Position numbers and translations under genes: made by a program
Source of the DNA: a virus
IMG/VR virus record: IMGVR_UViG_3300013307_000023
Coordinates: 1-53,780 of that record
Length of the DNA: 53,780 bases
Strand: one strand, 5' to 3'
The notes under the pieces: generated by a model
Told to the model about the DNA's origin: nothing
Database searches by the model: none
What the model saw: only the letters and a program-made list of their open reading frames with translations
In this document: positions 1 to 53,780 of the stretch, one piece after another
Layout: each line of letters starts with the position of its first letter
How positions within the stretch are numbered: position 1 is the stretch's first letter

Positions 1-177
1 ATCGTCGGAAAGCGCACTGTGCAAAGTGGTTCTACCGGGAATGAAGCAGGTTATTCGTACTTCGTTCCGGAACCGGGAACTGCTCAGACCGTCTATCTTG
101 TAGCTCACAGCCTGCACCGCAAGCCCTTCATGGTCTTTCCTGACCAGATTGAACCCGTTGACCTCTTGGACATCTGA
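1..177 (+). CDS. Unidentified protein, C-terminal fragment (cut by window edge)
   Basis: Frame 1 is open from the first base to a TGA at 175-177, giving the last 58 residues of a protein whose start lies outside the window. The tail reads like a small globular domain ending in an acidic DLLDI. I do not recognise a family. Its stop overlaps the ATG of the next gene (TGATG), the tight coupling seen throughout this genome, which supports it being real. Confidence 0.6.
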   Translation: MVGKRTVQSGSTGNEAGYSYFVPEPGTAQTVYLVAHSLHRKPFMVFPDQIEPVDLLDI

Positions 178-485
178 TGCTTTGGACACTTGACACACCT
201 GAGGACTGGGCTTCTTATCAAGATAGCATGGAAGACCTCAGCCCCGGCTTCTGGGACCGCTGGCGTCCACGCATCCTTACGGTTCCGGCAACAAGATTTG
301 TGCCCTTTAAGCGCTATCAGTTCGGCTACCAGATGCGTAGTGAGGGAAATGTAGTTGGTCACTGCCGTCATCACCGTGCGCATTGGACCATTGAGGGCGC
401 TCAGAAGTGCCGTGACCGCTTTCTTGCCGGTGAGCCTGACACGCAGTGGAATAAGCTTCCGCTCATGCGTGTAGAGCACATCTAA
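177..485 (+). CDS. Hypothetical protein, His/Cys/Trp-rich
   Basis: 102 residues starting at an ATG that overlaps the previous stop. The middle is rich in Trp and Arg, and around residue 63 a cluster CRHHRAHW could bind metal, but no complete zinc-finger pattern is visible. Family not recognised. It ends about 17 bases before a sigma70-like promoter (502-530), so it probably closes the transcription unit entering from the left. Confidence 0.7.
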   Translation: MLWTLDTPEDWASYQDSMEDLSPGFWDRWRPRILTVPATRFVPFKRYQFGYQMRSEGNVVGHCRHHRAHWTIEGAQKCRDRFLAGEPDTQWNKLPLMRVEHI

Positions 486-501
486 CTCACAGCTAAAGTG
501 C

Positions 502-530
502 TTGACTCTTGAGAGTCACGAGCCTATAGT
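502..530 (+). promoter_or_regulatory. Sigma70-like promoter, TTGACT-17-TATAGT
   Basis: TTGACT at 502-507 and TATAGT at 525-530 are separated by exactly 17 bases, one mismatch from consensus in each box. Predicted start of transcription is near 537, giving a short leader with GGAGA before the gene at 566. An inverted repeat GACTCT/AGAGTC (504-517) lies across the promoter and suggests an operator. Confidence 0.75.
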
Positions 531-549
531 AAAAGTACAGACTCTCAAG
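504..549 (+). promoter_or_regulatory. Candidate operator: inverted and direct copies of ACTCTCAAG
   Basis: The nonamer ACTCTCAAG lies at 541-549 just past the predicted transcription start, and its reverse complement CTTGAGAGT at 508-516 sits between the -35 and -10 boxes. A third copy at 1443-1451 precedes another strong promoter. Such placement fits repressor binding; no binding protein is identified. Confidence 0.4.
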
Positions 550-565
550 AAATCGGAGAAACCCC

Positions 566-865
566 ATGACCACTGACCTTGCAACACTCCCCCTGCGCAA
601 CCTCAAGAACATGCATGCGCATGCCGAGAAGCAGTTGACCCACTGGCGCACCGAGACCGCCACGGCCCTGTCCGCTCTCCTCCTTGCGAACGAGAACAAG
701 GAGCACTGGGAGAACGAAATCAAGGCTCAGGAGGCCGAACTCATCGAGCGTGGTGAGTTTGAGGCCCTGGTGACCGACGAGCCTGAGGACTCGGATGACG
801 AAAACCTCGAAGAGGAGTCTTTCGTCCACGTTGAGGGCATCAAGTCCGACAACCCCCCGTTCTGA
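566..865 (+). CDS. Hypothetical protein, helical with acidic C-terminus
   Basis: 99 residues. The first two thirds are predicted helical, with heptad-like spacing between about residues 10 and 55, and the last 30 residues are strongly acidic. The start is supported by CGGAGA about 8 bases upstream and by the promoter at 502-530. A rho-independent terminator follows, so it appears to be transcribed as a single-gene unit. Family not recognised. Confidence 0.75.
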   Translation: MTTDLATLPLRNLKNMHAHAEKQLTHWRTETATALSALLLANENKEHWENEIKAQEAELIERGEFEALVTDEPEDSDDENLEEESFVHVEGIKSDNPPF

Positions 866-877
866 AAGAACCCCCAG

Positions 878-915
878 ATGTAGGCCTAGCGTGTATGCGT
901 TAGGCCTACATTTTT
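878..915 (+). terminator. Rho-independent terminator
   Basis: ATGTAGGCCTA (878-888) pairs perfectly with TAGGCCTACAT (901-911) around a 12-base loop, and the stem runs into five T residues. It separates the gene ending at 865 from the gene starting at 940. Confidence 0.8.
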
Positions 916-939
916 ACCCCCCAAAAAGGAGAAATCGCT

Positions 940-1254
940 ATGACTAAGAAGGTTCCCGGCTGGGTTGACCAGGCCTTGAATGAATTCGATGGTACAACCC
1001 CGCGTGAGGAGGATGTGTGGTTCAAGTCTGACTCTGCGGAGTGGAGTTCGGTAACTGCAATCATCTATCCTCCCATTGCCAAGGTCTACTACGTGGTGGA
1101 CGAACTTCTCCCTGACCATCCGGAGTCGGTGAACGGCTGGCGGGAGTGCGCAGGCGAGCACCTTCTTGAGGAGTTCGCGTTCAACGCCGCGCGCAAGCGT
1201 GCGTACAACAACCAGAACCCCTGCCGCATCCGGAAGGTTGTGTGGGATGGATAA
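940..1254 (+). CDS. Hypothetical protein
   Basis: 104 residues beginning after AAGGAGAAA, a strong ribosome binding site. Mixed alpha/beta composition with conserved-looking aromatic stretches (VYYVVDE around residue 48) but no catalytic motif that I recognise. Its last codons overlap the start of the small gene at 1247, implying translational coupling. Confidence 0.7.
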   Translation: MTKKVPGWVDQALNEFDGTTPREEDVWFKSDSAEWSSVTAIIYPPIAKVYYVVDELLPDHPESVNGWRECAGEHLLEEFAFNAARKRAYNNQNPCRIRKVVWDG

Positions 1255-1441
1255 GTACAAGAAGCTCGCTCCCCGCGACAAGTACCGCTATAAGCCGCAG
1301 AAAAACACGTGCTGTCACTCCCGTGTGGGAATGGCCAAGAAACTCTACGAGAGCGCCGCAGAAGCCGCTAGCACGGGCCTTGTGCCATATGAGTGTCGTG
1401 TGCATAAGGGCAAGTGGCACGCCAAAACGAAGAGAACTTGA
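1247..1441 (+). CDS. Small zinc-ribbon-like protein
   Basis: 64 residues; the ATG overlaps the end of the upstream gene by 8 bases. It is very basic at the N-terminus and carries CCHS near residue 24 and YECRVHKGKWH near residue 51, a Cys/His layout resembling short phage zinc-ribbon proteins in which a helix with repeated Ala leads to a C..H..WH tail. Zinc binding is inferred; function unknown. Confidence 0.65.
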   Translation: MDKYKKLAPRDKYRYKPQKNTCCHSRVGMAKKLYESAAEAASTGLVPYECRVHKGKWHAKTKRT

Positions 1442-1456
1442 CACTCTCAAGTTTCC

Positions 1457-1485
1457 TTGACACATAGGTAGTATTAAGGTATAAC
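1457..1485 (+). promoter_or_regulatory. Strong sigma70-like leaderless promoter, TTGACA-17-TATAAC
   Basis: A perfect -35 TTGACA (1457-1462) and a 5/6 -10 TATAAC (1480-1485) are spaced by 17 bases. The start codon of the next gene is at 1492, only 6 bases past the -10 box and with no Shine-Dalgarno, so transcription should start at the ATG itself. A CTTGA/TCAAG inverted repeat (1437-1451), containing ACTCTCAAG, lies immediately upstream as a candidate operator. Confidence 0.8.
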
Positions 1486-1491
1486 TGAGAT

Positions 1492-1731
1492 ATGGCAAAT
1501 ATGTGGCAAAACTACAGCCAAGTGATACGAGGTCTTGAAGGGACCATCGTCACCGAAAACGGTTTCGTTCTCTTCACGGCAGACAGAGCGGTTCTCAGCG
1601 TGGAGGCTGAGGAACCGCAATTTGTCCACCACAGCTTCTATTACGACTACACCACTCCCCAGTGGACCGTCAGTTTGAACGTTCAAAAGGACGACCTGGG
1701 AAATTATTTCAAGTTGAGGGAATTGAAATGA
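1492..1731 (+). CDS. Hypothetical protein
   Basis: 79 residues, translated from a probable leaderless message (-10 box TATAAC ends at 1485). Predicted mostly beta: alternating hydrophobic strands with VTENGFVLFTADRAVLSVE in the first half. It looks like a compact barrel-like fold but I cannot assign a family. The stop overlaps the ATG of the next gene (ATGA). Confidence 0.65.
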   Translation: MANMWQNYSQVIRGLEGTIVTENGFVLFTADRAVLSVEAEEPQFVHHSFYYDYTTPQWTVSLNVQKDDLGNYFKLRELK

Positions 1732-2009
1732 TTCTTGATGATCGACACATCGCATACCTGTTTCTGGTAGAGGCAGGACTTATCCAACTCTGGTGGGCAC
1801 CAAGGAAGGTGCACAGCCGTTACGTCAACTCTGACTGGTCAAACGGCAAGCAGGAAGTAGACCAGACCGTGGCCGCGCAGATGAAGGCGCTGGGCATGAC
1901 ACACGTAGTAACCAGGGCAGGCACCGGCAAGCAGATTCTCGAATTGACCGAGAAGGGCCGTCACACACTCGATGAGGAGAGGGAGGCGTACAAGCTGGTG
2001 GAGGACTAA
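1728..2009 (+). CDS. Hypothetical protein, winged-helix-like
   Basis: 93 residues, ATG overlapping the previous stop. An N-terminal hydrophobic helix is followed by basic, helix-turn-strand sequence; the section around residues 57-85 (ELTEKGRHTL near the end) resembles the recognition part of winged-helix proteins, whose wings often read LTxKGR. A DNA-binding role is a weak inference. Confidence 0.6.
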   Translation: MILDDRHIAYLFLVEAGLIQLWWAPRKVHSRYVNSDWSNGKQEVDQTVAAQMKALGMTHVVTRAGTGKQILELTEKGRHTLDEEREAYKLVED

Positions 2010-2032
2010 GGCCATGCACAGGGACATTATGG

Positions 2033-2038
2033 GATAAT
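2033..2038 (+). promoter_or_regulatory. Leaderless -10 element GATAAT
   Basis: GATAAT lies exactly 6 bases upstream of the ATG at 2045 and no ribosome binding site is present. The spacing matches the other leaderless promoters in this genome. No good -35 is seen. Confidence 0.5.
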
Positions 2039-2044
2039 AGACCT

Positions 2045-2335
2045 ATGACCGATGAGAAGCGCAAGCCCGGACGCCCCCGGCTGTATACACCTGAAGAGGC
2101 GGCTGAGCGGCGTCGTGAGGCCAATAGGACCCGCGCCCGTCAGAGGCGTTCTGAGGACCCAGAATACTCCCGCAAGCAGTATGCCGCAAGGACACCGGAA
2201 AAGAACGCTGAGTACCGGCAGACGGCTTATGAGAAGCGCAAGAAGCGCCTTCAGGAGGACCCTGAGTTCCGTGAAGAGTGGAACCGCAAGCAACGCGAGT
2301 ACCGCAAGCGTCGTAAGCAATCAGACGGGACATGA
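2045..2335 (+). CDS. Basic protein with AT-hook-like N-terminus
   Basis: 96 residues, highly charged and rich in Arg, Lys and Glu. Residues 5-12 contain KRKPGRPRL, a GRP core flanked by basic residues typical of AT-hooks. The remainder consists of three loosely repeated Arg/Glu helices with EDPEYSRKQ, TPEKNAEYR and EDPEFREEW at similar spacing. A nucleic-acid-binding role is likely; no precise family is recognised. Confidence 0.65.
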   Translation: MTDEKRKPGRPRLYTPEEAAERRREANRTRARQRRSEDPEYSRKQYAARTPEKNAEYRQTAYEKRKKRLQEDPEFREEWNRKQREYRKRRKQSDGT

Positions 2336-2463
2336 GATACCTCCTCTGGGGGGCATTCGGAGCAGTTAGCGGCTACTACGGAGTCGCATTTTACGTAAGA
2401 CATAGGGTCATCAAGACCCATGGGCGAGCCATCTGGGTTCAGTACAGTGGTTGGAAGTTTTAG
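2332..2463 (+). CDS. Small single-pass membrane protein (43 aa)
   Basis: ATG overlaps the preceding stop (ATGA). The 43 residues contain one hydrophobic, Gly/Tyr-containing segment at about 4-22 followed by a positively charged tail, predicting an inside C-terminus. A TAGGAG ribosome site for the next gene begins at its stop. No family recognised. Confidence 0.55.
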   Translation: MRYLLWGAFGAVSGYYGVAFYVRHRVIKTHGRAIWVQYSGWKF

Positions 2464-2472
2464 GAGTAAAAA

Positions 2473-2865
2473 ATGGGCTATGCAGTTTACGAGGACATTT
2501 GGCACTATGGCCGATGGGCTGGATACGCTGTTCCGGCTGAGTGTGACGTAGAAGGCTGTACAGCCCTCATCAACAGAGGCATGGGCTATCAGTGCGAGGA
2601 GTACTACGAGAGGGACGGTGACGACTGGCTCACCAACGAGGGATGCTACCTCTACTTCTGCCCAGACCACATTGACCACCATGAGCACCACGCAGTCTCC
2701 ACCGCCAAGCCCGACCATCCCTCTTGGAAGTGGTGGATGCTTCACCACCCGTCATGGGAGAAGTGGCGCGAGGAGAATCCCAAGAAGGTAGAAGAGTACC
2801 TGCGGGACACAGACAACTTCGTTCCCTCTGAGGAACTTCAACAAGATTTGGAAGATTCGCAGTGA
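2473..2865 (+). CDS. Hypothetical Cys/His-rich protein
   Basis: 130 residues after TAGGAGT. Cysteines near residues 24, 29, 41, 58 and 63 together with the HIDHHEHH cluster (about 66-73) form a likely zinc site of the ECDVEGCTAL...CPDH type seen in phage proteins with treble-clef-like fingers. Trp and acidic residues dominate the C-terminal half. Function unknown. Confidence 0.7.
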   Translation: MGYAVYEDIWHYGRWAGYAVPAECDVEGCTALINRGMGYQCEEYYERDGDDWLTNEGCYLYFCPDHIDHHEHHAVSTAKPDHPSWKWWMLHHPSWEKWREENPKKVEEYLRDTDNFVPSEELQQDLEDSQ

Positions 2866-2939
2866 CACTGCGGCGGCTGGGCTACATCACAGGGATTGCG
2901 GCAGTAGTCGTTGTCGCAGGAATCCTTTTTGGATGGTAG
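2862..2939 (+). CDS. Micropeptide, 25-residue membrane segment
   Basis: A GTG overlaps the preceding TGA (GTGA) and opens a 25-codon frame. After a short basic start with two adjacent arginines it is a single hydrophobic helix rich in Val, Ala, Gly and Ile ending in FGW. The coupled start, the charged N-terminus and the membrane-length segment argue for a real peptide. Function unknown. Confidence 0.45.
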   Translation: MTLRRLGYITGIAAVVVVAGILFGW

Positions 2940-2942
2940 ACT
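2937..2942 (+). promoter_or_regulatory. Possible -10 element TAGACT
   Basis: TGGTAGACTTAG (2934-2945) precedes the gene at 2961; the identical 12-mer occurs at 27137-27148 before the giant virion gene. TAGACT could be a -10 box. No convincing -35. Confidence 0.3.
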
Positions 2943-2960
2943 TAGCACTTAGGAGAAATC

Positions 2961-3140
2961 ATGAGACCTGTATTTTACGAAGGGCAGACGGTAGAAATCC
3001 GACCCTTCACATTTCACAACACGTACGAAGAGCCACAACAGGTGACCTTCGTTCGATATATGGCCGGTGACGAGTACGCTATCGTCAGTGGCTATGGTGG
3101 TGCCCACCTGAGGGTCAACGTAGATGACCTTGTAGGATAA
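2961..3140 (+). CDS. Small hypothetical protein (59 aa)
   Basis: ATG preceded by AGGAGAAATC, a good ribosome binding site. The sequence alternates hydrophobic and polar residues, predicting a small beta-barrel: short strands around EGQTVEIRPF, VTFVRYM and AIVSGY. A terminator with a GAAA loop follows directly. Family not recognised. Confidence 0.6.
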   Translation: MRPVFYEGQTVEIRPFTFHNTYEEPQQVTFVRYMAGDEYAIVSGYGGAHLRVNVDDLVG

Positions 3141-3163
3141 ACCCCGCCCAACGTCCGCACGAC

Positions 3164-3186
3164 GGCTCCCGAAAGGGGGCCTTTCG
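3164..3186 (+). terminator. Rho-independent terminator
   Basis: GGCTCCC (3164-3170) pairs with GGGGGCC (3175-3181), one G-U pair, around a GAAA tetraloop, followed by TTTCG. It closes the small-gene block before the phosphoesterase gene. Confidence 0.7.
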
Positions 3187-3190
3187 TGTA

Positions 3191-3220
3191 TTGACAACTT
3201 TCTAGAAAACCGAGAAGATA
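3191..3220 (+). promoter_or_regulatory. Possible promoter, TTGACA with weak -10
   Basis: A perfect TTGACA at 3191-3196 lies between the terminator and the gene at 3226. The best -10 candidates (AAGATA at 3215-3220, or TAGAAA at 3203) are weak or poorly spaced, so the start site is unclear. Confidence 0.4.
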
Positions 3221-3225
3221 GAACC

Positions 3226-3882
3226 ATGAGTTCGAATCCGAAGTACTACTACACGTCCGATACACACATCGGGCACCGCTTGGTGGCCGGAATCCGAGGT
3301 TTCCACATCCCAGGCTCTTTCATCGAGCACCGTGGAGAAATGATTCCTGAGCCAGACACCAAGGCGCACGATGACGCTCTGGCTGACCAGTGGGACAACA
3401 TCGTTCGTCCGCAGGACACCGTTTTCGTGCTTGGAGATATCTCCATCAACGGCTCGGATGACGCCTTGGAGTGGCACCGACAGCGCACCGGAAACAAGAT
3501 TTTGATTGCGGGCAACCACGATCCCATCTGGGGCTTCCACCGGGACGCCTACAAGGACTTCCAGAAGTGGGCTGAGGTCTTCCAAGCCATCTTCCCGTTC
3601 CTGCGGAGAAAGCTGGGAGGCCACTACTTCCTGATGAGTCACTTCCCGTACGCAGGTACGGGCGCTGAAGGGCACGGAGTCGAAGACAGGTTCCCTCAGT
3701 TTCGACTTCCGGACATGGGACTTCCGCTCCTGCACGGCCACACGCACGGTGAAGAGCGACACCATTACTCTGACAGCGGCACTCCCGAGCTTCACGTAGG
3801 CTGGGATGCCTGGGGTACGCTGGTTGAGCAGGACACCGTTCAAGGCTGGCTGGAACACCCTGACAGTAGCTTCTACGCATAA
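3226..3882 (+). CDS. Calcineurin-like metallophosphoesterase
   Basis: 218 residues with the full metal-binding set of the family: SDTHIGH near the N-terminus (about residue 10), GDISIN (about 68), GNHD (about 93), SHFPY (about 141) and HGHTHG (about 166). Enzymes of this fold hydrolyse phosphomonoesters or diesters using two metal ions; the substrate cannot be read from sequence. One of three such enzymes in the window. It is flanked by terminators, so is probably a single-gene unit. Confidence 0.9.
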   Translation: MSSNPKYYYTSDTHIGHRLVAGIRGFHIPGSFIEHRGEMIPEPDTKAHDDALADQWDNIVRPQDTVFVLGDISINGSDDALEWHRQRTGNKILIAGNHDPIWGFHRDAYKDFQKWAEVFQAIFPFLRRKLGGHYFLMSHFPYAGTGAEGHGVEDRFPQFRLPDMGLPLLHGHTHGEERHHYSDSGTPELHVGWDAWGTLVEQDTVQGWLEHPDSSFYA

Positions 3883-3912
3883 GAAAACCCCCTCCGAAAA
3901 GAGGGGGTTTTC
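3883..3912. terminator. Bidirectional terminator between convergent operons
   Basis: GAAAACCCCCTC (3883-3894) pairs perfectly over 12 bp with GAGGGGGTTTTC (3901-3912) around CGAAAA. A or T tracts on both sides let it stop transcription from the plus-strand gene ending at 3882 and from the minus-strand gene ending at 3914. Confidence 0.9.
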
Positions 3913-3913
3913 T

Positions 3914-4222
3914 TTAGTCTCTATGGACTTTTTCAATGTCGGACAAGAGCCGGTCCATCGAATCTTCCTTTTCGATTTCTGTAGTGACGGAATTCGCTCC
4001 GCGGAACCAGAGCCATACACCTACTCCGGTGCCCAAGGTGGCGAGGAACCCAAGCATTACAATGATTCCGATGAACCATGACAGAGGACGATCCTCTGTG
4101 TGAATGTAAATCCAGTCACCAACAACAATAGAGATAAGCACAGCACCCATGGTAAGAACGAACAGCGAAGTCAGCGCCACCGTATAGGTGAACGAGCGCA
4201 GTACGATACCATTTTTGGTCAT
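3914..4222 (-). CDS. Two-pass membrane protein
   Basis: 102 residues with hydrophobic helices at about 12-34 and 48-70 and a charged cytoplasmic tail ending in a helical acidic/basic stretch. The last gene of the minus-strand block, 9 bases after the phosphoesterase gene, so co-transcribed with it. Function unknown. Confidence 0.75.
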   Translation of the reverse strand: MTKNGIVLRSFTYTVALTSLFVLTMGAVLISIVVGDWIYIHTEDRPLSWFIGIIVMLGFLATLGTGVGVWLWFRGANSVTTEIEKEDSMDRLLSDIEKVHRD

Positions 4223-4231
4223 GTCACTATC

Positions 4232-5026
4232 CTACCAGGTCTTGTCGGTTTCTCCCCAGAACTTGAAGTGGAGGTTATCAAGGTCCAAGATGCCTTCCGA
4301 GTAAAACGCACCATCAGCGGCGAGTCCGCGGACCTGAGTCACATCCTCGTTGAAAGTCTTGATGTGATTTTCCACCTTGAAGTGGTAGTGACCGTGGAAG
4401 AAGTACTTGGGACGCACCACATCCACAACTTCAGCCATCTTCTTACGACCCTCGTAGGCGTAGCGAAGGTCCGCATCGGAGAAGTTCATAGGGTTTCCCG
4501 CGATACGGCGTTCGATGTCGGGCACACCGAAGGGAGCGTCGTGGGCAAGCATGACATCTGCGTATCCGCCCTCCATGGTCTTGTCCATGTCCTCGCGGGT
4601 GATGTCCTCTTCCTTCCACCACACAGGGTATCCGGTGCTCCGCTGTACCTGCAAACGGTACTCACGGTCCACTGAGGGCGCTCCCCCGAGCGATACGAAG
4701 CTCACGCCGTCAATCTCCCAGCGGTGGCCGCGAGGGGCAACAAGAATGTTGTTACGTGCACGCTTCCAGCCGTCCTCGAAGACGTGCCAGGAGTTGATCT
4801 GGGTGTAATCCTCGTGGTTCCCAGGCGTGACGTACATCGTCATTCCTCGCTGGGCAAGCTGGGTGTTCACGAAGGACGTGAACGCCTGACCGTGCTTTCC
4901 TGGCCAGAAGCCAAAATCTCCAACTTGGAAGATTTGTGTGACTTCCTGAGTCTCAAAGCGCTTCAGGGATGCCAGAATAACGTTTGCATTCCCGTGCGTA
5001 TCGCCCAAAAGGCCTACTCTTGTCAT
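4232..5026 (-). CDS. Calcineurin-like metallophosphoesterase
   Basis: 264 residues with metallophosphoesterase motifs in order: GDTHGNA (about 8), VGDFGFW (about 36), PGNHED (about 68), LAHDAPF (about 160) and FHGHYH (about 212). The layout resembles small bacterial and phage phosphoesterases of the ApaH/YfcE group. Start supported by AGGAAGGAA upstream. The substrate is unknown; it lies next to a nucleotidase, which makes nucleotide processing plausible. Confidence 0.88.
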   Translation of the reverse strand: MTRVGLLGDTHGNANVILASLKRFETQEVTQIFQVGDFGFWPGKHGQAFTSFVNTQLAQRGMTMYVTPGNHEDYTQINSWHVFEDGWKRARNNILVAPRGHRWEIDGVSFVSLGGAPSVDREYRLQVQRSTGYPVWWKEEDITREDMDKTMEGGYADVMLAHDAPFGVPDIERRIAGNPMNFSDADLRYAYEGRKKMAEVVDVVRPKYFFHGHYHFKVENHIKTFNEDVTQVRGLAADGAFYSEGILDLDNLHFKFWGETDKTW

Positions 5027-5050
5027 GTCACACTTCCTTCCTACGTATTA

Positions 5051-5644
5051 CTAACACTCTACCAGGTGTACAGAACCCCAGGCATGTCTTTCTTCCAGAA
5101 TGTCAAGAATGTTGGGCCAGTCAGTCTTCCAGTCTGTGACGCGGAGAAGACCGCTTACATCCCGGTTGTAAGGCTGGTCATAAAGAATCTGCGACCACTC
5201 GGGAGCATGCCTACCCTTGATTTCTGGTTTGTCATCTACTAGGTAATCACCACGCCAGCCGGTCTTATCCGACGTGAAGACGATCTTGGCTCGGAATTCC
5301 TCGCCTAGGTAGCGAGCTACCCAATCTGACTTGTCCTGTAGGCAAGTGGGGTTGGCCCACCATGGGCTAGTGACGATTTCTACGGAGTGCCCGCGCTCAA
5401 TGGTGAGTCGAATAGCATCCAGAGCACCGTCAATAGGCTCCAAGTCCTTGTAGAAGCCGGGATAGTTGAAGATGGCGTCTACTGCGGCACATTCCTCCTC
5501 GTTCAGACCTAGCTTGAGATTGAAACTCCGCTGATCCTGCGTGAGAGGAATTCTTGTGAGTGTGGGGTAATCGGTCAGACGCCTCAAATCCCATCCGCCA
5601 CCCCAGTGCGTAATGGTTCCGTCTTGGTCAAATCCGATGTGCAT
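5051..5644 (-). CDS. HAD-superfamily 5'-nucleotidase (NT5C-type)
   Basis: 197 residues. Motif I is FDQDGT at residues 5-10 (nucleophile Asp plus general acid Asp), motif II is IVTSP near residue 96, a Lys follows in KIVFTSDKTG and motif III is LVDDKP near residue 138. This pattern matches the 5'(3')-deoxyribonucleotidase branch, which dephosphorylates nucleoside monophosphates, and suits nucleotide pool control during infection. A leaderless -10 box lies 5 bases upstream. Confidence 0.82.
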   Translation of the reverse strand: MHIGFDQDGTITHWGGGWDLRRLTDYPTLTRIPLTQDQRSFNLKLGLNEEECAAVDAIFNYPGFYKDLEPIDGALDAIRLTIERGHSVEIVTSPWWANPTCLQDKSDWVARYLGEEFRAKIVFTSDKTGWRGDYLVDDKPEIKGRHAPEWSQILYDQPYNRDVSGLLRVTDWKTDWPNILDILEERHAWGSVHLVEC

Positions 5645-5649
5645 ACTAG

Positions 5650-5655
5650 CTTATA
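5650..5655 (-). promoter_or_regulatory. Leaderless -10 element TATAAG (minus strand)
   Basis: On the minus strand GTATAAG precedes the ATG at 5644 by 5 bases with no Shine-Dalgarno. A poor -35 (TTGTTT) is 17 bases upstream, inside the terminator flank. It restarts transcription after the terminator at 5680-5703. Confidence 0.5.
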
Positions 5656-5679
5656 CGCCTCTGACCTGGGGAAAACAAG

Positions 5680-5703
5680 AAACCCCCTCCGAAGAGGGGG
5701 TTT
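5680..5703 (-). terminator. Rho-independent terminator (minus-strand transcripts)
   Basis: AAACCCCCTC (5680-5689) pairs with GAGGGGGTTT (5694-5703) over 10 bp around CGAA. Read on the minus strand the stem is followed by TTTCTTGTTTT. It ends the SPFH transcription unit just after the stop at 5708. Confidence 0.85.
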
Positions 5704-5707
5704 CCCG

Positions 5708-5902
5708 TCAGTACTTCCAGGGCTTTGGAGGCTCAAGACCTGGCTTCTGCGAAGCCTCAAGCCTTCCCTGCATCCTAGCCGCCTTCAACTCCTGCTGTCT
5801 GCGTATAGCGCTGGCGTAACGTGTCTTGATTGCCCACGTCGCTCCTGCCGCGCCTACTCCGAAGACTGCGAAGAGAAGGACTACCTCCGCTACGAGTCTC
5901 AT
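5708..5902 (-). CDS. Small membrane protein with cytoplasmic helical tail
   Basis: 64 residues: one hydrophobic segment (about 4-25) followed by a basic, helical tail rich in Arg, Gln and Lys and a Pro-rich end. Its ATG overlaps the stop of the SPFH gene, so the two are translated together and may act in one membrane complex. No family recognised. Confidence 0.7.
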   Translation of the reverse strand: MRLVAEVVLLFAVFGVGAAGATWAIKTRYASAIRRQQELKAARMQGRLEASQKPGLEPPKPWKY

Positions 5903-6900
5903 TGTCCCTGAATCAGCACTCCACCCTTGCCATCAACGATGAGCTTACCGTTCTTGGCGGCTTCCTGAAGAGCCTCGATGCGGCGCTGTTCGATGATGAG
6001 AGGCGTCAGAGAGGCGTTCAGAATCGCGTTGGCCTGAGCCTCACCCTGTGCCTGAGCGACTGCGGCGGCGGCGTTACCCTGCGCCTGAATCAACTGCTTT
6101 TCAGCAATGGCCTTTGCGGTGCGCTGTTGCGCTTCAGCCTTCTGAGCTTCCTGGTTGGCCTCTTCGATTGCTGTCAGAGCATTCTCAACCGAGGGCGGGT
6201 AGCGAACGTCCTGAATGGTGGACGGTGCGAACTCCACACCCCACGTGTCCGTCAGACGGGCATTCAGAGTGTCGGTGAACTTGTTCTCAGCCTCCGGACG
6301 CTTTGCGCCACGGAAGTCAACCGCCGAGTAGGAGTTCGGGATGACGCGAGCCACAGAAAGTACCTGCTTCTCGACAACCGCCTTGGTGAAGGCCTCCTGC
6401 GAACGGTAGGCGTAGTAGATGGCGTAGATTGCCGGAACCGTCTTGCCCTTGTAGGTGACTTCCTGGTTGGGATCGATGGTGTAGTTGAACGTGGCGTCGA
6501 TGTCAGCCTTGGTAGAGCCACCCGTGGTGCCTCCGACCGTAACCGTAATCTCCTTGCCGTTCACCGTGCCGCCCGCATACTCCGGAGACTTGTCGTGACC
6601 GGCGTATACGAGACCCTGGTTGAAGGTGTCGAACTCCACAAAATCGACCCATGGTGCCTTGAAGCCAGAGCTTGGCTCAGTGATGCGACCTACCACGGTG
6701 CGGTCCACGGAGTTGACCATGATCTTGGCCTCACCGACGCTGTTGGTCCAGAAGGTGCCGAAGAACAGAAGAATTCCTCCGACGATTGCCGCACCGATAG
6801 CGGTGAAGATTCCCGACAGCTTTGCGGGGGAGAAGATAGCGATTCCGATTCCGATGAGTGCCGCGAAGAAGAAGATCAACGCGAAGATAAACCATCCCAT
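5899..6900 (-). CDS. SPFH/band-7 (prohibitin-like) membrane protein
   Basis: 333 residues. Two hydrophobic segments at about 3-20 and 27-47 anchor the N-terminus, followed by a band-7 domain (about 50-240, with VNSVDRTVVG, a GQ-type beta region and PSTIQDVRYPPSVENA) and then a long Ala/Gln/Glu coiled coil (about 240-310) typical of stomatin and prohibitin families. These proteins form ring-shaped assemblies on membranes. Start backed by AAGGAACGAG. Sits with two small membrane proteins in one unit. Confidence 0.88.
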   Translation of the reverse strand: MGWFIFALIFFFAALIGIGIAIFSPAKLSGIFTAIGAAIVGGILLFFGTFWTNSVGEAKIMVNSVDRTVVGRITEPSSGFKAPWVDFVEFDTFNQGLVYAGHDKSPEYAGGTVNGKEITVTVGGTTGGSTKADIDATFNYTIDPNQEVTYKGKTVPAIYAIYYAYRSQEAFTKAVVEKQVLSVARVIPNSYSAVDFRGAKRPEAENKFTDTLNARLTDTWGVEFAPSTIQDVRYPPSVENALTAIEEANQEAQKAEAQQRTAKAIAEKQLIQAQGNAAAAVAQAQGEAQANAILNASLTPLIIEQRRIEALQEAAKNGKLIVDGKGGVLIQGQ

Positions 6901-6927
6901 ATTTGCTCGTTCCTTGTTTGTTGTTGG

Positions 6928-7173
6928 TTAGTGCTGGATCAGTTGTACCAGATGCACGATGTGGATTACAACCTGTACGAGTACAAAGATTTCGAATCCC
7001 ACCGCGGCGATCCAGGCACTGAATCCGAAAATGACCGTCCACACCTTCTGGTCAGTCAGCGCGTAGATCAGAAGACCGATACCGGCTACTACCCAGAAGA
7101 GAATGACTGCGGCGATGGGGCCAAGGACGAACCAAAGCACCCCCGCGACGATTGTTGCTGTAATTGGGTCCAT
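6928..7173 (-). CDS. Multi-pass small membrane protein
   Basis: 81 residues from the ATG at 7173, chosen over an upstream in-frame ATG because a TATAAC -10 box lies exactly 6 bases before it. Almost wholly hydrophobic: segments at about 5-35 and 44-75 predict two to three membrane passes. First gene of the SPFH unit, 27 bases before it. Function unknown. Confidence 0.7.
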   Translation of the reverse strand: MDPITATIVAGVLWFVLGPIAAVILFWVVAGIGLLIYALTDQKVWTVIFGFSAWIAAVGFEIFVLVQVVIHIVHLVQLIQH

Positions 7174-7179
7174 AGTTGT

Positions 7180-7185
7180 GTTATA
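7180..7185 (-). promoter_or_regulatory. Leaderless -10 element TATAAC (minus strand)
   Basis: Read on the minus strand, TATAAC is followed by 6 bases and then the ATG at 7173. A -35 candidate TGGAAA (4/6) sits 17 bases upstream, inside the 3' end of the NadR-like gene. It would drive the membrane protein and SPFH genes. Confidence 0.6.
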
Positions 7186-8221
7186 CGTGCGACTCGTACT
7201 CTTTTCCAATCCGAGTGTACTGAAGTTCGTCACCCGGCCACTTGTCGAGAAGAATCTTCTGGACTGCCTTGATCCTGGTGTACGCGAAGTTCGCTCCGTC
7301 CTTCACGTACACGTACGGAAGGTCAAAGCGCTCGCACAGGTCAATCCAGTACTGATCGGAGGACTCTCTGACATTCCCGCCGTATCTCAACGGGTCAGGC
7401 TCGAACGGGATGTCAGATGACAGAATCACGTACAAGTCACTCTGGTAAGCGTCGGCATCCTCGTAGAGACCGGCAGGAACGTTGTCTGGGTCGTACATTT
7501 CCCAGTACCCCACGGTGGAGAACAGGTCCGTATCGAAGATATCGAACTCCGAATCCCGGTCCCGCTCAGCCATCGCTTGAAGTGCAAGCTGGCCGTGCCA
7601 GATGTTCACCATTTTCTCGTGAGTGACTTCTGCGCCCACCGATTCGAGATATGGGCGTGCCCACTCGAAATACCACTTGGTGTTCTGCATGTCATCTGCC
7701 AGGCCTTGAGCCGTGGTGGTCTTTCCCACGGATTCGGCACCGAAGATGGTCACACTCTTCTTCAGGTGGGGGCGAAACTCTGGAAGAATGTCGTCCCAGT
7801 AGAAGCGGTAGTCCTCACGGACCTTTGTTCCCTTGGTGTACGTAATCGTACGGTTCAGGTCATACGGCATGAAGATTCCGTCAACCTCCTCAGCAAGCCG
7901 CACTCCGTACGGCTCTGAGGCCACGATGTAGTCACCTTTGCGGAACCCGAAAGTATGCAGGAATCCTGCCCACATGTCCCAGAAGCCCTCCGCGCCCTCT
8001 GGCTCTTGAGGAAGAACTTTGTGGATGCGCTGTACGCTCACGTTTGCCATGCGATTGGTTGCTTGTACCAGAGACCAGTAGCGCGCCGCCGCGAACGGCT
8101 CTCCGGGCTGGGTGCACAGGATAACTGTGACGGCTTCGGAGAGTTGGGCGGCGAATCTGATGAGGTTTCTATGCCCCTTAGTGGGAGGCATTGCGGTCAT
8201 GAGAACGAATGCTTGCCTCAC
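7181..8221 (-). CDS. nadR: NadR-like bifunctional NMN adenylyltransferase / ribosylnicotinamide kinase
   Basis: 346 residues, GTG start overlapping the previous stop. The N-terminal nucleotidyltransferase domain has PPTKGH at 12-17, the (H/T)xGH signature, and ITYTKGTKVRED near 126-137 matching the second ATP-binding motif of NMN adenylyltransferases. The C-terminal domain has a Walker A GAESVGKTT (161-169) and an FDTDLFST substrate motif (229-236), as in NadR ribosylnicotinamide kinase. Together these convert nicotinamide riboside to NMN and then NAD. No N-terminal repressor domain is present, so it looks purely enzymatic. Third gene of the NAD cassette. Confidence 0.92.
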   Translation of the reverse strand: MRQAFVLMTAMPPTKGHRNLIRFAAQLSEAVTVILCTQPGEPFAAARYWSLVQATNRMANVSVQRIHKVLPQEPEGAEGFWDMWAGFLHTFGFRKGDYIVASEPYGVRLAEEVDGIFMPYDLNRTITYTKGTKVREDYRFYWDDILPEFRPHLKKSVTIFGAESVGKTTTAQGLADDMQNTKWYFEWARPYLESVGAEVTHEKMVNIWHGQLALQAMAERDRDSEFDIFDTDLFSTVGYWEMYDPDNVPAGLYEDADAYQSDLYVILSSDIPFEPDPLRYGGNVRESSDQYWIDLCERFDLPYVYVKDGANFAYTRIKAVQKILLDKWPGDELQYTRIGKEYESHV

Positions 8222-8832
8222 TTGTTCTCCTTCTGAGCCTTGCTCAGGTCTTGGGCGTACAGGCGACCGTCCACGACGTTCACGCCTGCCTCATTGAGTT
8301 CAAAGGTTGTATCGTCATCGTTCTCCGGGTGAACCGATGCAGTGAAGTCTTTGATGACCTGAACCTCGAACCCTGCCTTTGCGAGGTCGATAGCGGTAGC
8401 CTTCACACAATAGTCAAAGGCAAGTCCGATGACACTGACGTTGGTAGCGCCCCACTCCTTAAGGGCCGCATCCAGGTACCATCCGAGGTCGTTCTCACCC
8501 TCGACTCCCGAGTAAGAGGCCCTGTACTGACCCTTGCGGAAGATTTGCGCACCCGCAGAAACGATGTTGAAATCTGCCGCGAATGCCGCCCCCTCCGACT
8601 CTGCCACACAGTGGACAGGCCAGGAGTCGATGTAGTCCGGGTTGTCGGAGAAGTGCGTTCCTGGGTCGATGTGCCAGTCCTTGGTGTATGCCACGGGGAA
8701 CTTGGCAAGCTCGAACGTCGGAATCACGAACTTTGCTGTGAGGTCGGCTACCGCCTGACCTCCCGTGACAGCAAGCGAGCCACCCTCACAGAAATCCTTC
8801 TGAATGTCAACAACTACAAGTGCCTGGGTCAT
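8218..8832 (-). CDS. pncA: Nicotinamidase (isochorismatase superfamily)
   Basis: 204 residues with all expected catalytic and metal residues: Asp9, Lys100 and Cys142 for the triad, and Asp52, His54, His60 with His74 for the metal site. It hydrolyses nicotinamide to nicotinate, feeding the host nicotinate branch of NAD salvage. Start overlaps the pnuC stop (ATGA) and its stop overlaps the nadR start (GTGA), so the three genes are tightly coupled. Confidence 0.9.
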   Translation of the reverse strand: MTQALVVVDIQKDFCEGGSLAVTGGQAVADLTAKFVIPTFELAKFPVAYTKDWHIDPGTHFSDNPDYIDSWPVHCVAESEGAAFAADFNIVSAGAQIFRKGQYRASYSGVEGENDLGWYLDAALKEWGATNVSVIGLAFDYCVKATAIDLAKAGFEVQVIKDFTASVHPENDDDTTFELNEAGVNVVDGRLYAQDLSKAQKENK

Positions 8833-9572
8833 CTTCCTGCCTTTCTGTTGCCCATCGGGTCATAGAACTTTGGCTCTGCGGGAATCTGTGCCTGCATGGA
8901 CTTGCGCCATGCGAGGTAGCCCCAGAGGTTTGCCACTCCAAAGATTACCTGCTGAACCGCCGCAAAGTAAAGTCCCGACTGGAAATACGTGATAGTTCCT
9001 ACGATGTTGACCAAAGTCCACACTGCCCAGGTTTCGATAACCTTGTTGTCCAACATGAACTGAGCGAGGATCGTCAGAACAAGAATCGCCGCATCCATGG
9101 GGGCGAACGAACCCTTGAGAAGGGTCACCGTCAGCACTGCACCGCCGTAGAACGCCGCTGTCACAGCGATGTAGGCGAGCCACCACCATCCCTTGATGTG
9201 GTGCACCGGACGGGTCTTGGAGTCCTTACCCCAACGGAAGTAGCCGTAGAAGAGCGAGAACGTCAGGTAGAAACTCAGCACTGCCGAAGCCAGAAGGTCG
9301 GACTGGAAGTAGAGAACGGCGTACAACGCGCTCGCTACTACGCCGAGAAGGTAGAACGCCCGACGCTGACGAATGCTCAGGAATGTGCAGGCGTAGTTGA
9401 TGCCTGCGGCTGATACTTCAAGCCAATTCGGTGGGCCACTGACCCATCCCACTGCGTACGCGAAGACATACGTCAGAGAAGTGATTCCCAGGGCGATGAG
9501 TGTCGCCTGAACGTAATCGTTTTTGAGGAGATTGGACCGGGTTGGCGCGGTGGGGATGTACGGGATGCTCAT
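8829..9572 (-). CDS. pnuC: PnuC-type nicotinamide riboside transporter
   Basis: 247 residues from an ATG at 9572 that follows a leaderless -10 box (TACAGT, 7 bases). Seven hydrophobic segments, the NWLEV motif after the second helix, the ASALYAVLYFQ region and a C-terminal LWGYLAWRK are characteristic of PnuC. These proteins import nicotinamide riboside by facilitated diffusion and rely on intracellular phosphorylation for trapping, which the NadR kinase two genes on can provide. Confidence 0.9.
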   Translation of the reverse strand: MSIPYIPTAPTRSNLLKNDYVQATLIALGITSLTYVFAYAVGWVSGPPNWLEVSAAGINYACTFLSIRQRRAFYLLGVVASALYAVLYFQSDLLASAVLSFYLTFSLFYGYFRWGKDSKTRPVHHIKGWWWLAYIAVTAAFYGGAVLTVTLLKGSFAPMDAAILVLTILAQFMLDNKVIETWAVWTLVNIVGTITYFQSGLYFAAVQQVIFGVANLWGYLAWRKSMQAQIPAEPKFYDPMGNRKAGR

Positions 9573-9579
9573 AGAACAT

Positions 9580-9608
9580 ACTGTACGCGCCGTTGGCGCA
9601 AAAAGCAA
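9580..9608 (-). promoter_or_regulatory. Leaderless promoter TTGCTT-17-TACAGT for the NAD cassette
   Basis: On the minus strand TTGCTT (9603-9608) and TACAGT (9580-9585) are 17 bases apart, and the pnuC ATG follows the -10 by 7 bases. No Shine-Dalgarno is present. This would drive pnuC, pncA and nadR as one unit. Confidence 0.6.
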
Positions 9609-9615
9609 GAAACTT

Positions 9616-9762
9616 TTAGAAGTCTCCGATTGCCTTGCGCTTGGCGTCCTGGCGAGTGCGAGCACGCTGAGTACGGCTGTCCTTGTGCGGTTCTGCCGCA
9701 GAAGAACGCCGCTTCTCTACCATTGCGCGGTAGAGGTCCGTGGGTTCGTGCTTCTTAGCCAT
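9616..9762 (-). CDS. Small basic protein (48 aa)
   Basis: A 49-codon frame between the clamp and pnuC genes. It starts MAKKHEPTDLY and is dominated by Arg, Lys and Ala, so is probably helical and nucleic-acid- or ribosome-associated. A TATTCT -10 box lies exactly 6 bases before its ATG, the leaderless spacing used elsewhere. Family not recognised. Confidence 0.6.
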   Translation of the reverse strand: MAKKHEPTDLYRAMVEKRRSSAAEPHKDSRTQRARTRQDAKRKAIGDF

Positions 9763-9768
9763 GTTTCT

Positions 9769-9774
9769 AGAATA
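9769..9774 (-). promoter_or_regulatory. Leaderless -10 element TATTCT (minus strand)
   Basis: Read on the minus strand, TATTCT is followed by 6 bases and the ATG at 9762. It overlaps the start of the gap after the clamp stop. No -35 match. Confidence 0.45.
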
Positions 9775-11004
9775 TCACTTAATGAACGATGGCGCTACTA
9801 CCATGAGCGAACCCACAAACTCCCCACTGCTGACATAGATCGGTGTCTGCTTCTGCTTCGACTGCTCTCCGAGCTTGAACGTAACCTCAGTCTCATCGAG
9901 ACAGGCCAGGAACTCCAAGAACTGCTTGTGGTTCACCGTGAAGTCTTTGGCCGCGTCAGGACCGTCGTAGCCGCATGGAATGGTCTCCTGAGAGGAGTTC
10001 CCCTTCTTGTCCCGCGCGTGCACGGTGGTAGTCCACTGGCCCTTCAACTGGCGCAGAGAAATGGTGACAGAGGTAAAGTCAGGATCAGCATTCACGCGCA
10101 CGCGCCTGACCACTCCCGCCAAGTCATCGATATTGACTGTCCAGTTCTCCTGATTCTGGATGGCTGGGGCAAGCACCAGATGATCCACCGCGGGGAATGT
10201 GTAGTTCAATCGCTGACTACGAATGATGTCCTTGCCGAACTTCAGTACCACAGTAGAGTGGTCGGTGCCGATTTCTGCTACACCGCCGTCAAAACGAAGG
10301 AGTTCCTTCATAGCGGTGGCCATGAAGGCAAGAGGGATCGTGGTTTTGAAGGACTTGTCCAGCCCTGGCACAGTCACCTTGTGCGCGCGCACACCATCGC
10401 AGGCGGTCATGACACCCTTAGCGATTTCGGCCTGCATGAGAGAGTGCCGTGCTGTCGTCTTAGACACAGCTGGAAACACCAAATCCATGGCACCGCGAAG
10501 GTCAGAAGCATCCATGGAGAAGAACTCCATGGAGTCGATGTCCACGAAAGTTGGCAATGTGGAGTCTGCTGGCGGGGTCGCCACCTTCCATACCGCAGGC
10601 CCGGATTTGATAGAAGCACGGTCACCGATGACATCGATACGCACCGTATCGTTCGGAACCAATTTCAAGATTTCGGCAACTCTTCGCCCCGGAACCAATG
10701 CCGATCCAGCCATGCGCACCAAGAAGGAGTCGTCCATCTTTGTGATGGCACGCTCACCGTCTGTGGCAGACGCCTGAATGTGGGCAACGGAGAGAGCAGT
10801 GGCCTCGAAGGCTTCAAGGAGAACGTAGTCAGTGTTCGGAAGAATAGCCTTGGTTGGCGCAACAGCGTTGGCGCTCGCAAAAAGCTCAGCCAACTTCTGA
10901 GCAGAACCCTCAATCGAGAGCCGTGAGTCTATTGGCAGAATCTCTGGAATCAGTTCACTCTCTGAACTCTCCATGTTCGCCAAGTCCAGGAGTTCCGTCA
11001 TCAC
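9775..11004 (-). CDS. dnaN: DNA polymerase III beta-like sliding clamp
   Basis: 409 residues in three clamp-type repeats. Diagnostic parts are a central TTARHSLMQAEIA...CDGVRAHKV (about 212-237, equivalent to the ATDGHRLA region) and the C-terminal strand ending SLMVVAPSF, equivalent to the usual MPMR end. Clamps encircle DNA and tether polymerase. A clamp-loader-like ATPase is encoded at 17508, suggesting the phage brings its own processivity system. The start is GTG at 11004 or ATG at 11001; both overlap the upstream stop. Confidence 0.88.
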   Translation of the reverse strand: MMTELLDLANMESSESELIPEILPIDSRLSIEGSAQKLAELFASANAVAPTKAILPNTDYVLLEAFEATALSVAHIQASATDGERAITKMDDSFLVRMAGSALVPGRRVAEILKLVPNDTVRIDVIGDRASIKSGPAVWKVATPPADSTLPTFVDIDSMEFFSMDASDLRGAMDLVFPAVSKTTARHSLMQAEIAKGVMTACDGVRAHKVTVPGLDKSFKTTIPLAFMATAMKELLRFDGGVAEIGTDHSTVVLKFGKDIIRSQRLNYTFPAVDHLVLAPAIQNQENWTVNIDDLAGVVRRVRVNADPDFTSVTISLRQLKGQWTTTVHARDKKGNSSQETIPCGYDGPDAAKDFTVNHKQFLEFLACLDETEVTFKLGEQSKQKQTPIYVSSGEFVGSLMVVAPSFIK

Positions 11005-11246
11005 GCATCCAGAGTGTCAAGAAGTTCTTCGATAATCCCGATTTCAGCATCAAGGTTGTCGGTCAGGCTGTCCTTGAGAAGTCTGGCGTCCTCAACAGAG
11101 TCTACGCCAAACTCATCCTTCAGGAAGGCAAGAGCCGCCCTCTTCTTTTCAAGGGCAGACTCACGTACCACCTGGGCACGTGCCTCATCCTGGGAAGCTT
11201 TGCTAATACGCGCCTGAATGGATGCAAGACGCTGGTCTGTACTCAT
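11001..11246 (-). CDS. Small coiled-coil protein
   Basis: 81 residues, predicted almost entirely helical with two heptad-rich segments (about 1-42 and 58-80) split by a FGVDS turn. It is co-translated with the clamp gene. A leaderless promoter TTGCTC-17-TACGTT lies 6 bases before its ATG. It could be a clamp or nuclease partner, but nothing in sequence proves this. Confidence 0.65.
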   Translation of the reverse strand: MSTDQRLASIQARISKASQDEARAQVVRESALEKKRAALAFLKDEFGVDSVEDARLLKDSLTDNLDAEIGIIEELLDTLDA

Positions 11247-11252
11247 AATCTA

Positions 11253-11281
11253 AACGTACGCCTCTCGGAGTCTCAGAGCAA
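11253..11281 (-). promoter_or_regulatory. Leaderless promoter TTGCTC-17-TACGTT (minus strand)
   Basis: TTGCTC (11276-11281 complement) and TACGTT (11253-11258 complement) are 17 bases apart and the ATG at 11246 follows by 6 bases. The -35 overlaps the end of the nuclease gene. Weak -10 but fitting geometry. Confidence 0.45.
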
Positions 11282-12082
11282 ATTCATGCGCCCGTTGACG
11301 GGCTGGAATCTTGTGCAGGCATGCCGCACGTTACAGAACTTGCAAGCGTCAATCGGTGCATCTGGGTCAAAGTTCTTCTCCCAGATGTCTACACACATGT
11401 CGTTCACATGTTTGAGCAAAATACCGCGCTCTGCATCGTCAAGTACGAACATACGTTCGGTTTCCTTGCAGAGTGGCTGAAGTAGGCCCACCTCAAAGGT
11501 GGGAGCGTCGAACATCACGTCTACAGCTAGATCATAGAAGGAAAGCTGACCCCTGGTCTTCTTCCAGTACTGATTGTCTTTGGTGTGCTTCACATCGTAG
11601 ACTGCCCACTGATCTTCGCCGCGACGAACAATGATGTCCATGAATCCATTGAGGATTACTGTTTCGGAGTGTCCCAATGGGTGGGGAATGCGAAGAGGGG
11701 CCTTGAATGAGAAGTCAACATCGTACTCGTAAGGTAGAACCAACCTGTTAAGGGAGGGTTCGATGTTCCGAACGGCTTCTTGACAATCCGCGATAATTGA
11801 GTCTCGGTCTTTGTCATTCTTCCACCTGAGTTGCTTTCCCTCTTTCTCGATATTCTCCTGCTCGCGCTGGACAATGGATTCAACCATGTCCACCATAAGG
11901 CCGGGATTCGAGTAAGGGTCTCCTGCTAGCCAATCTCGCACAACGCGGTCGGTCACAGTTCCGGGGAAGAACACACGCTGATTCTCCATTGACGCGCCTT
12001 TTCCGGCACGCTGAAGAAAGCCTTTCTGCTTACATTCCATGTGGGAACGAAGCTTAGACCAAGAAATCTTGAGGTCATTCAT
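11273..12082 (-). CDS. Cas4/RecB-like PD-(D/E)XK nuclease with Fe-S cysteines
   Basis: 269 residues. It opens with ISWSKLRSHMEC, the usual first helix of the RecB/Cas4 family. The core motif is GFMDII...VYDVKHT (about 145-165), with DVK in place of the common EXK, followed by QLSFYDLA. Cys17 with Cys247, Cys250 and Cys256 form the four-cysteine 4Fe-4S arrangement of Cas4 and AddB. Probably an exonuclease for recombination or replication. The start at 12082 overlaps the whiB end by 8 bases; an earlier in-frame start is less likely. Confidence 0.85.
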   Translation of the reverse strand: MNDLKISWSKLRSHMECKQKGFLQRAGKGASMENQRVFFPGTVTDRVVRDWLAGDPYSNPGLMVDMVESIVQREQENIEKEGKQLRWKNDKDRDSIIADCQEAVRNIEPSLNRLVLPYEYDVDFSFKAPLRIPHPLGHSETVILNGFMDIIVRRGEDQWAVYDVKHTKDNQYWKKTRGQLSFYDLAVDVMFDAPTFEVGLLQPLCKETERMFVLDDAERGILLKHVNDMCVDIWEKNFDPDAPIDACKFCNVRHACTRFQPVNGRMNLL

Positions 12083-12455
12083 CCGATTGCACTTCCTGCA
12101 CCGAGTTTCCACGCTTTCTCACCTTCGCCCGGAAACCGTACTTTTCGAAAATCTCTGCCGCATCCTCCTTGGAAACGGTTCCACGCTCGAATCTGTATCC
12201 GCCACGGATACCTTCAGACTCGTTGTCCTTGATAGCGTCCTGCAAGCACAATTCCAGCACCGGGCACGTGGCGCAGAGATTCTTAGCTACGCCTTCAAGT
12301 GGGTCTGGCCGGTAATCATCCTTTTCCCAAGTCCCGTGGTCGATATTGTCCCAAGCAGTCTTCATTTCTGGCGCAACAGCGATTGTGTTTACACAAACTG
12401 CGTCATTCCGCCAGTCGTCATTGAACTTGGTCTTTGTCGGCTTACGGTGACTCAA
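12075..12455 (-). CDS. whiB: WhiB-family Fe-S transcriptional regulator
   Basis: 126 residues with the four iron-sulphur cysteines Cys21, Cys61, Cys64 and Cys70 (CxxCxxxxxC) and the GIRGGY turn (82-87), followed by a basic C-terminus for DNA contact. WhiB proteins are confined to actinobacteria and their phages, and act with the principal sigma factor. The start is an unusual TTG overlapping the previous stop (TTGA), and its 3' end overlaps the nuclease gene, so it is embedded in a repair operon. Confidence 0.92.
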   Translation of the reverse strand: MSHRKPTKTKFNDDWRNDAVCVNTIAVAPEMKTAWDNIDHGTWEKDDYRPDPLEGVAKNLCATCPVLELCLQDAIKDNESEGIRGGYRFERGTVSKEDAAEIFEKYGFRAKVRKRGNSVQEVQSDE

Positions 12456-13510
12456 GGCGTTACATCTTCCAGTAGTTGAATACTTGTGGCTTTCACAGGC
12501 TCTTCAATATCCATACGCCGTACGTGGTCGATAATGGAACCTGTCGAAGAAATGTCTAGTGTTGCTCCGGTGACTTCGGCTAGGAAAGAATCTAGGTCCA
12601 TCTTGACTTCCTTCTTCTCCTGAGCCTCTGCGAGCTTGAAAACTTCGCTTGCTGGCTTGTGTGGAATGTCTATAGGCTGGAAACCAAACTCCGGAGTCCA
12701 GAGAGCCACTTGAATCTTGCGAGCTAGGTTGTACTCATGCAGTGAACCTCGGGAGAGTGCGCCCATGTTGGCGAACTCCACACCATCTACGTCGAACTTG
12801 TAGTGAGGCTCATGAATGTGGCCGTAGTAGAGGTAACCGGTGTTCCCCATTGCGTCGGAAACTTCTTCCAAATCCAGAAGGTCAAATAGCACGTTGTCTG
12901 CCACAGTAGGTGGATAGATGGGAGCATGAGTCACCGCTAGGGAGTTGGTGACGTTGTATCGGTTCGCGTGGTCACGGATACTTGAAGCACGCTCTCTCCA
13001 GCCCTCGAAAGCTTCTTCGATAGTCCCCGGAGATAGCCAGCGCTGTTGCCACGGCACACCAAAGATGGGAAGGGTAGGGTGCCAACCATCTAGCTCCCGT
13101 AGCGCTCCTGTGGCGTACATGACGCCTAGCGGCTGGTTCTCTAGGCTCTCAAGCCTGTCACTCGTAATGTCGTGGTTCCCCGTGACCACAAGCGGGGGAC
13201 GCTGGTATAGCTGAGCAACTTTGGTGAGCTTACCCACCAAACGGTGGCTTGTTCGGGAAGGTTGCTTGTGGTTGAAAACGTCACCGGCCCAGACTACGGC
13301 TTCCGCCCTCACCGCTTTTTCTAGTTTTGCGACATAGGCGAGCATGTCTAGGATGTCGTCGCTGTACGTGTCGTAGCACGATGCAGGAGGACGGTCGCTC
13401 AGATGGATGTCACCTACGCAGATAACTCGTATGGATGAGTTCGTGATGACATCCGTTAGCTCTTGGATGGTCAGTCCTGGGTGCTGAGGAACATTGATGC
13501 TACCGGTCAC
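12452..13510 (-). CDS. SbcD/Mre11-like metallophosphoesterase (nuclease subunit)
   Basis: 352 residues. Metal motifs are VGDIHLS (Asp34, His36), WAGDVFNH, VTGNHD, THAPIY and YYGHIHEPH, in the order and spacing of SbcD/Mre11-like DNA nucleases. A C-terminal region of about 90 residues with basic and helical segments would serve as the capping or ATPase-binding part. An SbcC-like ATPase piece is encoded at 15479 on the other strand. The GTG start overlaps the previous stop. Confidence 0.82.
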   Translation of the reverse strand: MTGSINVPQHPGLTIQELTDVITNSSIRVICVGDIHLSDRPPASCYDTYSDDILDMLAYVAKLEKAVRAEAVVWAGDVFNHKQPSRTSHRLVGKLTKVAQLYQRPPLVVTGNHDITSDRLESLENQPLGVMYATGALRELDGWHPTLPIFGVPWQQRWLSPGTIEEAFEGWRERASSIRDHANRYNVTNSLAVTHAPIYPPTVADNVLFDLLDLEEVSDAMGNTGYLYYGHIHEPHYKFDVDGVEFANMGALSRGSLHEYNLARKIQVALWTPEFGFQPIDIPHKPASEVFKLAEAQEKKEVKMDLDSFLAEVTGATLDISSTGSIIDHVRRMDIEEPVKATSIQLLEDVTP

Positions 13511-13689
13511 TTGTCTGCCTCACTCTCTCGCCAAGTCCACCACTGATCCATGCGGTAACCTTTGTGAATCAGTTCACCATTCAAGGTCTTCGCGTGCTTT
13601 TCCAGGGGTTGCTTGCAAACAAGAACCTCTTGGAAGGTGTAGTTTACGGTGTACTTGCTGTGGCAAGACGTGGAGGTATTGACGTGCAT
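13507..13689 (-). CDS. Small hypothetical protein (60 aa)
   Basis: 60 residues, His/Cys/Trp-containing, with no recognised domain. First gene of the SbcD-WhiB-nuclease unit; its stop overlaps the SbcD GTG. The ATG follows a TATAGA -10 box by exactly 6 bases, indicating a leaderless message. Confidence 0.65.
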   Translation of the reverse strand: MHVNTSTSCHSKYTVNYTFQEVLVCKQPLEKHAKTLNGELIHKGYRMDQWWTWRESEADK

Positions 13690-13695
13690 ACCTTA

Positions 13696-13701
13696 TCTAT
13701 A
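13696..13701 (-). promoter_or_regulatory. Leaderless -10 element TATAGA (minus strand)
   Basis: The minus strand reads GCGTATAGATAAGGTATG, nearly identical to the plus-strand sites at 14734 and 17260. Six bases separate TATAGA from the ATG at 13689. The -35 is weak. It drives the SbcD-WhiB-nuclease unit. Confidence 0.65.
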
Positions 13702-13713
13702 CGCCGCAGACTC

Positions 13714-14085
13714 TCAGTCTTCCAGAGGGATTGTCCCTGTGTGCGTAGCATGGTGTCCCGCGCGCCCGCGCGTACGATACTGACGTACCTCGGAGATAAG
13801 CTCCTGAATGTGAGCATGGGCAACTTCCCAGTCACGGGTGTTGGTCTCCCTGGCGAACCGCGGGATAGCCTGCGCGTCAGAGAGCGTTTGGTCCCATGTC
13901 TCCATCATGAGAACAATCTCGTCTACGACCGCCGTCTGGACATTGCCAATCAGGTAGTCGAAGAACGAGGCTCCGTAGGAAGTAAGTACGTGATTTGGAA
14001 AACGTTCACGGAAACGAGATTCGAAATCTTGTACGAAGACATGCCTAGTGTCAGTATCGGCGGGTACTTCTTCAGAATCAGACAT
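13714..14085 (-). CDS. Hypothetical helical protein
   Basis: 123 residues, acidic N-terminus then largely helical. Contains FESRFRERFPNHVLTSYGASFFDYLIG but no motif that I can name. Ribosome binding region AGGGGG upstream of the ATG. It lies 20 bases after the small gene at 14105 and so is probably in the same unit. Confidence 0.65.
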   Translation of the reverse strand: MSDSEEVPADTDTRHVFVQDFESRFRERFPNHVLTSYGASFFDYLIGNVQTAVVDEIVLMMETWDQTLSDAQAIPRFARETNTRDWEVAHAHIQELISEVRQYRTRGRAGHHATHTGTIPLED

Positions 14086-14104
14086 TTTTGCCCCCTAGGT
14101 TCAA

Positions 14105-14314
14105 TCATACTACGATTTCCACGCTCACGTAGACGCCGCCTTCGGCGTACTCGATTACGGCTCGGTACGTAGTGTCTCCGTCAGAAAGCTCGAAAGTTCC
14201 CTCACCAAGCTCGCTGACCACCTTGGAGGCGAGCGCATTGGTCTCCCTTTGTACTTCGCGCACGTGCGACTGTAGGTAGGCAAGACGCTGAAGTTCTAGA
14301 GGAGACACGCTCAT
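14105..14314 (-). CDS. Small hypothetical protein (69 aa)
   Basis: 69 residues from the ATG at 14314, chosen because a near-consensus promoter places its -10 exactly 6 bases upstream; an in-frame ATG 27 bases earlier would lie inside that promoter. An N-terminal helix with HVREVQRETNALA is followed by beta strands. First gene of the minus-strand block. Function unknown. Confidence 0.65.
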   Translation of the reverse strand: MSVSPLELQRLAYLQSHVREVQRETNALASKVVSELGEGTFELSDGDTTYRAVIEYAEGGVYVSVEIVV

Positions 14315-14320
14315 AGAACA

Positions 14321-14349
14321 CTTATACGGCAGTATGCGCACAAAGTCAA
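14321..14349 (-). promoter_or_regulatory. Strong leaderless promoter TTGACT-17-TATAAG (minus strand)
   Basis: TTGACT (complement of 14344-14349) and TATAAG (complement of 14321-14326) have exactly 17 bases between them, and the ATG at 14314 follows after 6 bases. This is the best promoter on the minus strand and would start the leftward early operon. Confidence 0.8.
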
Positions 14350-14374
14350 AAAATGGTGGTAAAGTGTACGTAAC

Positions 14375-14433
14375 GCCCCGCCAGGCTCCGACACTGCCCC
14401 CCAGTCACTCGCTAATTCTGGCGGGGCTTTCTT
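14375..14433 (+). terminator. Terminator-like hairpin with long loop
   Basis: GCCCCGCCAG (14375-14384) pairs perfectly with CTGGCGGGGC (14418-14427) and is followed by TTTCTTG. The 33-base loop is longer than usual and holds a small ACTG/CAGT stem. It could be a terminator, an attenuator or part of a longer regulatory RNA; no open reading frame feeds it from the plus strand. Confidence 0.5.
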
Positions 14434-14528
14434 GTTGGGGCCACGGGGTAAAAAACTGGTGTAGGTTCGACGTGCACGAAAGTGTGGGGGGCGTCGTAAC
14501 TCGACTCCGACCACTCCGAAGAACTCAC

Positions 14529-14540
14529 CTCAAAAATGAG
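14529..14540. repeat. Palindromic repeat copy 1, CTCAAAAATGAG
   Basis: CTCA/TGAG inverted repeat with an A-rich centre, 9 bases upstream of the folded element. A near-identical copy lies 11 bases after the element at 14676-14686. Confidence 0.45.
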
Positions 14541-14549
14541 AACCCCTGC

Positions 14550-14664
14550 GGATGTTGGTGGGCCTGCCCCTACCTCCTTAAGGATTTTCGTTCAACGAAG
14601 AGCGTCAATCCGGTCCTGAGACTTTTTGTCTCTGGCGGGGGGTAGGGGGGCCTATCCAACATCC
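14550..14664. ncRNA. Candidate structured element, ~115 nt, long basal stem with two internal hairpins
   Basis: GGATGTTGG (14550-14558) pairs with CCAACATCC (14656-14664); GGCC (14561-14564) with GGCC (14649-14652); and 14567-14578 with 14637-14648 over 12 pairs (two G-U), making about 25 base pairs. Inside lie GGATT/AATCC (14582-14586, 14607-14611) enclosing TTCGT/ACGAA, and GAGAC/GTCTC (14618-14622, 14628-14632). Such nested pairing is unlikely by chance. It may be a small RNA, an origin hairpin or a protein-binding structure; the transcribed strand is unknown. Confidence 0.5.
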
Positions 14665-14675
14665 AAGAATCTAAA

Positions 14676-14686
14676 CTCAAAATGAG
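14676..14686. repeat. Palindromic repeat copy 2, CTCAAAATGAG
   Basis: Second copy of the CTCA/TGAG palindrome, one A shorter than the copy at 14529. The pair brackets the structured element. Confidence 0.45.
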
Positions 14687-14712
14687 ATACACGTGCGCGT
14701 GCGATGCGCGCC

Positions 14713-14741
14713 TGGACGCGAGGGCGCGTGGGGCGTATAGA
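14713..14741 (+). promoter_or_regulatory. Leaderless promoter TGGACG-17-TATAGA
   Basis: TATAGA (14736-14741) is 6 bases before the ATG at 14748, and TGGACG (14713-14718), a 4/6 match to TTGACA, is 17 bases upstream. The block GCGTATAGAT is shared with the sites at 13696 and 17260. It starts the rightward operon. Confidence 0.65.
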
Positions 14742-14747
14742 TGAAGT

Positions 14748-14993
14748 ATGTCAATCAACGCAGAGCACTCATGGGCCGCTTCGACGGCAATTAGCATCAT
14801 CGCCGGTATCGCAGGACTTGCGGCTATGGTCTTCATCTTCGCTGGGTGTACCCAGAATGTGGAGTCTCAGAAGGCTAAGGTTCGTATCGAGTGCCTGAAG
14901 CAGGGTGGAACTTGGTTCGACTCTGACAGCACCCCTTACGGTGACCGTTGCATCATGCCTGACTTCAAGACCGCTTCTCTTGGTGGGCAGTGA
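14748..14993 (+). CDS. Membrane-anchored or lipoprotein-like small protein
   Basis: 81 residues. A hydrophobic segment (about 13-33) ends in IFAGC, resembling a lipobox, although the usual basic N-terminus is missing; a plain membrane anchor is equally possible. The remaining 45 residues are soluble with cysteines near 48 and 67. First gene of the rightward operon, probably leaderless. Confidence 0.65.
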   Translation: MSINAEHSWAASTAISIIAGIAGLAAMVFIFAGCTQNVESQKAKVRIECLKQGGTWFDSDSTPYGDRCIMPDFKTASLGGQ

Positions 14994-15232
14994 AAACTCT
15001 CCGGTACTTGAGAGCGGAACTGTTCTGGTGGTATAAGTCTCATATGGCTAGGAAGTTCAATGTTCTTCACTGTGACGGCTGGGTGGTTTCTACTTTCGAG
15101 AAATGCTCCCAGGAATACGTCTTCGATAACGACTCGACTATTCCCACGTTGGCGGATCAAGGGAGAGCGGCAGGGTGGAGCGTAGACAATTTCGGTGTAA
15201 GCGCATACTGCCCGGAGCATAGGTTGCCATGA
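14990..15232 (+). CDS. Hypothetical protein
   Basis: 80 residues, GTG start overlapping the previous stop (GTGA). Cysteines near residues 28, 39 and 75 with CPEH at the end could form a metal site. Aromatic-rich N-terminus. No recognised family. Confidence 0.6.
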   Translation: MKTLRYLRAELFWWYKSHMARKFNVLHCDGWVVSTFEKCSQEYVFDNDSTIPTLADQGRAAGWSVDNFGVSAYCPEHRLP

Positions 15233-15489
15233 TGAGTTGGAATTCCACGAATATCATTTTCCTGAATGGTCCTGCCGCTGGCAAGGCGTATGCCGTGAAC
15301 GCTGATGACAATGGTGTGCCAGAGCCTATTATCTGGATTGCCACTCCCATCAGTGACTACCACTTGGATAACGTGATGTCCGGGTTAGAGAAGCTGGAAT
15401 ACGAGAGAATCGACTACCGGAGAATTGCGCAGGCCAAGACCGGCTTGTGGCAGTACGTGTGCGAGGGACACCCGATTTATGACAAGTAG
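15229..15489 (+). CDS. Hypothetical protein with FLNGPAAGK motif
   Basis: 86 residues, ATG overlapping the previous stop. The start IIFLNGPAAGKAYAV is a beta-hairpin type sequence common in small phage proteins; it superficially resembles a P-loop but has the wrong spacing. The rest is helical. Followed by the SbcC-like gene, which overlaps it by 11 bases. Confidence 0.6.
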   Translation: MMSWNSTNIIFLNGPAAGKAYAVNADDNGVPEPIIWIATPISDYHLDNVMSGLEKLEYERIDYRRIAQAKTGLWQYVCEGHPIYDK

Positions 15490-16132
15490 ATTGCAGGGCA
15501 CGGCAACAAGAATTGCCGTCAAGAAGAGCGAGCTTGATGGCCTAGCCGGTGAGGCTAAGGCCGTCCTTACTCGTGCTTCGGCGGTAAAAGCCGAAATCGC
15601 ACTGCTCCAGGAAGAGATTGCCAACTTGGAGAAGAGCGCCATGGTTCTCAACTCCATTGGTGAGGAGCGTCAGCTTAAGGCGCAGAGCACCATCGAAGAG
15701 TTGGTTACTCGTGGGCTTCAGCAGATTTTCGATGACTCTTTGAGCTTCCACATCCTTCAGACCGTGAAGGCCAAGGTCGCTTCCGTAGAATTCGTAGTTC
15801 GCACTACGCTGAGAGATGGTGGAGTAGTTGATACTCCCGTCATGGATGCCCGCGGTGGCGGTTTGGCCGCAACCATAGGCTTCCTTCTCCGTGTGGTCAT
15901 CCTCCTTCTCAAGAACGGGAAGGACAAAGACAATATCTTGATTTTGGACGAGACATTCGCACATGTGTCCGATGAGTATCTTGACGGGTTGGGCGAATTT
16001 CTTCGTGAGCTTGTGGACAAGACCGGCATTCAGATCGTGATGGTTACCCATCAGCCGGTGTTCGGTGAGTACGCCGATGCTGTGTACAAGTTCACAGCCA
16101 CAGACGGCAAGACGAAAGTGGAGGCGCAGTAA
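15479..16132 (+). CDS. SbcC/Rad50-like ATPase C-terminal half (no Walker A)
   Basis: 217 residues. A coiled coil (about 5-75) leads into an ABC-type C-lobe: a degenerate signature DARGGGLAAT near 121, Walker B ILILDETFAHV near 151 and the switch histidine VTHQP near 183. The N-terminal lobe with Walker A is absent, and no separate gene for it is seen here. Such half-ATPases would need a partner or another mode of action. The SbcD-like protein at 12452 is the obvious candidate partner. ATG overlaps the upstream stop region. Confidence 0.78.
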   Translation: MTSRLQGTATRIAVKKSELDGLAGEAKAVLTRASAVKAEIALLQEEIANLEKSAMVLNSIGEERQLKAQSTIEELVTRGLQQIFDDSLSFHILQTVKAKVASVEFVVRTTLRDGGVVDTPVMDARGGGLAATIGFLLRVVILLLKNGKDKDNILILDETFAHVSDEYLDGLGEFLRELVDKTGIQIVMVTHQPVFGEYADAVYKFTATDGKTKVEAQ

Positions 16133-16557
16133 TGGGACACTACGCAAGTGAAATGGCGGACTACGACATTCCTCTGCCTAAGCCCGAGAAGCGTGCTATT
16201 GACGAGAAGTACCGCCGCGAACATGGCGGCAAGACTCATCCCGGAAGCTTCACTGAAGAGACCACTGTCGTGGAGTTCGCGGCAGACTGTGACGTGTGGG
16301 ATTCCGACGCTCCTCGCTACGAGAAGGAAAAGCCGGGTGACCCAGAGCTTTGGCAGTGGCGTCCAGAGCGCTACTATATCTACTCTTCGCGTTACGTGGA
16401 TGCGGTGGAGTGCGTAGAGCACGGCTTGTATATCATTCGGTCACACGGCAACCAGGATAAGACTGGAAGACCCGGCAAGGTTATTCGTCGCACCGTAACC
16501 TACGGACCTTGGGAAGAAGTCGCCAGTACCGAAGAATCCACGGAGGGGTGGTACTAA
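16132..16557 (+). CDS. Hypothetical protein (MGHY paralogue 1)
   Basis: 141 residues, ATG overlapping the previous stop (TAATG). The N-terminus MGHYASEMADYDIP resembles MGHYWSEVGDFSES of the next gene, suggesting tandem duplication of the leader. Charged and Trp/Tyr-rich, with no identified domain. Confidence 0.65.
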   Translation: MGHYASEMADYDIPLPKPEKRAIDEKYRREHGGKTHPGSFTEETTVVEFAADCDVWDSDAPRYEKEKPGDPELWQWRPERYYIYSSRYVDAVECVEHGLYIIRSHGNQDKTGRPGKVIRRTVTYGPWEEVASTEESTEGWY

Positions 16558-16805
16558 TGGGACACTACTGGTCTGAAGTAGGAGACTTTTCCGAGTCGTA
16601 CCCAGCCAGCACTACGGGGTATGCACACAAGGAGAGAATCAACGCTTTCTACGACGGGAGTCCTGGGTCTGGTGGTGCCTCCTGTCCGAAGTGCGGCGCT
16701 TCTCTCGAATGGCACTGGATGGATGCCAGCAATTTGCTGAAGCATATCGACTTCCACGACACTCTTGTTCAGGACTTCTCCTATGGAGATTCGGACGGCT
16801 CGTGA
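16557..16805 (+). CDS. Hypothetical zinc-finger-like protein (MGHY paralogue 2)
   Basis: 82 residues, ATG overlapping the previous stop. Contains CPKCGASLEWHW...HIDFH (about 43-67), a C2H2-like metal-binding arrangement in which a CxxC knuckle is followed by a helix with two histidines. Function unknown. Confidence 0.65.
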   Translation: MGHYWSEVGDFSESYPASTTGYAHKERINAFYDGSPGSGGASCPKCGASLEWHWMDASNLLKHIDFHDTLVQDFSYGDSDGS

Positions 16806-16969
16806 CAAGCCTTCGTGTTAGCCCAGACGGGAAAATTCTGTGCTGTCTGTGTTTCGACTACTATGTGGTAGGAGATTTGTACACTGACGACAATGGTGAT
16901 GCTTGGGATGTGTGCAAGTCTTGCCACGAAACTGAGGAGCGAGAAGTTGAGCGACGACGAACTAGATGA
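16802..16969 (+). CDS. Small four-cysteine zinc-ribbon protein (55 aa)
   Basis: GTG overlaps the previous TGA. CCLC near residue 14 and CKSC near residue 40 make two CxxC knuckles, a typical zinc ribbon, followed by a basic helix. Likely a nucleic-acid- or protein-binding accessory. No family assigned. Confidence 0.6.
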   Translation: MTSLRVSPDGKILCCLCFDYYVVGDLYTDDNGDAWDVCKSCHETEEREVERRRTR

Positions 16970-17258
16970 CCAAATCACTATGCCTTTCGTTCTCACTGAG
17001 AAGCATGGTGGGCCATATGACACAGAGGCTTTCGCCGCAGGTTGGTTCTTGGGAGTCCTAGAGGCACGACTTGCTATGGCGTCTACGGCCAACCTAGTCA
17101 TCCCTCCGGTGCCGCTGAAAACCATCTGGCGCAGACAGGCTGACCTTATGGCTATGAGCCATGGCTACATGTTGACTGTTCAGATTTCCAAGAACGACCC
17201 GGACTACGCATTCTTCACGTTCACGCCGCCTGGTCTCGTCGTTGATGACGATTCATAG
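16947..17258 (+). CDS. Hypothetical protein
   Basis: 103 residues if started at TTG 16947, which has GAGGAGCGAG upstream and overlaps the previous gene by 23 bases; a later ATG at 16980 is possible. Helical centre with WFLGVLEARLAM and a beta C-terminus. Unrecognised. Confidence 0.55.
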   Translation: MSDDELDDQITMPFVLTEKHGGPYDTEAFAAGWFLGVLEARLAMASTANLVIPPVPLKTIWRRQADLMAMSHGYMLTVQISKNDPDYAFFTFTPPGLVVDDDS

Positions 17259-17261
17259 ACG

Positions 17262-17267
17262 TATAGA
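17262..17267 (+). promoter_or_regulatory. Leaderless -10 element TATAGA
   Basis: CGTATAGATAAGTATG matches the leaderless block at 13696 (minus strand) and 14736. Five bases separate TATAGA from the ATG at 17273. No -35 match. It would drive the clamp-loader gene. Confidence 0.55.
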
Positions 17268-17272
17268 TAAGT

Positions 17273-17506
17273 ATGAACGTTATGACTGACGCAAGCCGAA
17301 CAACGCCCCGTAAGGTGCTACGCCGAGCGGCGGAACTAGGTGTGCACGCTGATTGCGTTGCCGCCGACCACCAGGGCGCTTGTGACACTTGTATTGACCT
17401 AATCAACCAGGCTTTTCATGAGCATTACGGGCACGCGAATAACGCCGCAGAAGCTCTAAGCATGATTATTGACGACCTAATCAAAGACCGCGAGGAAGAT
17501 TCCTGA
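17273..17506 (+). CDS. Small hypothetical protein (77 aa)
   Basis: 77 residues, mostly helical, with CxxC (CDTC, about 37-40) and several His residues that may bind metal. Its stop is one base from the clamp-loader ATG, so the pair is coupled. Probably leaderless. Family unknown. Confidence 0.6.
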   Translation: MNVMTDASRTTPRKVLRRAAELGVHADCVAADHQGACDTCIDLINQAFHEHYGHANNAAEALSMIIDDLIKDREEDS

Positions 17507-17507
17507 A

Positions 17508-18569
17508 ATGACGGAAGTGCTGGCTCTCAAGTACCGCCCGCAGACATTTGCAGACATGGTGGGTCAGCGAATTCCCGCAGTTGTCCTTGACCGAATGGTG
17601 ACTAATGACGCCGTTCCTCAAGGACTTCTGTTTGCTGGCCCTAGAGGCTCTGGAAAGACCTCAGCCGCAAGAATCCTTGCCAACTCTCTGGATGCTGAAG
17701 ACCCTATCGAGGTTGACGCCGCGTCCCACGGTCTCGTAGCTGACGTGCGTACGATGATTGACTCCCTCCGGTACTCCACGGGAGGGAAGTACCGTGTGGT
17801 TATCTATGACGAGGCGCACAGCATGACAAGGGAAGCCTTCAATGCCCTCCTGAAGACACTGGAAGAGCCTCCTGCGAACACAATCTTCATCCTGGTAACC
17901 ACCGAGCCAGACAAGATTCCTGAGACCGTCAAGAGCCGTCTGATGGAGTTCACCTTTAGGAAGATTCCGTCAGCCCTCATTCAAGACCGCCTTGCGCACA
18001 TTCAGAGCGTTGAGGGAATCCTTGCAGACATTGACCTCCTCAAGTTCATTGCTGACCGCTCGGATGGCTCCCTTCGTGACGCTGTAATGATGCTGGATCA
18101 GTGCTGGAAGGCAGACATCACAGATGTTCCTACCTTCCTTGAAATGTCAGGTGAGGCCGACGTGGCTCCTGATCTCATCCTGGCCATGCTGACCGGAGAC
18201 CATTCCCACATTGCAGAAGCCACAGACCTTCTCACCCAGCGTGTAGCCGACCCATCCAAGATGTCCGGTGCCTTGGTGAGCACACTCAAGGATGTATTGG
18301 TCATTCAGGCCGGGGGAGAACCTACAGCGACCGGCTCAGGGTACGACAAGCGCAAGTCCATCGCAAGATTCCTTGAGCCTGAGCGGATTGTGGCCGCAAT
18401 GCGCATGTTGTGGGACCTCCGCACGCGCGTACGGGCATCCTCAGACCCAAGAGGAAATCTTGATCTTGCCATCGTTCTCATTACGGATATCTTCACTCAG
18501 GGTCGCCAGCCTATGCAACGGCCACAAGCTGTCGCAGAAGCGCGTAAACTGTCATTTGAAGAACTCTAG
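17508..18569 (+). CDS. DnaX-like clamp loader AAA+ ATPase
   Basis: 353 residues. ALKYRPQTFADMVGQ at 6-20 is the classic DnaX/RFC N-terminus; Walker A GPRGSGKT (44-51), Walker B YDEAH (100-104), a sensor region VTTEPDKIPETVKSR with the SR(C/L) arginine finger and a sensor 2 GSLRDA follow. The zinc module of bacterial DnaX is missing, as in shorter phage and archaeal loaders. It would load the clamp encoded at 9775. Confidence 0.9.
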   Translation: MTEVLALKYRPQTFADMVGQRIPAVVLDRMVTNDAVPQGLLFAGPRGSGKTSAARILANSLDAEDPIEVDAASHGLVADVRTMIDSLRYSTGGKYRVVIYDEAHSMTREAFNALLKTLEEPPANTIFILVTTEPDKIPETVKSRLMEFTFRKIPSALIQDRLAHIQSVEGILADIDLLKFIADRSDGSLRDAVMMLDQCWKADITDVPTFLEMSGEADVAPDLILAMLTGDHSHIAEATDLLTQRVADPSKMSGALVSTLKDVLVIQAGGEPTATGSGYDKRKSIARFLEPERIVAAMRMLWDLRTRVRASSDPRGNLDLAIVLITDIFTQGRQPMQRPQAVAEARKLSFEEL

Positions 18570-18578
18570 GAGAGAAAT

Positions 18579-19508
18579 ATGAAGACCATCGGCGTAACCG
18601 GAGGTAGCGGCTTTATCGGCGGCTATGTTCGTGAGGAACTACGCTCTCGCGGTTTCGATGTCGTGGTCTTTGACCGGGCACCCCACGGTGAGCTAGCAGA
18701 AAATGAGCATTTCTTCCTAGGAGATATCCGTGATGAAACGGCTGTCACAGAATTCGCGGCCCACATTGACGGAATGGTTCACCTTGCCGCTGTCCTTGGG
18801 ACACAAGAGACTATTGTAAATCCCCGTCCCGCCGCGGAAACCAACATTCTTGGGGGACTCAATGTTCTTGAAGCCGCAAATCAGTACTACTTGCCGGTTG
18901 TCTACGCTGGGGTAGGTAACCACTGGATGCGTGAGTTCGGTGGTGGTACTTACACCATCACCAAGACCACCGTAGAAGACTTCGCCAAGATGTACAACAA
19001 GAATCGTGGCGGCAGAGTATCAGTAGTGAGGCCGGTGAACGCATATGGACCAAGACAGTCAGTTGCCGCTCCTTACGGAAGCTCAAAGGTCCGAAAGATT
19101 CTCCCCTCCTTCGCATGCCGAGCGCTTCTCGGGCATGATGTCGAGGTTTACGGGGATGGCACACAAATCTCTGACTGTGTATACGTCGGTGATGTTGCCC
19201 GCGTTTTTGTGGAGACTCTGGAATTCACTGCGGAACAAGGCCCTCTTACTGATGTGGAGGTTGGTCCTCGCATTTCAAGCACAGTCAACGACGTTGCCAA
19301 GAAGGTAATCGCCGCGGCAGGGTCAGAGTCTCAGATTATCCACCTTCCCATGCGACCTGGTGAGGTTCCCAACGCTGAGGTTTACGCCAACCCAGACAGC
19401 CTTAAGCCTCTTGGTTTGAGCGTAGACGACTTCGTAACTCTTGACGATGGCATTCAGCGCACCGTCGATTGGTTCCGAGAGAATTGGCTCCCCGGATATG
19501 TCGTATAA
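18579..19508 (+). CDS. NAD-dependent sugar epimerase/dehydratase (extended SDR)
   Basis: 309 residues. The Rossmann motif TGGSGFIGG (7-15) binds NAD, DIRD near 48 and HLAAVLG near 67 are typical of the extended SDR family, and YTITK (about 126-130) gives the catalytic Tyr and Lys. Such enzymes interconvert nucleotide sugars, for example UDP-glucose/galactose. AGGAGAG precedes the ATG. Followed by two glycosyltransferases, so it probably supplies their sugar donor. Confidence 0.88.
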   Translation: MKTIGVTGGSGFIGGYVREELRSRGFDVVVFDRAPHGELAENEHFFLGDIRDETAVTEFAAHIDGMVHLAAVLGTQETIVNPRPAAETNILGGLNVLEAANQYYLPVVYAGVGNHWMREFGGGTYTITKTTVEDFAKMYNKNRGGRVSVVRPVNAYGPRQSVAAPYGSSKVRKILPSFACRALLGHDVEVYGDGTQISDCVYVGDVARVFVETLEFTAEQGPLTDVEVGPRISSTVNDVAKKVIAAAGSESQIIHLPMRPGEVPNAEVYANPDSLKPLGLSVDDFVTLDDGIQRTVDWFRENWLPGYVV

Positions 19509-20205
19509 GCAGATTATCCACCGTTACTGGTCTGGGCCGAAGCCCATGCCAGAGGAGTACGTAGCATTTGGCGAAAAGTGGGAAGACCTAAACCCAGGAT
19601 GGGCAGTAGTAGACCATGGTGAAGAAATCATCCAACTCTGGCCGGACTTGGCTCCCGTATTTAATCATCTATATGAGCGTGATGGTGGCCGCGATAGCAT
19701 CGAACTACATGTACAAGTAGCCGATGTAGTGGGATATGCTCTACTCCGTGAATTCGGTGGGATTTACGTCAATACAGACATGGAACCACTGAGGTCTCTG
19801 TCTACAATCATCAATGAATCGACACCCTCCTTTGCAAGCTATGAAAACTACGAAGATTTCCGCATTGTCAATGCGGCTATTGGCGCTCCTCGTCCTTATG
19901 ACGTTTTCTGGTCTGACCTATTGGACGGGCTACCTGCAAGGTACTTCTCACGTCCATACGACGAAATGGTGATGAGCACCGGTCCCGGATATCTCACTGA
20001 TTTTTACAACACCAACAAAGACAAGTACGAATTCCAGGTCTTCCCCAAGAGCACATTCAATCCCATCCACTGGGGACAAATTGGCTCAGGAGGGGATGCT
20101 TCCGGATTTACATACCCAGAAGACTCAGTAGCCGTCCACCACTGGGGCCACAAGAAGGACGGGCGCTCCAACTACATCGAGAAGAACACACACTATGCCT
20201 CTTAA
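19498..20205 (+). CDS. Glycosyltransferase, OCH1-like sugar-binding (DXD) family
   Basis: 235 residues from the ATG at 19498, overlapping the epimerase end. KQIIHRYWSG at the start and LLREFGGIYVNTDMEPLR near 84-101 are the hallmarks of the Gly_transf_sug family. The usual DxD motif reads NTD, replacing its first Asp with Asn, so metal or donor binding may differ. C-terminal HHWGHKKDG resembles the family's HxW end. Likely adds a sugar to a phage or host glycan. Confidence 0.8.
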   Translation: MSYKQIIHRYWSGPKPMPEEYVAFGEKWEDLNPGWAVVDHGEEIIQLWPDLAPVFNHLYERDGGRDSIELHVQVADVVGYALLREFGGIYVNTDMEPLRSLSTIINESTPSFASYENYEDFRIVNAAIGAPRPYDVFWSDLLDGLPARYFSRPYDEMVMSTGPGYLTDFYNTNKDKYEFQVFPKSTFNPIHWGQIGSGGDASGFTYPEDSVAVHHWGHKKDGRSNYIEKNTHYAS

Positions 20206-20908
20206 GAAGGCGCTGTTCATTACCGCGGCAAATAGGCCAGCCTATTTTCGAGAAACCATGAATTCCTGGCGGAAGGTTCGCCGCTTCTACGACTGGCATG
20301 TGTTCTTCCGTCTTGAGCCTACCGAATTTCTAGATGAGCACCTAGAGATTATCGATGAGCTTGAGCATCCTTCCAGTGCTGTAATCGTCAATCCTCAGGT
20401 CTACGGAGTACTTGAACACCCGTACGTGGGATTCAAGCACTTGTTCGGCCTCTACTTCGACTTCGTAGTTCGCGCAGAAGACGACTTGGTAGTATCTGAG
20501 GATATCTTGGAGTACTTTCACTGGGCATCCAACGAGTACCACCACGAAAAGTCGGTTGGTGCCGTCCTAGGCTTCTCAGAGGAGAGCGGTCCAGAGGATG
20601 AGGTTCGCCGCGTAGACCACTTCAGCCCTTGGGTGTGGGCCACTTGGTGGGATCGCTGGGACAACCATATCGGACCAACCTGGGACCACGACTACTCCAC
20701 ATACAACGGCTACCCCGGCAACGAGGCCGGATGGGACTGGAACCTCAATACAAGAATTTTCCCTCAGCGAGGTCTTCAATCTGTTGCTCCTGCCGCGTCA
20801 CGAGTGCAGAACATCGGAGTGTGGGGAGTCCATGGAACCCCAGAGAACTTCAGAGAATCTCCCAGTTTCGAGTTCGAACGTCCCGTCACCAAGTACGTCG
20901 AGCGATAG
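20195..20908 (+). CDS. Glycosyltransferase, GNT-I-like GT-A fold
   Basis: 237 residues, overlapping the previous gene by 11 bases. ALFITAANRP opens a GT-A fold, VVRAEDDLVVSEDILEYF (about 91-108) holds the EDD metal/donor motif of the GNT-I group, and GWDWNLN near 185 is the expected acceptor-side motif. Third gene of the glycan set. The stop lies inside the CGATAGTA element, so late transcription restarts directly after it. Confidence 0.78.
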   Translation: MPLKKALFITAANRPAYFRETMNSWRKVRRFYDWHVFFRLEPTEFLDEHLEIIDELEHPSSAVIVNPQVYGVLEHPYVGFKHLFGLYFDFVVRAEDDLVVSEDILEYFHWASNEYHHEKSVGAVLGFSEESGPEDEVRRVDHFSPWVWATWWDRWDNHIGPTWDHDYSTYNGYPGNEAGWDWNLNTRIFPQRGLQSVAPAASRVQNIGVWGVHGTPENFRESPSFEFERPVTKYVER

Positions 20909-20910
20909 TA
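20903..20910 (+). promoter_or_regulatory. Late motif CGATAGTA, copy 1
   Basis: Octamer ending 6 bases before the ATG at 20917 with no ribosome site between, implying a leaderless late message. It marks the junction between the glycan genes and the packaging genes. Confidence 0.6.
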
Positions 20911-20916
20911 GTTGGT

Positions 20917-21381
20917 ATGAACGAAGAAGATGTCGTAGCCACTAATCCAGACGTGTTGCCAGATCAACCGCTGGATGACATCTTCACGCTACCTCCGCAT
21001 ATCGCGGAAGACCCTCAGATTGCCCGTTGGCATGATGAGCAGGTTCGTAAGCTCCGCGCAGACGCCGCGGGTGTTCCTATGTCTTCCGTACAGGAAATGC
21101 TTCTAGAGCGCATCGCCTACACATACGCAGACATGCGGTACAAGGAGCGTACTCAGCCCAACCGTTCTAGCCGTGACCGACGTGACGACAACGCCGCCTT
21201 CATGACCATGACGGACTCCTTCAACCGTCTTCTAGAGAAGCACAATGACAAGCGCGTGAATGACATGCTTGTTCAGGTTCAGGACATTCTTCTAGAGGCG
21301 TTCGACATGGTAACTGATGAATCTGAGAAGTCTGCGGTTCGTCGCTTCCTGGCTGAGCAGTTGGCCGCGATTAACCTCTAA
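20917..21381 (+). CDS. Possible terminase small subunit or packaging accessory
   Basis: 154 residues, helical throughout, acidic N-terminus then a basic middle (YKERTQPNRSSRDRRDD about 79-95). It lies three genes before TerL at the beginning of the late operon, the usual place of a small terminase. No helix-turn-helix is obvious by eye, so the role is positional inference. Confidence 0.5.
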   Translation: MNEEDVVATNPDVLPDQPLDDIFTLPPHIAEDPQIARWHDEQVRKLRADAAGVPMSSVQEMLLERIAYTYADMRYKERTQPNRSSRDRRDDNAAFMTMTDSFNRLLEKHNDKRVNDMLVQVQDILLEAFDMVTDESEKSAVRRFLAEQLAAINL

Positions 21382-21389
21382 GGATTATC

Positions 21390-21599
21390 ATGAGCGACAC
21401 AGACAACCCCAAGGCTACTCACTGGACTAGTGAAGACCCAGAAGTTCAGAAGGACACACGAGAGGCTACCAAGTCTCGTGCCGACAGCGCCCTAGGCCCT
21501 GTTGTAGAGGACGCGCCTCAGAACCCTGCGCTAGACACAGCACCGGCCACTCCACAGGACAAGCCCGCAAAGCCTTCCAAGCCAGGGAAGAAGCAATGA
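21390..21599 (+). CDS. Low-complexity Pro/Ala/Lys-rich protein (69 aa)
   Basis: 69 residues, almost certainly disordered: Thr/Glu-rich first half, then repeated PA and KP pairs ending in basic SKPGKKQ. Ribosome site AAGGATTATC upstream; its stop overlaps the next ATG. Unknown function. Confidence 0.6.
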   Translation: MSDTDNPKATHWTSEDPEVQKDTREATKSRADSALGPVVEDAPQNPALDTAPATPQDKPAKPSKPGKKQ

Positions 21600-22300
21600 A
21601 CGCCGACGATTACGAAACGATCCTACTACTAGCCGGTGGGTGCTCTCTCGACTCATCCCCAAAGAAGAATTGGGTGGAGAAGTCTGGCGGTCTGCCTAAC
21701 TATATCTGCCAGATCGCTCGCGCTGTCATGCGCTCAGGTAAGAGCAAGTCGCAGGCTATCGCCATCGCCGTTTCCCGCGTCAAGAAGTGGGCGGCTGGGG
21801 CAGACAATGTAAACGCAGACACCCGTGCAAAGGCCGCTAAGGCTGTAGCTCAGTGGGAGAAGCTGAAGGGCAAGAACAAGGCAAAGAACGTAGTAGCCGC
21901 TTCGTACGTCACATCTGACGGTGAAGAGGACACGTATCTCATGCTGACCTACATCCCTTCGTACCGCACAGACATCGTGCGCATGGCATGGGACGCCCAA
22001 GAGCGCGTCCGCCGTGAGGCATGGGAACAGACGCACCGCCCTCAAGAAAGCCTTATGGGAGACGAAATAAGAGACGCCTCTTCGTACTACCCATACCGCT
22101 GGATTAAGGAGCTATGGACGGACTTCATCCTCATCGAATGTGAGATAGCCGGTCAACCGGAACTGTGGAAGGTCCCGTTCTCGGTGCAACCCTTGACACA
22201 GGAAGTTACCTTCGGAGACCCCGTTGAGGTACGCCAGGTGTATGTAGAAGTTGACGACCTAACTGACGAAGAGAAGTCTTACCTCGCAGATTTGTTCTAA
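21596..22300 (+). CDS. Head-region protein with NWVEKxGGLPxYI domain
   Basis: 234 residues. Residues about 25-94 contain NWVEKSGGLPNYI, then a basic helical part with AIAIAVSRVKKWAAG and AAKAVAQWEKLKG. This small helical domain is familiar from several actinophage head-region proteins but has no firm role. The C-terminal half is a separate beta-rich domain that I cannot name. Placed just before TerL. Confidence 0.55.
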   Translation: MNADDYETILLLAGGCSLDSSPKKNWVEKSGGLPNYICQIARAVMRSGKSKSQAIAIAVSRVKKWAAGADNVNADTRAKAAKAVAQWEKLKGKNKAKNVVAASYVTSDGEEDTYLMLTYIPSYRTDIVRMAWDAQERVRREAWEQTHRPQESLMGDEIRDASSYYPYRWIKELWTDFILIECEIAGQPELWKVPFSVQPLTQEVTFGDPVEVRQVYVEVDDLTDEEKSYLADLF

Positions 22301-22306
22301 TAGTGG

Positions 22307-22312
22307 TATACT
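22307..22312 (+). promoter_or_regulatory. Leaderless -10 element TATACT before terL
   Basis: TATACT ends exactly 6 bases before the TerL ATG at 22319, and no Shine-Dalgarno is present. Consistent with the leaderless spacing used elsewhere. No clear -35. Confidence 0.5.
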
Positions 22313-22318
22313 TGCCAC

Positions 22319-24205
22319 ATGGCTAACCCACTATCAGCCTGGCTAAACGAGCCAGAACCCCAAAAGGGTAGCTCGCTGTCGGAAATTTTTGCTGAAGAGC
22401 CTGTTGATCTTCGAACATTTATTCGAGATAAGAGGTTCCTAGGTCAGACCAACGTTGAGCTTTCGGAAGAGCAGTCGAAGGCCATTCAAGTCATCGAACG
22501 AGTCTACTACCCAGAGCTATATCCTCAGATGGCAGAAGAATTTGACTTCGGCCACTACTGGGGTCAGGATGTCCCATCGGCAAACCTCATAACCCTCCAA
22601 TGGGGAAAGGGTTCAGGCAAGGACGCCATTTGCCGATGGGCTTCGCTTCGTGTGGCGTACCTTCTCCTATGTCTCAAGTCTCCGCAGTTGTACTTCGACA
22701 TGCCGGAAACTGACTCCATCCACCTACTGAACATCGCCGCCAACGCTCCTCAGGCTAACCGAGCATTCTTCAAGCCCATGACCACCGCCGTGAAGACGGG
22801 GTGGTTCAAGGGCAAGGCAGTCATCCGTCAGGGTGAAATCGAGTACGACAAGAACATTTTCGCTGTTTCCGGTCACTCTGACGCCGAAGGTCAGGAAGGT
22901 CTCAACATCATGCTTGGTGTTGCTGACGAGATTGACGCCTTCAAGGCCAAGGACGAAATGGTTGGAACCGGAAAGCGTATGCGTGAGGCTTCGACCTCCG
23001 CTGAGTCGATTCTTGACATGCTCAAGACCTCTGCTTCTACCAGATTCCCAAAGACATACAAGCGTGTAGCCATTTCGTATCCTCGCTACCTAGGCTCCAC
23101 GATCCAGCAGTTGACCGCTCAGGCGCGTGCCTCTAACGAGAAGTACGGCGAGAAGTCTATTCACTACGTATCTGGGCCATTCGCCACGTGGGAAATCAAC
23201 CCTCGTGTAAGCGGAAAGGAAGATTTTGCGGAGGACTACGAGGAAGACCCAATCGGGTCTGCCGCTAAGTACGAGTGCAAGCCTCACCGTGCTATCGACC
23301 CGTTCTTCAAGAACATGTCCATTTTCCGTGAGGCCGTGGATCAGGAAACTCAGCCAATAACCGTTGAGTACAAGGTTGCGGAGTACTACAGCAAGCACAC
23401 CCATCGCACTACCCGAGGATGGGAACCTGTATTCAGGTTCGCTCCGGATTTTCAGCCGATTCAGGGTGCCCGCTATGCCCTACACGGGGACCTAGCCCTA
23501 AAAGGTGACCGTGCTGGCGTAGCCATGTCCCATATCGAGAAGTGGGAAGAGTACACTGACACCGTTTTCGCTGAAGACGGCTCGCAGTATCACAAGACGC
23601 ATGTGCGCCCAACAATTCGAAATGACTTCGTGTTCGGATTTGAAGCAGACGCTACCGCCAGGGATACAGACGGCACTCCTATGCCACGTGAAATCCAAAT
23701 CCGCTGGGTACGAATGCTTGCGTACGAACTTATTAAGCGTGGGTTCTTCATAGGTTATTTCACGTTCGACTCTTTCCAGTCCGCTGACACTATACAAATC
23801 TTCACGACTGAAGGAATCGAGTCAGATAAGGTCTCTACTGACCGTGACCCATCGCTATGGTCATCCCTCAAGGACATTGCTTCTGAAGGTCGTTTGAAGT
23901 TTGCTTTCGACCAATTGCTGATGAATGAGCTTGAGGCTTTGTCGAAACTAGATAATGGAAAGATTGACCATCCACCGAATGGTTCTAAGGACTTGGCGGA
24001 TGCTTTCTGTTGCTCTGTGGCGGGTGCCCTTGTTACAGGAGGCGAAGAAGACCCCGAGGGCGCGATAGTAGAACACGGCGGTCCTTATTACACACCAGGT
24101 AGGGCATTTGACCCTCTTGAAGGACAGCAAGAGACTTTTGAAACTCTGGGCGACCCTTTCGGCTTGCCGATAGGATTCCCCACGGGAGGCGGATATGGCT
24201 GGTAA
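22319..24205 (+). CDS. terL: Terminase large subunit
   Basis: 628 residues. ATPase half: LQWGKGSGKDA (about 95-105) is the Walker A and GVADEIDAF (about 200-208) the Walker B with catalytic Glu. Nuclease half: HGDLALKGDRAG near 387 gives the first RNase H-like Asp, TFDSFQSAD near 482 the second, and PPNGSKDLADAF near 555 the last. It cuts concatemeric DNA and drives packaging through the portal. Overlaps the portal gene by 11 bases. Confidence 0.93.
   Translation: MANPLSAWLNEPEPQKGSSLSEIFAEEPVDLRTFIRDKRFLGQTNVELSEEQSKAIQVIERVYYPELYPQMAEEFDFGHYWGQDVPSANLITLQWGKGSGKDAICRWASLRVAYLLLCLKSPQLYFDMPETDSIHLLNIAANAPQANRAFFKPMTTAVKTGWFKGKAVIRQGEIEYDKNIFAVSGHSDAEGQEGLNIMLGVADEIDAFKAKDEMVGTGKRMREASTSAESILDMLKTSASTRFPKTYKRVAISYPRYLGSTIQQLTAQARASNEKYGEKSIHYVSGPFATWEINPRVSGKEDFAEDYEEDPIGSAAKYECKPHRAIDPFFKNMSIFREAVDQETQPITVEYKVAEYYSKHTHRTTRGWEPVFRFAPDFQPIQGARYALHGDLALKGDRAGVAMSHIEKWEEYTDTVFAEDGSQYHKTHVRPTIRNDFVFGFEADATARDTDGTPMPREIQIRWVRMLAYELIKRGFFIGYFTFDSFQSADTIQIFTTEGIESDKVSTDRDPSLWSSLKDIASEGRLKFAFDQLLMNELEALSKLDNGKIDHPPNGSKDLADAFCCSVAGALVTGGEEDPEGAIVEHGGPYYTPGRAFDPLEGQQETFETLGDPFGLPIGFPTGGGYGW
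24063..24070 (+). promoter_or_regulatory. CGATAGTA occurrence inside terL (possibly chance)
   Basis: Exact octamer 125 bases upstream of the portal ATG, within coding sequence for an Ala-Ile-Val-Glu stretch. Could promote portal transcription, but unlike most other copies it is not in a gene junction. Confidence 0.25.
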
Positions 24206-26108
24206 GGACAAAAAGGAGATAAAGGACGAGAATCCTGATATCTCTGCACCACCGCCAGAGAGCACCTGGGGTGTTGAACTAGGTGTTGAGCAGAACCTTC
24301 CCTTTGCCGTACCCTACAACGATGGATTGAGCGCTAAGGCCCGCGCTGATAAGGAACTCCGCGAGATTCTTCGTGAAGAGGGTGAAGAGCTTGGCCCTTC
24401 GGTCTCTCAGCTTGTGGCCATGCGTCGTCTTGACGGACAGGCTCGCGCTCTCTACCGTCTACTGACGCTTCCTATTCGTGCCGCACTCTCTAAGAGCACG
24501 TTCGTACCCGCTGACGGCGGGGAGGCTGAGGCTGAATTCATTGACCTTCAGTTCAACCTCCCACCGGCTTCAGGTGGTATGTCGGTGACTTTCCACCGCT
24601 TCATGGCTCAGCTTCTCCAAGCTCTCTTCGACGGATTTTCACCATTCGAACAAGTGTTCGATTACGCTACCTACGGACCACTCAAGGGTAAGTACGTTCT
24701 TCGCAAGCTCGCGTACCGTCAGCCGAACACCATCAGTGTCCTCGAAGACGATGATGGCCGATTCGATGGCTTCCGTCAGCGTGCTGTGAAGAACGGCGAA
24801 ATCATTGATGTTCACATTCCTCGTGAGAACTCGTTCTACTTTGCCGCGCAGGAAGAAGAGCGCAAGTACTACGGTGTAAGTTTCTTCCAGAGTGCCTTCT
24901 ATCACTACGACAAGAAGGTGAAGATGTATTACATCGCTCACCTTGCGGCTCAGCGTGCCGCCGTAGGAACAAGAATTGGTACCTACCCAGCCAACGCCAC
25001 AGACACTCAGCGCCGCATCCTGGCTCAGAACCTATCCAACCTAGCCATCGCTCAGTGGATGATGGTTCCAGAGGGTGTCAAGGTGGAAATGCTCAAGGAG
25101 GGCGGCGGTTTCGCGTTCCTTGACTACATCAACCACCACAACAACCAGATGTCCAAGTCCATCCTTGCGAACTTCTTCGACAAGGACTCCGGTGGCGCAT
25201 CCGACCAGGCTCTAGTGCAGTTCGGCAACCCTGGCGACAACATGTTCTTCCTGATGCTTCAAGCCATCATGGATGAAATCGCCAACGCCATTAACCACTA
25301 CATCATTCCACGCCTCATCGACTGGAACTTCGAGGGCGGTAAGTACCCTCAGTTCAAGTGGGCCGAACTCACTGAAGAGCAGAAAATGCTCATCAATGAC
25401 ACGTTCAAGGTGCTCGCCACCGCCGACACTGTTTCCCCAGAGTTCATCCGTGAGCTTGAGAAGAAGCAGGCCGACGAAATGGGTCTTGAGATTGACTGGG
25501 AGAAAGTTGAAGAGCGCGAGGCCGCAGACAAGGTTTCTCAGAACGCCATCAATGGTCTGGACGAGAACGGCATGCCTCTGCCTAAGGATGCCATGGGCAA
25601 CCCCATCATGCCAGGGCAGAACAACCCAGACGCCGCGCTTCAGGCTTTCGAGGCTCAGGCAACAGGTGGGACCGCTGGCGCACCAAACGCCGCACCGGCA
25701 GGACCACCACAGCCAGGACAGCAGGTTCCCGGCAAGAAGGTCAAGCTCTCCGGAGAAGAAGAATCTGAAGAGCACCTACTGAACCTTGCCGCAGACCTAC
25801 TCGAATTGGCTCGTCCAACCTCCGGGTCTCAGCGCACCGTTCGTACGAAGGAAGGTTCTGACCGCTTCCACGTAGCTATTGGACAGAAGATTCCTAACAG
25901 TGCGGGCAAGGACGAACAGGGCGGCAAGCGCTCTGTCACCGTAGAACGCCTTATGAACCTCAAGGCTCAGTATGTGGAATTCATGCAGGCCGGTAACAGG
26001 GACGAAGCTCAGAAGGCTTTGAAAGAGCTAAAGCAGGCGGTGTACGACTACACCGGTTCATGGAAGCCCTCAATCTTCATGGCGACTATGAACAAGCTTG
26101 GGGGGTGA
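24195..26108 (+). CDS. Portal protein
   Basis: 637 residues, between TerL and MuF. The order of elements fits a DUF935/Mu gp29-like portal: LRREI-type helix start, an LDGQARALYRLLTLPIRAA stretch near 80, FSPFEQVFDY (about 148-157), a long wing, FGNPGDNMFF near 343 and a stem with INHYIIPRLIDWNF near 364. Portals are dodecameric rings at the capsid vertex. The C-terminal about 140 residues add a Pro/Ala linker and a domain with RTVRTKEG, a motif also found in the giant protein. Confidence 0.85.
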   Translation: MAGKDKKEIKDENPDISAPPPESTWGVELGVEQNLPFAVPYNDGLSAKARADKELREILREEGEELGPSVSQLVAMRRLDGQARALYRLLTLPIRAALSKSTFVPADGGEAEAEFIDLQFNLPPASGGMSVTFHRFMAQLLQALFDGFSPFEQVFDYATYGPLKGKYVLRKLAYRQPNTISVLEDDDGRFDGFRQRAVKNGEIIDVHIPRENSFYFAAQEEERKYYGVSFFQSAFYHYDKKVKMYYIAHLAAQRAAVGTRIGTYPANATDTQRRILAQNLSNLAIAQWMMVPEGVKVEMLKEGGGFAFLDYINHHNNQMSKSILANFFDKDSGGASDQALVQFGNPGDNMFFLMLQAIMDEIANAINHYIIPRLIDWNFEGGKYPQFKWAELTEEQKMLINDTFKVLATADTVSPEFIRELEKKQADEMGLEIDWEKVEEREAADKVSQNAINGLDENGMPLPKDAMGNPIMPGQNNPDAALQAFEAQATGGTAGAPNAAPAGPPQPGQQVPGKKVKLSGEEESEEHLLNLAADLLELARPTSGSQRTVRTKEGSDRFHVAIGQKIPNSAGKDEQGGKRSVTVERLMNLKAQYVEFMQAGNRDEAQKALKELKQAVYDYTGSWKPSIFMATMNKLGG

Positions 26109-26111
26109 CCT

Positions 26112-26891
26112 GTGGCCTCCTTCAAGGAGCAAATGTCGCTTCACCAGGCCTCTAGGATTGCCACAGCCGCCCTAGAGGCCTCTTCCCGTGCGGAAATACT
26201 TCACCTGTTCGATGACTGGGATTCCGGCAGAGAGTCCGGTAACACCATTCATTGGCGGCTACAGGCGGTCGTTAGAGAGGCTTATCGCACTAGCGCGGCC
26301 ATAGCACGCGGGGTGGCCCAGCAGTCCTCAGATTTGCCCGACTGGCAGTCCCACGAGGTATTCAACACCGACTATCTTCAGGCGCTCCTCGTGGATGTGC
26401 GTAAGAACGTGCGTGACTACAAGGCAGGTAATCTCTCAAGGGATTCTGCCGTGCTCCGTATCCAACACTCTGCGGGAGTAGCCGCACAGCGTGGATACAC
26501 CGACCAGACGATTGCCTCCTACACAGAACTACAAGACTTCGGATTTGAGCTTCGTAAGTACTGGGTAGCCAACTTCGTCAACAACGACCCTTGCCCAGCC
26601 TGCCGCAGTCTCCACGGCTCCTGGGTCGGGTTGCATGAAGATTTTAAGGCTGAGACCAGTACCGGTATCTACCGAGACCTCATCGGCCCTCCTCGCCACC
26701 CACGTTGCCAGTGCCGACTCTATGTGTTCATCGTTTCTCTTGAGAATGCATTCGAGCACCCCAACTTCGAGAACCCTCAGGACTCTCCTCAGATGATGTC
26801 TGTCGCGGATGTCCAGAAGATGCCTGAGTCTCTGTTCAAGTCCATCCGGAACAGCCTACGAGCAGTTCTCCGATTCCTGCGAGGCTCATGA
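26112..26891 (+). CDS. MuF-like minor head protein
   Basis: 259 residues, GTG start. The C-terminal SPP1 gp7/MuF signature is clear: YWVANFVNNDPCPACRSLHG (about 155-174) and PPRHPRCQCRLYVF (about 195-208). Helical N-terminus. MuF proteins sit near the portal and are often ejected or packaged. Here the usual toxin-like extension is absent, but a giant multidomain protein is encoded two genes downstream. Confidence 0.85.
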   Translation: MASFKEQMSLHQASRIATAALEASSRAEILHLFDDWDSGRESGNTIHWRLQAVVREAYRTSAAIARGVAQQSSDLPDWQSHEVFNTDYLQALLVDVRKNVRDYKAGNLSRDSAVLRIQHSAGVAAQRGYTDQTIASYTELQDFGFELRKYWVANFVNNDPCPACRSLHGSWVGLHEDFKAETSTGIYRDLIGPPRHPRCQCRLYVFIVSLENAFEHPNFENPQDSPQMMSVADVQKMPESLFKSIRNSLRAVLRFLRGS

Positions 26892-27115
26892 TGGCTGACC
26901 ACATCCAAGTCAGATTCTTCTTTCTAGATATCGCCAGCGCTGTAGAGGCGTTGCTTACGGTTCTTGAAGACGCACGAGACACCAAGCACGACTACACCTT
27001 TGGGTCTATGTCCGCCAAGCAAGTCATGGCCTCAGGCCTGATGATCGTTGGGGACGCTGAAGAAGTCGCTTCGAAGGTCGAAACTATTGATGGCGCACAA
27101 CGCCACAATGAGTAA
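26888..27115 (+). CDS. Small hypothetical protein (75 aa)
   Basis: 75 residues; two adjacent ATGs at 26888 and 26891, the first overlapping the MuF stop. Alternating hydrophobic N-terminus VRFFFLDIA then helices. No recognised domain. It ends the head-vertex group before the giant gene. Confidence 0.6.
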   Translation: MMADHIQVRFFFLDIASAVEALLTVLEDARDTKHDYTFGSMSAKQVMASGLMIVGDAEEVASKVETIDGAQRHNE

Positions 27116-27136
27116 AGATTTTTCGAACAAGATTTC

Positions 27137-27148
27137 TGGTAGACTTAG
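27137..27148 (+). promoter_or_regulatory. Possible promoter element TGGTAGACTTAG
   Basis: In the 66-base gap before the giant gene; identical 12-mer at 2934-2945. TAGACT (27140-27145) could be a -10 with a T-rich upstream. Weak evidence only. Confidence 0.3.
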
Positions 27149-27181
27149 AGAAGATTTTGTGAGACCGTTAGGGAGTCCGTT

Positions 27182-30100
27182 GTGTCTGATGCCATGTCTG
27201 AACTAGAGTTCATCGCTCTAGCCGCTGGCCTACACGAGCGTCGAGTTCAGACGCCGGAAGGTGCCAAGTTCTACGGGCAACCCATCGGTACCATCATTAC
27301 GCCAGACCTCATCAAGGCGAAGAAGCTTGAGCACGCTCTCAAGGGCATCAAGCCACCTAAGGGAGGCCTGTCTCCAAAGGTAAAGACTGGTAGCAAGAAG
27401 GGCAAGTCAGCAAACGTCCCTAACGTTCCTGACGCTTCACATTCCGGAGAGGGCAGTCTTCCGGCACACGCCGCTTCTCAAGGCAAGCTACCGGCGAAGC
27501 CTTCTACTATTTCCGGCCCCAACGCTTTCAAGGTGGGAGTGGCAGACTACTCCGCTCCTGAGGGTTCTAAGCTCATCCGTCCCAAGAACACGCCAGATAT
27601 GGCGTACATTCTGACGCCAGACGGAGAGATTCACGCCTTTACCGCAGACGGTGAAGTTGACGTGCCGGATTACCTGCACGATGTTCTCAAGCAGAAGTTC
27701 TCCAACCTTCAGGCCAACGACCCTCTCTACACCGTGGAGAAGTTCGACGCTAAGAAGTCTCAGCAGTTGGCGGACCTTCCATCTGGAGCTAAGCTCACCA
27801 AGGCCGGTGAAGTAGCCTTCCAGAAGCAGGAGGATGGCTCCTGGCTCAACGAAACCCTGGGTGTCACCCTCAGCGACCAAGACCTTCAGAGTGCGTTCGA
27901 CAATGGAGCATTCGAGGTTCAGTCAGCACAGGCTACTAATCACGATTTCTCGAAAATGACTGCGGAGGAAATTTCCGCCGCTCTTGACACCTACCCTGTC
28001 GGCCACGAGCTTGGCCTAGGGCCTACAGCCTCATTGAAGAAGCAGGCTGACGGCACATGGAAGTCCTCTGTCACCGGCAAGAATCTTGAGCCGGATGCTC
28101 TAGGCTCCCTAGCCAGCGGCACAAATATTCTTCATGACACTCCACCTGAGCGTCACAAGGGCGACCAGACTGAGGACCCGCTGACGAAGGCGAGCGCCGA
28201 AGCTCCTGCCACCCCTGAAATTCCCGCCGCCGAAGACCCCAAGCAAAACTTGGTAACTTCCCAGGATGTCTGGGATGCGAAGCCTGGCGATGTCCTATAC
28301 CATGACCAGATGGGCGCTCTCACACAGCACGACGATGGCAAGTGGTACACCGATGGCGACAAGGCGAACTACATGGGTTCCATCGTCGCAGGTTCCGCAG
28401 ACGGCGGCTACGTTTCCAAGCTTCCTTGGAACGAGGATCAGAAGAAGAAGCACGAAGATTTTGTCAACACTCCTCAGGTAACCACACCGGTAGAAAAGCC
28501 TCAGAAGGCAAAGCCTGACACTAAGCCTCTTCCCAAGGGGAGCAAGCCTGCCCCTGACCTGACTCCGGTCACCAGTCTTGACAACTTCAAGCCGGGGGAT
28601 GAGGTCGTTGTCAACGACTTCTATCTTGGACAGGACCCATACACACTTGTCAAGCAAGATAACGGGGATTGGGCAGAGAAGGGCAAGGAAAACGGTCCAA
28701 CCTTCTCCGACGCCGACCTTCACACGGATGTCACTGATGGTGTTGTCTTCATGCCCAAGAAGACTCCTGAGCCAGCCAAGACTCCGGATGCTCCTACCGC
28801 TCCTGACCACAACCCTAATGACTTCCAGACTGTTGACCTTGCCGATGGCGTAGACGGTCTGAACTCCGCACCCGTTGGCGCGTACATCCGTGTGGCCGAC
28901 GCCAACAACGCCCACTTCATGGACTACATGAAGCAGAAGGATGGTCAGTGGCACTCCGTGGGAGCTAAGTCTGGCCACTACACAGACTTCACATTCCCGT
29001 CAGAAGAGTTCCAAGCTGAGTTCGATGACCACCAGGTGAATGTGTGGAATCTGAAGCCTAAGGCACCAGAATCCACTAAGCCTGACGTAGCCCCTGCCGC
29101 TCTTCCTACCCAGGACTTCAACGAGGTTCACGGTATGAAGAAGGGTGATGTTCAGGACGCTATCAACAGCCTTGAGGGACACTCTGGATTCCAGGTCAAG
29201 TACGGTCTGAAGACCCTTCCTGACAACCACCCGCTGAAGAACTCTGACACGCTTGCCAAGGTTCAGGCAGAGGCTTCCGACGCCTACCCAGACCTCCCAC
29301 CAAAGAAGGCTCTGATTAAGCACCTGAAGGCTTCTATCGGTGCCGAGGATGGCGCTGTAGCAGAGGCTCAGAAGGCCGCTGACACGACCGGAAACAAGAT
29401 TCTCATTGGTTCTTCGGAGTCCAAGCTCACCCAGACGGGTGACACGGGTGGCTCCTTCACCAAGACCGAGATTCAGGATGCCATCAATATCCTTGAAAAC
29501 TTCGATGGCAAGATTTTCAAGGCTGAGTTGAACAAGAAGGGCAACCCACTGGGTAAGCTCTCGCCAAACGACATCGTTGGATTCAACAAGGACAAGACGG
29601 TAACCAAGCAGAAGTTCATCGACCTTCTGAAGCAGAAGCTTACTGACAACCCGGACAAGCCTAAGGACGCCACTCCGGATACCAACGCTCCTGAGCTTCC
29701 TATGAACGCTCACCACAACCCTGTTGACACGCCAACTCCCGGCAAGGTGGTTGCGGCTGACGAGAACATGACGGCTCTTCAGAACGCGCCTGTGGGAACG
29801 CTCATTGAGCGCCCAACTCAGTTCTCCGGTAGCGATTCTCTCATCACCTATCAGAAGGTGGCAGACAACAAGTGGGTCAAGACCCACGAGCCTAATGCAC
29901 CGGGATACAAGAACGATTCGCTCATGTTCTTCAATTCGGCCATGAATGGCAAGCTCCTGTGGGCTGAAAAACCGATCCTTCCTGAATCAGGTGGCCAGTT
30001 TGATTCTGTGGAACAGTTGACCGAGACCCCGGTAGGTCACTACGTTCAATGGACTAACGGTTCAAAGACTGAGACATACAAGAAACTTGAAAACGGCAAG

Positions 30101-33100
30101 TTTAAGGCCCTTGGTTCCGGCACAGAGTTCGATCAACAACTTCTCGACCAGTATCTCACCACGGACTTCGGTACTAAATTCAAGATTTCGTACGTAGGCG
30201 ACAGCCTGCCCGAAAGCGGACCAGCCATCCCTCCTAAGACGGACATGCCTCAGATCGGGGATAACGTCACCAGCACCGAGCACTTGAAGAAGCTTCCTAA
30301 CGGGTCCGTGTTGCTTGAAACCTTCGGAGAAGGTAAGACTTATTGGACTAAGACATCTTCCGGGGAGTGGCACAACGACGCTATCTCATCCCCATGGTCC
30401 AGTGAGAAGTTTGGTAGCTATGTAACAAATTCCGACAAGTTCACACTGCACACCACCCCAACCGACATCGAGGCTCCTTCCGCCCACCTTTTCAAGGTTG
30501 GCGAAGCTGTATCCAAGCACGACATGCAGGACATGCCCAACGGCACCCAGCTTATGTGGGCTGACAACCCTTGGTACAAGGACAGCGAGGGCGACTGGTG
30601 GGGAATTTCTAGTACTGAGCCTGTTGCCAAGGAACAGCTTCCAAACGGTACTCCGTTCACCGTAGCTAAGATCGGGTCTTACAAAAACGGAGACAGCATT
30701 TACCACTGGAAGGCTTTGAACGACCTTCCAGAGGGTTCCATCGTCCAGTACTCGAAGGATGCCACGCTCTTCTACAAGAAGAATGCTGACGGTACTTGGA
30801 GCGAGGGTAATGATATCGGTTACGCGAGCGAGCAGAAGAACGTGCCGTCTGACTTCGCGAATGTCTTCGACAACGGCGGCAAGGGTTTCTACGTCAAGCA
30901 GGTTGGCAACGACCCATGGGCACCAGCCTCCGTGCCTGACAGCATTGCTGACCCAGAACTGGTCAAGACGCCTGCCCTTTACACCAAGGACATGATCGAC
31001 GCTGAACCTATCGGAACAGTGTTCGGTATCGGTAGCGTAGACTTCCCCGAGTGGACTGTCACTTACGTCAAGGTAGGGACTGATAAGTTCTACGTTGAGG
31101 GCAACCATGATTTCTGGGTCGGCAAAGACCTTCCGGCTCTCAACGACCCAAGCGCGTATTCTGTGAAGAAACTGCAAGACGCCAATCCGGACTTCGGAAA
31201 AAAGGTGTCTGCCGGTATGCTCGCAGGTATGAAAGCAGGCTCCGTCGCGGAACTCAATGACAAGTTCTATACAAAGAACGAGGGTGGACAGTGGACCACT
31301 CTCCACGGAGATAAGCTTCACAGTGATGCTTTGACCGGTGCGAGCCTCATCTACGAGGTAGATGCTCCTGTACATAATCTCAAGCAAACCGACCCGCCGA
31401 AAGCTGACAGTGTGCAGGTTCAGCTTCCGCCTGTTCAAATCAAGTCTGAAGAGCATTTCGCTTCCCTTCCGGTAAACAGCTTCATCCAGAGTCCCGACTC
31501 CTGGTACCAGAAGCAAGAGAACGGTGTGTGGTTTGCGTTCAGCAAGGACGGCAACAACACATGGACCGTAAGTGGCTCCCACCTTTGGGGTGTACTCAGC
31601 ACGGACCCTAACGATTCTTTCGATATTCCTGTTTTCGATAACCCATACGGCTACAAGCCGGGTAAGTACGGCAAGGTCAACGGCAAGACATGGCTGTTCA
31701 TCAACGCTGACGGTACCGGTGTGTACCAGGGATTCAAGGGCGTAGTTACTCCTCTCAACGCTGAGGCCGTAAAGAAGAAGTTCGATGAGGGGTTCAACTC
31801 CTACGTCACAGACAAGGTTGACGCACCTAAGGTAGGTACAGCCGAGGCGCTGAAGACGAAGGGTGCCACAGCCAAGAAGGTTGGGGATATTTCCGACCTT
31901 CCAGACGGCAAGTACTACTTCGGCAACCCGAACTCCGCGAAGGCTCAAGTCTTCGAGGTAACCGGTGACAAGGTTCTTCACACCAAGCCACTGAGCGAGT
32001 TGGGCGACCAGAAGTTGGGCAAGGTTGTAGAGGGAGACTTCCCCGACCTGGCTCCTACTGGTACCGAGGTTGAATCCTCCTACTTCGGAAAGACTCTTGT
32101 CAAGAAGGAAGACGGTACCTGGGTAACCAAGGGTTACCCAGACGGTTCGGATCAGTCGTCCTACCTTCAAGGTTGGTACAAGTCAAAGTTCAAGGTTACA
32201 AACCTTGGGCTTGCAGAGCCGGTAGAACTCAAGAAGTCCTCCCTCAAGACCAAGTTCTTGACGGGTAAGCTTCTCGACTCCACGGGCACGTCTGTTGTGC
32301 CTAAGAACTACACCGGTAACGTTATGTGGTTCGGTGTTGAGACAAACGCTCAGACACTTCTTGCGCTCAAGAACGATCTTGAGAACAAGCAAGATATCAG
32401 CCCCGGAACTCTGATGAACAGTCACGGCCTCAAGAAGATTGATGCCGCACTGTTCAAGCAGAAGCTCACGGAGTCTCTGACGGACTACAACAACGACACC
32501 ATCCGCAAGTACGCCTCTGAGCATATCGCCGCGCTTCTGGATACTGTTGACACGTCTGTACCTACGTCGGACACATCTGCGCTCTTCCAGACGGACGAGT
32601 TGGGCTACACCGTAAAGCCTGTTGATCTTGCGGCATTCTCTATTCCGGACTACTACGGTACGACCGTTGGCGAGGCTACGGCCAAGGTCAAGGAAATCGC
32701 CAACATGTTCGGTGATGGAACTGAAATCGGTCAGCTTCCAACCACCATGGACAAGTCGGACAAGATCAACTGGATGACTGCCGTTTACCAGGGCAATTTC
32801 TCCAAGGCTTACACAATCGAATTCAACGCCGCGGCAACTTCTGGAAAATCGCTTCCTGCCGGATACAAGCACCCAGGCTACCCAGACAATACGGCCACTC
32901 ACCAGGTGCAGTGGGGCGCTGTCGTCAAGGGAGAAATCCCCGCAGGCTCTAAGGTCGAGGGAGATTGGTCTACCCTCTCCCCAAACGATTGGTCTATTGA
33001 CGAGGTAAACAACTACCTCATCAGTGCTCAGATGCAGAACCCAACCTACCTGTCGCTCGCTGAGCGCCGTAAGTGGGTCACGTACCACAAGCACGGCTCC

Positions 33101-36100
33101 GAGTACAAGGATGTCGTAGACAAGCTGTCTGCCACCGCTCTGAAGCGCAAGAACGACGGTCAGCTTCCGCTCTCCGAGGAAATCTCGTGGGTAGATGACA
33201 TCATTCCAGCCAAGTCGTACGACAAGCTCTTTGAGGGTACCGACTACCCTCTGACGTGGGGCGAATACGGCAATAAGACAGCCGGTCTTGACTGGTACAA
33301 GGACAATATTGATGACCCCGGCAAGGCGGAAATTCTTAAGCAGGGTATTCAGGCATGGATCGATGACAACGGATACACCGGTTACACGCCCGAAAGTCTT
33401 GATTCTCACCTTCTGAGCTATGCGGCTCCATACGCCGTCCAGAAGTACTTCGAGAAGGCAGAGTACGACTATCAGCAGGAACTCCTCAAGCCTGTCTTCA
33501 CAAAGAAGAGCGGCCAGACAAAGGGTTCTCACCCAGGAGCGTTCTACACTGACCAGTTCGGCAAGAATTACTACGCCAAGTGGTGGTACGAGGAAGACCA
33601 GCTTTCCAACTACCGTCTTGAGATTGAGCACGCCGGTAACAAGATCGGTCGCGCGTTCGGCTTCAAGACCGCAGACAGCCGTCTTATCCAGCAGGACGGT
33701 CACTACACGCAGATGCAGGATGTCGTGGAAGGTGTGGGAGACCTCACCAACTTCGACTTCTCCACCATCACGCCTAAGATGATAGCTGACATCGAGGGCG
33801 AGCACATGCTCGACTGGATGCTTCAGAACGACGACACGAAGGCTGACAACGCCATTGTGACGGCTGACGGGCATGTAGTTGGTATCGACAAGGCTCGCTC
33901 CTTCAAGGATTACGGCGCTGTCTCGTGGGACCACGACGCTCCTGACGGTAACCTCTCCATCTACACGCGCCTGTACTCCGCTGTGAAGAGCGGTAAGGTC
34001 TCCAAGGAGACCATGGACGCCGCGTACGCGATGATTCGCAAGCGCTCGCTTCAGATGCAGAAGTCTGATAACAAGAAATTCTTCGACCTCATTGAAGCGG
34101 GTTCTGTCAACCGTCCCGGCTGGACTATCGGCTACAAGATTGACGGCAAGCCGGTCTCCCAGGACGTGGAAGGCCTCAAGGCCGCATTCGCGGATCAGAA
34201 GGCTAACCTTGCCGACAAGGTTGAGGCCGAGTGGACAAAGCTCTACAAGGACGCCGGTCTTGGTGACCTTCCCGAGATTGTCACGCCTAAGCTGGGCGAG
34301 GGTATCCACTCCGGACTGCACAGCCCTGACCTTCACGAGCAGGTTCACACCACCAAGTCTTCCGGTGTCAGCGCCATCGTCGGTGGTCAGCACGTCATCG
34401 GTGGAACGGTGCACATGTGGACTGAAGAAGAGAAGAGCGGCGATGTCCACGCCATGGGTGAAATGTACCTGGCTCCTAAGGCTCAGCAGTCTGCCCTTGA
34501 ATTCTGGACTGAGCACGCGGGTGCTGTAAAGCACCAGCACGCTCCTGTAACAACGGACTTCGCTCCGTACGACCAGTACTGGGGACCGCTTCTCGCGGGC
34601 GCTAAGACAGTCAACCAGCACGCCGTGGACAAGCAGTACAACGCCGGTACGATCCAGAACTTGAACGATTACAAGTCCAAGCTCGAAGCTCACCTTGAGG
34701 AGTGGAGTCCCAACCTCATTTCAAACAAAAAGTCTAACGGACTTGATGTTTACGAGTTCAAGGACGGCTACAAGGTGCCGATGGAGCACCTTGCACAGTA
34801 CAAGCTCGCTCTGGACTACTACCAGCCTAAGTTCCAGAAGGTAGTAGACGCGCACGCCGCAGAAGGCAAGGTTGAGCCTAATCTTGACCAGTACGAGATT
34901 ATTCAGCTTCACCCTCAGAAGGAGATTCTGACCTCTCCTGACGGCTCGCAGTCCATCACTATGATGGCCAACAACAAGATTTTGTGGGCTAAGGCTTCCG
35001 GTGTTACTCACGAGTCAATGTCGGAAACCGAGATTGCTGACCTCAAGAAGAGCGGCTGGACATCCAGTCTTCAGAAGCCTGAAGATGACACCGCCCCCAA
35101 GGCTCCATCTACCCCTCTGGGTGCGGTATTCCAGCAGAACGCTTCTACGTACGAGCGTGCGGCTAACCACGACCCTAAGACGAACGTCAAGGTTCTCACG
35201 GGTAGCCCCGTGGATTCCGGTACCAATGGCTCCGAATTCCAGGCAACTCTTCCTACCGGGGAGGTTATCTACTGGCGTGACAGTGACAACACCAACACCG
35301 CCCGTGGCCAGCAGGGTAAGTTGACGTTCAAGGTCCCCAACCAGAAGGACCCAACGGAACTGGGCGCGTCCATGCAACGTATCCAGGAGTTCCTTGACGC
35401 CATGGGACTTGACACCCACGATGCTGACCACGGTGACGCCGAGTTGACGTACTGGCGTGAAATGTACGGTGTTCTTGAAAACCGTAACCATAACTCCGAA
35501 GGCGGAAAGAAGTTCGCCAACGTTGCCGCTCTCATGAACAAGAAGCGCAAGGAAATCGGCGGCAAGGACAATCAGTTCCTTGAGAACCTTTCCGAGAAGA
35601 TGACGGTTCAGGAGCAGAACGAGTGGTGGCGTGAGATTTGGAGCACTGAGTTCAAGGACCAGGTTGACAAGCTGATTGCAGAAGAGGCCTACCTTCCCAA
35701 GTTCGACCACCAGAACATTCAGGACCCAACGCAGAACACCGGTAAGCCTTATTGGGAGCGCTTCGACACTACTTTCGAAGATTTGTTCGCAAAGCAGGGC
35801 TTCTTCCTCGCGCACTCTTCGGGTAACAACCCAGGAGACCTCAACGAGATTGAGAACGGTGGACTTATCTCCGGTGAGGAGCGTATTCGCCAGCTTGGAA
35901 AGATTTACACGGGTGGTGGCTACGGTTCAAGCTCGCCTCTGTCTGACCAGAACAACGGTTCTTCGCACCAGATTTACACGCGCCTGGTAGGGGACACCGA
36001 CACTCAGCAGTTGCAGTATTACAACTACATCCTCAACCCACGTCTTCTCCTGCGTACGCGCACGTACGTGCTGACAGGTGACCAGTACGGAAAGCTGGAC

Positions 36101-36379
36101 GCCCGTAAGCAAGACACACAGTCTGACCTTAGTGACCTCATCAGCAATCACATCAACGCGGGCGGCGAGACTATGACCCCCAACATGGCTTCCATCCTTG
36201 ACGGTGTGGAACTCATGATCTTCGACCAGGGCGAAGAGAAGAAGCGTGAAGCTCAGATTCAGAAGCTCAAGGCTATGGGTCTCGAAGAAATCCGCGGCCT
36301 TCCGATTGAGGATCGTCTGGTAATGCGCCAGAACTTCAAGGCCGCTATCCAGAAGGTGAAGGAAGCATGGAACAAGTAG
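27182..36379 (+). CDS. Giant 3065-residue multidomain virion-associated protein
   Basis: GTG start with AGGGAG upstream. Residues 1-60 include TPEGAKFYGQPIG, like the portal tail. From about 115 to 1675 run some 17 divergent beta modules of roughly 50-75 residues with the pattern hydrophobic-xx-Pro-x-Gly ... Tyr-x-Lys ... Gly-x-Trp, joined by Pro-rich linkers; two helical IQDAIN repeats are inserted near 660-830. A kinase-fold-like region follows (about 2130-2250): DWMLQNDDTKADNAIV matches a catalytic D..N loop and VVGIDKARSF the metal Asp. The end (about 2855-3040) has LAHSSGNN, ENGGLISGEERI and GGETMTPN, suggesting an ADP-ribosyltransferase-like domain (DarT/Tpt1 style), unproven. Probably packaged with the head and delivered to the host. 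Confidence 0.8.
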   Translation: MSDAMSELEFIALAAGLHERRVQTPEGAKFYGQPIGTIITPDLIKAKKLEHALKGIKPPKGGLSPKVKTGSKKGKSANVPNVPDASHSGEGSLPAHAASQGKLPAKPSTISGPNAFKVGVADYSAPEGSKLIRPKNTPDMAYILTPDGEIHAFTADGEVDVPDYLHDVLKQKFSNLQANDPLYTVEKFDAKKSQQLADLPSGAKLTKAGEVAFQKQEDGSWLNETLGVTLSDQDLQSAFDNGAFEVQSAQATNHDFSKMTAEEISAALDTYPVGHELGLGPTASLKKQADGTWKSSVTGKNLEPDALGSLASGTNILHDTPPERHKGDQTEDPLTKASAEAPATPEIPAAEDPKQNLVTSQDVWDAKPGDVLYHDQMGALTQHDDGKWYTDGDKANYMGSIVAGSADGGYVSKLPWNEDQKKKHEDFVNTPQVTTPVEKPQKAKPDTKPLPKGSKPAPDLTPVTSLDNFKPGDEVVVNDFYLGQDPYTLVKQDNGDWAEKGKENGPTFSDADLHTDVTDGVVFMPKKTPEPAKTPDAPTAPDHNPNDFQTVDLADGVDGLNSAPVGAYIRVADANNAHFMDYMKQKDGQWHSVGAKSGHYTDFTFPSEEFQAEFDDHQVNVWNLKPKAPESTKPDVAPAALPTQDFNEVHGMKKGDVQDAINSLEGHSGFQVKYGLKTLPDNHPLKNSDTLAKVQAEASDAYPDLPPKKALIKHLKASIGAEDGAVAEAQKAADTTGNKILIGSSESKLTQTGDTGGSFTKTEIQDAINILENFDGKIFKAELNKKGNPLGKLSPNDIVGFNKDKTVTKQKFIDLLKQKLTDNPDKPKDATPDTNAPELPMNAHHNPVDTPTPGKVVAADENMTALQNAPVGTLIERPTQFSGSDSLITYQKVADNKWVKTHEPNAPGYKNDSLMFFNSAMNGKLLWAEKPILPESGGQFDSVEQLTETPVGHYVQWTNGSKTETYKKLENGKFKALGSGTEFDQQLLDQYLTTDFGTKFKISYVGDSLPESGPAIPPKTDMPQIGDNVTSTEHLKKLPNGSVLLETFGEGKTYWTKTSSGEWHNDAISSPWSSEKFGSYVTNSDKFTLHTTPTDIEAPSAHLFKVGEAVSKHDMQDMPNGTQLMWADNPWYKDSEGDWWGISSTEPVAKEQLPNGTPFTVAKIGSYKNGDSIYHWKALNDLPEGSIVQYSKDATLFYKKNADGTWSEGNDIGYASEQKNVPSDFANVFDNGGKGFYVKQVGNDPWAPASVPDSIADPELVKTPALYTKDMIDAEPIGTVFGIGSVDFPEWTVTYVKVGTDKFYVEGNHDFWVGKDLPALNDPSAYSVKKLQDANPDFGKKVSAGMLAGMKAGSVAELNDKFYTKNEGGQWTTLHGDKLHSDALTGASLIYEVDAPVHNLKQTDPPKADSVQVQLPPVQIKSEEHFASLPVNSFIQSPDSWYQKQENGVWFAFSKDGNNTWTVSGSHLWGVLSTDPNDSFDIPVFDNPYGYKPGKYGKVNGKTWLFINADGTGVYQGFKGVVTPLNAEAVKKKFDEGFNSYVTDKVDAPKVGTAEALKTKGATAKKVGDISDLPDGKYYFGNPNSAKAQVFEVTGDKVLHTKPLSELGDQKLGKVVEGDFPDLAPTGTEVESSYFGKTLVKKEDGTWVTKGYPDGSDQSSYLQGWYKSKFKVTNLGLAEPVELKKSSLKTKFLTGKLLDSTGTSVVPKNYTGNVMWFGVETNAQTLLALKNDLENKQDISPGTLMNSHGLKKIDAALFKQKLTESLTDYNNDTIRKYASEHIAALLDTVDTSVPTSDTSALFQTDELGYTVKPVDLAAFSIPDYYGTTVGEATAKVKEIANMFGDGTEIGQLPTTMDKSDKINWMTAVYQGNFSKAYTIEFNAAATSGKSLPAGYKHPGYPDNTATHQVQWGAVVKGEIPAGSKVEGDWSTLSPNDWSIDEVNNYLISAQMQNPTYLSLAERRKWVTYHKHGSEYKDVVDKLSATALKRKNDGQLPLSEEISWVDDIIPAKSYDKLFEGTDYPLTWGEYGNKTAGLDWYKDNIDDPGKAEILKQGIQAWIDDNGYTGYTPESLDSHLLSYAAPYAVQKYFEKAEYDYQQELLKPVFTKKSGQTKGSHPGAFYTDQFGKNYYAKWWYEEDQLSNYRLEIEHAGNKIGRAFGFKTADSRLIQQDGHYTQMQDVVEGVGDLTNFDFSTITPKMIADIEGEHMLDWMLQNDDTKADNAIVTADGHVVGIDKARSFKDYGAVSWDHDAPDGNLSIYTRLYSAVKSGKVSKETMDAAYAMIRKRSLQMQKSDNKKFFDLIEAGSVNRPGWTIGYKIDGKPVSQDVEGLKAAFADQKANLADKVEAEWTKLYKDAGLGDLPEIVTPKLGEGIHSGLHSPDLHEQVHTTKSSGVSAIVGGQHVIGGTVHMWTEEEKSGDVHAMGEMYLAPKAQQSALEFWTEHAGAVKHQHAPVTTDFAPYDQYWGPLLAGAKTVNQHAVDKQYNAGTIQNLNDYKSKLEAHLEEWSPNLISNKKSNGLDVYEFKDGYKVPMEHLAQYKLALDYYQPKFQKVVDAHAAEGKVEPNLDQYEIIQLHPQKEILTSPDGSQSITMMANNKILWAKASGVTHESMSETEIADLKKSGWTSSLQKPEDDTAPKAPSTPLGAVFQQNASTYERAANHDPKTNVKVLTGSPVDSGTNGSEFQATLPTGEVIYWRDSDNTNTARGQQGKLTFKVPNQKDPTELGASMQRIQEFLDAMGLDTHDADHGDAELTYWREMYGVLENRNHNSEGGKKFANVAALMNKKRKEIGGKDNQFLENLSEKMTVQEQNEWWREIWSTEFKDQVDKLIAEEAYLPKFDHQNIQDPTQNTGKPYWERFDTTFEDLFAKQGFFLAHSSGNNPGDLNEIENGGLISGEERIRQLGKIYTGGGYGSSSPLSDQNNGSSHQIYTRLVGDTDTQQLQYYNYILNPRLLLRTRTYVLTGDQYGKLDARKQDTQSDLSDLISNHINAGGETMTPNMASILDGVELMIFDQGEEKKREAQIQKLKAMGLEEIRGLPIEDRLVMRQNFKAAIQKVKEAWNK

Positions 36380-36702
36380 ACGATAGCCAGCAAAAAGTGC
36401 TGGAACTAAAGAAGCGCCTCCGGGACTTCTTCGGAGGCGCTTTCAGAGCAGTGGGTGAGCGTAATAGTTATGACGCGCGCTCAGTGCTACGTGTCATGGG
36501 GTACGACAATGGTACCTATTTCGCCATCCTATTTCCAAATCCGGCTATGCAGTATGAACTACGCATTTCGGAAATTCAAGAAACTAGCGATGACGAATGG
36601 ATTGTAACCACGAACAAGGGTCGTTGGTCTTTCCGCAAGCTATCACCTGAAGCCCTAGCGGCCTATAAGAAGCAGATGAATAGCGAGGGCTTCCATGTCT
36701 AA
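36367..36702 (+). CDS. Hypothetical protein
   Basis: 111 residues; ATG inside the last codons of the giant gene. Helical start (QQKVLELKKRLRDFFGG) then a beta-sheet section with YFAILFPNPAMQYELRI. Could be a small cap or chaperone for the giant protein, based on coupling only. Family unknown. Confidence 0.65.
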   Translation: MEQVDDSQQKVLELKKRLRDFFGGAFRAVGERNSYDARSVLRVMGYDNGTYFAILFPNPAMQYELRISEIQETSDDEWIVTTNKGRWSFRKLSPEALAAYKKQMNSEGFHV

Positions 36703-36967
36703 GTACCTAGTTCACTACCTACCTAACGGTCTCCCTGTCGGTGTCTGGAATGATGCTCATACTAACTTCTACGCCGAAGGACAGGAGAAAGCAAAGGCCT
36801 ACGGTGAGAAAGTGCTGGGAAACGCGAACTTCTCCGATTTCGACAAGCTCCTAGACATCTGGGACGGGAAAACTCCCAACGGTATTGCACGTTGGGGAAG
36901 CATCGAAGACGACACAGAAAGCCTTCCTCAGGTGCTACAGCACCTAGAAGAAGACTCTGACGCCTGA
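36695..36967 (+). CDS. Hypothetical protein
   Basis: 90 residues, overlapping the previous stop by 8 bases. Acidic C-terminus. No motif recognised. The late motif CGATAGTA lies 5 bases after its stop. Confidence 0.6.
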   Translation: MSKYLVHYLPNGLPVGVWNDAHTNFYAEGQEKAKAYGEKVLGNANFSDFDKLLDIWDGKTPNGIARWGSIEDDTESLPQVLQHLEEDSDA

Positions 36968-36972
36968 GTAAC

Positions 36973-36980
36973 CGATAGTA
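36973..36980 (+). promoter_or_regulatory. Late motif CGATAGTA, copy 2
   Basis: Ends 6 bases before the protease ATG at 36987 with no ribosome site, the same geometry as copy 1 at 20903. Confidence 0.65.
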
Positions 36981-36986
36981 AATACC

Positions 36987-38063
36987 ATGGATGACCGCGT
37001 ATATGTACCGGGCGAAGACGATGGCTTCGTAGAACTTTCGCGCACTGCCACAGGGCGCAAGTTCCGCAAGCACATTCTCTCCACTGGCCCACTGTACTAC
37101 CCCGGCGTCAAGGGCGGCAAGGTTGATATCGATGAGGCCTTCCTGACGAAGCTCTCTGAGAACTTCAACAAGAAGGTTTGCCCCATCGTTCAGGTGCCTG
37201 TAGTTGGAGACAACAACGAGCACACTGAAGACCCTTTCCGCAACGTTGGCGAGGTAGTCGGAGTTGAAGTTGAAAACGGCAAGGCTTATGCCGTTATTGA
37301 CGCACGGGACGAAGCCGCCGCCAACAAGATTGGTAAGACTCTTCTTGGCGCTTCGGCAATGCTCTCTCTGGATTACACAGACACCAAGACCGGCCAGAAG
37401 GCAGGCCCCGCACTTCTCCACGTGGCCATCACGAATCGTCCTCATCTGACTGATTTGGAAGATTTTGAAGAAGTGTTGCTATCGCACGATAGTAGCAGTA
37501 AGGCAGTCGTACTATCTGCCGCCCCAAACACCACTAAGGAAACGAAGATGACTCTGGACGAACTAATTGCCCAGGCTCGTGACGAGCACGGCATTGACAT
37601 CCCTGAGCTTCAGCGTGTGGCGGCTGATGCTGGCTCCCTCGCAAAGCTTTCTGCCGACATCAAGAGCGCCCTATCTGACGGCGGTGTTCTCAAGCTCTCC
37701 GCTGAGTCTGAGGCATCGACAGAAGACCTAGTTGTTGCTGTCACCAACATCGTTGAGACCAACGTTGCTCTTTCCGCCAAGGTTGACGCCCTGGTTGAGG
37801 AGTCTGCTAAGGCTAAGGCTGAGGCCCGCGTTGACGAGCTTGTTGCCGGTGGCTTCATCACCCCAGCCAAGCGTGACGCCAACCTGAAGCTTCTCCTATC
37901 GAACCCTGAGACCTTTGAGGAGCTTCTTCCAGAGAAGCCACTCGTAGCTCTCTCCGCTGAGAAGGGTGACGAGTTCAAGGACGAGTCCCACGACGCATCG
38001 GTTCAGAGCGAGATTGCACGCCTCACGGCTGACGCCATCGCTGAAGGCATCATCCGCGCCTAA
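36987..38063 (+). CDS. Capsid maturation protease fused to scaffold
   Basis: 358 residues. The N-terminal part (about 1-165) resembles Mu gpI-like prohead proteases, with VCPIVQVPVVGDNNEHTEDP, GASAMLSLDY (candidate catalytic Ser) and HVAITNRPHL. Residues about 188-358 are helical and charged, rich in Ala, Lys, Glu: a scaffold. It would cleave scaffold and capsid during head maturation. An internal start at 37548 could make free scaffold. Followed by decoration and major capsid genes, the usual order. Confidence 0.82.
   Translation: MDDRVYVPGEDDGFVELSRTATGRKFRKHILSTGPLYYPGVKGGKVDIDEAFLTKLSENFNKKVCPIVQVPVVGDNNEHTEDPFRNVGEVVGVEVENGKAYAVIDARDEAAANKIGKTLLGASAMLSLDYTDTKTGQKAGPALLHVAITNRPHLTDLEDFEEVLLSHDSSSKAVVLSAAPNTTKETKMTLDELIAQARDEHGIDIPELQRVAADAGSLAKLSADIKSALSDGGVLKLSAESEASTEDLVVAVTNIVETNVALSAKVDALVEESAKAKAEARVDELVAGGFITPAKRDANLKLLLSNPETFEELLPEKPLVALSAEKGDEFKDESHDASVQSEIARLTADAIAEGIIRA
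37487..37494 (+). promoter_or_regulatory. Late motif CGATAGTA, copy 3 (inside the protease gene)
   Basis: Located within coding sequence at the protease-scaffold boundary, 53 bases upstream of an internal ATG at 37548 that has AAGGA 7 bases before it. The 45-53 base gap resembles copies at 41024 and 49155, supporting a nested scaffold transcript. Confidence 0.5.
37548..38063 (+). CDS. Candidate nested scaffold protein (internal start)
   Basis: In-frame ATG of the protease-scaffold gene, preceded by AAGGA (37536-37540) at ideal spacing and by an internal late motif. The product would be 171 residues, MTLDELIAQARDEHG onward, entirely the helical scaffold. A nested scaffold made in excess over the protease fusion is established in lambda (Nu3 within C). 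Here it is inferred from signals only. Confidence 0.5.
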   Translation: MTLDELIAQARDEHGIDIPELQRVAADAGSLAKLSADIKSALSDGGVLKLSAESEASTEDLVVAVTNIVETNVALSAKVDALVEESAKAKAEARVDELVAGGFITPAKRDANLKLLLSNPETFEELLPEKPLVALSAEKGDEFKDESHDASVQSEIARLTADAIAEGIIRA

Positions 38064-38097
38064 TCCCCGTCCCGACTACCAGCCTTAGGAGAACATC

Positions 38098-38523
38098 ATG
38101 GTAGACCAAGTAGGAAATGACATTCCAGCCGCAGGCGTGTTCCGCGGCCAGTATGTAATGAACGACGAAATCCTCTACTCGACAGAGGGAGGATTCACCC
38201 AGAAGGGTGTAACCCTCGCTCCGGGTAAGGGAGTTCTCGTTGCAGGCACCGCTCTTGCACGCAACACTCAGACCAAGCTCTGGGAGAAGTGGGTTTCGGG
38301 TGGCGCAAACGGAACGGGTACCCCAGTTGGTATCCTCCGCAAGACCACGGACACTGGTACTGACCCAGCAGGTAGGACTTACCTTGCCAACGTCATCATC
38401 GCCGGTATCCTCAAGCTTTCGAAGGTCTCTTCGGCCAACGGTGGCGTCAGCAACCTAATCGCGGCCGGTGGTAACTTCGCCGGTGCCGCCGCTGACACAG
38501 TTTTCGGTTCTTTCAAGTTCTAA
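38098..38523 (+). CDS. Head decoration protein (lambda gpD-like)
   Basis: 141 residues after TTAGGAGAA. Small beta-rich protein with VTLAPGKGVLVAGTALARNT and TPVGILRKTT, matching the phage head-decoration D family (expected length about 110-150), located between protease/scaffold and major capsid as usual. It should trimerise on the expanded capsid. Confidence 0.75.
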   Translation: MVDQVGNDIPAAGVFRGQYVMNDEILYSTEGGFTQKGVTLAPGKGVLVAGTALARNTQTKLWEKWVSGGANGTGTPVGILRKTTDTGTDPAGRTYLANVIIAGILKLSKVSSANGGVSNLIAAGGNFAGAAADTVFGSFKF

Positions 38524-38530
38524 AGACTGG

Positions 38531-38594
38531 CTCGGGACGCTGAGGGTGTGGTTCAGAATTTTTGGATTCTGAACCCATCCCTGAGTAGCCCGAG
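38531..38594 (+). promoter_or_regulatory. Nested stem-loop before the major capsid gene
   Basis: GGTTCAGAAT (38550-38559) pairs perfectly with ATTCTGAACC (38566-38575) around TTTTGG; AGGG/CCCT and the outer CTCGGG/CCCGAG (38531-38536, 38589-38594) extend it with internal loops. No T-run follows, so it is more likely an attenuator, an RNA stability or processing element than a simple terminator. Confidence 0.55.
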
Positions 38595-38598
38595 TGGA

Positions 38599-38606
38599 CG
38601 ATAGTA
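38599..38606 (+). promoter_or_regulatory. Late motif CGATAGTA, copy 4 (in a hairpin)
   Basis: GTGGAC (38594-38599) and GTCCAC (38607-38612) form an inverted repeat whose loop is GATAGTA. Upstream of the major capsid gene with about 120 bases of leader. Confidence 0.55.
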
Positions 38607-38730
38607 GTCCACAGAGGTCAAAACTCAAAAATAGGTCAACCAAGTGACTTCCTACGAGAAGTGGTGCAGACCGGGCCAACAGGTCGCTGATATCCGATAA
38701 GCAAGGCATACCTTAACTTAGGAGACTCTA

Positions 38731-39762
38731 GTGCCTGATATTTCACTCTTCCAGCCTACGGTGCTGTTGGGTGTCGTAGAGAAGTTCACGGCACCAGAGC
38801 AACTGGTGATGCTGAACCGTATCACGAAGACTCCGCACCCATTCCCAACCGCTCAGTGGGACGTGATTCGTGGTGCTCGCGCTATTGCTCGCCCCAACGT
38901 GCCAAACTCTGAGGCTCACATCGTGCCACAGCTTGGCCGTGAGACCCTAAGCGCGGCTTACGTCTACCTCCGTGAGAAGAAGGTTTTCTCGCCAACCGCT
39001 CTGTACTGGATTCGTGAGCCAGGACAGATCGCTAAGGTAAACGCCGAGCGTCAGGTTCGTCGTGAGCTAAACGACCTCAACACCCGTTTCGACAACTTTG
39101 CCGAGTACACCATTTGGCAGATGTTCACGGGTAACCTAGACCTCGTTTACGCAGACGCGGACTCCCCAGACATCCACGTTGACTACGCGATGCCTGCCTC
39201 CCACAAGCCAAGTGCTTCGGCTTCTTGGTCTGGCGCCACGCCAAAGCAGATCATTGCTGACGTTCGCGCATGGAAGCGCCTCATCGCCCGCGATGGCCAG
39301 GTTGCCGCTCAGGAGGCTTACGCTTCCGAAATGACAATCTCGTACATCTTCGACTCGTTTGCTACGAGCGGCACATATCCTGCCTACCTTCTGTCTGACC
39401 GCATGAAGGACCAGTACTACCGTGAGGGTGTCCTTCCAGGCTTCCTCGGTCTTGACTGGAAGATTCAGGATTCCGTCTTCGACGCAACGGGCGCTTCGTA
39501 CGGCCCATCGCCAACCACGCCAGGCCAGGAGCAGTTGTTCCTCGCTGACAACCGCGTGCTCATCGGTAACTTCGAGCAGGGTAACCCTTACGAAATGGTT
39601 GTCGGTCCAACCGCTGACCTTTCCGCTCCACAGGGCTTCACCGGCAAGTTTGCCAAGACCTTCACTCAGGAAGACCCATCGGGTCGTCAGTACCTCCTTG
39701 AGTGGAACTTCCTCCCAGTTCTGAACAAGCCAGAGCAGTTCGTCTACGCCAACGTAGCGTAA
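38731..39762 (+). CDS. Major capsid protein
   Basis: 343 residues, GTG start with TAGGAG 10 bases upstream. Typical of the lambda gpE-like capsid family: ITKTPHPFPTAQWDVIRGARAIARPNVPN near 26-55, no long cleaved N-arm, IWQMFTGNLDLVY near 127, and a C-terminal ending LEWNFLPVLNKPEQFVYANVA. Position after decoration protein and before a strong terminator, with a long structured leader, fits a highly expressed gene. Confidence 0.88.
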   Translation: MPDISLFQPTVLLGVVEKFTAPEQLVMLNRITKTPHPFPTAQWDVIRGARAIARPNVPNSEAHIVPQLGRETLSAAYVYLREKKVFSPTALYWIREPGQIAKVNAERQVRRELNDLNTRFDNFAEYTIWQMFTGNLDLVYADADSPDIHVDYAMPASHKPSASASWSGATPKQIIADVRAWKRLIARDGQVAAQEAYASEMTISYIFDSFATSGTYPAYLLSDRMKDQYYREGVLPGFLGLDWKIQDSVFDATGASYGPSPTTPGQEQLFLADNRVLIGNFEQGNPYEMVVGPTADLSAPQGFTGKFAKTFTQEDPSGRQYLLEWNFLPVLNKPEQFVYANVA

Positions 39763-39776
39763 TAGCCCCAGATAAG

Positions 39777-39800
39777 GCCCCCTCTTCGGAGGGGGCTTTT
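39777..39800 (+). terminator. Rho-independent terminator after the capsid gene
   Basis: GCCCCCTC (39777-39784) pairs with GAGGGGGC (39789-39796) around a stable TTCG loop, followed by TTTT. It probably limits read-through and sets high capsid versus connector ratios. Confidence 0.85.
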
Positions 39801-39822
39801 CTGTCGCAATTCCTAGTAAACT

Positions 39823-39830
39823 CGATAGTA
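39823..39830 (+). promoter_or_regulatory. Late motif CGATAGTA, copy 5
   Basis: Just after the capsid terminator and 31 bases before the ATG at 39862, where it can restart transcription of the connector genes. Confidence 0.6.
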
Positions 39831-39861
39831 ATAGTGTCCAAAACAAAGAAGGGTTTGACCC

Positions 39862-40485
39862 ATGGCCGCACCACGAAAGACTCCCGCACAAAAGCCCGCT
39901 ACAGGCAACGTAGAGAGTCCAGCAACACTATCTGACGCAGTTCTTGACACTCCTGTAGAGGAGACTACGGAAAAGACTGAGGAAGTCCTTTCCCCAGAAC
40001 TGCTAGAGCTACAGGCGCTCCGTGCCGAGCTTGCCGCTGTGAAGGCTGAGCAGGAGAAGCAGAAGACCAATCCAACGGATGCTTCTGGACGCCCGCTCCC
40101 GGAGAGTGAGCTAACTCCTGAACAGCGCGAGATTCGTATTCTTCAGGACCAGCTTGCCCGTGTGAACGGCAAGAAGGATTTCGAAGAAGAGGTTTACGAG
40201 GAGAACGTAGAGGGCGGAATTCTTGTTCACTTCCTCTCCGATGGAGTCACGTCCAACGGCAAGACGTTCTACCGCGGCCAGGAGGCCATCTTCGGTCCAG
40301 AGGCTTACGAAGAGACCAAGAACCGCGCAGGCCGCTCCTGGCTGGAAATGACTGACAGCGAGCAGTTCGCCCGTTGGGGAGAACTCAAGTTCCGCAAGGG
40401 ACCATGGCCCGGTGTTCGTCAGTACGAAGAGGAAGAGGCTAAGGGCCTCTCTATTTCGACTCAGGTTCCAACAACCCGCGTCTAA
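39862..40485 (+). CDS. Head-tail region protein with coiled coil
   Basis: 207 residues: disordered Thr/Pro/Glu-rich N-terminus (about 1-48), a coiled coil (LLELQALRAELAAVKAEQEK, about 49-70), then a small domain with GGILVHFLSDGVTSNGKTFYRGQ. The gene lies between the capsid gene and the head-tail connectors. Role unknown; similar genes are frequent here in actinophages. Confidence 0.65.
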   Translation: MAAPRKTPAQKPATGNVESPATLSDAVLDTPVEETTEKTEEVLSPELLELQALRAELAAVKAEQEKQKTNPTDASGRPLPESELTPEQREIRILQDQLARVNGKKDFEEEVYEENVEGGILVHFLSDGVTSNGKTFYRGQEAIFGPEAYEETKNRAGRSWLEMTDSEQFARWGELKFRKGPWPGVRQYEEEEAKGLSISTQVPTTRV

Positions 40486-40497
40486 GGAAACAAGAAA

Positions 40498-41022
40498 ATG
40501 GCAACGTACCCAGACTTGTCCGTATCCGACCTAGCCGAGTTTTCCGGCAGGCCGGTAACAGAGTACACCAATCCTGGGTTCGTGCCGAACGCTCTAGCTC
40601 AGGCCGTCCTACTCTTTCAGATTGGGACGTGCTTGGGAGAGAACGACTGGCCAGATGATCCCACAAAGGCAATGCTGGCCCAAATGGCTATCCTGGCAAT
40701 GGCTGATGCAATCTATCTGTCTCAGCCATTCCAGGCTACCCTAGCGAACCCATTCTCTTCTGAGACCATCGGTTCGTACTCCTACAGCAAGGTCTCTGGT
40801 GCCATTCTTTCCGGCATTCCTACAGGTGTCTCCTGGTTCGACCTTGCAACCGAAAGACTCAGTGTTTGTCACCTTACGAACGGTATCCCGGAGGGTGGCG
40901 GAATTGAGGCTTTCGAGCACGACGGCCTCTTCACAGACGGACGACTGGATGGGAACACACGTCTGCTAGGCCCTAACGACATCAACCGCTGGGACGGTCC
41001 ATATGGGGGCGGGATTTTCTGA
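40498..41022 (+). CDS. Head-to-tail connector (adaptor) protein
   Basis: 174 residues. Helical N-terminus (YPDLSVSDLAEFSGRP, then AQAVLLFQIGTCLG and AMLAQMAILAMADAIYL) resembles HK97 gp6/SPP1 gp15-like adaptors that bind under the portal. A beta C-terminal part follows. AAGGAAAC precedes the ATG. Confidence 0.65.
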   Translation: MATYPDLSVSDLAEFSGRPVTEYTNPGFVPNALAQAVLLFQIGTCLGENDWPDDPTKAMLAQMAILAMADAIYLSQPFQATLANPFSSETIGSYSYSKVSGAILSGIPTGVSWFDLATERLSVCHLTNGIPEGGGIEAFEHDGLFTDGRLDGNTRLLGPNDINRWDGPYGGGIF

Positions 41023-41023
41023 C

Positions 41024-41031
41024 CGATAGTA
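41024..41031 (+). promoter_or_regulatory. Late motif CGATAGTA, copy 6
   Basis: Starts one base after the connector gene stop, 44 bases upstream of the ATG at 41076. The leader contains an AGAGA/TCTCT hairpin and TAGGAG. Confidence 0.6.
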
Positions 41032-41075
41032 AGTGGCAGAGATATTTGTGTCTCTCCATTTACTAGGAGTTCCTC

Positions 41076-41444
41076 ATGGCAGGTTTTACCCAGGCGTATC
41101 AGCAAACAGTGCTAGATACCTCTTTCCCTACGTCAGGTGCCACCGACTACATCGCGTACTCCACAAACGGAACTACTGAGGCCGGTATTCTTGCCCGTAC
41201 CTCTATTGGTGCTACCGGTTGGGCCGCGGCTACCGCCGCCACTCCATCCGTGAAGGCCAACAACGCGGCTCTGACAAGTGCCGCCGCTTCCGGTTCCGGT
41301 ACGATTACGCACTTCGCCATCTTCAACGCGGCTTCCGCTGGAACGCAGAAGACGGACTGGCAGACACTCACGGCCTCTCGCGCAGTGGTCTCCGGTGACA
41401 CACTTCAGTGGGCGATTGGCGCTCTAACTGTTACCCTCGACTAA
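41076..41444 (+). CDS. Virion beta-domain protein (tail-fibre-associated fold)
   Basis: 122 residues, Ala/Thr/Ser-rich. GTITHFAIFNAASAGTQKTDWQTL matches the IThfaifdA element common in phage tail/head fibre domains. It precedes the 1450-residue fibre-like gene and may be its base or a decoration subunit. Confidence 0.6.
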   Translation: MAGFTQAYQQTVLDTSFPTSGATDYIAYSTNGTTEAGILARTSIGATGWAAATAATPSVKANNAALTSAAASGSGTITHFAIFNAASAGTQKTDWQTLTASRAVVSGDTLQWAIGALTVTLD

Positions 41445-41518
41445 TTTCTAACCAGGACGGGCCGGGTGTCGCAAAACGCGGCATATTCCGGCCTATTCCT
41501 GTATTAAGGGGGTGAGCA
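41445..41518 (+). promoter_or_regulatory. Short gap with GC stem-loop before the repeat-protein gene
   Basis: GCCGG/CCGGC encloses a second imperfect stem around CAAAAC. No T-run follows, so it is not a clear terminator. AAGGGGG precedes the ATG at 41519. Probably a translational or stability element. Confidence 0.35.
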
Positions 41519-44500
41519 ATGGCCGTTATCTCTTATGTCGGCTCCGGTACCGGGTTCAGCAAGGCCGCTGGAACAACGGTTAGCCTCACCACAAACTACA
41601 CGAACGTGGCGGGCAACTCGCTCTTTGCATTCGTTGTCACGGACAACTTGACTACTACCACTCCTACCGTTTCCTCTATCTCCAAGGACGGGACAGAGAC
41701 AAACGCTTGGACAAGGATAGCTTTTCAGGACTCTGCATCCGCTACCAGCGGTGCCGCAGTCCGTATTGAAGTATGGCGTCTGATTACGACGGTTGCGGCT
41801 AACAACTCGTACATTGTCACGCTTTCCGGCTCCATCACGGCCAAAGCCATGGCTATTCTTGAGTACAGCGGAGTTGGTAACGCTAACTCAGTCTCTTTTA
41901 AGCAGACCACGACCGGAACGAATACCTTCACGCCTACCAGCGGAAGCCTATATCTTGTTTTCGGTGGCCAGGGTAACGCCACCGTTCCAACGCTGTCCTA
42001 CAGCGGAACGAACACCGCCGCACCAGCCGCTATATCCTCAGGATTCGGAACTACCGGTAGCAGTGCGGCAACTAACGTCACCGCCGCTGTCGCAGGATTC
42101 CTGGCTACCGCATCTTCCAGTGTGACGGCAGGCGCAACACTGAGTAGCGGTGTAGGTGCTCAGATTGTTCTCGGTTTCGACCCGATAGTTCCTCAGAACT
42201 ACTCTGTTTCTGGAACTTCGGCAGTTGTTTCGGTTACAAAGCTTCGTGCGCCAGACCCATATGCTCTGAGCATCTATCCGAGCAACAGTCTAAATACGAA
42301 TAGCTCCACTTCCTGGACGCAATTCTGCGATACTAATGAATCGGCTATTGTCTTTCTAGCGCGCTACGCCGCATCAACAGCGCTGAATAGTAATCCCTCT
42401 GTCTCCGTAAATGGAGTGTCTTACAACCCCATCGCTACGGTCAATCTCGCACTGACCGGTCCAGCCACAGGAAGAATTGATGCCTTCCTTATAACCCCCG
42501 GTCCCGGATACAACACAGCTTCCTTGACCGTTCCTGACAGCCCCTCGTTCTACGACTGGACAGTTTGGAATATTGTTTCACCTACGGGCATCCCTCCCGT
42601 AGTGTACGACTCTAACGGTGCGGGACTTCGCAGTAGCAGTGGAGTTTCATCCACGGTTAAGACCGCGGACAGTGGCGCAGTAGTACAGTTCTCTCTTCTT
42701 GACGCTGTGGGAACCACCACTTCTATAACCAACGTAGGTACGGACCAAGACTTCACTCCTGCGGGTACTGGCGGTACGCAAGCCGTGGGTGGTGGTTCCA
42801 TTGAAATCCTAGATGGTGCACCCTCGCAAACATTTGGAATGACATGGAGTTCTGGCCTACTGGACCGTGGCTGGACTCTGGCGGTTAGCCTGGCAAAGCC
42901 AGTAACCGGAAACGCTACCGCAGTATCGGCAACATCTGGAAGTGTTACAAACCAGGGACTCGCTGTTCCTTACTTCGAGGCACCCGCCTGGGACACAATC
43001 GGTACTGTCACAGGTATCAGCGCATATAAGGATGTCACTGTTACCGGCGCGCAGGTGGGAGACCTCCTGGTTGCGTACGGTTTTGCCGAAAACTCATCTG
43101 GCACCGGAGGTACTGTAGCTACCCAGTCAGGCTCCACCGGTGCTTGGACCATATCAACCCCAACTACGGTAAGCAATGCGGATGTTGCGGCTGTTGCTGG
43201 GTACGCAACTGTTAGCACCGCTGGGTCTCTTACGGTACGAGTAACCGCAAAAGTCTTCGATACCTCGCTGAACAGGATGGGTGCCGCGGTACTACTGGTG
43301 CCCGCGGCTCTAGTAGGGTCGTCTATCGCATGGACGACAATCAGTAATGACGCAGACGGTCAGGGTAGTGTCACACTTACTAATCCAGCCACGGTCATCT
43401 ACGGTGCGGCTGACTGGACAGCCACCGACATCAGAACCAATGACGGAACTCCGACAGGCGCTACGTGGGACAAGCGTGTATTCGTTTCCGGACAGTATTC
43501 GGCATATATTGCCCACTGGCCAAATCAGACTGCGGGCACGAGAAGCTACGGTCCTGCGGGGCTGACAGGTAAAGACTTCTCCGGGTCCATTCTCCGAATC
43601 GATGCGCCAACCGGTGGTGGCGGAACTACATACCAGGCCGCTGGAACCTCTGCCGCAGTAAGTGCTACCTCCGGAGACTCGCCTAAGCTTACTCAGGTAT
43701 CTGGGGCTAGTGCGGCGATATCCGCTACAACAGGCGTTGCTTCACAACAAGAAGTTACGTCGGGTGCGGTAGTAGCTGTCAGCACTTCTACCGGTACAGT
43801 TTTCAAGACCTATCAGGCTTCCGGAACGTCTGCCGCAGTCAGCGCAGTGGTTGGTGATGCACCAAAGACCACAGCAGTTTCCGGAGTAGCCGTTGCTGTC
43901 GTGTCGGCAACTTCGGGTGTAGCAAGCCAGGTAGAAGTATCCTCGGGCGCATCTGCGGCTGTCAGTGCCGTAGCCGGAAACCCAACCAAGCTTACTTCGG
44001 CTTCCGGCACGGTCCAGTCCAACTCCGCGAATTCTGGTACTACACTCGCCAACTTCGTGACATCTGGAATATCTACAGTAGTTGCCGCGCAGAGCGGGAC
44101 TGTCACAAGTCTTCTGCCTTCCACCGGCTCGTCCACGGCGGTATCTACTTCTGCCGGAAGCGCTACTAACGGTCAGTCCTCTGGAACAGTGGTAGCAGTC
44201 TCCGGAACTTCCGGAAACGCAACCCCAGCCGGTGGTCAAACCGGAACAGTGGTGGCCGTTTCTACTTCTTCCGGCACGGTGCTGAAGCAGTCCGCACTTT
44301 CAGAGTCGGTTGCTGTAGTTTCTGCTTCCTCCGGAAACCCCACAAAGCTTACTTCTGTTGCAGGCTCTATCCCTATAGTCTCTGTTGTTGCAAGCCAAGA
44401 GACTGCACGAGAGGTAGTGTCTGGCACAGTGACCTTGGTCTCCGCTGAGACCGGCACCGTGACAGAAAATCTTGTTGTCAGCGGAACCAATGTCGCAGTT

Positions 44501-45871
44501 GCTTCAGGGTCGGGAAACCCCACGAAGTTGACTCAGGTATCGGGCACAGACGTAGCAGTTTCGGCCACAACCGGGGACGCTCCAAAGACCACAGCAGTTT
44601 CCGGTTCCGTTACTGCCGTCAGCGCAACATCTGGGAACACTCTCTCTGCCGGGTCTATTGGCGGATCGGTAGTTGCGGTGTCGGCAGTTCAAGGTGCCGT
44701 CACGGAGTCTCTTGTAGTCAGCGGTTCCTCCACGGCTCTCTCTGTGGTATCCGGCACTGTTACAGAATTCCTTGCTGTATCCGGAACAATCCCATTGGTT
44801 TCTGCCGTTTCGAGTTCTGAAACCTTGAAGGCTGTAGTATCCGGGACAACTTCTAGCCAGGCCGCTCAGACAGGCTCGTTGACGGTAAATTCTGCCGTTT
44901 CCGGTTCGGTAGTCTCTGTCTCTACTGACACAGGGGCCGCAGGACGCACGACGTTCCCCACAGGAGCGATTTCCGCTGTATCTGGTACTTCCGGTGATGC
45001 CCCGAAGAATACAGCCGTATCCGGCGCTGTAGCGGCTGTCAGCACTACATCCGGTGCGGCTCTCCCTCCCGGTACTACATCCGGCGCGGTAACCGTAGTT
45101 TCCACAACATCCGGTGCTTCGGTCAAGGCCACGAGTGCTTCCGGATCAGTTGGCGCAGTCTCCACAACATCTAGTGCTGAGAAGGCAATTCTTGTTTCCA
45201 CGGGGACACAAGCTGTGTCCTCTACGGTATCCGGAACAGTTTCCAGCGTCCTACCCTCTTCTGGAACAGTCACCGCGGTATCCAACGTTCCACCCGCATC
45301 ATCTGGCGGTAACGGCTCGGTATCCGGCAATGTGTCAGCAGTTTCTACAACTTTCGGCGGTCTGACAAAGCAGGGTCACCCAGCAGGAAACGTAGATGTC
45401 TTCACAAGCTCCGCAGGGCAGGTTACCGAAAGCCTTGCAGTTTCCGGCAACATATCCTCGTCCGCAACACAGTCTGGAACGACTTCTGCGGCCCTAGTGG
45501 TCTCTGGAACGTCCTCTATCCAGAGCACCATTGCAGGAACAGTAACTCTACGTCAGGACACAGCAGGCTCTACAGACGTAGTTTCTGATTCTCAAGCTTC
45601 AGAGAACGCTTCCTACTTCGTAGACGGAACCGTTACCGCCTACGTCACAACCCGCCTAGATTCTTCAGGCATTCCACTTCCTGAGATTCCTCGTATTCGC
45701 TACCTCAGGCTTGAGAGTGCGGCTCCTGTAGAAGGTCACATTCCTACGCTTGGATCGAGCACGGGAGTCTACACTTTGGGTATCATGGGAGTAGAGACTT
45801 CTCTTGCTGTCCAGGGCCTAGATACGAGCCTGAAGATGACCGCTCCGAATAACACCTTGGATGGTAACTGA
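41519..45871 (+). CDS. 1450-residue fibre-like protein: lectin-like domains plus 33 tandem 20-residue repeats
   Basis: Three beta-sandwich, lectin-like domains occupy about 1-228, 243-470 and 487-700, rich in Ser/Thr/Gly and aromatic residues. From residue 706 to 1366 run 33 units of 20 residues (two of 21, one of 19), each with a VSG near position 3, AVS near 8-10 and TSG near 12-14, so a 10+10 residue periodicity consistent with a beta-solenoid. Single units also link the lectin-like domains. The C-terminal about 80 residues form a separate cap with RIRYLRLES. No signal peptide. Probably a head or tail surface fibre binding host glycans. Confidence 0.78.
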   Translation: MAVISYVGSGTGFSKAAGTTVSLTTNYTNVAGNSLFAFVVTDNLTTTTPTVSSISKDGTETNAWTRIAFQDSASATSGAAVRIEVWRLITTVAANNSYIVTLSGSITAKAMAILEYSGVGNANSVSFKQTTTGTNTFTPTSGSLYLVFGGQGNATVPTLSYSGTNTAAPAAISSGFGTTGSSAATNVTAAVAGFLATASSSVTAGATLSSGVGAQIVLGFDPIVPQNYSVSGTSAVVSVTKLRAPDPYALSIYPSNSLNTNSSTSWTQFCDTNESAIVFLARYAASTALNSNPSVSVNGVSYNPIATVNLALTGPATGRIDAFLITPGPGYNTASLTVPDSPSFYDWTVWNIVSPTGIPPVVYDSNGAGLRSSSGVSSTVKTADSGAVVQFSLLDAVGTTTSITNVGTDQDFTPAGTGGTQAVGGGSIEILDGAPSQTFGMTWSSGLLDRGWTLAVSLAKPVTGNATAVSATSGSVTNQGLAVPYFEAPAWDTIGTVTGISAYKDVTVTGAQVGDLLVAYGFAENSSGTGGTVATQSGSTGAWTISTPTTVSNADVAAVAGYATVSTAGSLTVRVTAKVFDTSLNRMGAAVLLVPAALVGSSIAWTTISNDADGQGSVTLTNPATVIYGAADWTATDIRTNDGTPTGATWDKRVFVSGQYSAYIAHWPNQTAGTRSYGPAGLTGKDFSGSILRIDAPTGGGGTTYQAAGTSAAVSATSGDSPKLTQVSGASAAISATTGVASQQEVTSGAVVAVSTSTGTVFKTYQASGTSAAVSAVVGDAPKTTAVSGVAVAVVSATSGVASQVEVSSGASAAVSAVAGNPTKLTSASGTVQSNSANSGTTLANFVTSGISTVVAAQSGTVTSLLPSTGSSTAVSTSAGSATNGQSSGTVVAVSGTSGNATPAGGQTGTVVAVSTSSGTVLKQSALSESVAVVSASSGNPTKLTSVAGSIPIVSVVASQETAREVVSGTVTLVSAETGTVTENLVVSGTNVAVASGSGNPTKLTQVSGTDVAVSATTGDAPKTTAVSGSVTAVSATSGNTLSAGSIGGSVVAVSAVQGAVTESLVVSGSSTALSVVSGTVTEFLAVSGTIPLVSAVSSSETLKAVVSGTTSSQAAQTGSLTVNSAVSGSVVSVSTDTGAAGRTTFPTGAISAVSGTSGDAPKNTAVSGAVAAVSTTSGAALPPGTTSGAVTVVSTTSGASVKATSASGSVGAVSTTSSAEKAILVSTGTQAVSSTVSGTVSSVLPSSGTVTAVSNVPPASSGGNGSVSGNVSAVSTTFGGLTKQGHPAGNVDVFTSSAGQVTESLAVSGNISSSATQSGTTSAALVVSGTSSIQSTIAGTVTLRQDTAGSTDVVSDSQASENASYFVDGTVTAYVTTRLDSSGIPLPEIPRIRYLRLESAAPVEGHIPTLGSSTGVYTLGIMGVETSLAVQGLDTSLKMTAPNNTLDGN
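43634..45616 (+). repeat. Array of 33 degenerate 60-bp coding repeats
   Basis: Encodes 33 consecutive ~20-residue units with consensus near VSG-x-V-x-AVS-x-TSG. Total is 661 codons, matching 33x20 with two 21-residue and one 19-residue units. Several DNA units share the segment AAGCTTAC or AAGACCACAGCAGTTTCCGG, indicating recent duplication. Confidence 0.85.
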
Positions 45872-46155
45872 TGCTTACAGTAAAGCGTGGGGATACGTAC
45901 CCCATCACATTTACGGCCAACATGGACCTAACCGGCGCAAGTGTGCGCCTATTGGCCAAGCCTACAAAGGGTGCCGTTATTCAGCTTCCGGCTGATGTGC
46001 AGGACCCTGCCAGTGGCATTGTTGTGCACAATCTAACGGGAACCCTACCTGTAGACACATATCGCGTTGAACTAGAAGTGACAATTTCGGGAACAGTAAT
46101 CACCTTCCCGTCCAACTCCTTCGAAGAACTCAGCGTCATCCCAGACCTAGGCTAA
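45871..46155 (+). CDS. BppU-like N-terminal domain protein
   Basis: 94 residues, ATG overlapping the previous stop (TGATG). The sequence (LTVKRGDTYPITFTAN, LTGASVRLLAKP, GTLPVDTYRVELEV) matches the small beta domain found at the N-terminus of phage baseplate upper proteins. Its coupling with the 1450-residue gene suggests that it attaches that fibre to the virion. Confidence 0.7.
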   Translation: MLTVKRGDTYPITFTANMDLTGASVRLLAKPTKGAVIQLPADVQDPASGIVVHNLTGTLPVDTYRVELEVTISGTVITFPSNSFEELSVIPDLG

Positions 46156-46175
46156 CGCCTCAGTCGTCCTCAAAA

Positions 46176-46205
46176 GAGGGCTATCTATGAAGCCCTGAGC
46201 TTTTT
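46176..46205 (+). terminator. Rho-independent terminator
   Basis: AGGGCT (46177-46182) pairs with AGCCCT (46191-46196) around an 8-base loop and is followed, after GAGC, by TTTTT. It ends the fibre unit before the glutaredoxin gene. Confidence 0.6.
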
Positions 46206-46238
46206 GCACCCAAAAACAAGAAATCAAGGAGAAGACAT

Positions 46239-46505
46239 ATGTCTTATACCCCCGCCGCTGACGTTCTAACTATCTTCTCCCAGCCAGGGTGTGTGCAATG
46301 TACAGCCGCCGAAAGGCACGCAAAGAACAAGAACATTCCTTACGAGAAGATTGACGTTACGGAAACTCCGGAAGCCTACACACTTGTGTCCGAATGGGGA
46401 TACAAGAGGGTTCCAGTTCTCTTCTGGGAAGGCGAGCACGTTGGCGGTTTCGACCCCAACTTCCTAGAAGCAGTTCACAAGTCACTCACGCCAGTAGCCG
46501 CATAA
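46239..46505 (+). CDS. Glutaredoxin/NrdH-like redoxin
   Basis: 88 residues after AAGGAGAAG. CVQC (about 19-22) is the redox dithiol, KRVPVLFW (about 66-73) the cis-Pro loop and GGFDPN the glutathione/thioredoxin reductase-facing turn. NrdH-type redoxins donate electrons to ribonucleotide reductase. Its place among head/tail structural genes, between its own terminator and a late motif, is unusual. Confidence 0.85.
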   Translation: MSYTPAADVLTIFSQPGCVQCTAAERHAKNKNIPYEKIDVTETPEAYTLVSEWGYKRVPVLFWEGEHVGGFDPNFLEAVHKSLTPVAA

Positions 46506-46507
46506 GG

Positions 46508-46515
46508 CGATAGTA
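46508..46515 (+). promoter_or_regulatory. Late motif CGATAGTA, copy 7
   Basis: Starts 3 bases after the redoxin stop; the ATG at 46533 follows with GGAGG between. It separates the redoxin from the connector genes. Confidence 0.6.
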
Positions 46516-46532
46516 ATAGAGCGGAGGAAATC

Positions 46533-46922
46533 ATGCAACACCTATTCTCAAGTATCGCCAAGGTCCAGCGCCTTCAAAAGACGCGCGGTGCCGATGGCGT
46601 GCCTGAGACCACTTGGGTGGATCAAGGTTCTCCGCTGAATGGCTTCAGATGCAGACTTGACCTGAACTTCCTACGTCCTGGCAAGGATGCTCCACCAGCC
46701 TACGAAGCGGGTGTCGCTCCTGACCGTGTTGGGGTCATGTTCTGTAGTGCCACACTTCCTCTCAGGGCCGGGGACCGCATTGTGACGGTCTCTGGCCCTG
46801 TGCAAGGAGTTTTCGACATTCGCTCCATGCCTGACATTGCAGTTGGCTTCTCCGCTGGACATCACATTGAAGTTCAGATTGTGGAGACTGTGCAGAACCT
46901 CCAAGGGAAGTGGCCCAAGTGA
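46533..46922 (+). CDS. Head closure / head-tail joining protein
   Basis: 129 residues, beta-rich, with FRCRLDLNFLRPG, VGVMFCSATLPLRAGDRI and VQGVFDIRSMPDIAVG: the SPP1 gp16-like stopper fold, in which a barrel domain plugs the connector. Overlaps the next gene by 4 bases. Confidence 0.7.
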   Translation: MQHLFSSIAKVQRLQKTRGADGVPETTWVDQGSPLNGFRCRLDLNFLRPGKDAPPAYEAGVAPDRVGVMFCSATLPLRAGDRIVTVSGPVQGVFDIRSMPDIAVGFSAGHHIEVQIVETVQNLQGKWPK

Positions 46923-47317
46923 GCGTGCACACCTTTATCAAGAGCAATTGGCGTGAAGTAGAAAAAGAGCTTGATCGTCTGGACAACGTTCCGGATAAGG
47001 CTAAGGCCGCGCTAGACATTGTTCTTCAGACACAATTCAAGGCTACACAAGCCGCAGTTCACGTTATCACCGGCTCCCTCAAGTCCTCGGGTAAGGCCAC
47101 ATCGGAAACATCTGATGGCCAGTGGAGCGGCACTATTGAATACGGTGGTGCATCGCTCGGAGTCAACAATCCTGTGACTTACGCCATTTACGAGCAAAGG
47201 CGCGGAACGCACTGGGCTGGACCATCCAGTGTAAAGGGAGACCACGACTTTTTGGCACCCGCAAAGGCGCTAGAATCATTGTATGTAAAGGCTCTACTTA
47301 AGGCCCTATCGAAATGA
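46919..47317 (+). CDS. HK97 gp10-like tail/neck protein
   Basis: 132 residues from a GTG at 46919 (GTGA overlap); an in-frame GTG at 46910 is an alternative. The helix-rich N-terminus followed by TGSLKSSG, NNPVTYAIYEQRRGTHW and FLAPAKAL is characteristic of the HK97 gp10 family, which acts in neck/tail completion. Confidence 0.75.
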   Translation: MSVHTFIKSNWREVEKELDRLDNVPDKAKAALDIVLQTQFKATQAAVHVITGSLKSSGKATSETSDGQWSGTIEYGGASLGVNNPVTYAIYEQRRGTHWAGPSSVKGDHDFLAPAKALESLYVKALLKALSK

Positions 47318-47787
47318 CACTACTCGCCTACGCCGCACGCAAATTCCTCGCACAGCAGTCTGATGTGACGAGCCTACTTGGCGTGGACGAATTGGGTGAC
47401 CCAATGATTTACGTTAATCATCCTGGGGCAACAATCGAGAACACCCAAAACTCTATGATTGTGCTTACCGTCTTCGACGGCTGGGGAGCTAACAATCACA
47501 ATGATGCAAGGTTCCCGGTTCTCACCGTAGACATCTGGTCTGACCCAACTCGCAATTCTGACGGTTCGGTACGACGCAAGGACGCCGACCTGAAGATTGA
47601 GGCTGTGTACAAAGCAGTTGACAGACATCTTCACCAGGTCAGCAACAGCTTGCCAAATGGTGACTATATCTTCTGGGACGACGAACGAATCATTAGTTCG
47701 TCCCGACAGAATGAGCCATCCCTAAGACCCGCTTTCGATGATGAGGGCGCGATGATGGGCACGATTAACTACAACGTGACCATCTAA
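47314..47787 (+). CDS. Tail terminator protein
   Basis: 157 residues, ATG overlapping the previous stop. Alternating helix and strand pattern with PVLTVDIWSDPTRNSDGSVRRKDADLKIEAVYKAVDRHLHQV fits the lambda gpU-like tail terminator, a hexameric ring that ends tail-tube growth. Position before the tail tube gene agrees. Confidence 0.7.
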   Translation: MTLLAYAARKFLAQQSDVTSLLGVDELGDPMIYVNHPGATIENTQNSMIVLTVFDGWGANNHNDARFPVLTVDIWSDPTRNSDGSVRRKDADLKIEAVYKAVDRHLHQVSNSLPNGDYIFWDDERIISSSRQNEPSLRPAFDDEGAMMGTINYNVTI

Positions 47788-47817
47788 ACAAGAAAATGAG
47801 AAGCCCCGGAGGCTCAT

Positions 47818-48939
47818 ATGAAGGTTCTACTAGAGATTCCGCTCTCCACGTTCAGCGGATACGGCAATGACGGTATCGGTCTAGCTCGCGCCCTGATTAG
47901 ATGGGGCGCAGACGTGTACCTAGCGCCGTCCGCAGTGCAGGCTCCTCTTCCCGAAGATGTGGCCATGCTCCTCACGAAGCAGTTGAATGGCCCCTTTGAC
48001 CTGATTATCAATCACCACGACCCAGCGGCTCTTGTCTCCACTGAGGAGAAGAAGCGAGCCGCAGATGTATACGTGGCTTGGACAATGTGGGAGTACTCCA
48101 ACTTCGGCAACCTTCCCGGTCGCACGAAGCTCAAGAAGAATTTGAAGCACTTCGACGCCGTGATTGGCTATGACCCGGTTTCCAGTCAGTGTCTTCAGGA
48201 TTACGCCTACAAGGGCCAATCTGTTCTCACCATCCAAGGGGGCTTCGAGCCAGAGCAGTGGCCGTTTGCAGAGGGACGCCGTTGGGACGAGGGACGCTTC
48301 GGCTTCTGCATGGTGGGTCAGCTTCACATGCGTAAGGACCCGTTCGTAGCCATTGAGGCGTTCAACGAACTCAAGCAAGACCCAAACATCGAATTTGATG
48401 AGGCTGAGCTTCACCTAAAGACAACGGTTCCCGGTCTCCACAGTGCCATGGAGCAAGTCATTCCGAAGCTCCGCATCCACTATGATGTCTGGCCCAACAA
48501 CATTCTATACAAGTTCTACGAAGCTCAGCATGTTCTCCTCGCACCATCCCGTGGAGAGGGAAAGAACATGCCAGCCCTAGAAATGCAGTCTACTGGTGGA
48601 GCAGTCATCGCTACCAACTGGGGTGGACATCAGCAATGGCTTCACAAGGACTACGCCTACCCGCTGGATTACTCCTTGCACCCTGTGGACGGTAACAGCC
48701 CGAACACATTCAACGCCCGCGCCAGCGTGGAGAACATGAAGGAACTCATGCTCCATGCCTACAACAACCGCGAAGAGGTTCGCCGCAAGGGCGAGCTTGC
48801 ATCCCAAATCATCCCACAGATGTGCTCCTGGGACTCCGTAGTTGAGCGGCTTTTCCTACAGTTGGCCGACTCTACCCCGAACGGGCAGAAGTTGTGGGCG
48901 GCGGCTCAGAGTTGCAGAAGGATTCCTAATGACCACTAG
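47818..48939 (+). CDS. GT4-like glycosyltransferase (GT-B fold) in the tail operon
   Basis: 373 residues. The N-terminal domain opens with a strand and GYGNDGIGLARAL; the C-terminal domain has FGFCMVGQLHMRKDP, ILLAPSRGEGKNMPALEMQSTGGAVIATNWGGH, the E-x7-E-like donor loop of GT4 enzymes. It would transfer a nucleotide-activated sugar. Inserted between tail terminator and tail tube genes, so it is a good candidate for glycosylating virion proteins. Confidence 0.82.
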   Translation: MKVLLEIPLSTFSGYGNDGIGLARALIRWGADVYLAPSAVQAPLPEDVAMLLTKQLNGPFDLIINHHDPAALVSTEEKKRAADVYVAWTMWEYSNFGNLPGRTKLKKNLKHFDAVIGYDPVSSQCLQDYAYKGQSVLTIQGGFEPEQWPFAEGRRWDEGRFGFCMVGQLHMRKDPFVAIEAFNELKQDPNIEFDEAELHLKTTVPGLHSAMEQVIPKLRIHYDVWPNNILYKFYEAQHVLLAPSRGEGKNMPALEMQSTGGAVIATNWGGHQQWLHKDYAYPLDYSLHPVDGNSPNTFNARASVENMKELMLHAYNNREEVRRKGELASQIIPQMCSWDSVVERLFLQLADSTPNGQKLWAAAQSCRRIPNDH

Positions 48940-49153
48940 AAGCATAGAGATTCGTTGCCCCAACGGTCCTCAACGTCTTTTCATGAAATTGAAGCTAGAG
49001 GGCGAATCTCCAAAAGTCACACCGGACAATCGTCTGGAATTCGCTTGCTCCGATTGCAAGAGAACGCTAAGGCGAGAGGGATGGGAAGTAGACAGGGTTC
49101 TCCATCAGTACGACTTCCTTGGACAGTTCGTAGAAACGTTCATTGAGTACTGA
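48929..49153 (+). CDS. Com-like zinc-ribbon protein (74 aa)
   Basis: 74 residues from the ATG at 48929, overlapping the glycosyltransferase end by 11 bases. IEIRCPNGPQRLFMK and EFACSDCKRTLRREG form a Cys pair and a CxxC as in Mu Com-type zinc proteins, although the first knuckle has only one Cys. Com regulates translation of a modification gene in Mu; role here is unknown. Confidence 0.65.
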   Translation: MTTRSIEIRCPNGPQRLFMKLKLEGESPKVTPDNRLEFACSDCKRTLRREGWEVDRVLHQYDFLGQFVETFIEY

Positions 49154-49154
49154 C

Positions 49155-49162
49155 CGATAGTA
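49155..49162 (+). promoter_or_regulatory. Late motif CGATAGTA, copy 8
   Basis: One base after the zinc-ribbon gene stop, 48 bases before the tail tube ATG. A GTAGC/GCTAC hairpin occupies the leader, followed by AAGGAG. Confidence 0.65.
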
Positions 49163-49210
49163 GTAGTCAGTAGCAACCCTGCTACAGTCACGACTTCCCA
49201 AGGAGTACCT

Positions 49211-49786
49211 ATGGCTACCCCAATTGTCTCGGGATTCAGTCTAACCCACTGTGCAATCCTAGACGGCACCACAGGTGCAGACGCAGTTGATGGTGACATT
49301 TATGGTGTCCGTTCAGCCTCTATTGAACTGGACTCTGATTCTTACGACAACACTGGTGACGACGCCGTTCTTGAGACTTGGTACTGGTTCAACAAGGCCA
49401 CGCTAACCGTTCAGTCCGGTTACGTTCCATTCAAGACCATTGCCCTCATCACCGGCTCGAAGATGACTTCTTCGGGTACTGCCCCCAACGACCTTTACTC
49501 CCTACCTCTTTGGGAAGACCGTCAGCAGAACACCACTCCACGTCCGGTTCTTATCCGTGTTCCTTCTAGGGACCTCAACGGTGTAATCCGTACGCTGGAC
49601 TTCGTTCTGTACAAGGTGCAGTTCCAGCCAATCTCGTTCGACGGTCCTACCTACAAGGACGGTCTGCTTCTCAACTACACCGGTACCGCGCTTCTTTCCA
49701 GCACGGACGAGAAGGGTCAGCCCGTTCTTGACTCGGTTACGGGACTGCCAGCCCGCGCAATCGGACGCCTGATTAACCACGCATAA
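49211..49786 (+). CDS. Major tail tube protein
   Basis: 191 residues after AAGGAGTACC. Beta-rich, with SASIELDSDSYDNTGDDAVLETWYWFNKATLTVQSGYVPFKTIALITG resembling siphovirus tail tube proteins, and FVLYKVQFQPISFDGPTYKDGLLLNYTGTALLS near the end as in the gpV fold. The frameshifted chaperones follow as expected. Confidence 0.82.
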   Translation: MATPIVSGFSLTHCAILDGTTGADAVDGDIYGVRSASIELDSDSYDNTGDDAVLETWYWFNKATLTVQSGYVPFKTIALITGSKMTSSGTAPNDLYSLPLWEDRQQNTTPRPVLIRVPSRDLNGVIRTLDFVLYKVQFQPISFDGPTYKDGLLLNYTGTALLSSTDEKGQPVLDSVTGLPARAIGRLINHA

Positions 49787-49831
49787 GTTGAGCAAATAGC
49801 TCGATAACCAAATAACAAGGAGAAGAGTCGC

Positions 49832-50347
49832 ATGACGACCAAGAAAGCATCCGTTGACGTACCCCAGGATGTTGAAGCTCTATCGCCAGAGCCAGACCAA
49901 CTAACCCTTGAGTCTGGCTTTGTCGTGCGCGTAGAGCCTCTGAAGACTCGTGGAATGTTCAAGCTTCTGAAGATTATCACCCGCGGTGCGGGTCCGATCC
50001 TCATGCAGATGCCACTTGACTTCAACGACACAGAGGCATTCGTACAGCAATTGCTAGCTGTCACCCTCATGGCTGTGCCAGAGGCCGAAGACGAAGCAAT
50101 CCAGTTCCTTCAGGCCATGGTTCAGCCTGCGGAGTATAACCCGGACGCAAAGTCCAAGGCCGACCAGCAGAAGAACAAGGAACTATTTGAGCGCCTTGTC
50201 GAAGAGTTGGATGACCCAAACCCTCTGGACACGCTGAACATCATCACAACCATTGTGACGAACGAGGCTGAGAATATCGGAGCACTGGGAAAACAACTAG
50301 CGGCGGCTCTGAAGACCCTGGTCCCCTCACTCGCAGTCAAGAACTAA
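49832..50347 (+). CDS. Tail assembly chaperone, short form (gpG-like)
   Basis: 171 residues after AAGGAGAAG. Acidic helical protein (FVVRVEPLKTRGMFKLLKII, then DTEAFVQQLLAVTLMAVPEAED), the expected type between tail tube and tape measure genes. Near its end a slippery GGGAAAA at codons 152-154 allows -1 frameshifting into the overlapping frame. Confidence 0.85.
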   Translation: MTTKKASVDVPQDVEALSPEPDQLTLESGFVVRVEPLKTRGMFKLLKIITRGAGPILMQMPLDFNDTEAFVQQLLAVTLMAVPEAEDEAIQFLQAMVQPAEYNPDAKSKADQQKNKELFERLVEELDDPNPLDTLNIITTIVTNEAENIGALGKQLAAALKTLVPSLAVKN

Positions 50348-50832
50348 TTCTTGGGGAGGTCCGAACTCTGGACCCCGACCACCTACTGGGTGGGTACAGC
50401 ATTGCGTTTGACCTCGTGGCTAATGCGTATGGCTGGACCGATGACCAGATAATGGACCTCCCACTACTGCGCTTCAGACAAATTATCGCCGCCATACGCC
50501 GTCGCCAGATGATGGAACGCCGTCAGGCAATTGCACTTGCATCCTGGCAAACTCGGCAAATCACCACATTTACGGCCGCTGGCTTCATGGTGGAAAAAGA
50601 CAAGCCCAATGAGGCATTGGAGATTGCCCAAATGCTCGCATTCGATGAAATTGAAAAAGCACAGCTAGAAGAATCACGAGTCGAACACATGGCAGACAAT
50701 GTGGCCGAGGTAGTGAATGGCATCGCTTTCGATGCCGAGGGAAACATCGTCCCAGAGATTCCGATGAACCTCCCAAGCGCCATGGATGTGGGAAGTGTAT
50801 TCGGAGACCCGTCCCATTGGGAGAGGCGATAA
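49832..50832 (+). CDS. Tail assembly chaperone, frameshifted long form (gpGT-like)
   Basis: The -1 frame is open from 50272 to 50832 and has no convincing start of its own; a GTG at 50416 lacks a ribosome site. Slippage on GGGAAAA (50287-50293) would give a 333-residue fusion: 154 residues of the short form plus 179 of the second frame, which includes DQIMDLPLLRFRQIIAAIRRRQ and a C-terminal helical part. The GT form recruits tape measure during tail assembly in lambda. Confidence 0.85.
50287..50293 (+). promoter_or_regulatory. Programmed -1 frameshift site GGGAAAA
   Basis: In the short-form frame this reads CTG GGA AAA, a perfect X-XXY-YYZ heptamer. After slipping back one base, decoding continues in the second frame with no stop until 50830. 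Confidence 0.85.
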
Positions 50833-50835
50833 GCG

Positions 50836-50843
50836 CGATAGTA
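50836..50843 (+). promoter_or_regulatory. Late motif CGATAGTA, copy 9
   Basis: Starts 3 bases after the chaperone stop and 27 bases before the tape measure ATG, which has AAGGAGGCGAG in front. Confidence 0.6.
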
Positions 50844-50870
50844 AGACATGAGGTAGCCTAAGGAGGCGAG

Positions 50871-53780
50871 ATGTCGGACAATGAAACGAGAGTCTTTTAT
50901 AAGACCATTGCCGACTTCAACAACCTCCGTAGGGAACTTCGTCAGCTTCGCACTGACCTAGCCAAGACTAAGGCCGCTGAATCGGCGTATAACGCCGCAT
51001 CAGTCAAGGAGCGCGCCGCCGCCACTAAGGCCGCTACGGCGCGCTCCAAGGCCATGTCTGAGGAGACCAAGAGTCTCAAGGCCAATAATCTTCTTGCGGC
51101 TACATACGCTAAGCGCCAAGCCGCTATCACCGCGGCTGTCAAGGCCGCAAATGTGGTTATCAACGCACAGAACCGTGCGCTGAAGTCCAACTCTCTAAAT
51201 CTTGCCGCCGCCGCGGCAAATGCTCGTGAGTACGCCAGTGCTCAGAGGCAGATCAACAAGTCCACGGGTGTGTCCTCTGACGCCATTCGTGTTCAGCGTG
51301 ACCTCAACAAGCTTCAGAAGGAAGCTACAAATTCTTCTCGCAACCGTGTAGAAGCCCTCAAGGAAGAGGCGAACGCTACACAGACAGCCAAGAAGGCAAA
51401 CGTTCAGTTCGTAGATAGCGTCGGCAAGGTCAACATGGCCACCGGCGAGGTTATCGACGCTGAGAAGAAGCATGTTGACGAAGCTGAGGCCAATACCTCG
51501 AAGCTTACTCGCGCTCGCCAGCGTGAGCTTGACGCCCTAGGTGCAGTTCGTGTTGCCGAAATGTCTCTGGCAGAAATGCGCAAGAAGTACAGTTCGGACT
51601 CCATTCAGGTAGTACGTGCTGAAGAGCGTCATGCCGCTTCCCTCCGCAGGCTAGAACTTGCACAGCGCGCCGCTCGTGATGAGGCCAACCGCCTAGCGCA
51701 TGACGGAAGCAAGCTTCCTCCTATTTTCGACAAAATGGGTGCAAGCGGTGACAAGATGTACCGCGCTTTCAGGAAGCTTGGGCAGATCAACATGCCGTTC
51801 CTTCCCGGAAGCCTCCTCCTCTGGCTCCCAGCCATCGCCGCCGTAATTTCGGCCCTTAACCCTCTGGTAGCTCTACTTGGTGCTGTTGGTGGGGCCGCTA
51901 TAGGCCTCATCGGTAACATCGGATCGCTTTCCGGTGCCTTCCTAGCCCTTCCCGGCATCCTCTCCGCAGTCGTAGCCGGTATCGGTGGCGTTATCGCCTC
52001 TATGGGTGGAGTGGGCCAGGTCTTCAAGGCGTACGCCGCAATGAAGAAGGCCACCGGAGACACACAGGGCAGTGGTGGTCAGACACAGGCTGAGCGCGCA
52101 CAAGCTCTTGCAGACGCAGAAGACAATCTAGCCAAAGCACAGTACAACGTCAAGAAGGCTCAGGAGAACCTAAACAAGGCCCGTGAGAAGGCCCTACAAG
52201 ATTTGCAGAACCTCCGCAAGGAGGTTAGCCGTGCAACCATAACTGAGGACCGTGCTCTTGCGGACCTTCAGCTTGCCGTAGAGAACTACCGCAACGTTCT
52301 TGCCGAGCCAGCCTCCACCGCTGGCGACAAGATGGATGCCGCTACGCGCGTCAAGGAAGCCGAAGCTGAGCTTGCGGACGTTCGTCAGCAGAACATCCAG
52401 AACCAGAAAGACCTTGCTGAGGCAGAAAAGAAGGGTGTTGAGGGTTCTGACCAGGTTGTAGAAGCCAAGCAGAACATCACTGACGCTCTCAAGGCTCAGC
52501 GTGACGCCGTTGCGGCTCTGAAGAAGGAACAGCAGGGCGGTCAGGGAGCACAGGCCGCGGCACAGGCTACCAACGAGTTCAACCAGGCTCTCGCTCAGCT
52601 ATCTCCTTCCGCACAGAAGGTGGTTCTGGCGCTCATCGCCATGCAGGATCAGTGGAAGGCATTCCGTCGTACCCTGCAAGAAGATTTCTTCTCCCGTATC
52701 GTAGGCGACCTCGACCGTTTGCCACAGGTTCTCAAGAACCTTGAAAACTTCCTGCGTCCCGCAGTGAAGTCCATGGGCAACCTCGCTGATGCCTTCCTAC
52801 GTCTGTTCACATCCCCTTCGTGGAACCGTGACATCCGCACCATCGGTGAGCAGAATGGTCGCATCCTTGAAAGCATGAGCAAGGGTGCTCTCGCACTCTC
52901 GCAGGCCATCATCGACCTCACTGTAGCCGCTGGACCATTCACGCAGTGGATGGTTGACTCTCTTGCTAAGGGTGCCGAAAACTTCTCCAAGCTTGTCGCC
53001 AACGGACGTGAGACCGGTCAGCTAGCAGGCTGGCTAAATCTTGTTCGCGCACGCCTTGAGAAGTGGTGGGCCATCGTCAAGAACGTTGGCGCTACTCTCT
53101 TCAACTACGGTGTAGCCGCTTCGGGCTTCGGTGACTGGCTATCTGACGGTATGCTCCGCATGACGGAGAACTGGAAGAAGTCTTCGGAGAACGCCAAGAA
53201 GCCAACTTCCGCGTTCAAGACCTGGCTAGAGGATATCAAGCCGCTACTTGGCGAGGTAAACGGACTACTCGGTGACTTCTTCGGATGGTTCCGCGAAGAG
53301 TCCATGAAGCCTGAAAACATCAAGGACGCCCAAGACCTAGTTAAGACTATCCGCGACGACCTGGGACCGGCTCTAAAGCGCTTCTTCGATGTGCTTCAGA
53401 AGGCCCACATCGACCAGAAGTTGATTCAGGGTATTTCTCAGCTTGTAGACGCCTTCACGTCCATCATGGATATTGGTGGAAACTCGGTTATTGAGGCATT
53501 CTTCGGCGTGCTTACAGGCATTCTCGGGGCTATCGCAGACTTCCTACATGCACTACCCCCTGGTAGTGCTGACCTTCTTCTTCAGATTTTCGCAGGCATC
53601 GCCGCACTGTCGTTCCTATCTAAGTTCCCAGGAGTATCCCTACTCTTCAAGGGACTGTCTGCTCTGCTTACCGCAAAGACTCTCGGAGAACTTGGTGGAG
53701 TCTTCACCAACATCAAGGGTCTAGAGGGTCTGAAGTTTGCTGGCCTCCTTGGTGTCATCGGTGGTCTCCTTGCTGTAGCC
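50871..53780 (+). CDS. Tape measure protein (truncated by window end)
   Basis: Open from ATG 50871 to the end of the window: 970 residues so far. Long Ala/Lys/Glu coiled coil (about 1-290), a hydrophobic block with several membrane-length segments (about 302-375, LPAIAAVISALNPLVALLG onward), a second coiled coil (about 400-550) and later amphipathic helices. This composition, with its place after the chaperones, identifies the tape measure, which sets tail length. Confidence 0.92.
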   Translation, partial: MSDNETRVFYKTIADFNNLRRELRQLRTDLAKTKAAESAYNAASVKERAAATKAATARSKAMSEETKSLKANNLLAATYAKRQAAITAAVKAANVVINAQNRALKSNSLNLAAAAANAREYASAQRQINKSTGVSSDAIRVQRDLNKLQKEATNSSRNRVEALKEEANATQTAKKANVQFVDSVGKVNMATGEVIDAEKKHVDEAEANTSKLTRARQRELDALGAVRVAEMSLAEMRKKYSSDSIQVVRAEERHAASLRRLELAQRAARDEANRLAHDGSKLPPIFDKMGASGDKMYRAFRKLGQINMPFLPGSLLLWLPAIAAVISALNPLVALLGAVGGAAIGLIGNIGSLSGAFLALPGILSAVVAGIGGVIASMGGVGQVFKAYAAMKKATGDTQGSGGQTQAERAQALADAEDNLAKAQYNVKKAQENLNKAREKALQDLQNLRKEVSRATITEDRALADLQLAVENYRNVLAEPASTAGDKMDAATRVKEAEAELADVRQQNIQNQKDLAEAEKKGVEGSDQVVEAKQNITDALKAQRDAVAALKKEQQGGQGAQAAAQATNEFNQALAQLSPSAQKVVLALIAMQDQWKAFRRTLQEDFFSRIVGDLDRLPQVLKNLENFLRPAVKSMGNLADAFLRLFTSPSWNRDIRTIGEQNGRILESMSKGALALSQAIIDLTVAAGPFTQWMVDSLAKGAENFSKLVANGRETGQLAGWLNLVRARLEKWWAIVKNVGATLFNYGVAASGFGDWLSDGMLRMTENWKKSSENAKKPTSAFKTWLEDIKPLLGEVNGLLGDFFGWFREESMKPENIKDAQDLVKTIRDDLGPALKRFFDVLQKAHIDQKLIQGISQLVDAFTSIMDIGGNSVIEAFFGVLTGILGAIADFLHALPPGSADLLLQIFAGIAALSFLSKFPGVSLLFKGLSALLTAKTLGELGGVFTNIKGLEGLKFAGLLGVIGGLLAVA

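Follow-up and report, generated by a model that had tools for sequence, protein, structure and literature searches.

Little is known about how phages of Gram-positive hosts select the proteins packed along with their DNA. The locus described here encodes a protein of 3065 residues among the genes for the phage head. We consider it probable that this protein is a head-loaded, ejected effector in which a constant carrier half is joined to an exchangeable enzyme half.

Genomic setting of the giant protein

The window, a 53,780-base IMG/VR record analyzed over its whole length, contains a gene (27182-36379, + strand) that is open over 3065 codons from a GTG start, with AGGGAG a few bases 5' of the start. 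The modular ORF of this size described in an earlier note, made from the DNA alone, proved to be an intact reading frame with relatives in five uncultivated phages (L006, L007, L014, L028, and L029), which were found by scans of viral contigs. The relatives comprise 2853 aa (full) in L007, 3090 aa in L014, 3348 aa in L028, and 2806 aa in L029, while L006 covers the C-terminal half of the giant protein; against close relatives, dN/dS was ~0.1-0.3, with dS partly saturated. Two ORFs of 594 and 836 aa that run antisense to the giant gene (30386-34693, - strand) had no support as genes. Pfam and NCBIfam gave no match inside the giant protein, and PHROGs gave one weak, unnamed match.

The giant gene is preceded by genes for TerL, a Mu-type portal protein (24195-26108, +; PF06074, 1e-39), for which the nearest cultured relative is gp13 of Microbacterium phage Magritte at 57% identity, and a MuF-like protein that has its own gene (26112-26891, +; PF04233, 7e-4, weak), so the placement after portal and MuF genes that had been proposed holds. 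Downstream are a Mu-I-like head protease/scaffold (36987-38063, +), identified by family search and found by motif scan to contain FVELS and LVALS, and a capsid gene. In L029, the ORF just before the MuF and giant genes (2-1276) contains a Zeta_toxin domain (PF06414, 7e-22) and is a candidate for another effector in the head cluster.

Head-packaged, polyvalent phage effectors have been proposed in general by Iyer and colleagues (PMC5512222). Like these and the MuF-fused effectors (PMC5512222, PMC9503650), which are predicted to be packaged and injected, the giant protein has multiple domains including an enzyme and is coded among head genes. It differs from them in that MuF is unfused in the window and recruitment is apparently by a short tag common to the portal; in addition, the polyvalent kinases of that paper lack a C-terminal subdomain, whereas the window kinase has a PI3/4-kinase-like fold.

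A tag shared by the giant protein and the portal

Our chief new observation is a tag, RxVRTPEGAxxYGxPIG, near the N-terminus of the giant protein (aa 18-43, 27233-27310, +; HERRVQTPEGAKFYGQPIGTIITPDL), which recurs in the C-terminus of the portal protein in the window (25827-25904, +; RTVRTKEGSDRFHVAIGQKIP, with LLELA before it), L007, and L014. A tblastn search with the tag sequence and its consensus retrieved 33 phage records, nearly all from phages of Gordonia, Brevibacterium, and Microbacterium, plus a Microcystis phage, and when complete records were searched with a profile, each positive genome had between one and three strong copies. The search by alignment took in 18 whole records, and placement was counted in the 11 annotated genomes, where 19 of the 20 strong matches fell within the portal-to-major-capsid cluster. 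With VanLee left out, the chance of such clustering under uniform placement is ~10^-15, a figure that counts related phages as independent and uses approximate ends for a few intervals. Carriers of the tag include the ADP-ribosyltransferases (ARTs) Forza gp80 and Sixama gp75, the capsid proteases of DalanDe (gp27) and the Microcystis phage, portals of the giant-protein phages, giant unknown proteins, and also small proteins, one of which, Magritte gp14, is the tagged C-terminal extension of the portal as a separate gene of 109 aa (L026, 10531-10857). Orf14 of Gordonia phage GMA6 is likewise tagged. The tag was not named in the literature that we searched.

The sole exception among the 20 strong matches is VanLee gp127 (L035, 4956-6161; E 2e-8), which together with gp130 (~7334-7408; 7e-5) lies outside any visible head cluster; one of these two carriers is annotated as an acetyltransferase. 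In two further records (L025, 11992-14907; L034, 5576-8605) the tag is internal, near aa 470-480, and a degenerate copy stands at the N-terminus, which gives the look of a fusion between two tagged proteins. A second motif, phi-phi-[EA]-L-[SA], which we defined post hoc, precedes many tags (FIALA in the giant protein, 27209-27223, +, just 5' of the tag) and recurs in the protease/scaffold, reaching five copies versus 0.12 expected in L028; the other window proteins that we tested lacked it.

These placements suggest that the tag would recruit the giant protein to the procapsid interior, probably via the scaffold/protease, and they strengthen the proposal in the earlier note, drawn from gene order, that a candidate injected effector is encoded in the head cluster. 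That head-cluster proteins share a short N-terminal signal recalls capsid targeting in T4, in which the prohead protease removes N-terminal peptides from Alt and the internal proteins (PMC9958956). The likeness lies in an N-terminal signal on cargo of the head pathway; in the window, unlike in T4, the portal carries the tag too. More broadly, RxVRTPEGAxxYGxPIG may be a portable capsid-loading signal in many Actinobacteria phages and the Microcystis phage, serving portal, capsid protease, and injected effectors, with enzyme halves exchanged behind one carrier, a reading that we advance tentatively and on which we lean slightly toward doubt. If true, a short tag that flags cargo would make injected effectors findable from sequence alone and bring packaging within reach of tests in cultured phages, for example Magritte or Cantare.

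The portal copy could also signal a purely structural role for the tag. The giant protein would then be an internal head protein whose tag binds scaffold or portal and whose array organizes the procapsid core, with a kinase fold that has no role in the host, as might be expected from the sharing of the tag with the portal and, in other phages, the capsid protease, and from the position of the giant gene between those for MuF and the protease. We regard this as improbable given the low dN/dS of the gene, the different C-terminal half of the Magritte protein, and the invariance of the catalytic residues described below.

The N-terminal half and its exchangeable partner

Beyond the tag, the head-loaded effector that we favor begins with an N-terminal domain (aa 100-190, 27479-27751, +), followed by an array of beta modules that is interrupted by a pair of helical repeats. 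Using an iterated HMM, we located the modules in a first part (aa 188-639, 27743-29098, +), a second part that is poorly conserved between relatives (aa 855-1485, 29744-31636, +), and one isolated copy (aa 1613-1688, 32018-32245, +). The array is therefore real, as had been claimed, but the count of ~17 modules was too high: 13 copies had i-E < 0.01 and one more stood at 0.02, all within residues 188-1688. When the HMM was trained without the window copies, nine modules still scored above 10 bits, versus none in 50 shuffles. The helical repeats (aa 640-830, 29099-29671, +), likewise predicted beforehand, contain VQDAIN near residue 657 and IQDAIN at 764 and are conserved in every relative that covers them. 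Among the giants, segment identities showed the N-terminus, the helical pair, and the C-terminal half to be conserved, with the variable parts of the beta array at 15-32% identity.

A counterpart from a cultured phage is gp17 (1991 aa) of Magritte, the nearest cultured relative of the window phage by portal. This protein occupies the same gene position and matches the giant protein in the tag, the N-terminal domain (E 1.8e-11), the modules (4e-5), and the helical pair (1.9e-5). Unlike the window protein, it has a GNAT-like stretch (0.0012; 19.6 bits against a Pfam cut-off of 20.7) in place of the kinase and C-terminal region. The C-terminal half is thus exchanged in Magritte.

The tag, the N-terminal domain, the ~14 beta modules, and the helical repeats could together form a flexible, beads-on-a-string carrier, in which the small size of the modules would allow the long chain through the tail for ejection into the host along with the phage DNA. 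Phage N4 packages and ejects an RNA polymerase of ~3,500 residues with a beads-on-a-string architecture (PMC12633501). That protein is similarly large and multidomain, and its packaging and ejection provide a precedent for what we infer for the window protein, along with kinase activity and a substrate; we found no sequence relation between the two, and N4 is a podovirus whose payload is a polymerase. In the window protein, the payload would be the C-terminal half: an active kinase of the PI3/4-kinase-like type, which would phosphorylate a target in the host at an early stage of infection, and after it a conserved, enzyme-like region that is possibly an ART.

A predicted kinase domain

Modeled with AlphaFold2, residues 1600-2402 (pLDDT 78) displayed a kinase N-lobe and catalytic elements, with pLDDT mostly 80-90 across residues 2104-2352 (33491-34237, +), which we assign to a PI3/4-kinase-like domain. 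A Foldseek search of this region, suggested in the earlier note, returned 305 matches with E <= 0.001, with PI3K, VPS34, and RIO kinases at the top, and VIA ranked PI4KIIalpha (4hnd) first, with a Z-score of 15.3 and 217 residues aligned at 3.4 Å, followed by CtkA with a Z-score of 14.7 and actin-fragmin kinase and CotH at 12. The beta3 Lys, the catalytic Asp, and the metal-binding Asn and Asp are all present, and these residues (K2133, D2218, N2223, and D2236) were invariant in all six giants, down to ~38% domain identity. The motifs NDDTKADN and IDKARSF, from which a kinase fold had been suspected, occur in this domain as described; NDDTKADN and GIDKARSF follow the order of the catalytic residues in PI4KIIalpha. 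Fold and catalytic-residue order are shared with PI4KIIalpha, Helicobacter pylori CtkA, CotH, and actin-fragmin kinases, whereas identity to them is 10-16%.

The predicted kinase fold of residues 2104-2352 is thus strongly supported by the structural matches and the invariant catalytic residues. We claim no named kinase family, because the matches to PF00454 and HipA_C were all below the Pfam cut-off (in L008, L021, and L028) and none occurred in the window copy; a PDB sequence search with the kinase alignment yielded chance matches only. A PI4-kinase-like phage cargo raises the question of whether its substrate is a host protein or a lipid. Phosphatidylinositol is present in actinobacterial membranes.

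By tblastn, residues 2104-2353 matched the middle of Mycobacterium abscessus prophage proteins (BK061312 and others) at 24% identity (7e-11). These are annotated as minor capsid-ART fusions, their own domains being VG15/MuF and PF03496, and the homologous kinase domain, in which the metal-binding Asn is replaced by Gln, sits between MuF and ART. They differ from the window protein in length (~1170-1190 aa), in the lack of a beta array, and in their C-terminal ART (PF03496), which has no match to the window C-terminus. A profile search found no tag in the M. abscessus prophage or in L021, where one ORF (7155-9485) after a tail-like gene contains the kinase domain twice in tandem; because the kinase occurs in these proteins without a tag, it does not depend on one. 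A divergent kinase-like set occurs in a Clostridia MAG (L030, genome G006), where the kinase profile matched 11 times; the ORFs concerned are ~700-1200 aa long, and two of them start with a signal-peptide-like stretch.

The fusion of MuF, kinase, and ART in these prophages, like the known temperate phages with MuF-toxin fusions (PMC5576092), would fit a MuF-type polymorphic toxin acting between bacteria. For the giant protein this seems very unlikely, given that MuF is here on a separate gene and not on the same polypeptide, that a search of bacterial (GTDB) genomes yielded no relative of the C-terminal region, and that no immunity gene was identified.

A kinase encoded within a late structural cluster might alternatively serve assembly inside the cell that makes the particles, for instance by acting on portal, MuF, or scaffold, and not be injected. 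Forza gp78 and Sixama gp73, which adjoin portal genes and have a kinase-like stretch, would be in keeping with such a role, but their kinase matches are weak (<=10.3 bits, with a shuffled Forza gp78 control reaching 1.5 bits at most), a carrier of ~2000 residues is rarely needed for assembly, and Magritte manages without a kinase. We find this alternative slightly less credible than a structural role for the giant protein.

The C-terminal region

In the injected effector that we prefer, the kinase is followed by a conserved region (aa 2360-3065, 34259-36376, +) for which no known fold was found. Its last 200 residues (aa 2866-3065, 35777-36376, +) share 37-72% identity among the giants, with E2899, D2922, H2929, Y2932, R2934, and E2996 invariant, and these polar residues look enzyme-like. 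Searches of GTDB genomes and phage records yielded no relative of the region.

The HSSGNN and GGLIS motifs of this last domain, present as the earlier note had reported, had been taken there as signs of an ART of the DarT/Tpt1 type, in which case the payload would be a kinase plus an ART. This assignment was not confirmed. No ART family, PF14487 and PF01885 included, was matched in the giant protein by Pfam, the DarT and PTS_2-RNA profiles had no match within the window record, a PDB sequence search with the C-terminal alignment gave chance matches only, and hhalign against phage ARTs and Escherichia coli KptA gave under 1%. The structural model was poor (pLDDT 24-79), and neither the Foldseek comparison that had been proposed, run against PDB and BFVD, nor VIA returned anything credible: the best BFVD match, named as a mono-ADP-ribosyltransferase, had a probability of 0.14 and a TM-score of 0.07, and an NAD-bound effector appeared in row 48 of the VIA results with a Z-score of 4.5. 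H2878 is Ser in L029; the proposed NAD-binding His is therefore not invariant. We nevertheless keep an ART as a possibility, if a doubtful one, because of the conserved polar residues, the conserved pattern LxHSS...GGL..GEERxR...IYTR...E, and the co-occurrence of kinase and ART in related loci, namely the M. abscessus prophages and Forza, in which an ART lies two genes downstream of the kinase-like stretch.

NAD salvage and other genes of the window

A possible connection between an ART in the giant protein and an NAD cassette had also been raised. The cassette is real: the window carries NAD salvage genes (7181-9665, -) for a PnuC-type NMN transporter (PF04973), an isochorismatase-type hydrolase, and a NadR-like AAA_28 protein with a nucleotidyltransferase-like N-terminus; nothing was found that links it to the giant protein. 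Nearby, one leftward operon (4232-6900, -, and 12452-13510, -) encodes a pair of calcineurin-like phosphoesterases together with a 5'-nucleotidase (NT5C) and a Band 7/SPFH protein.
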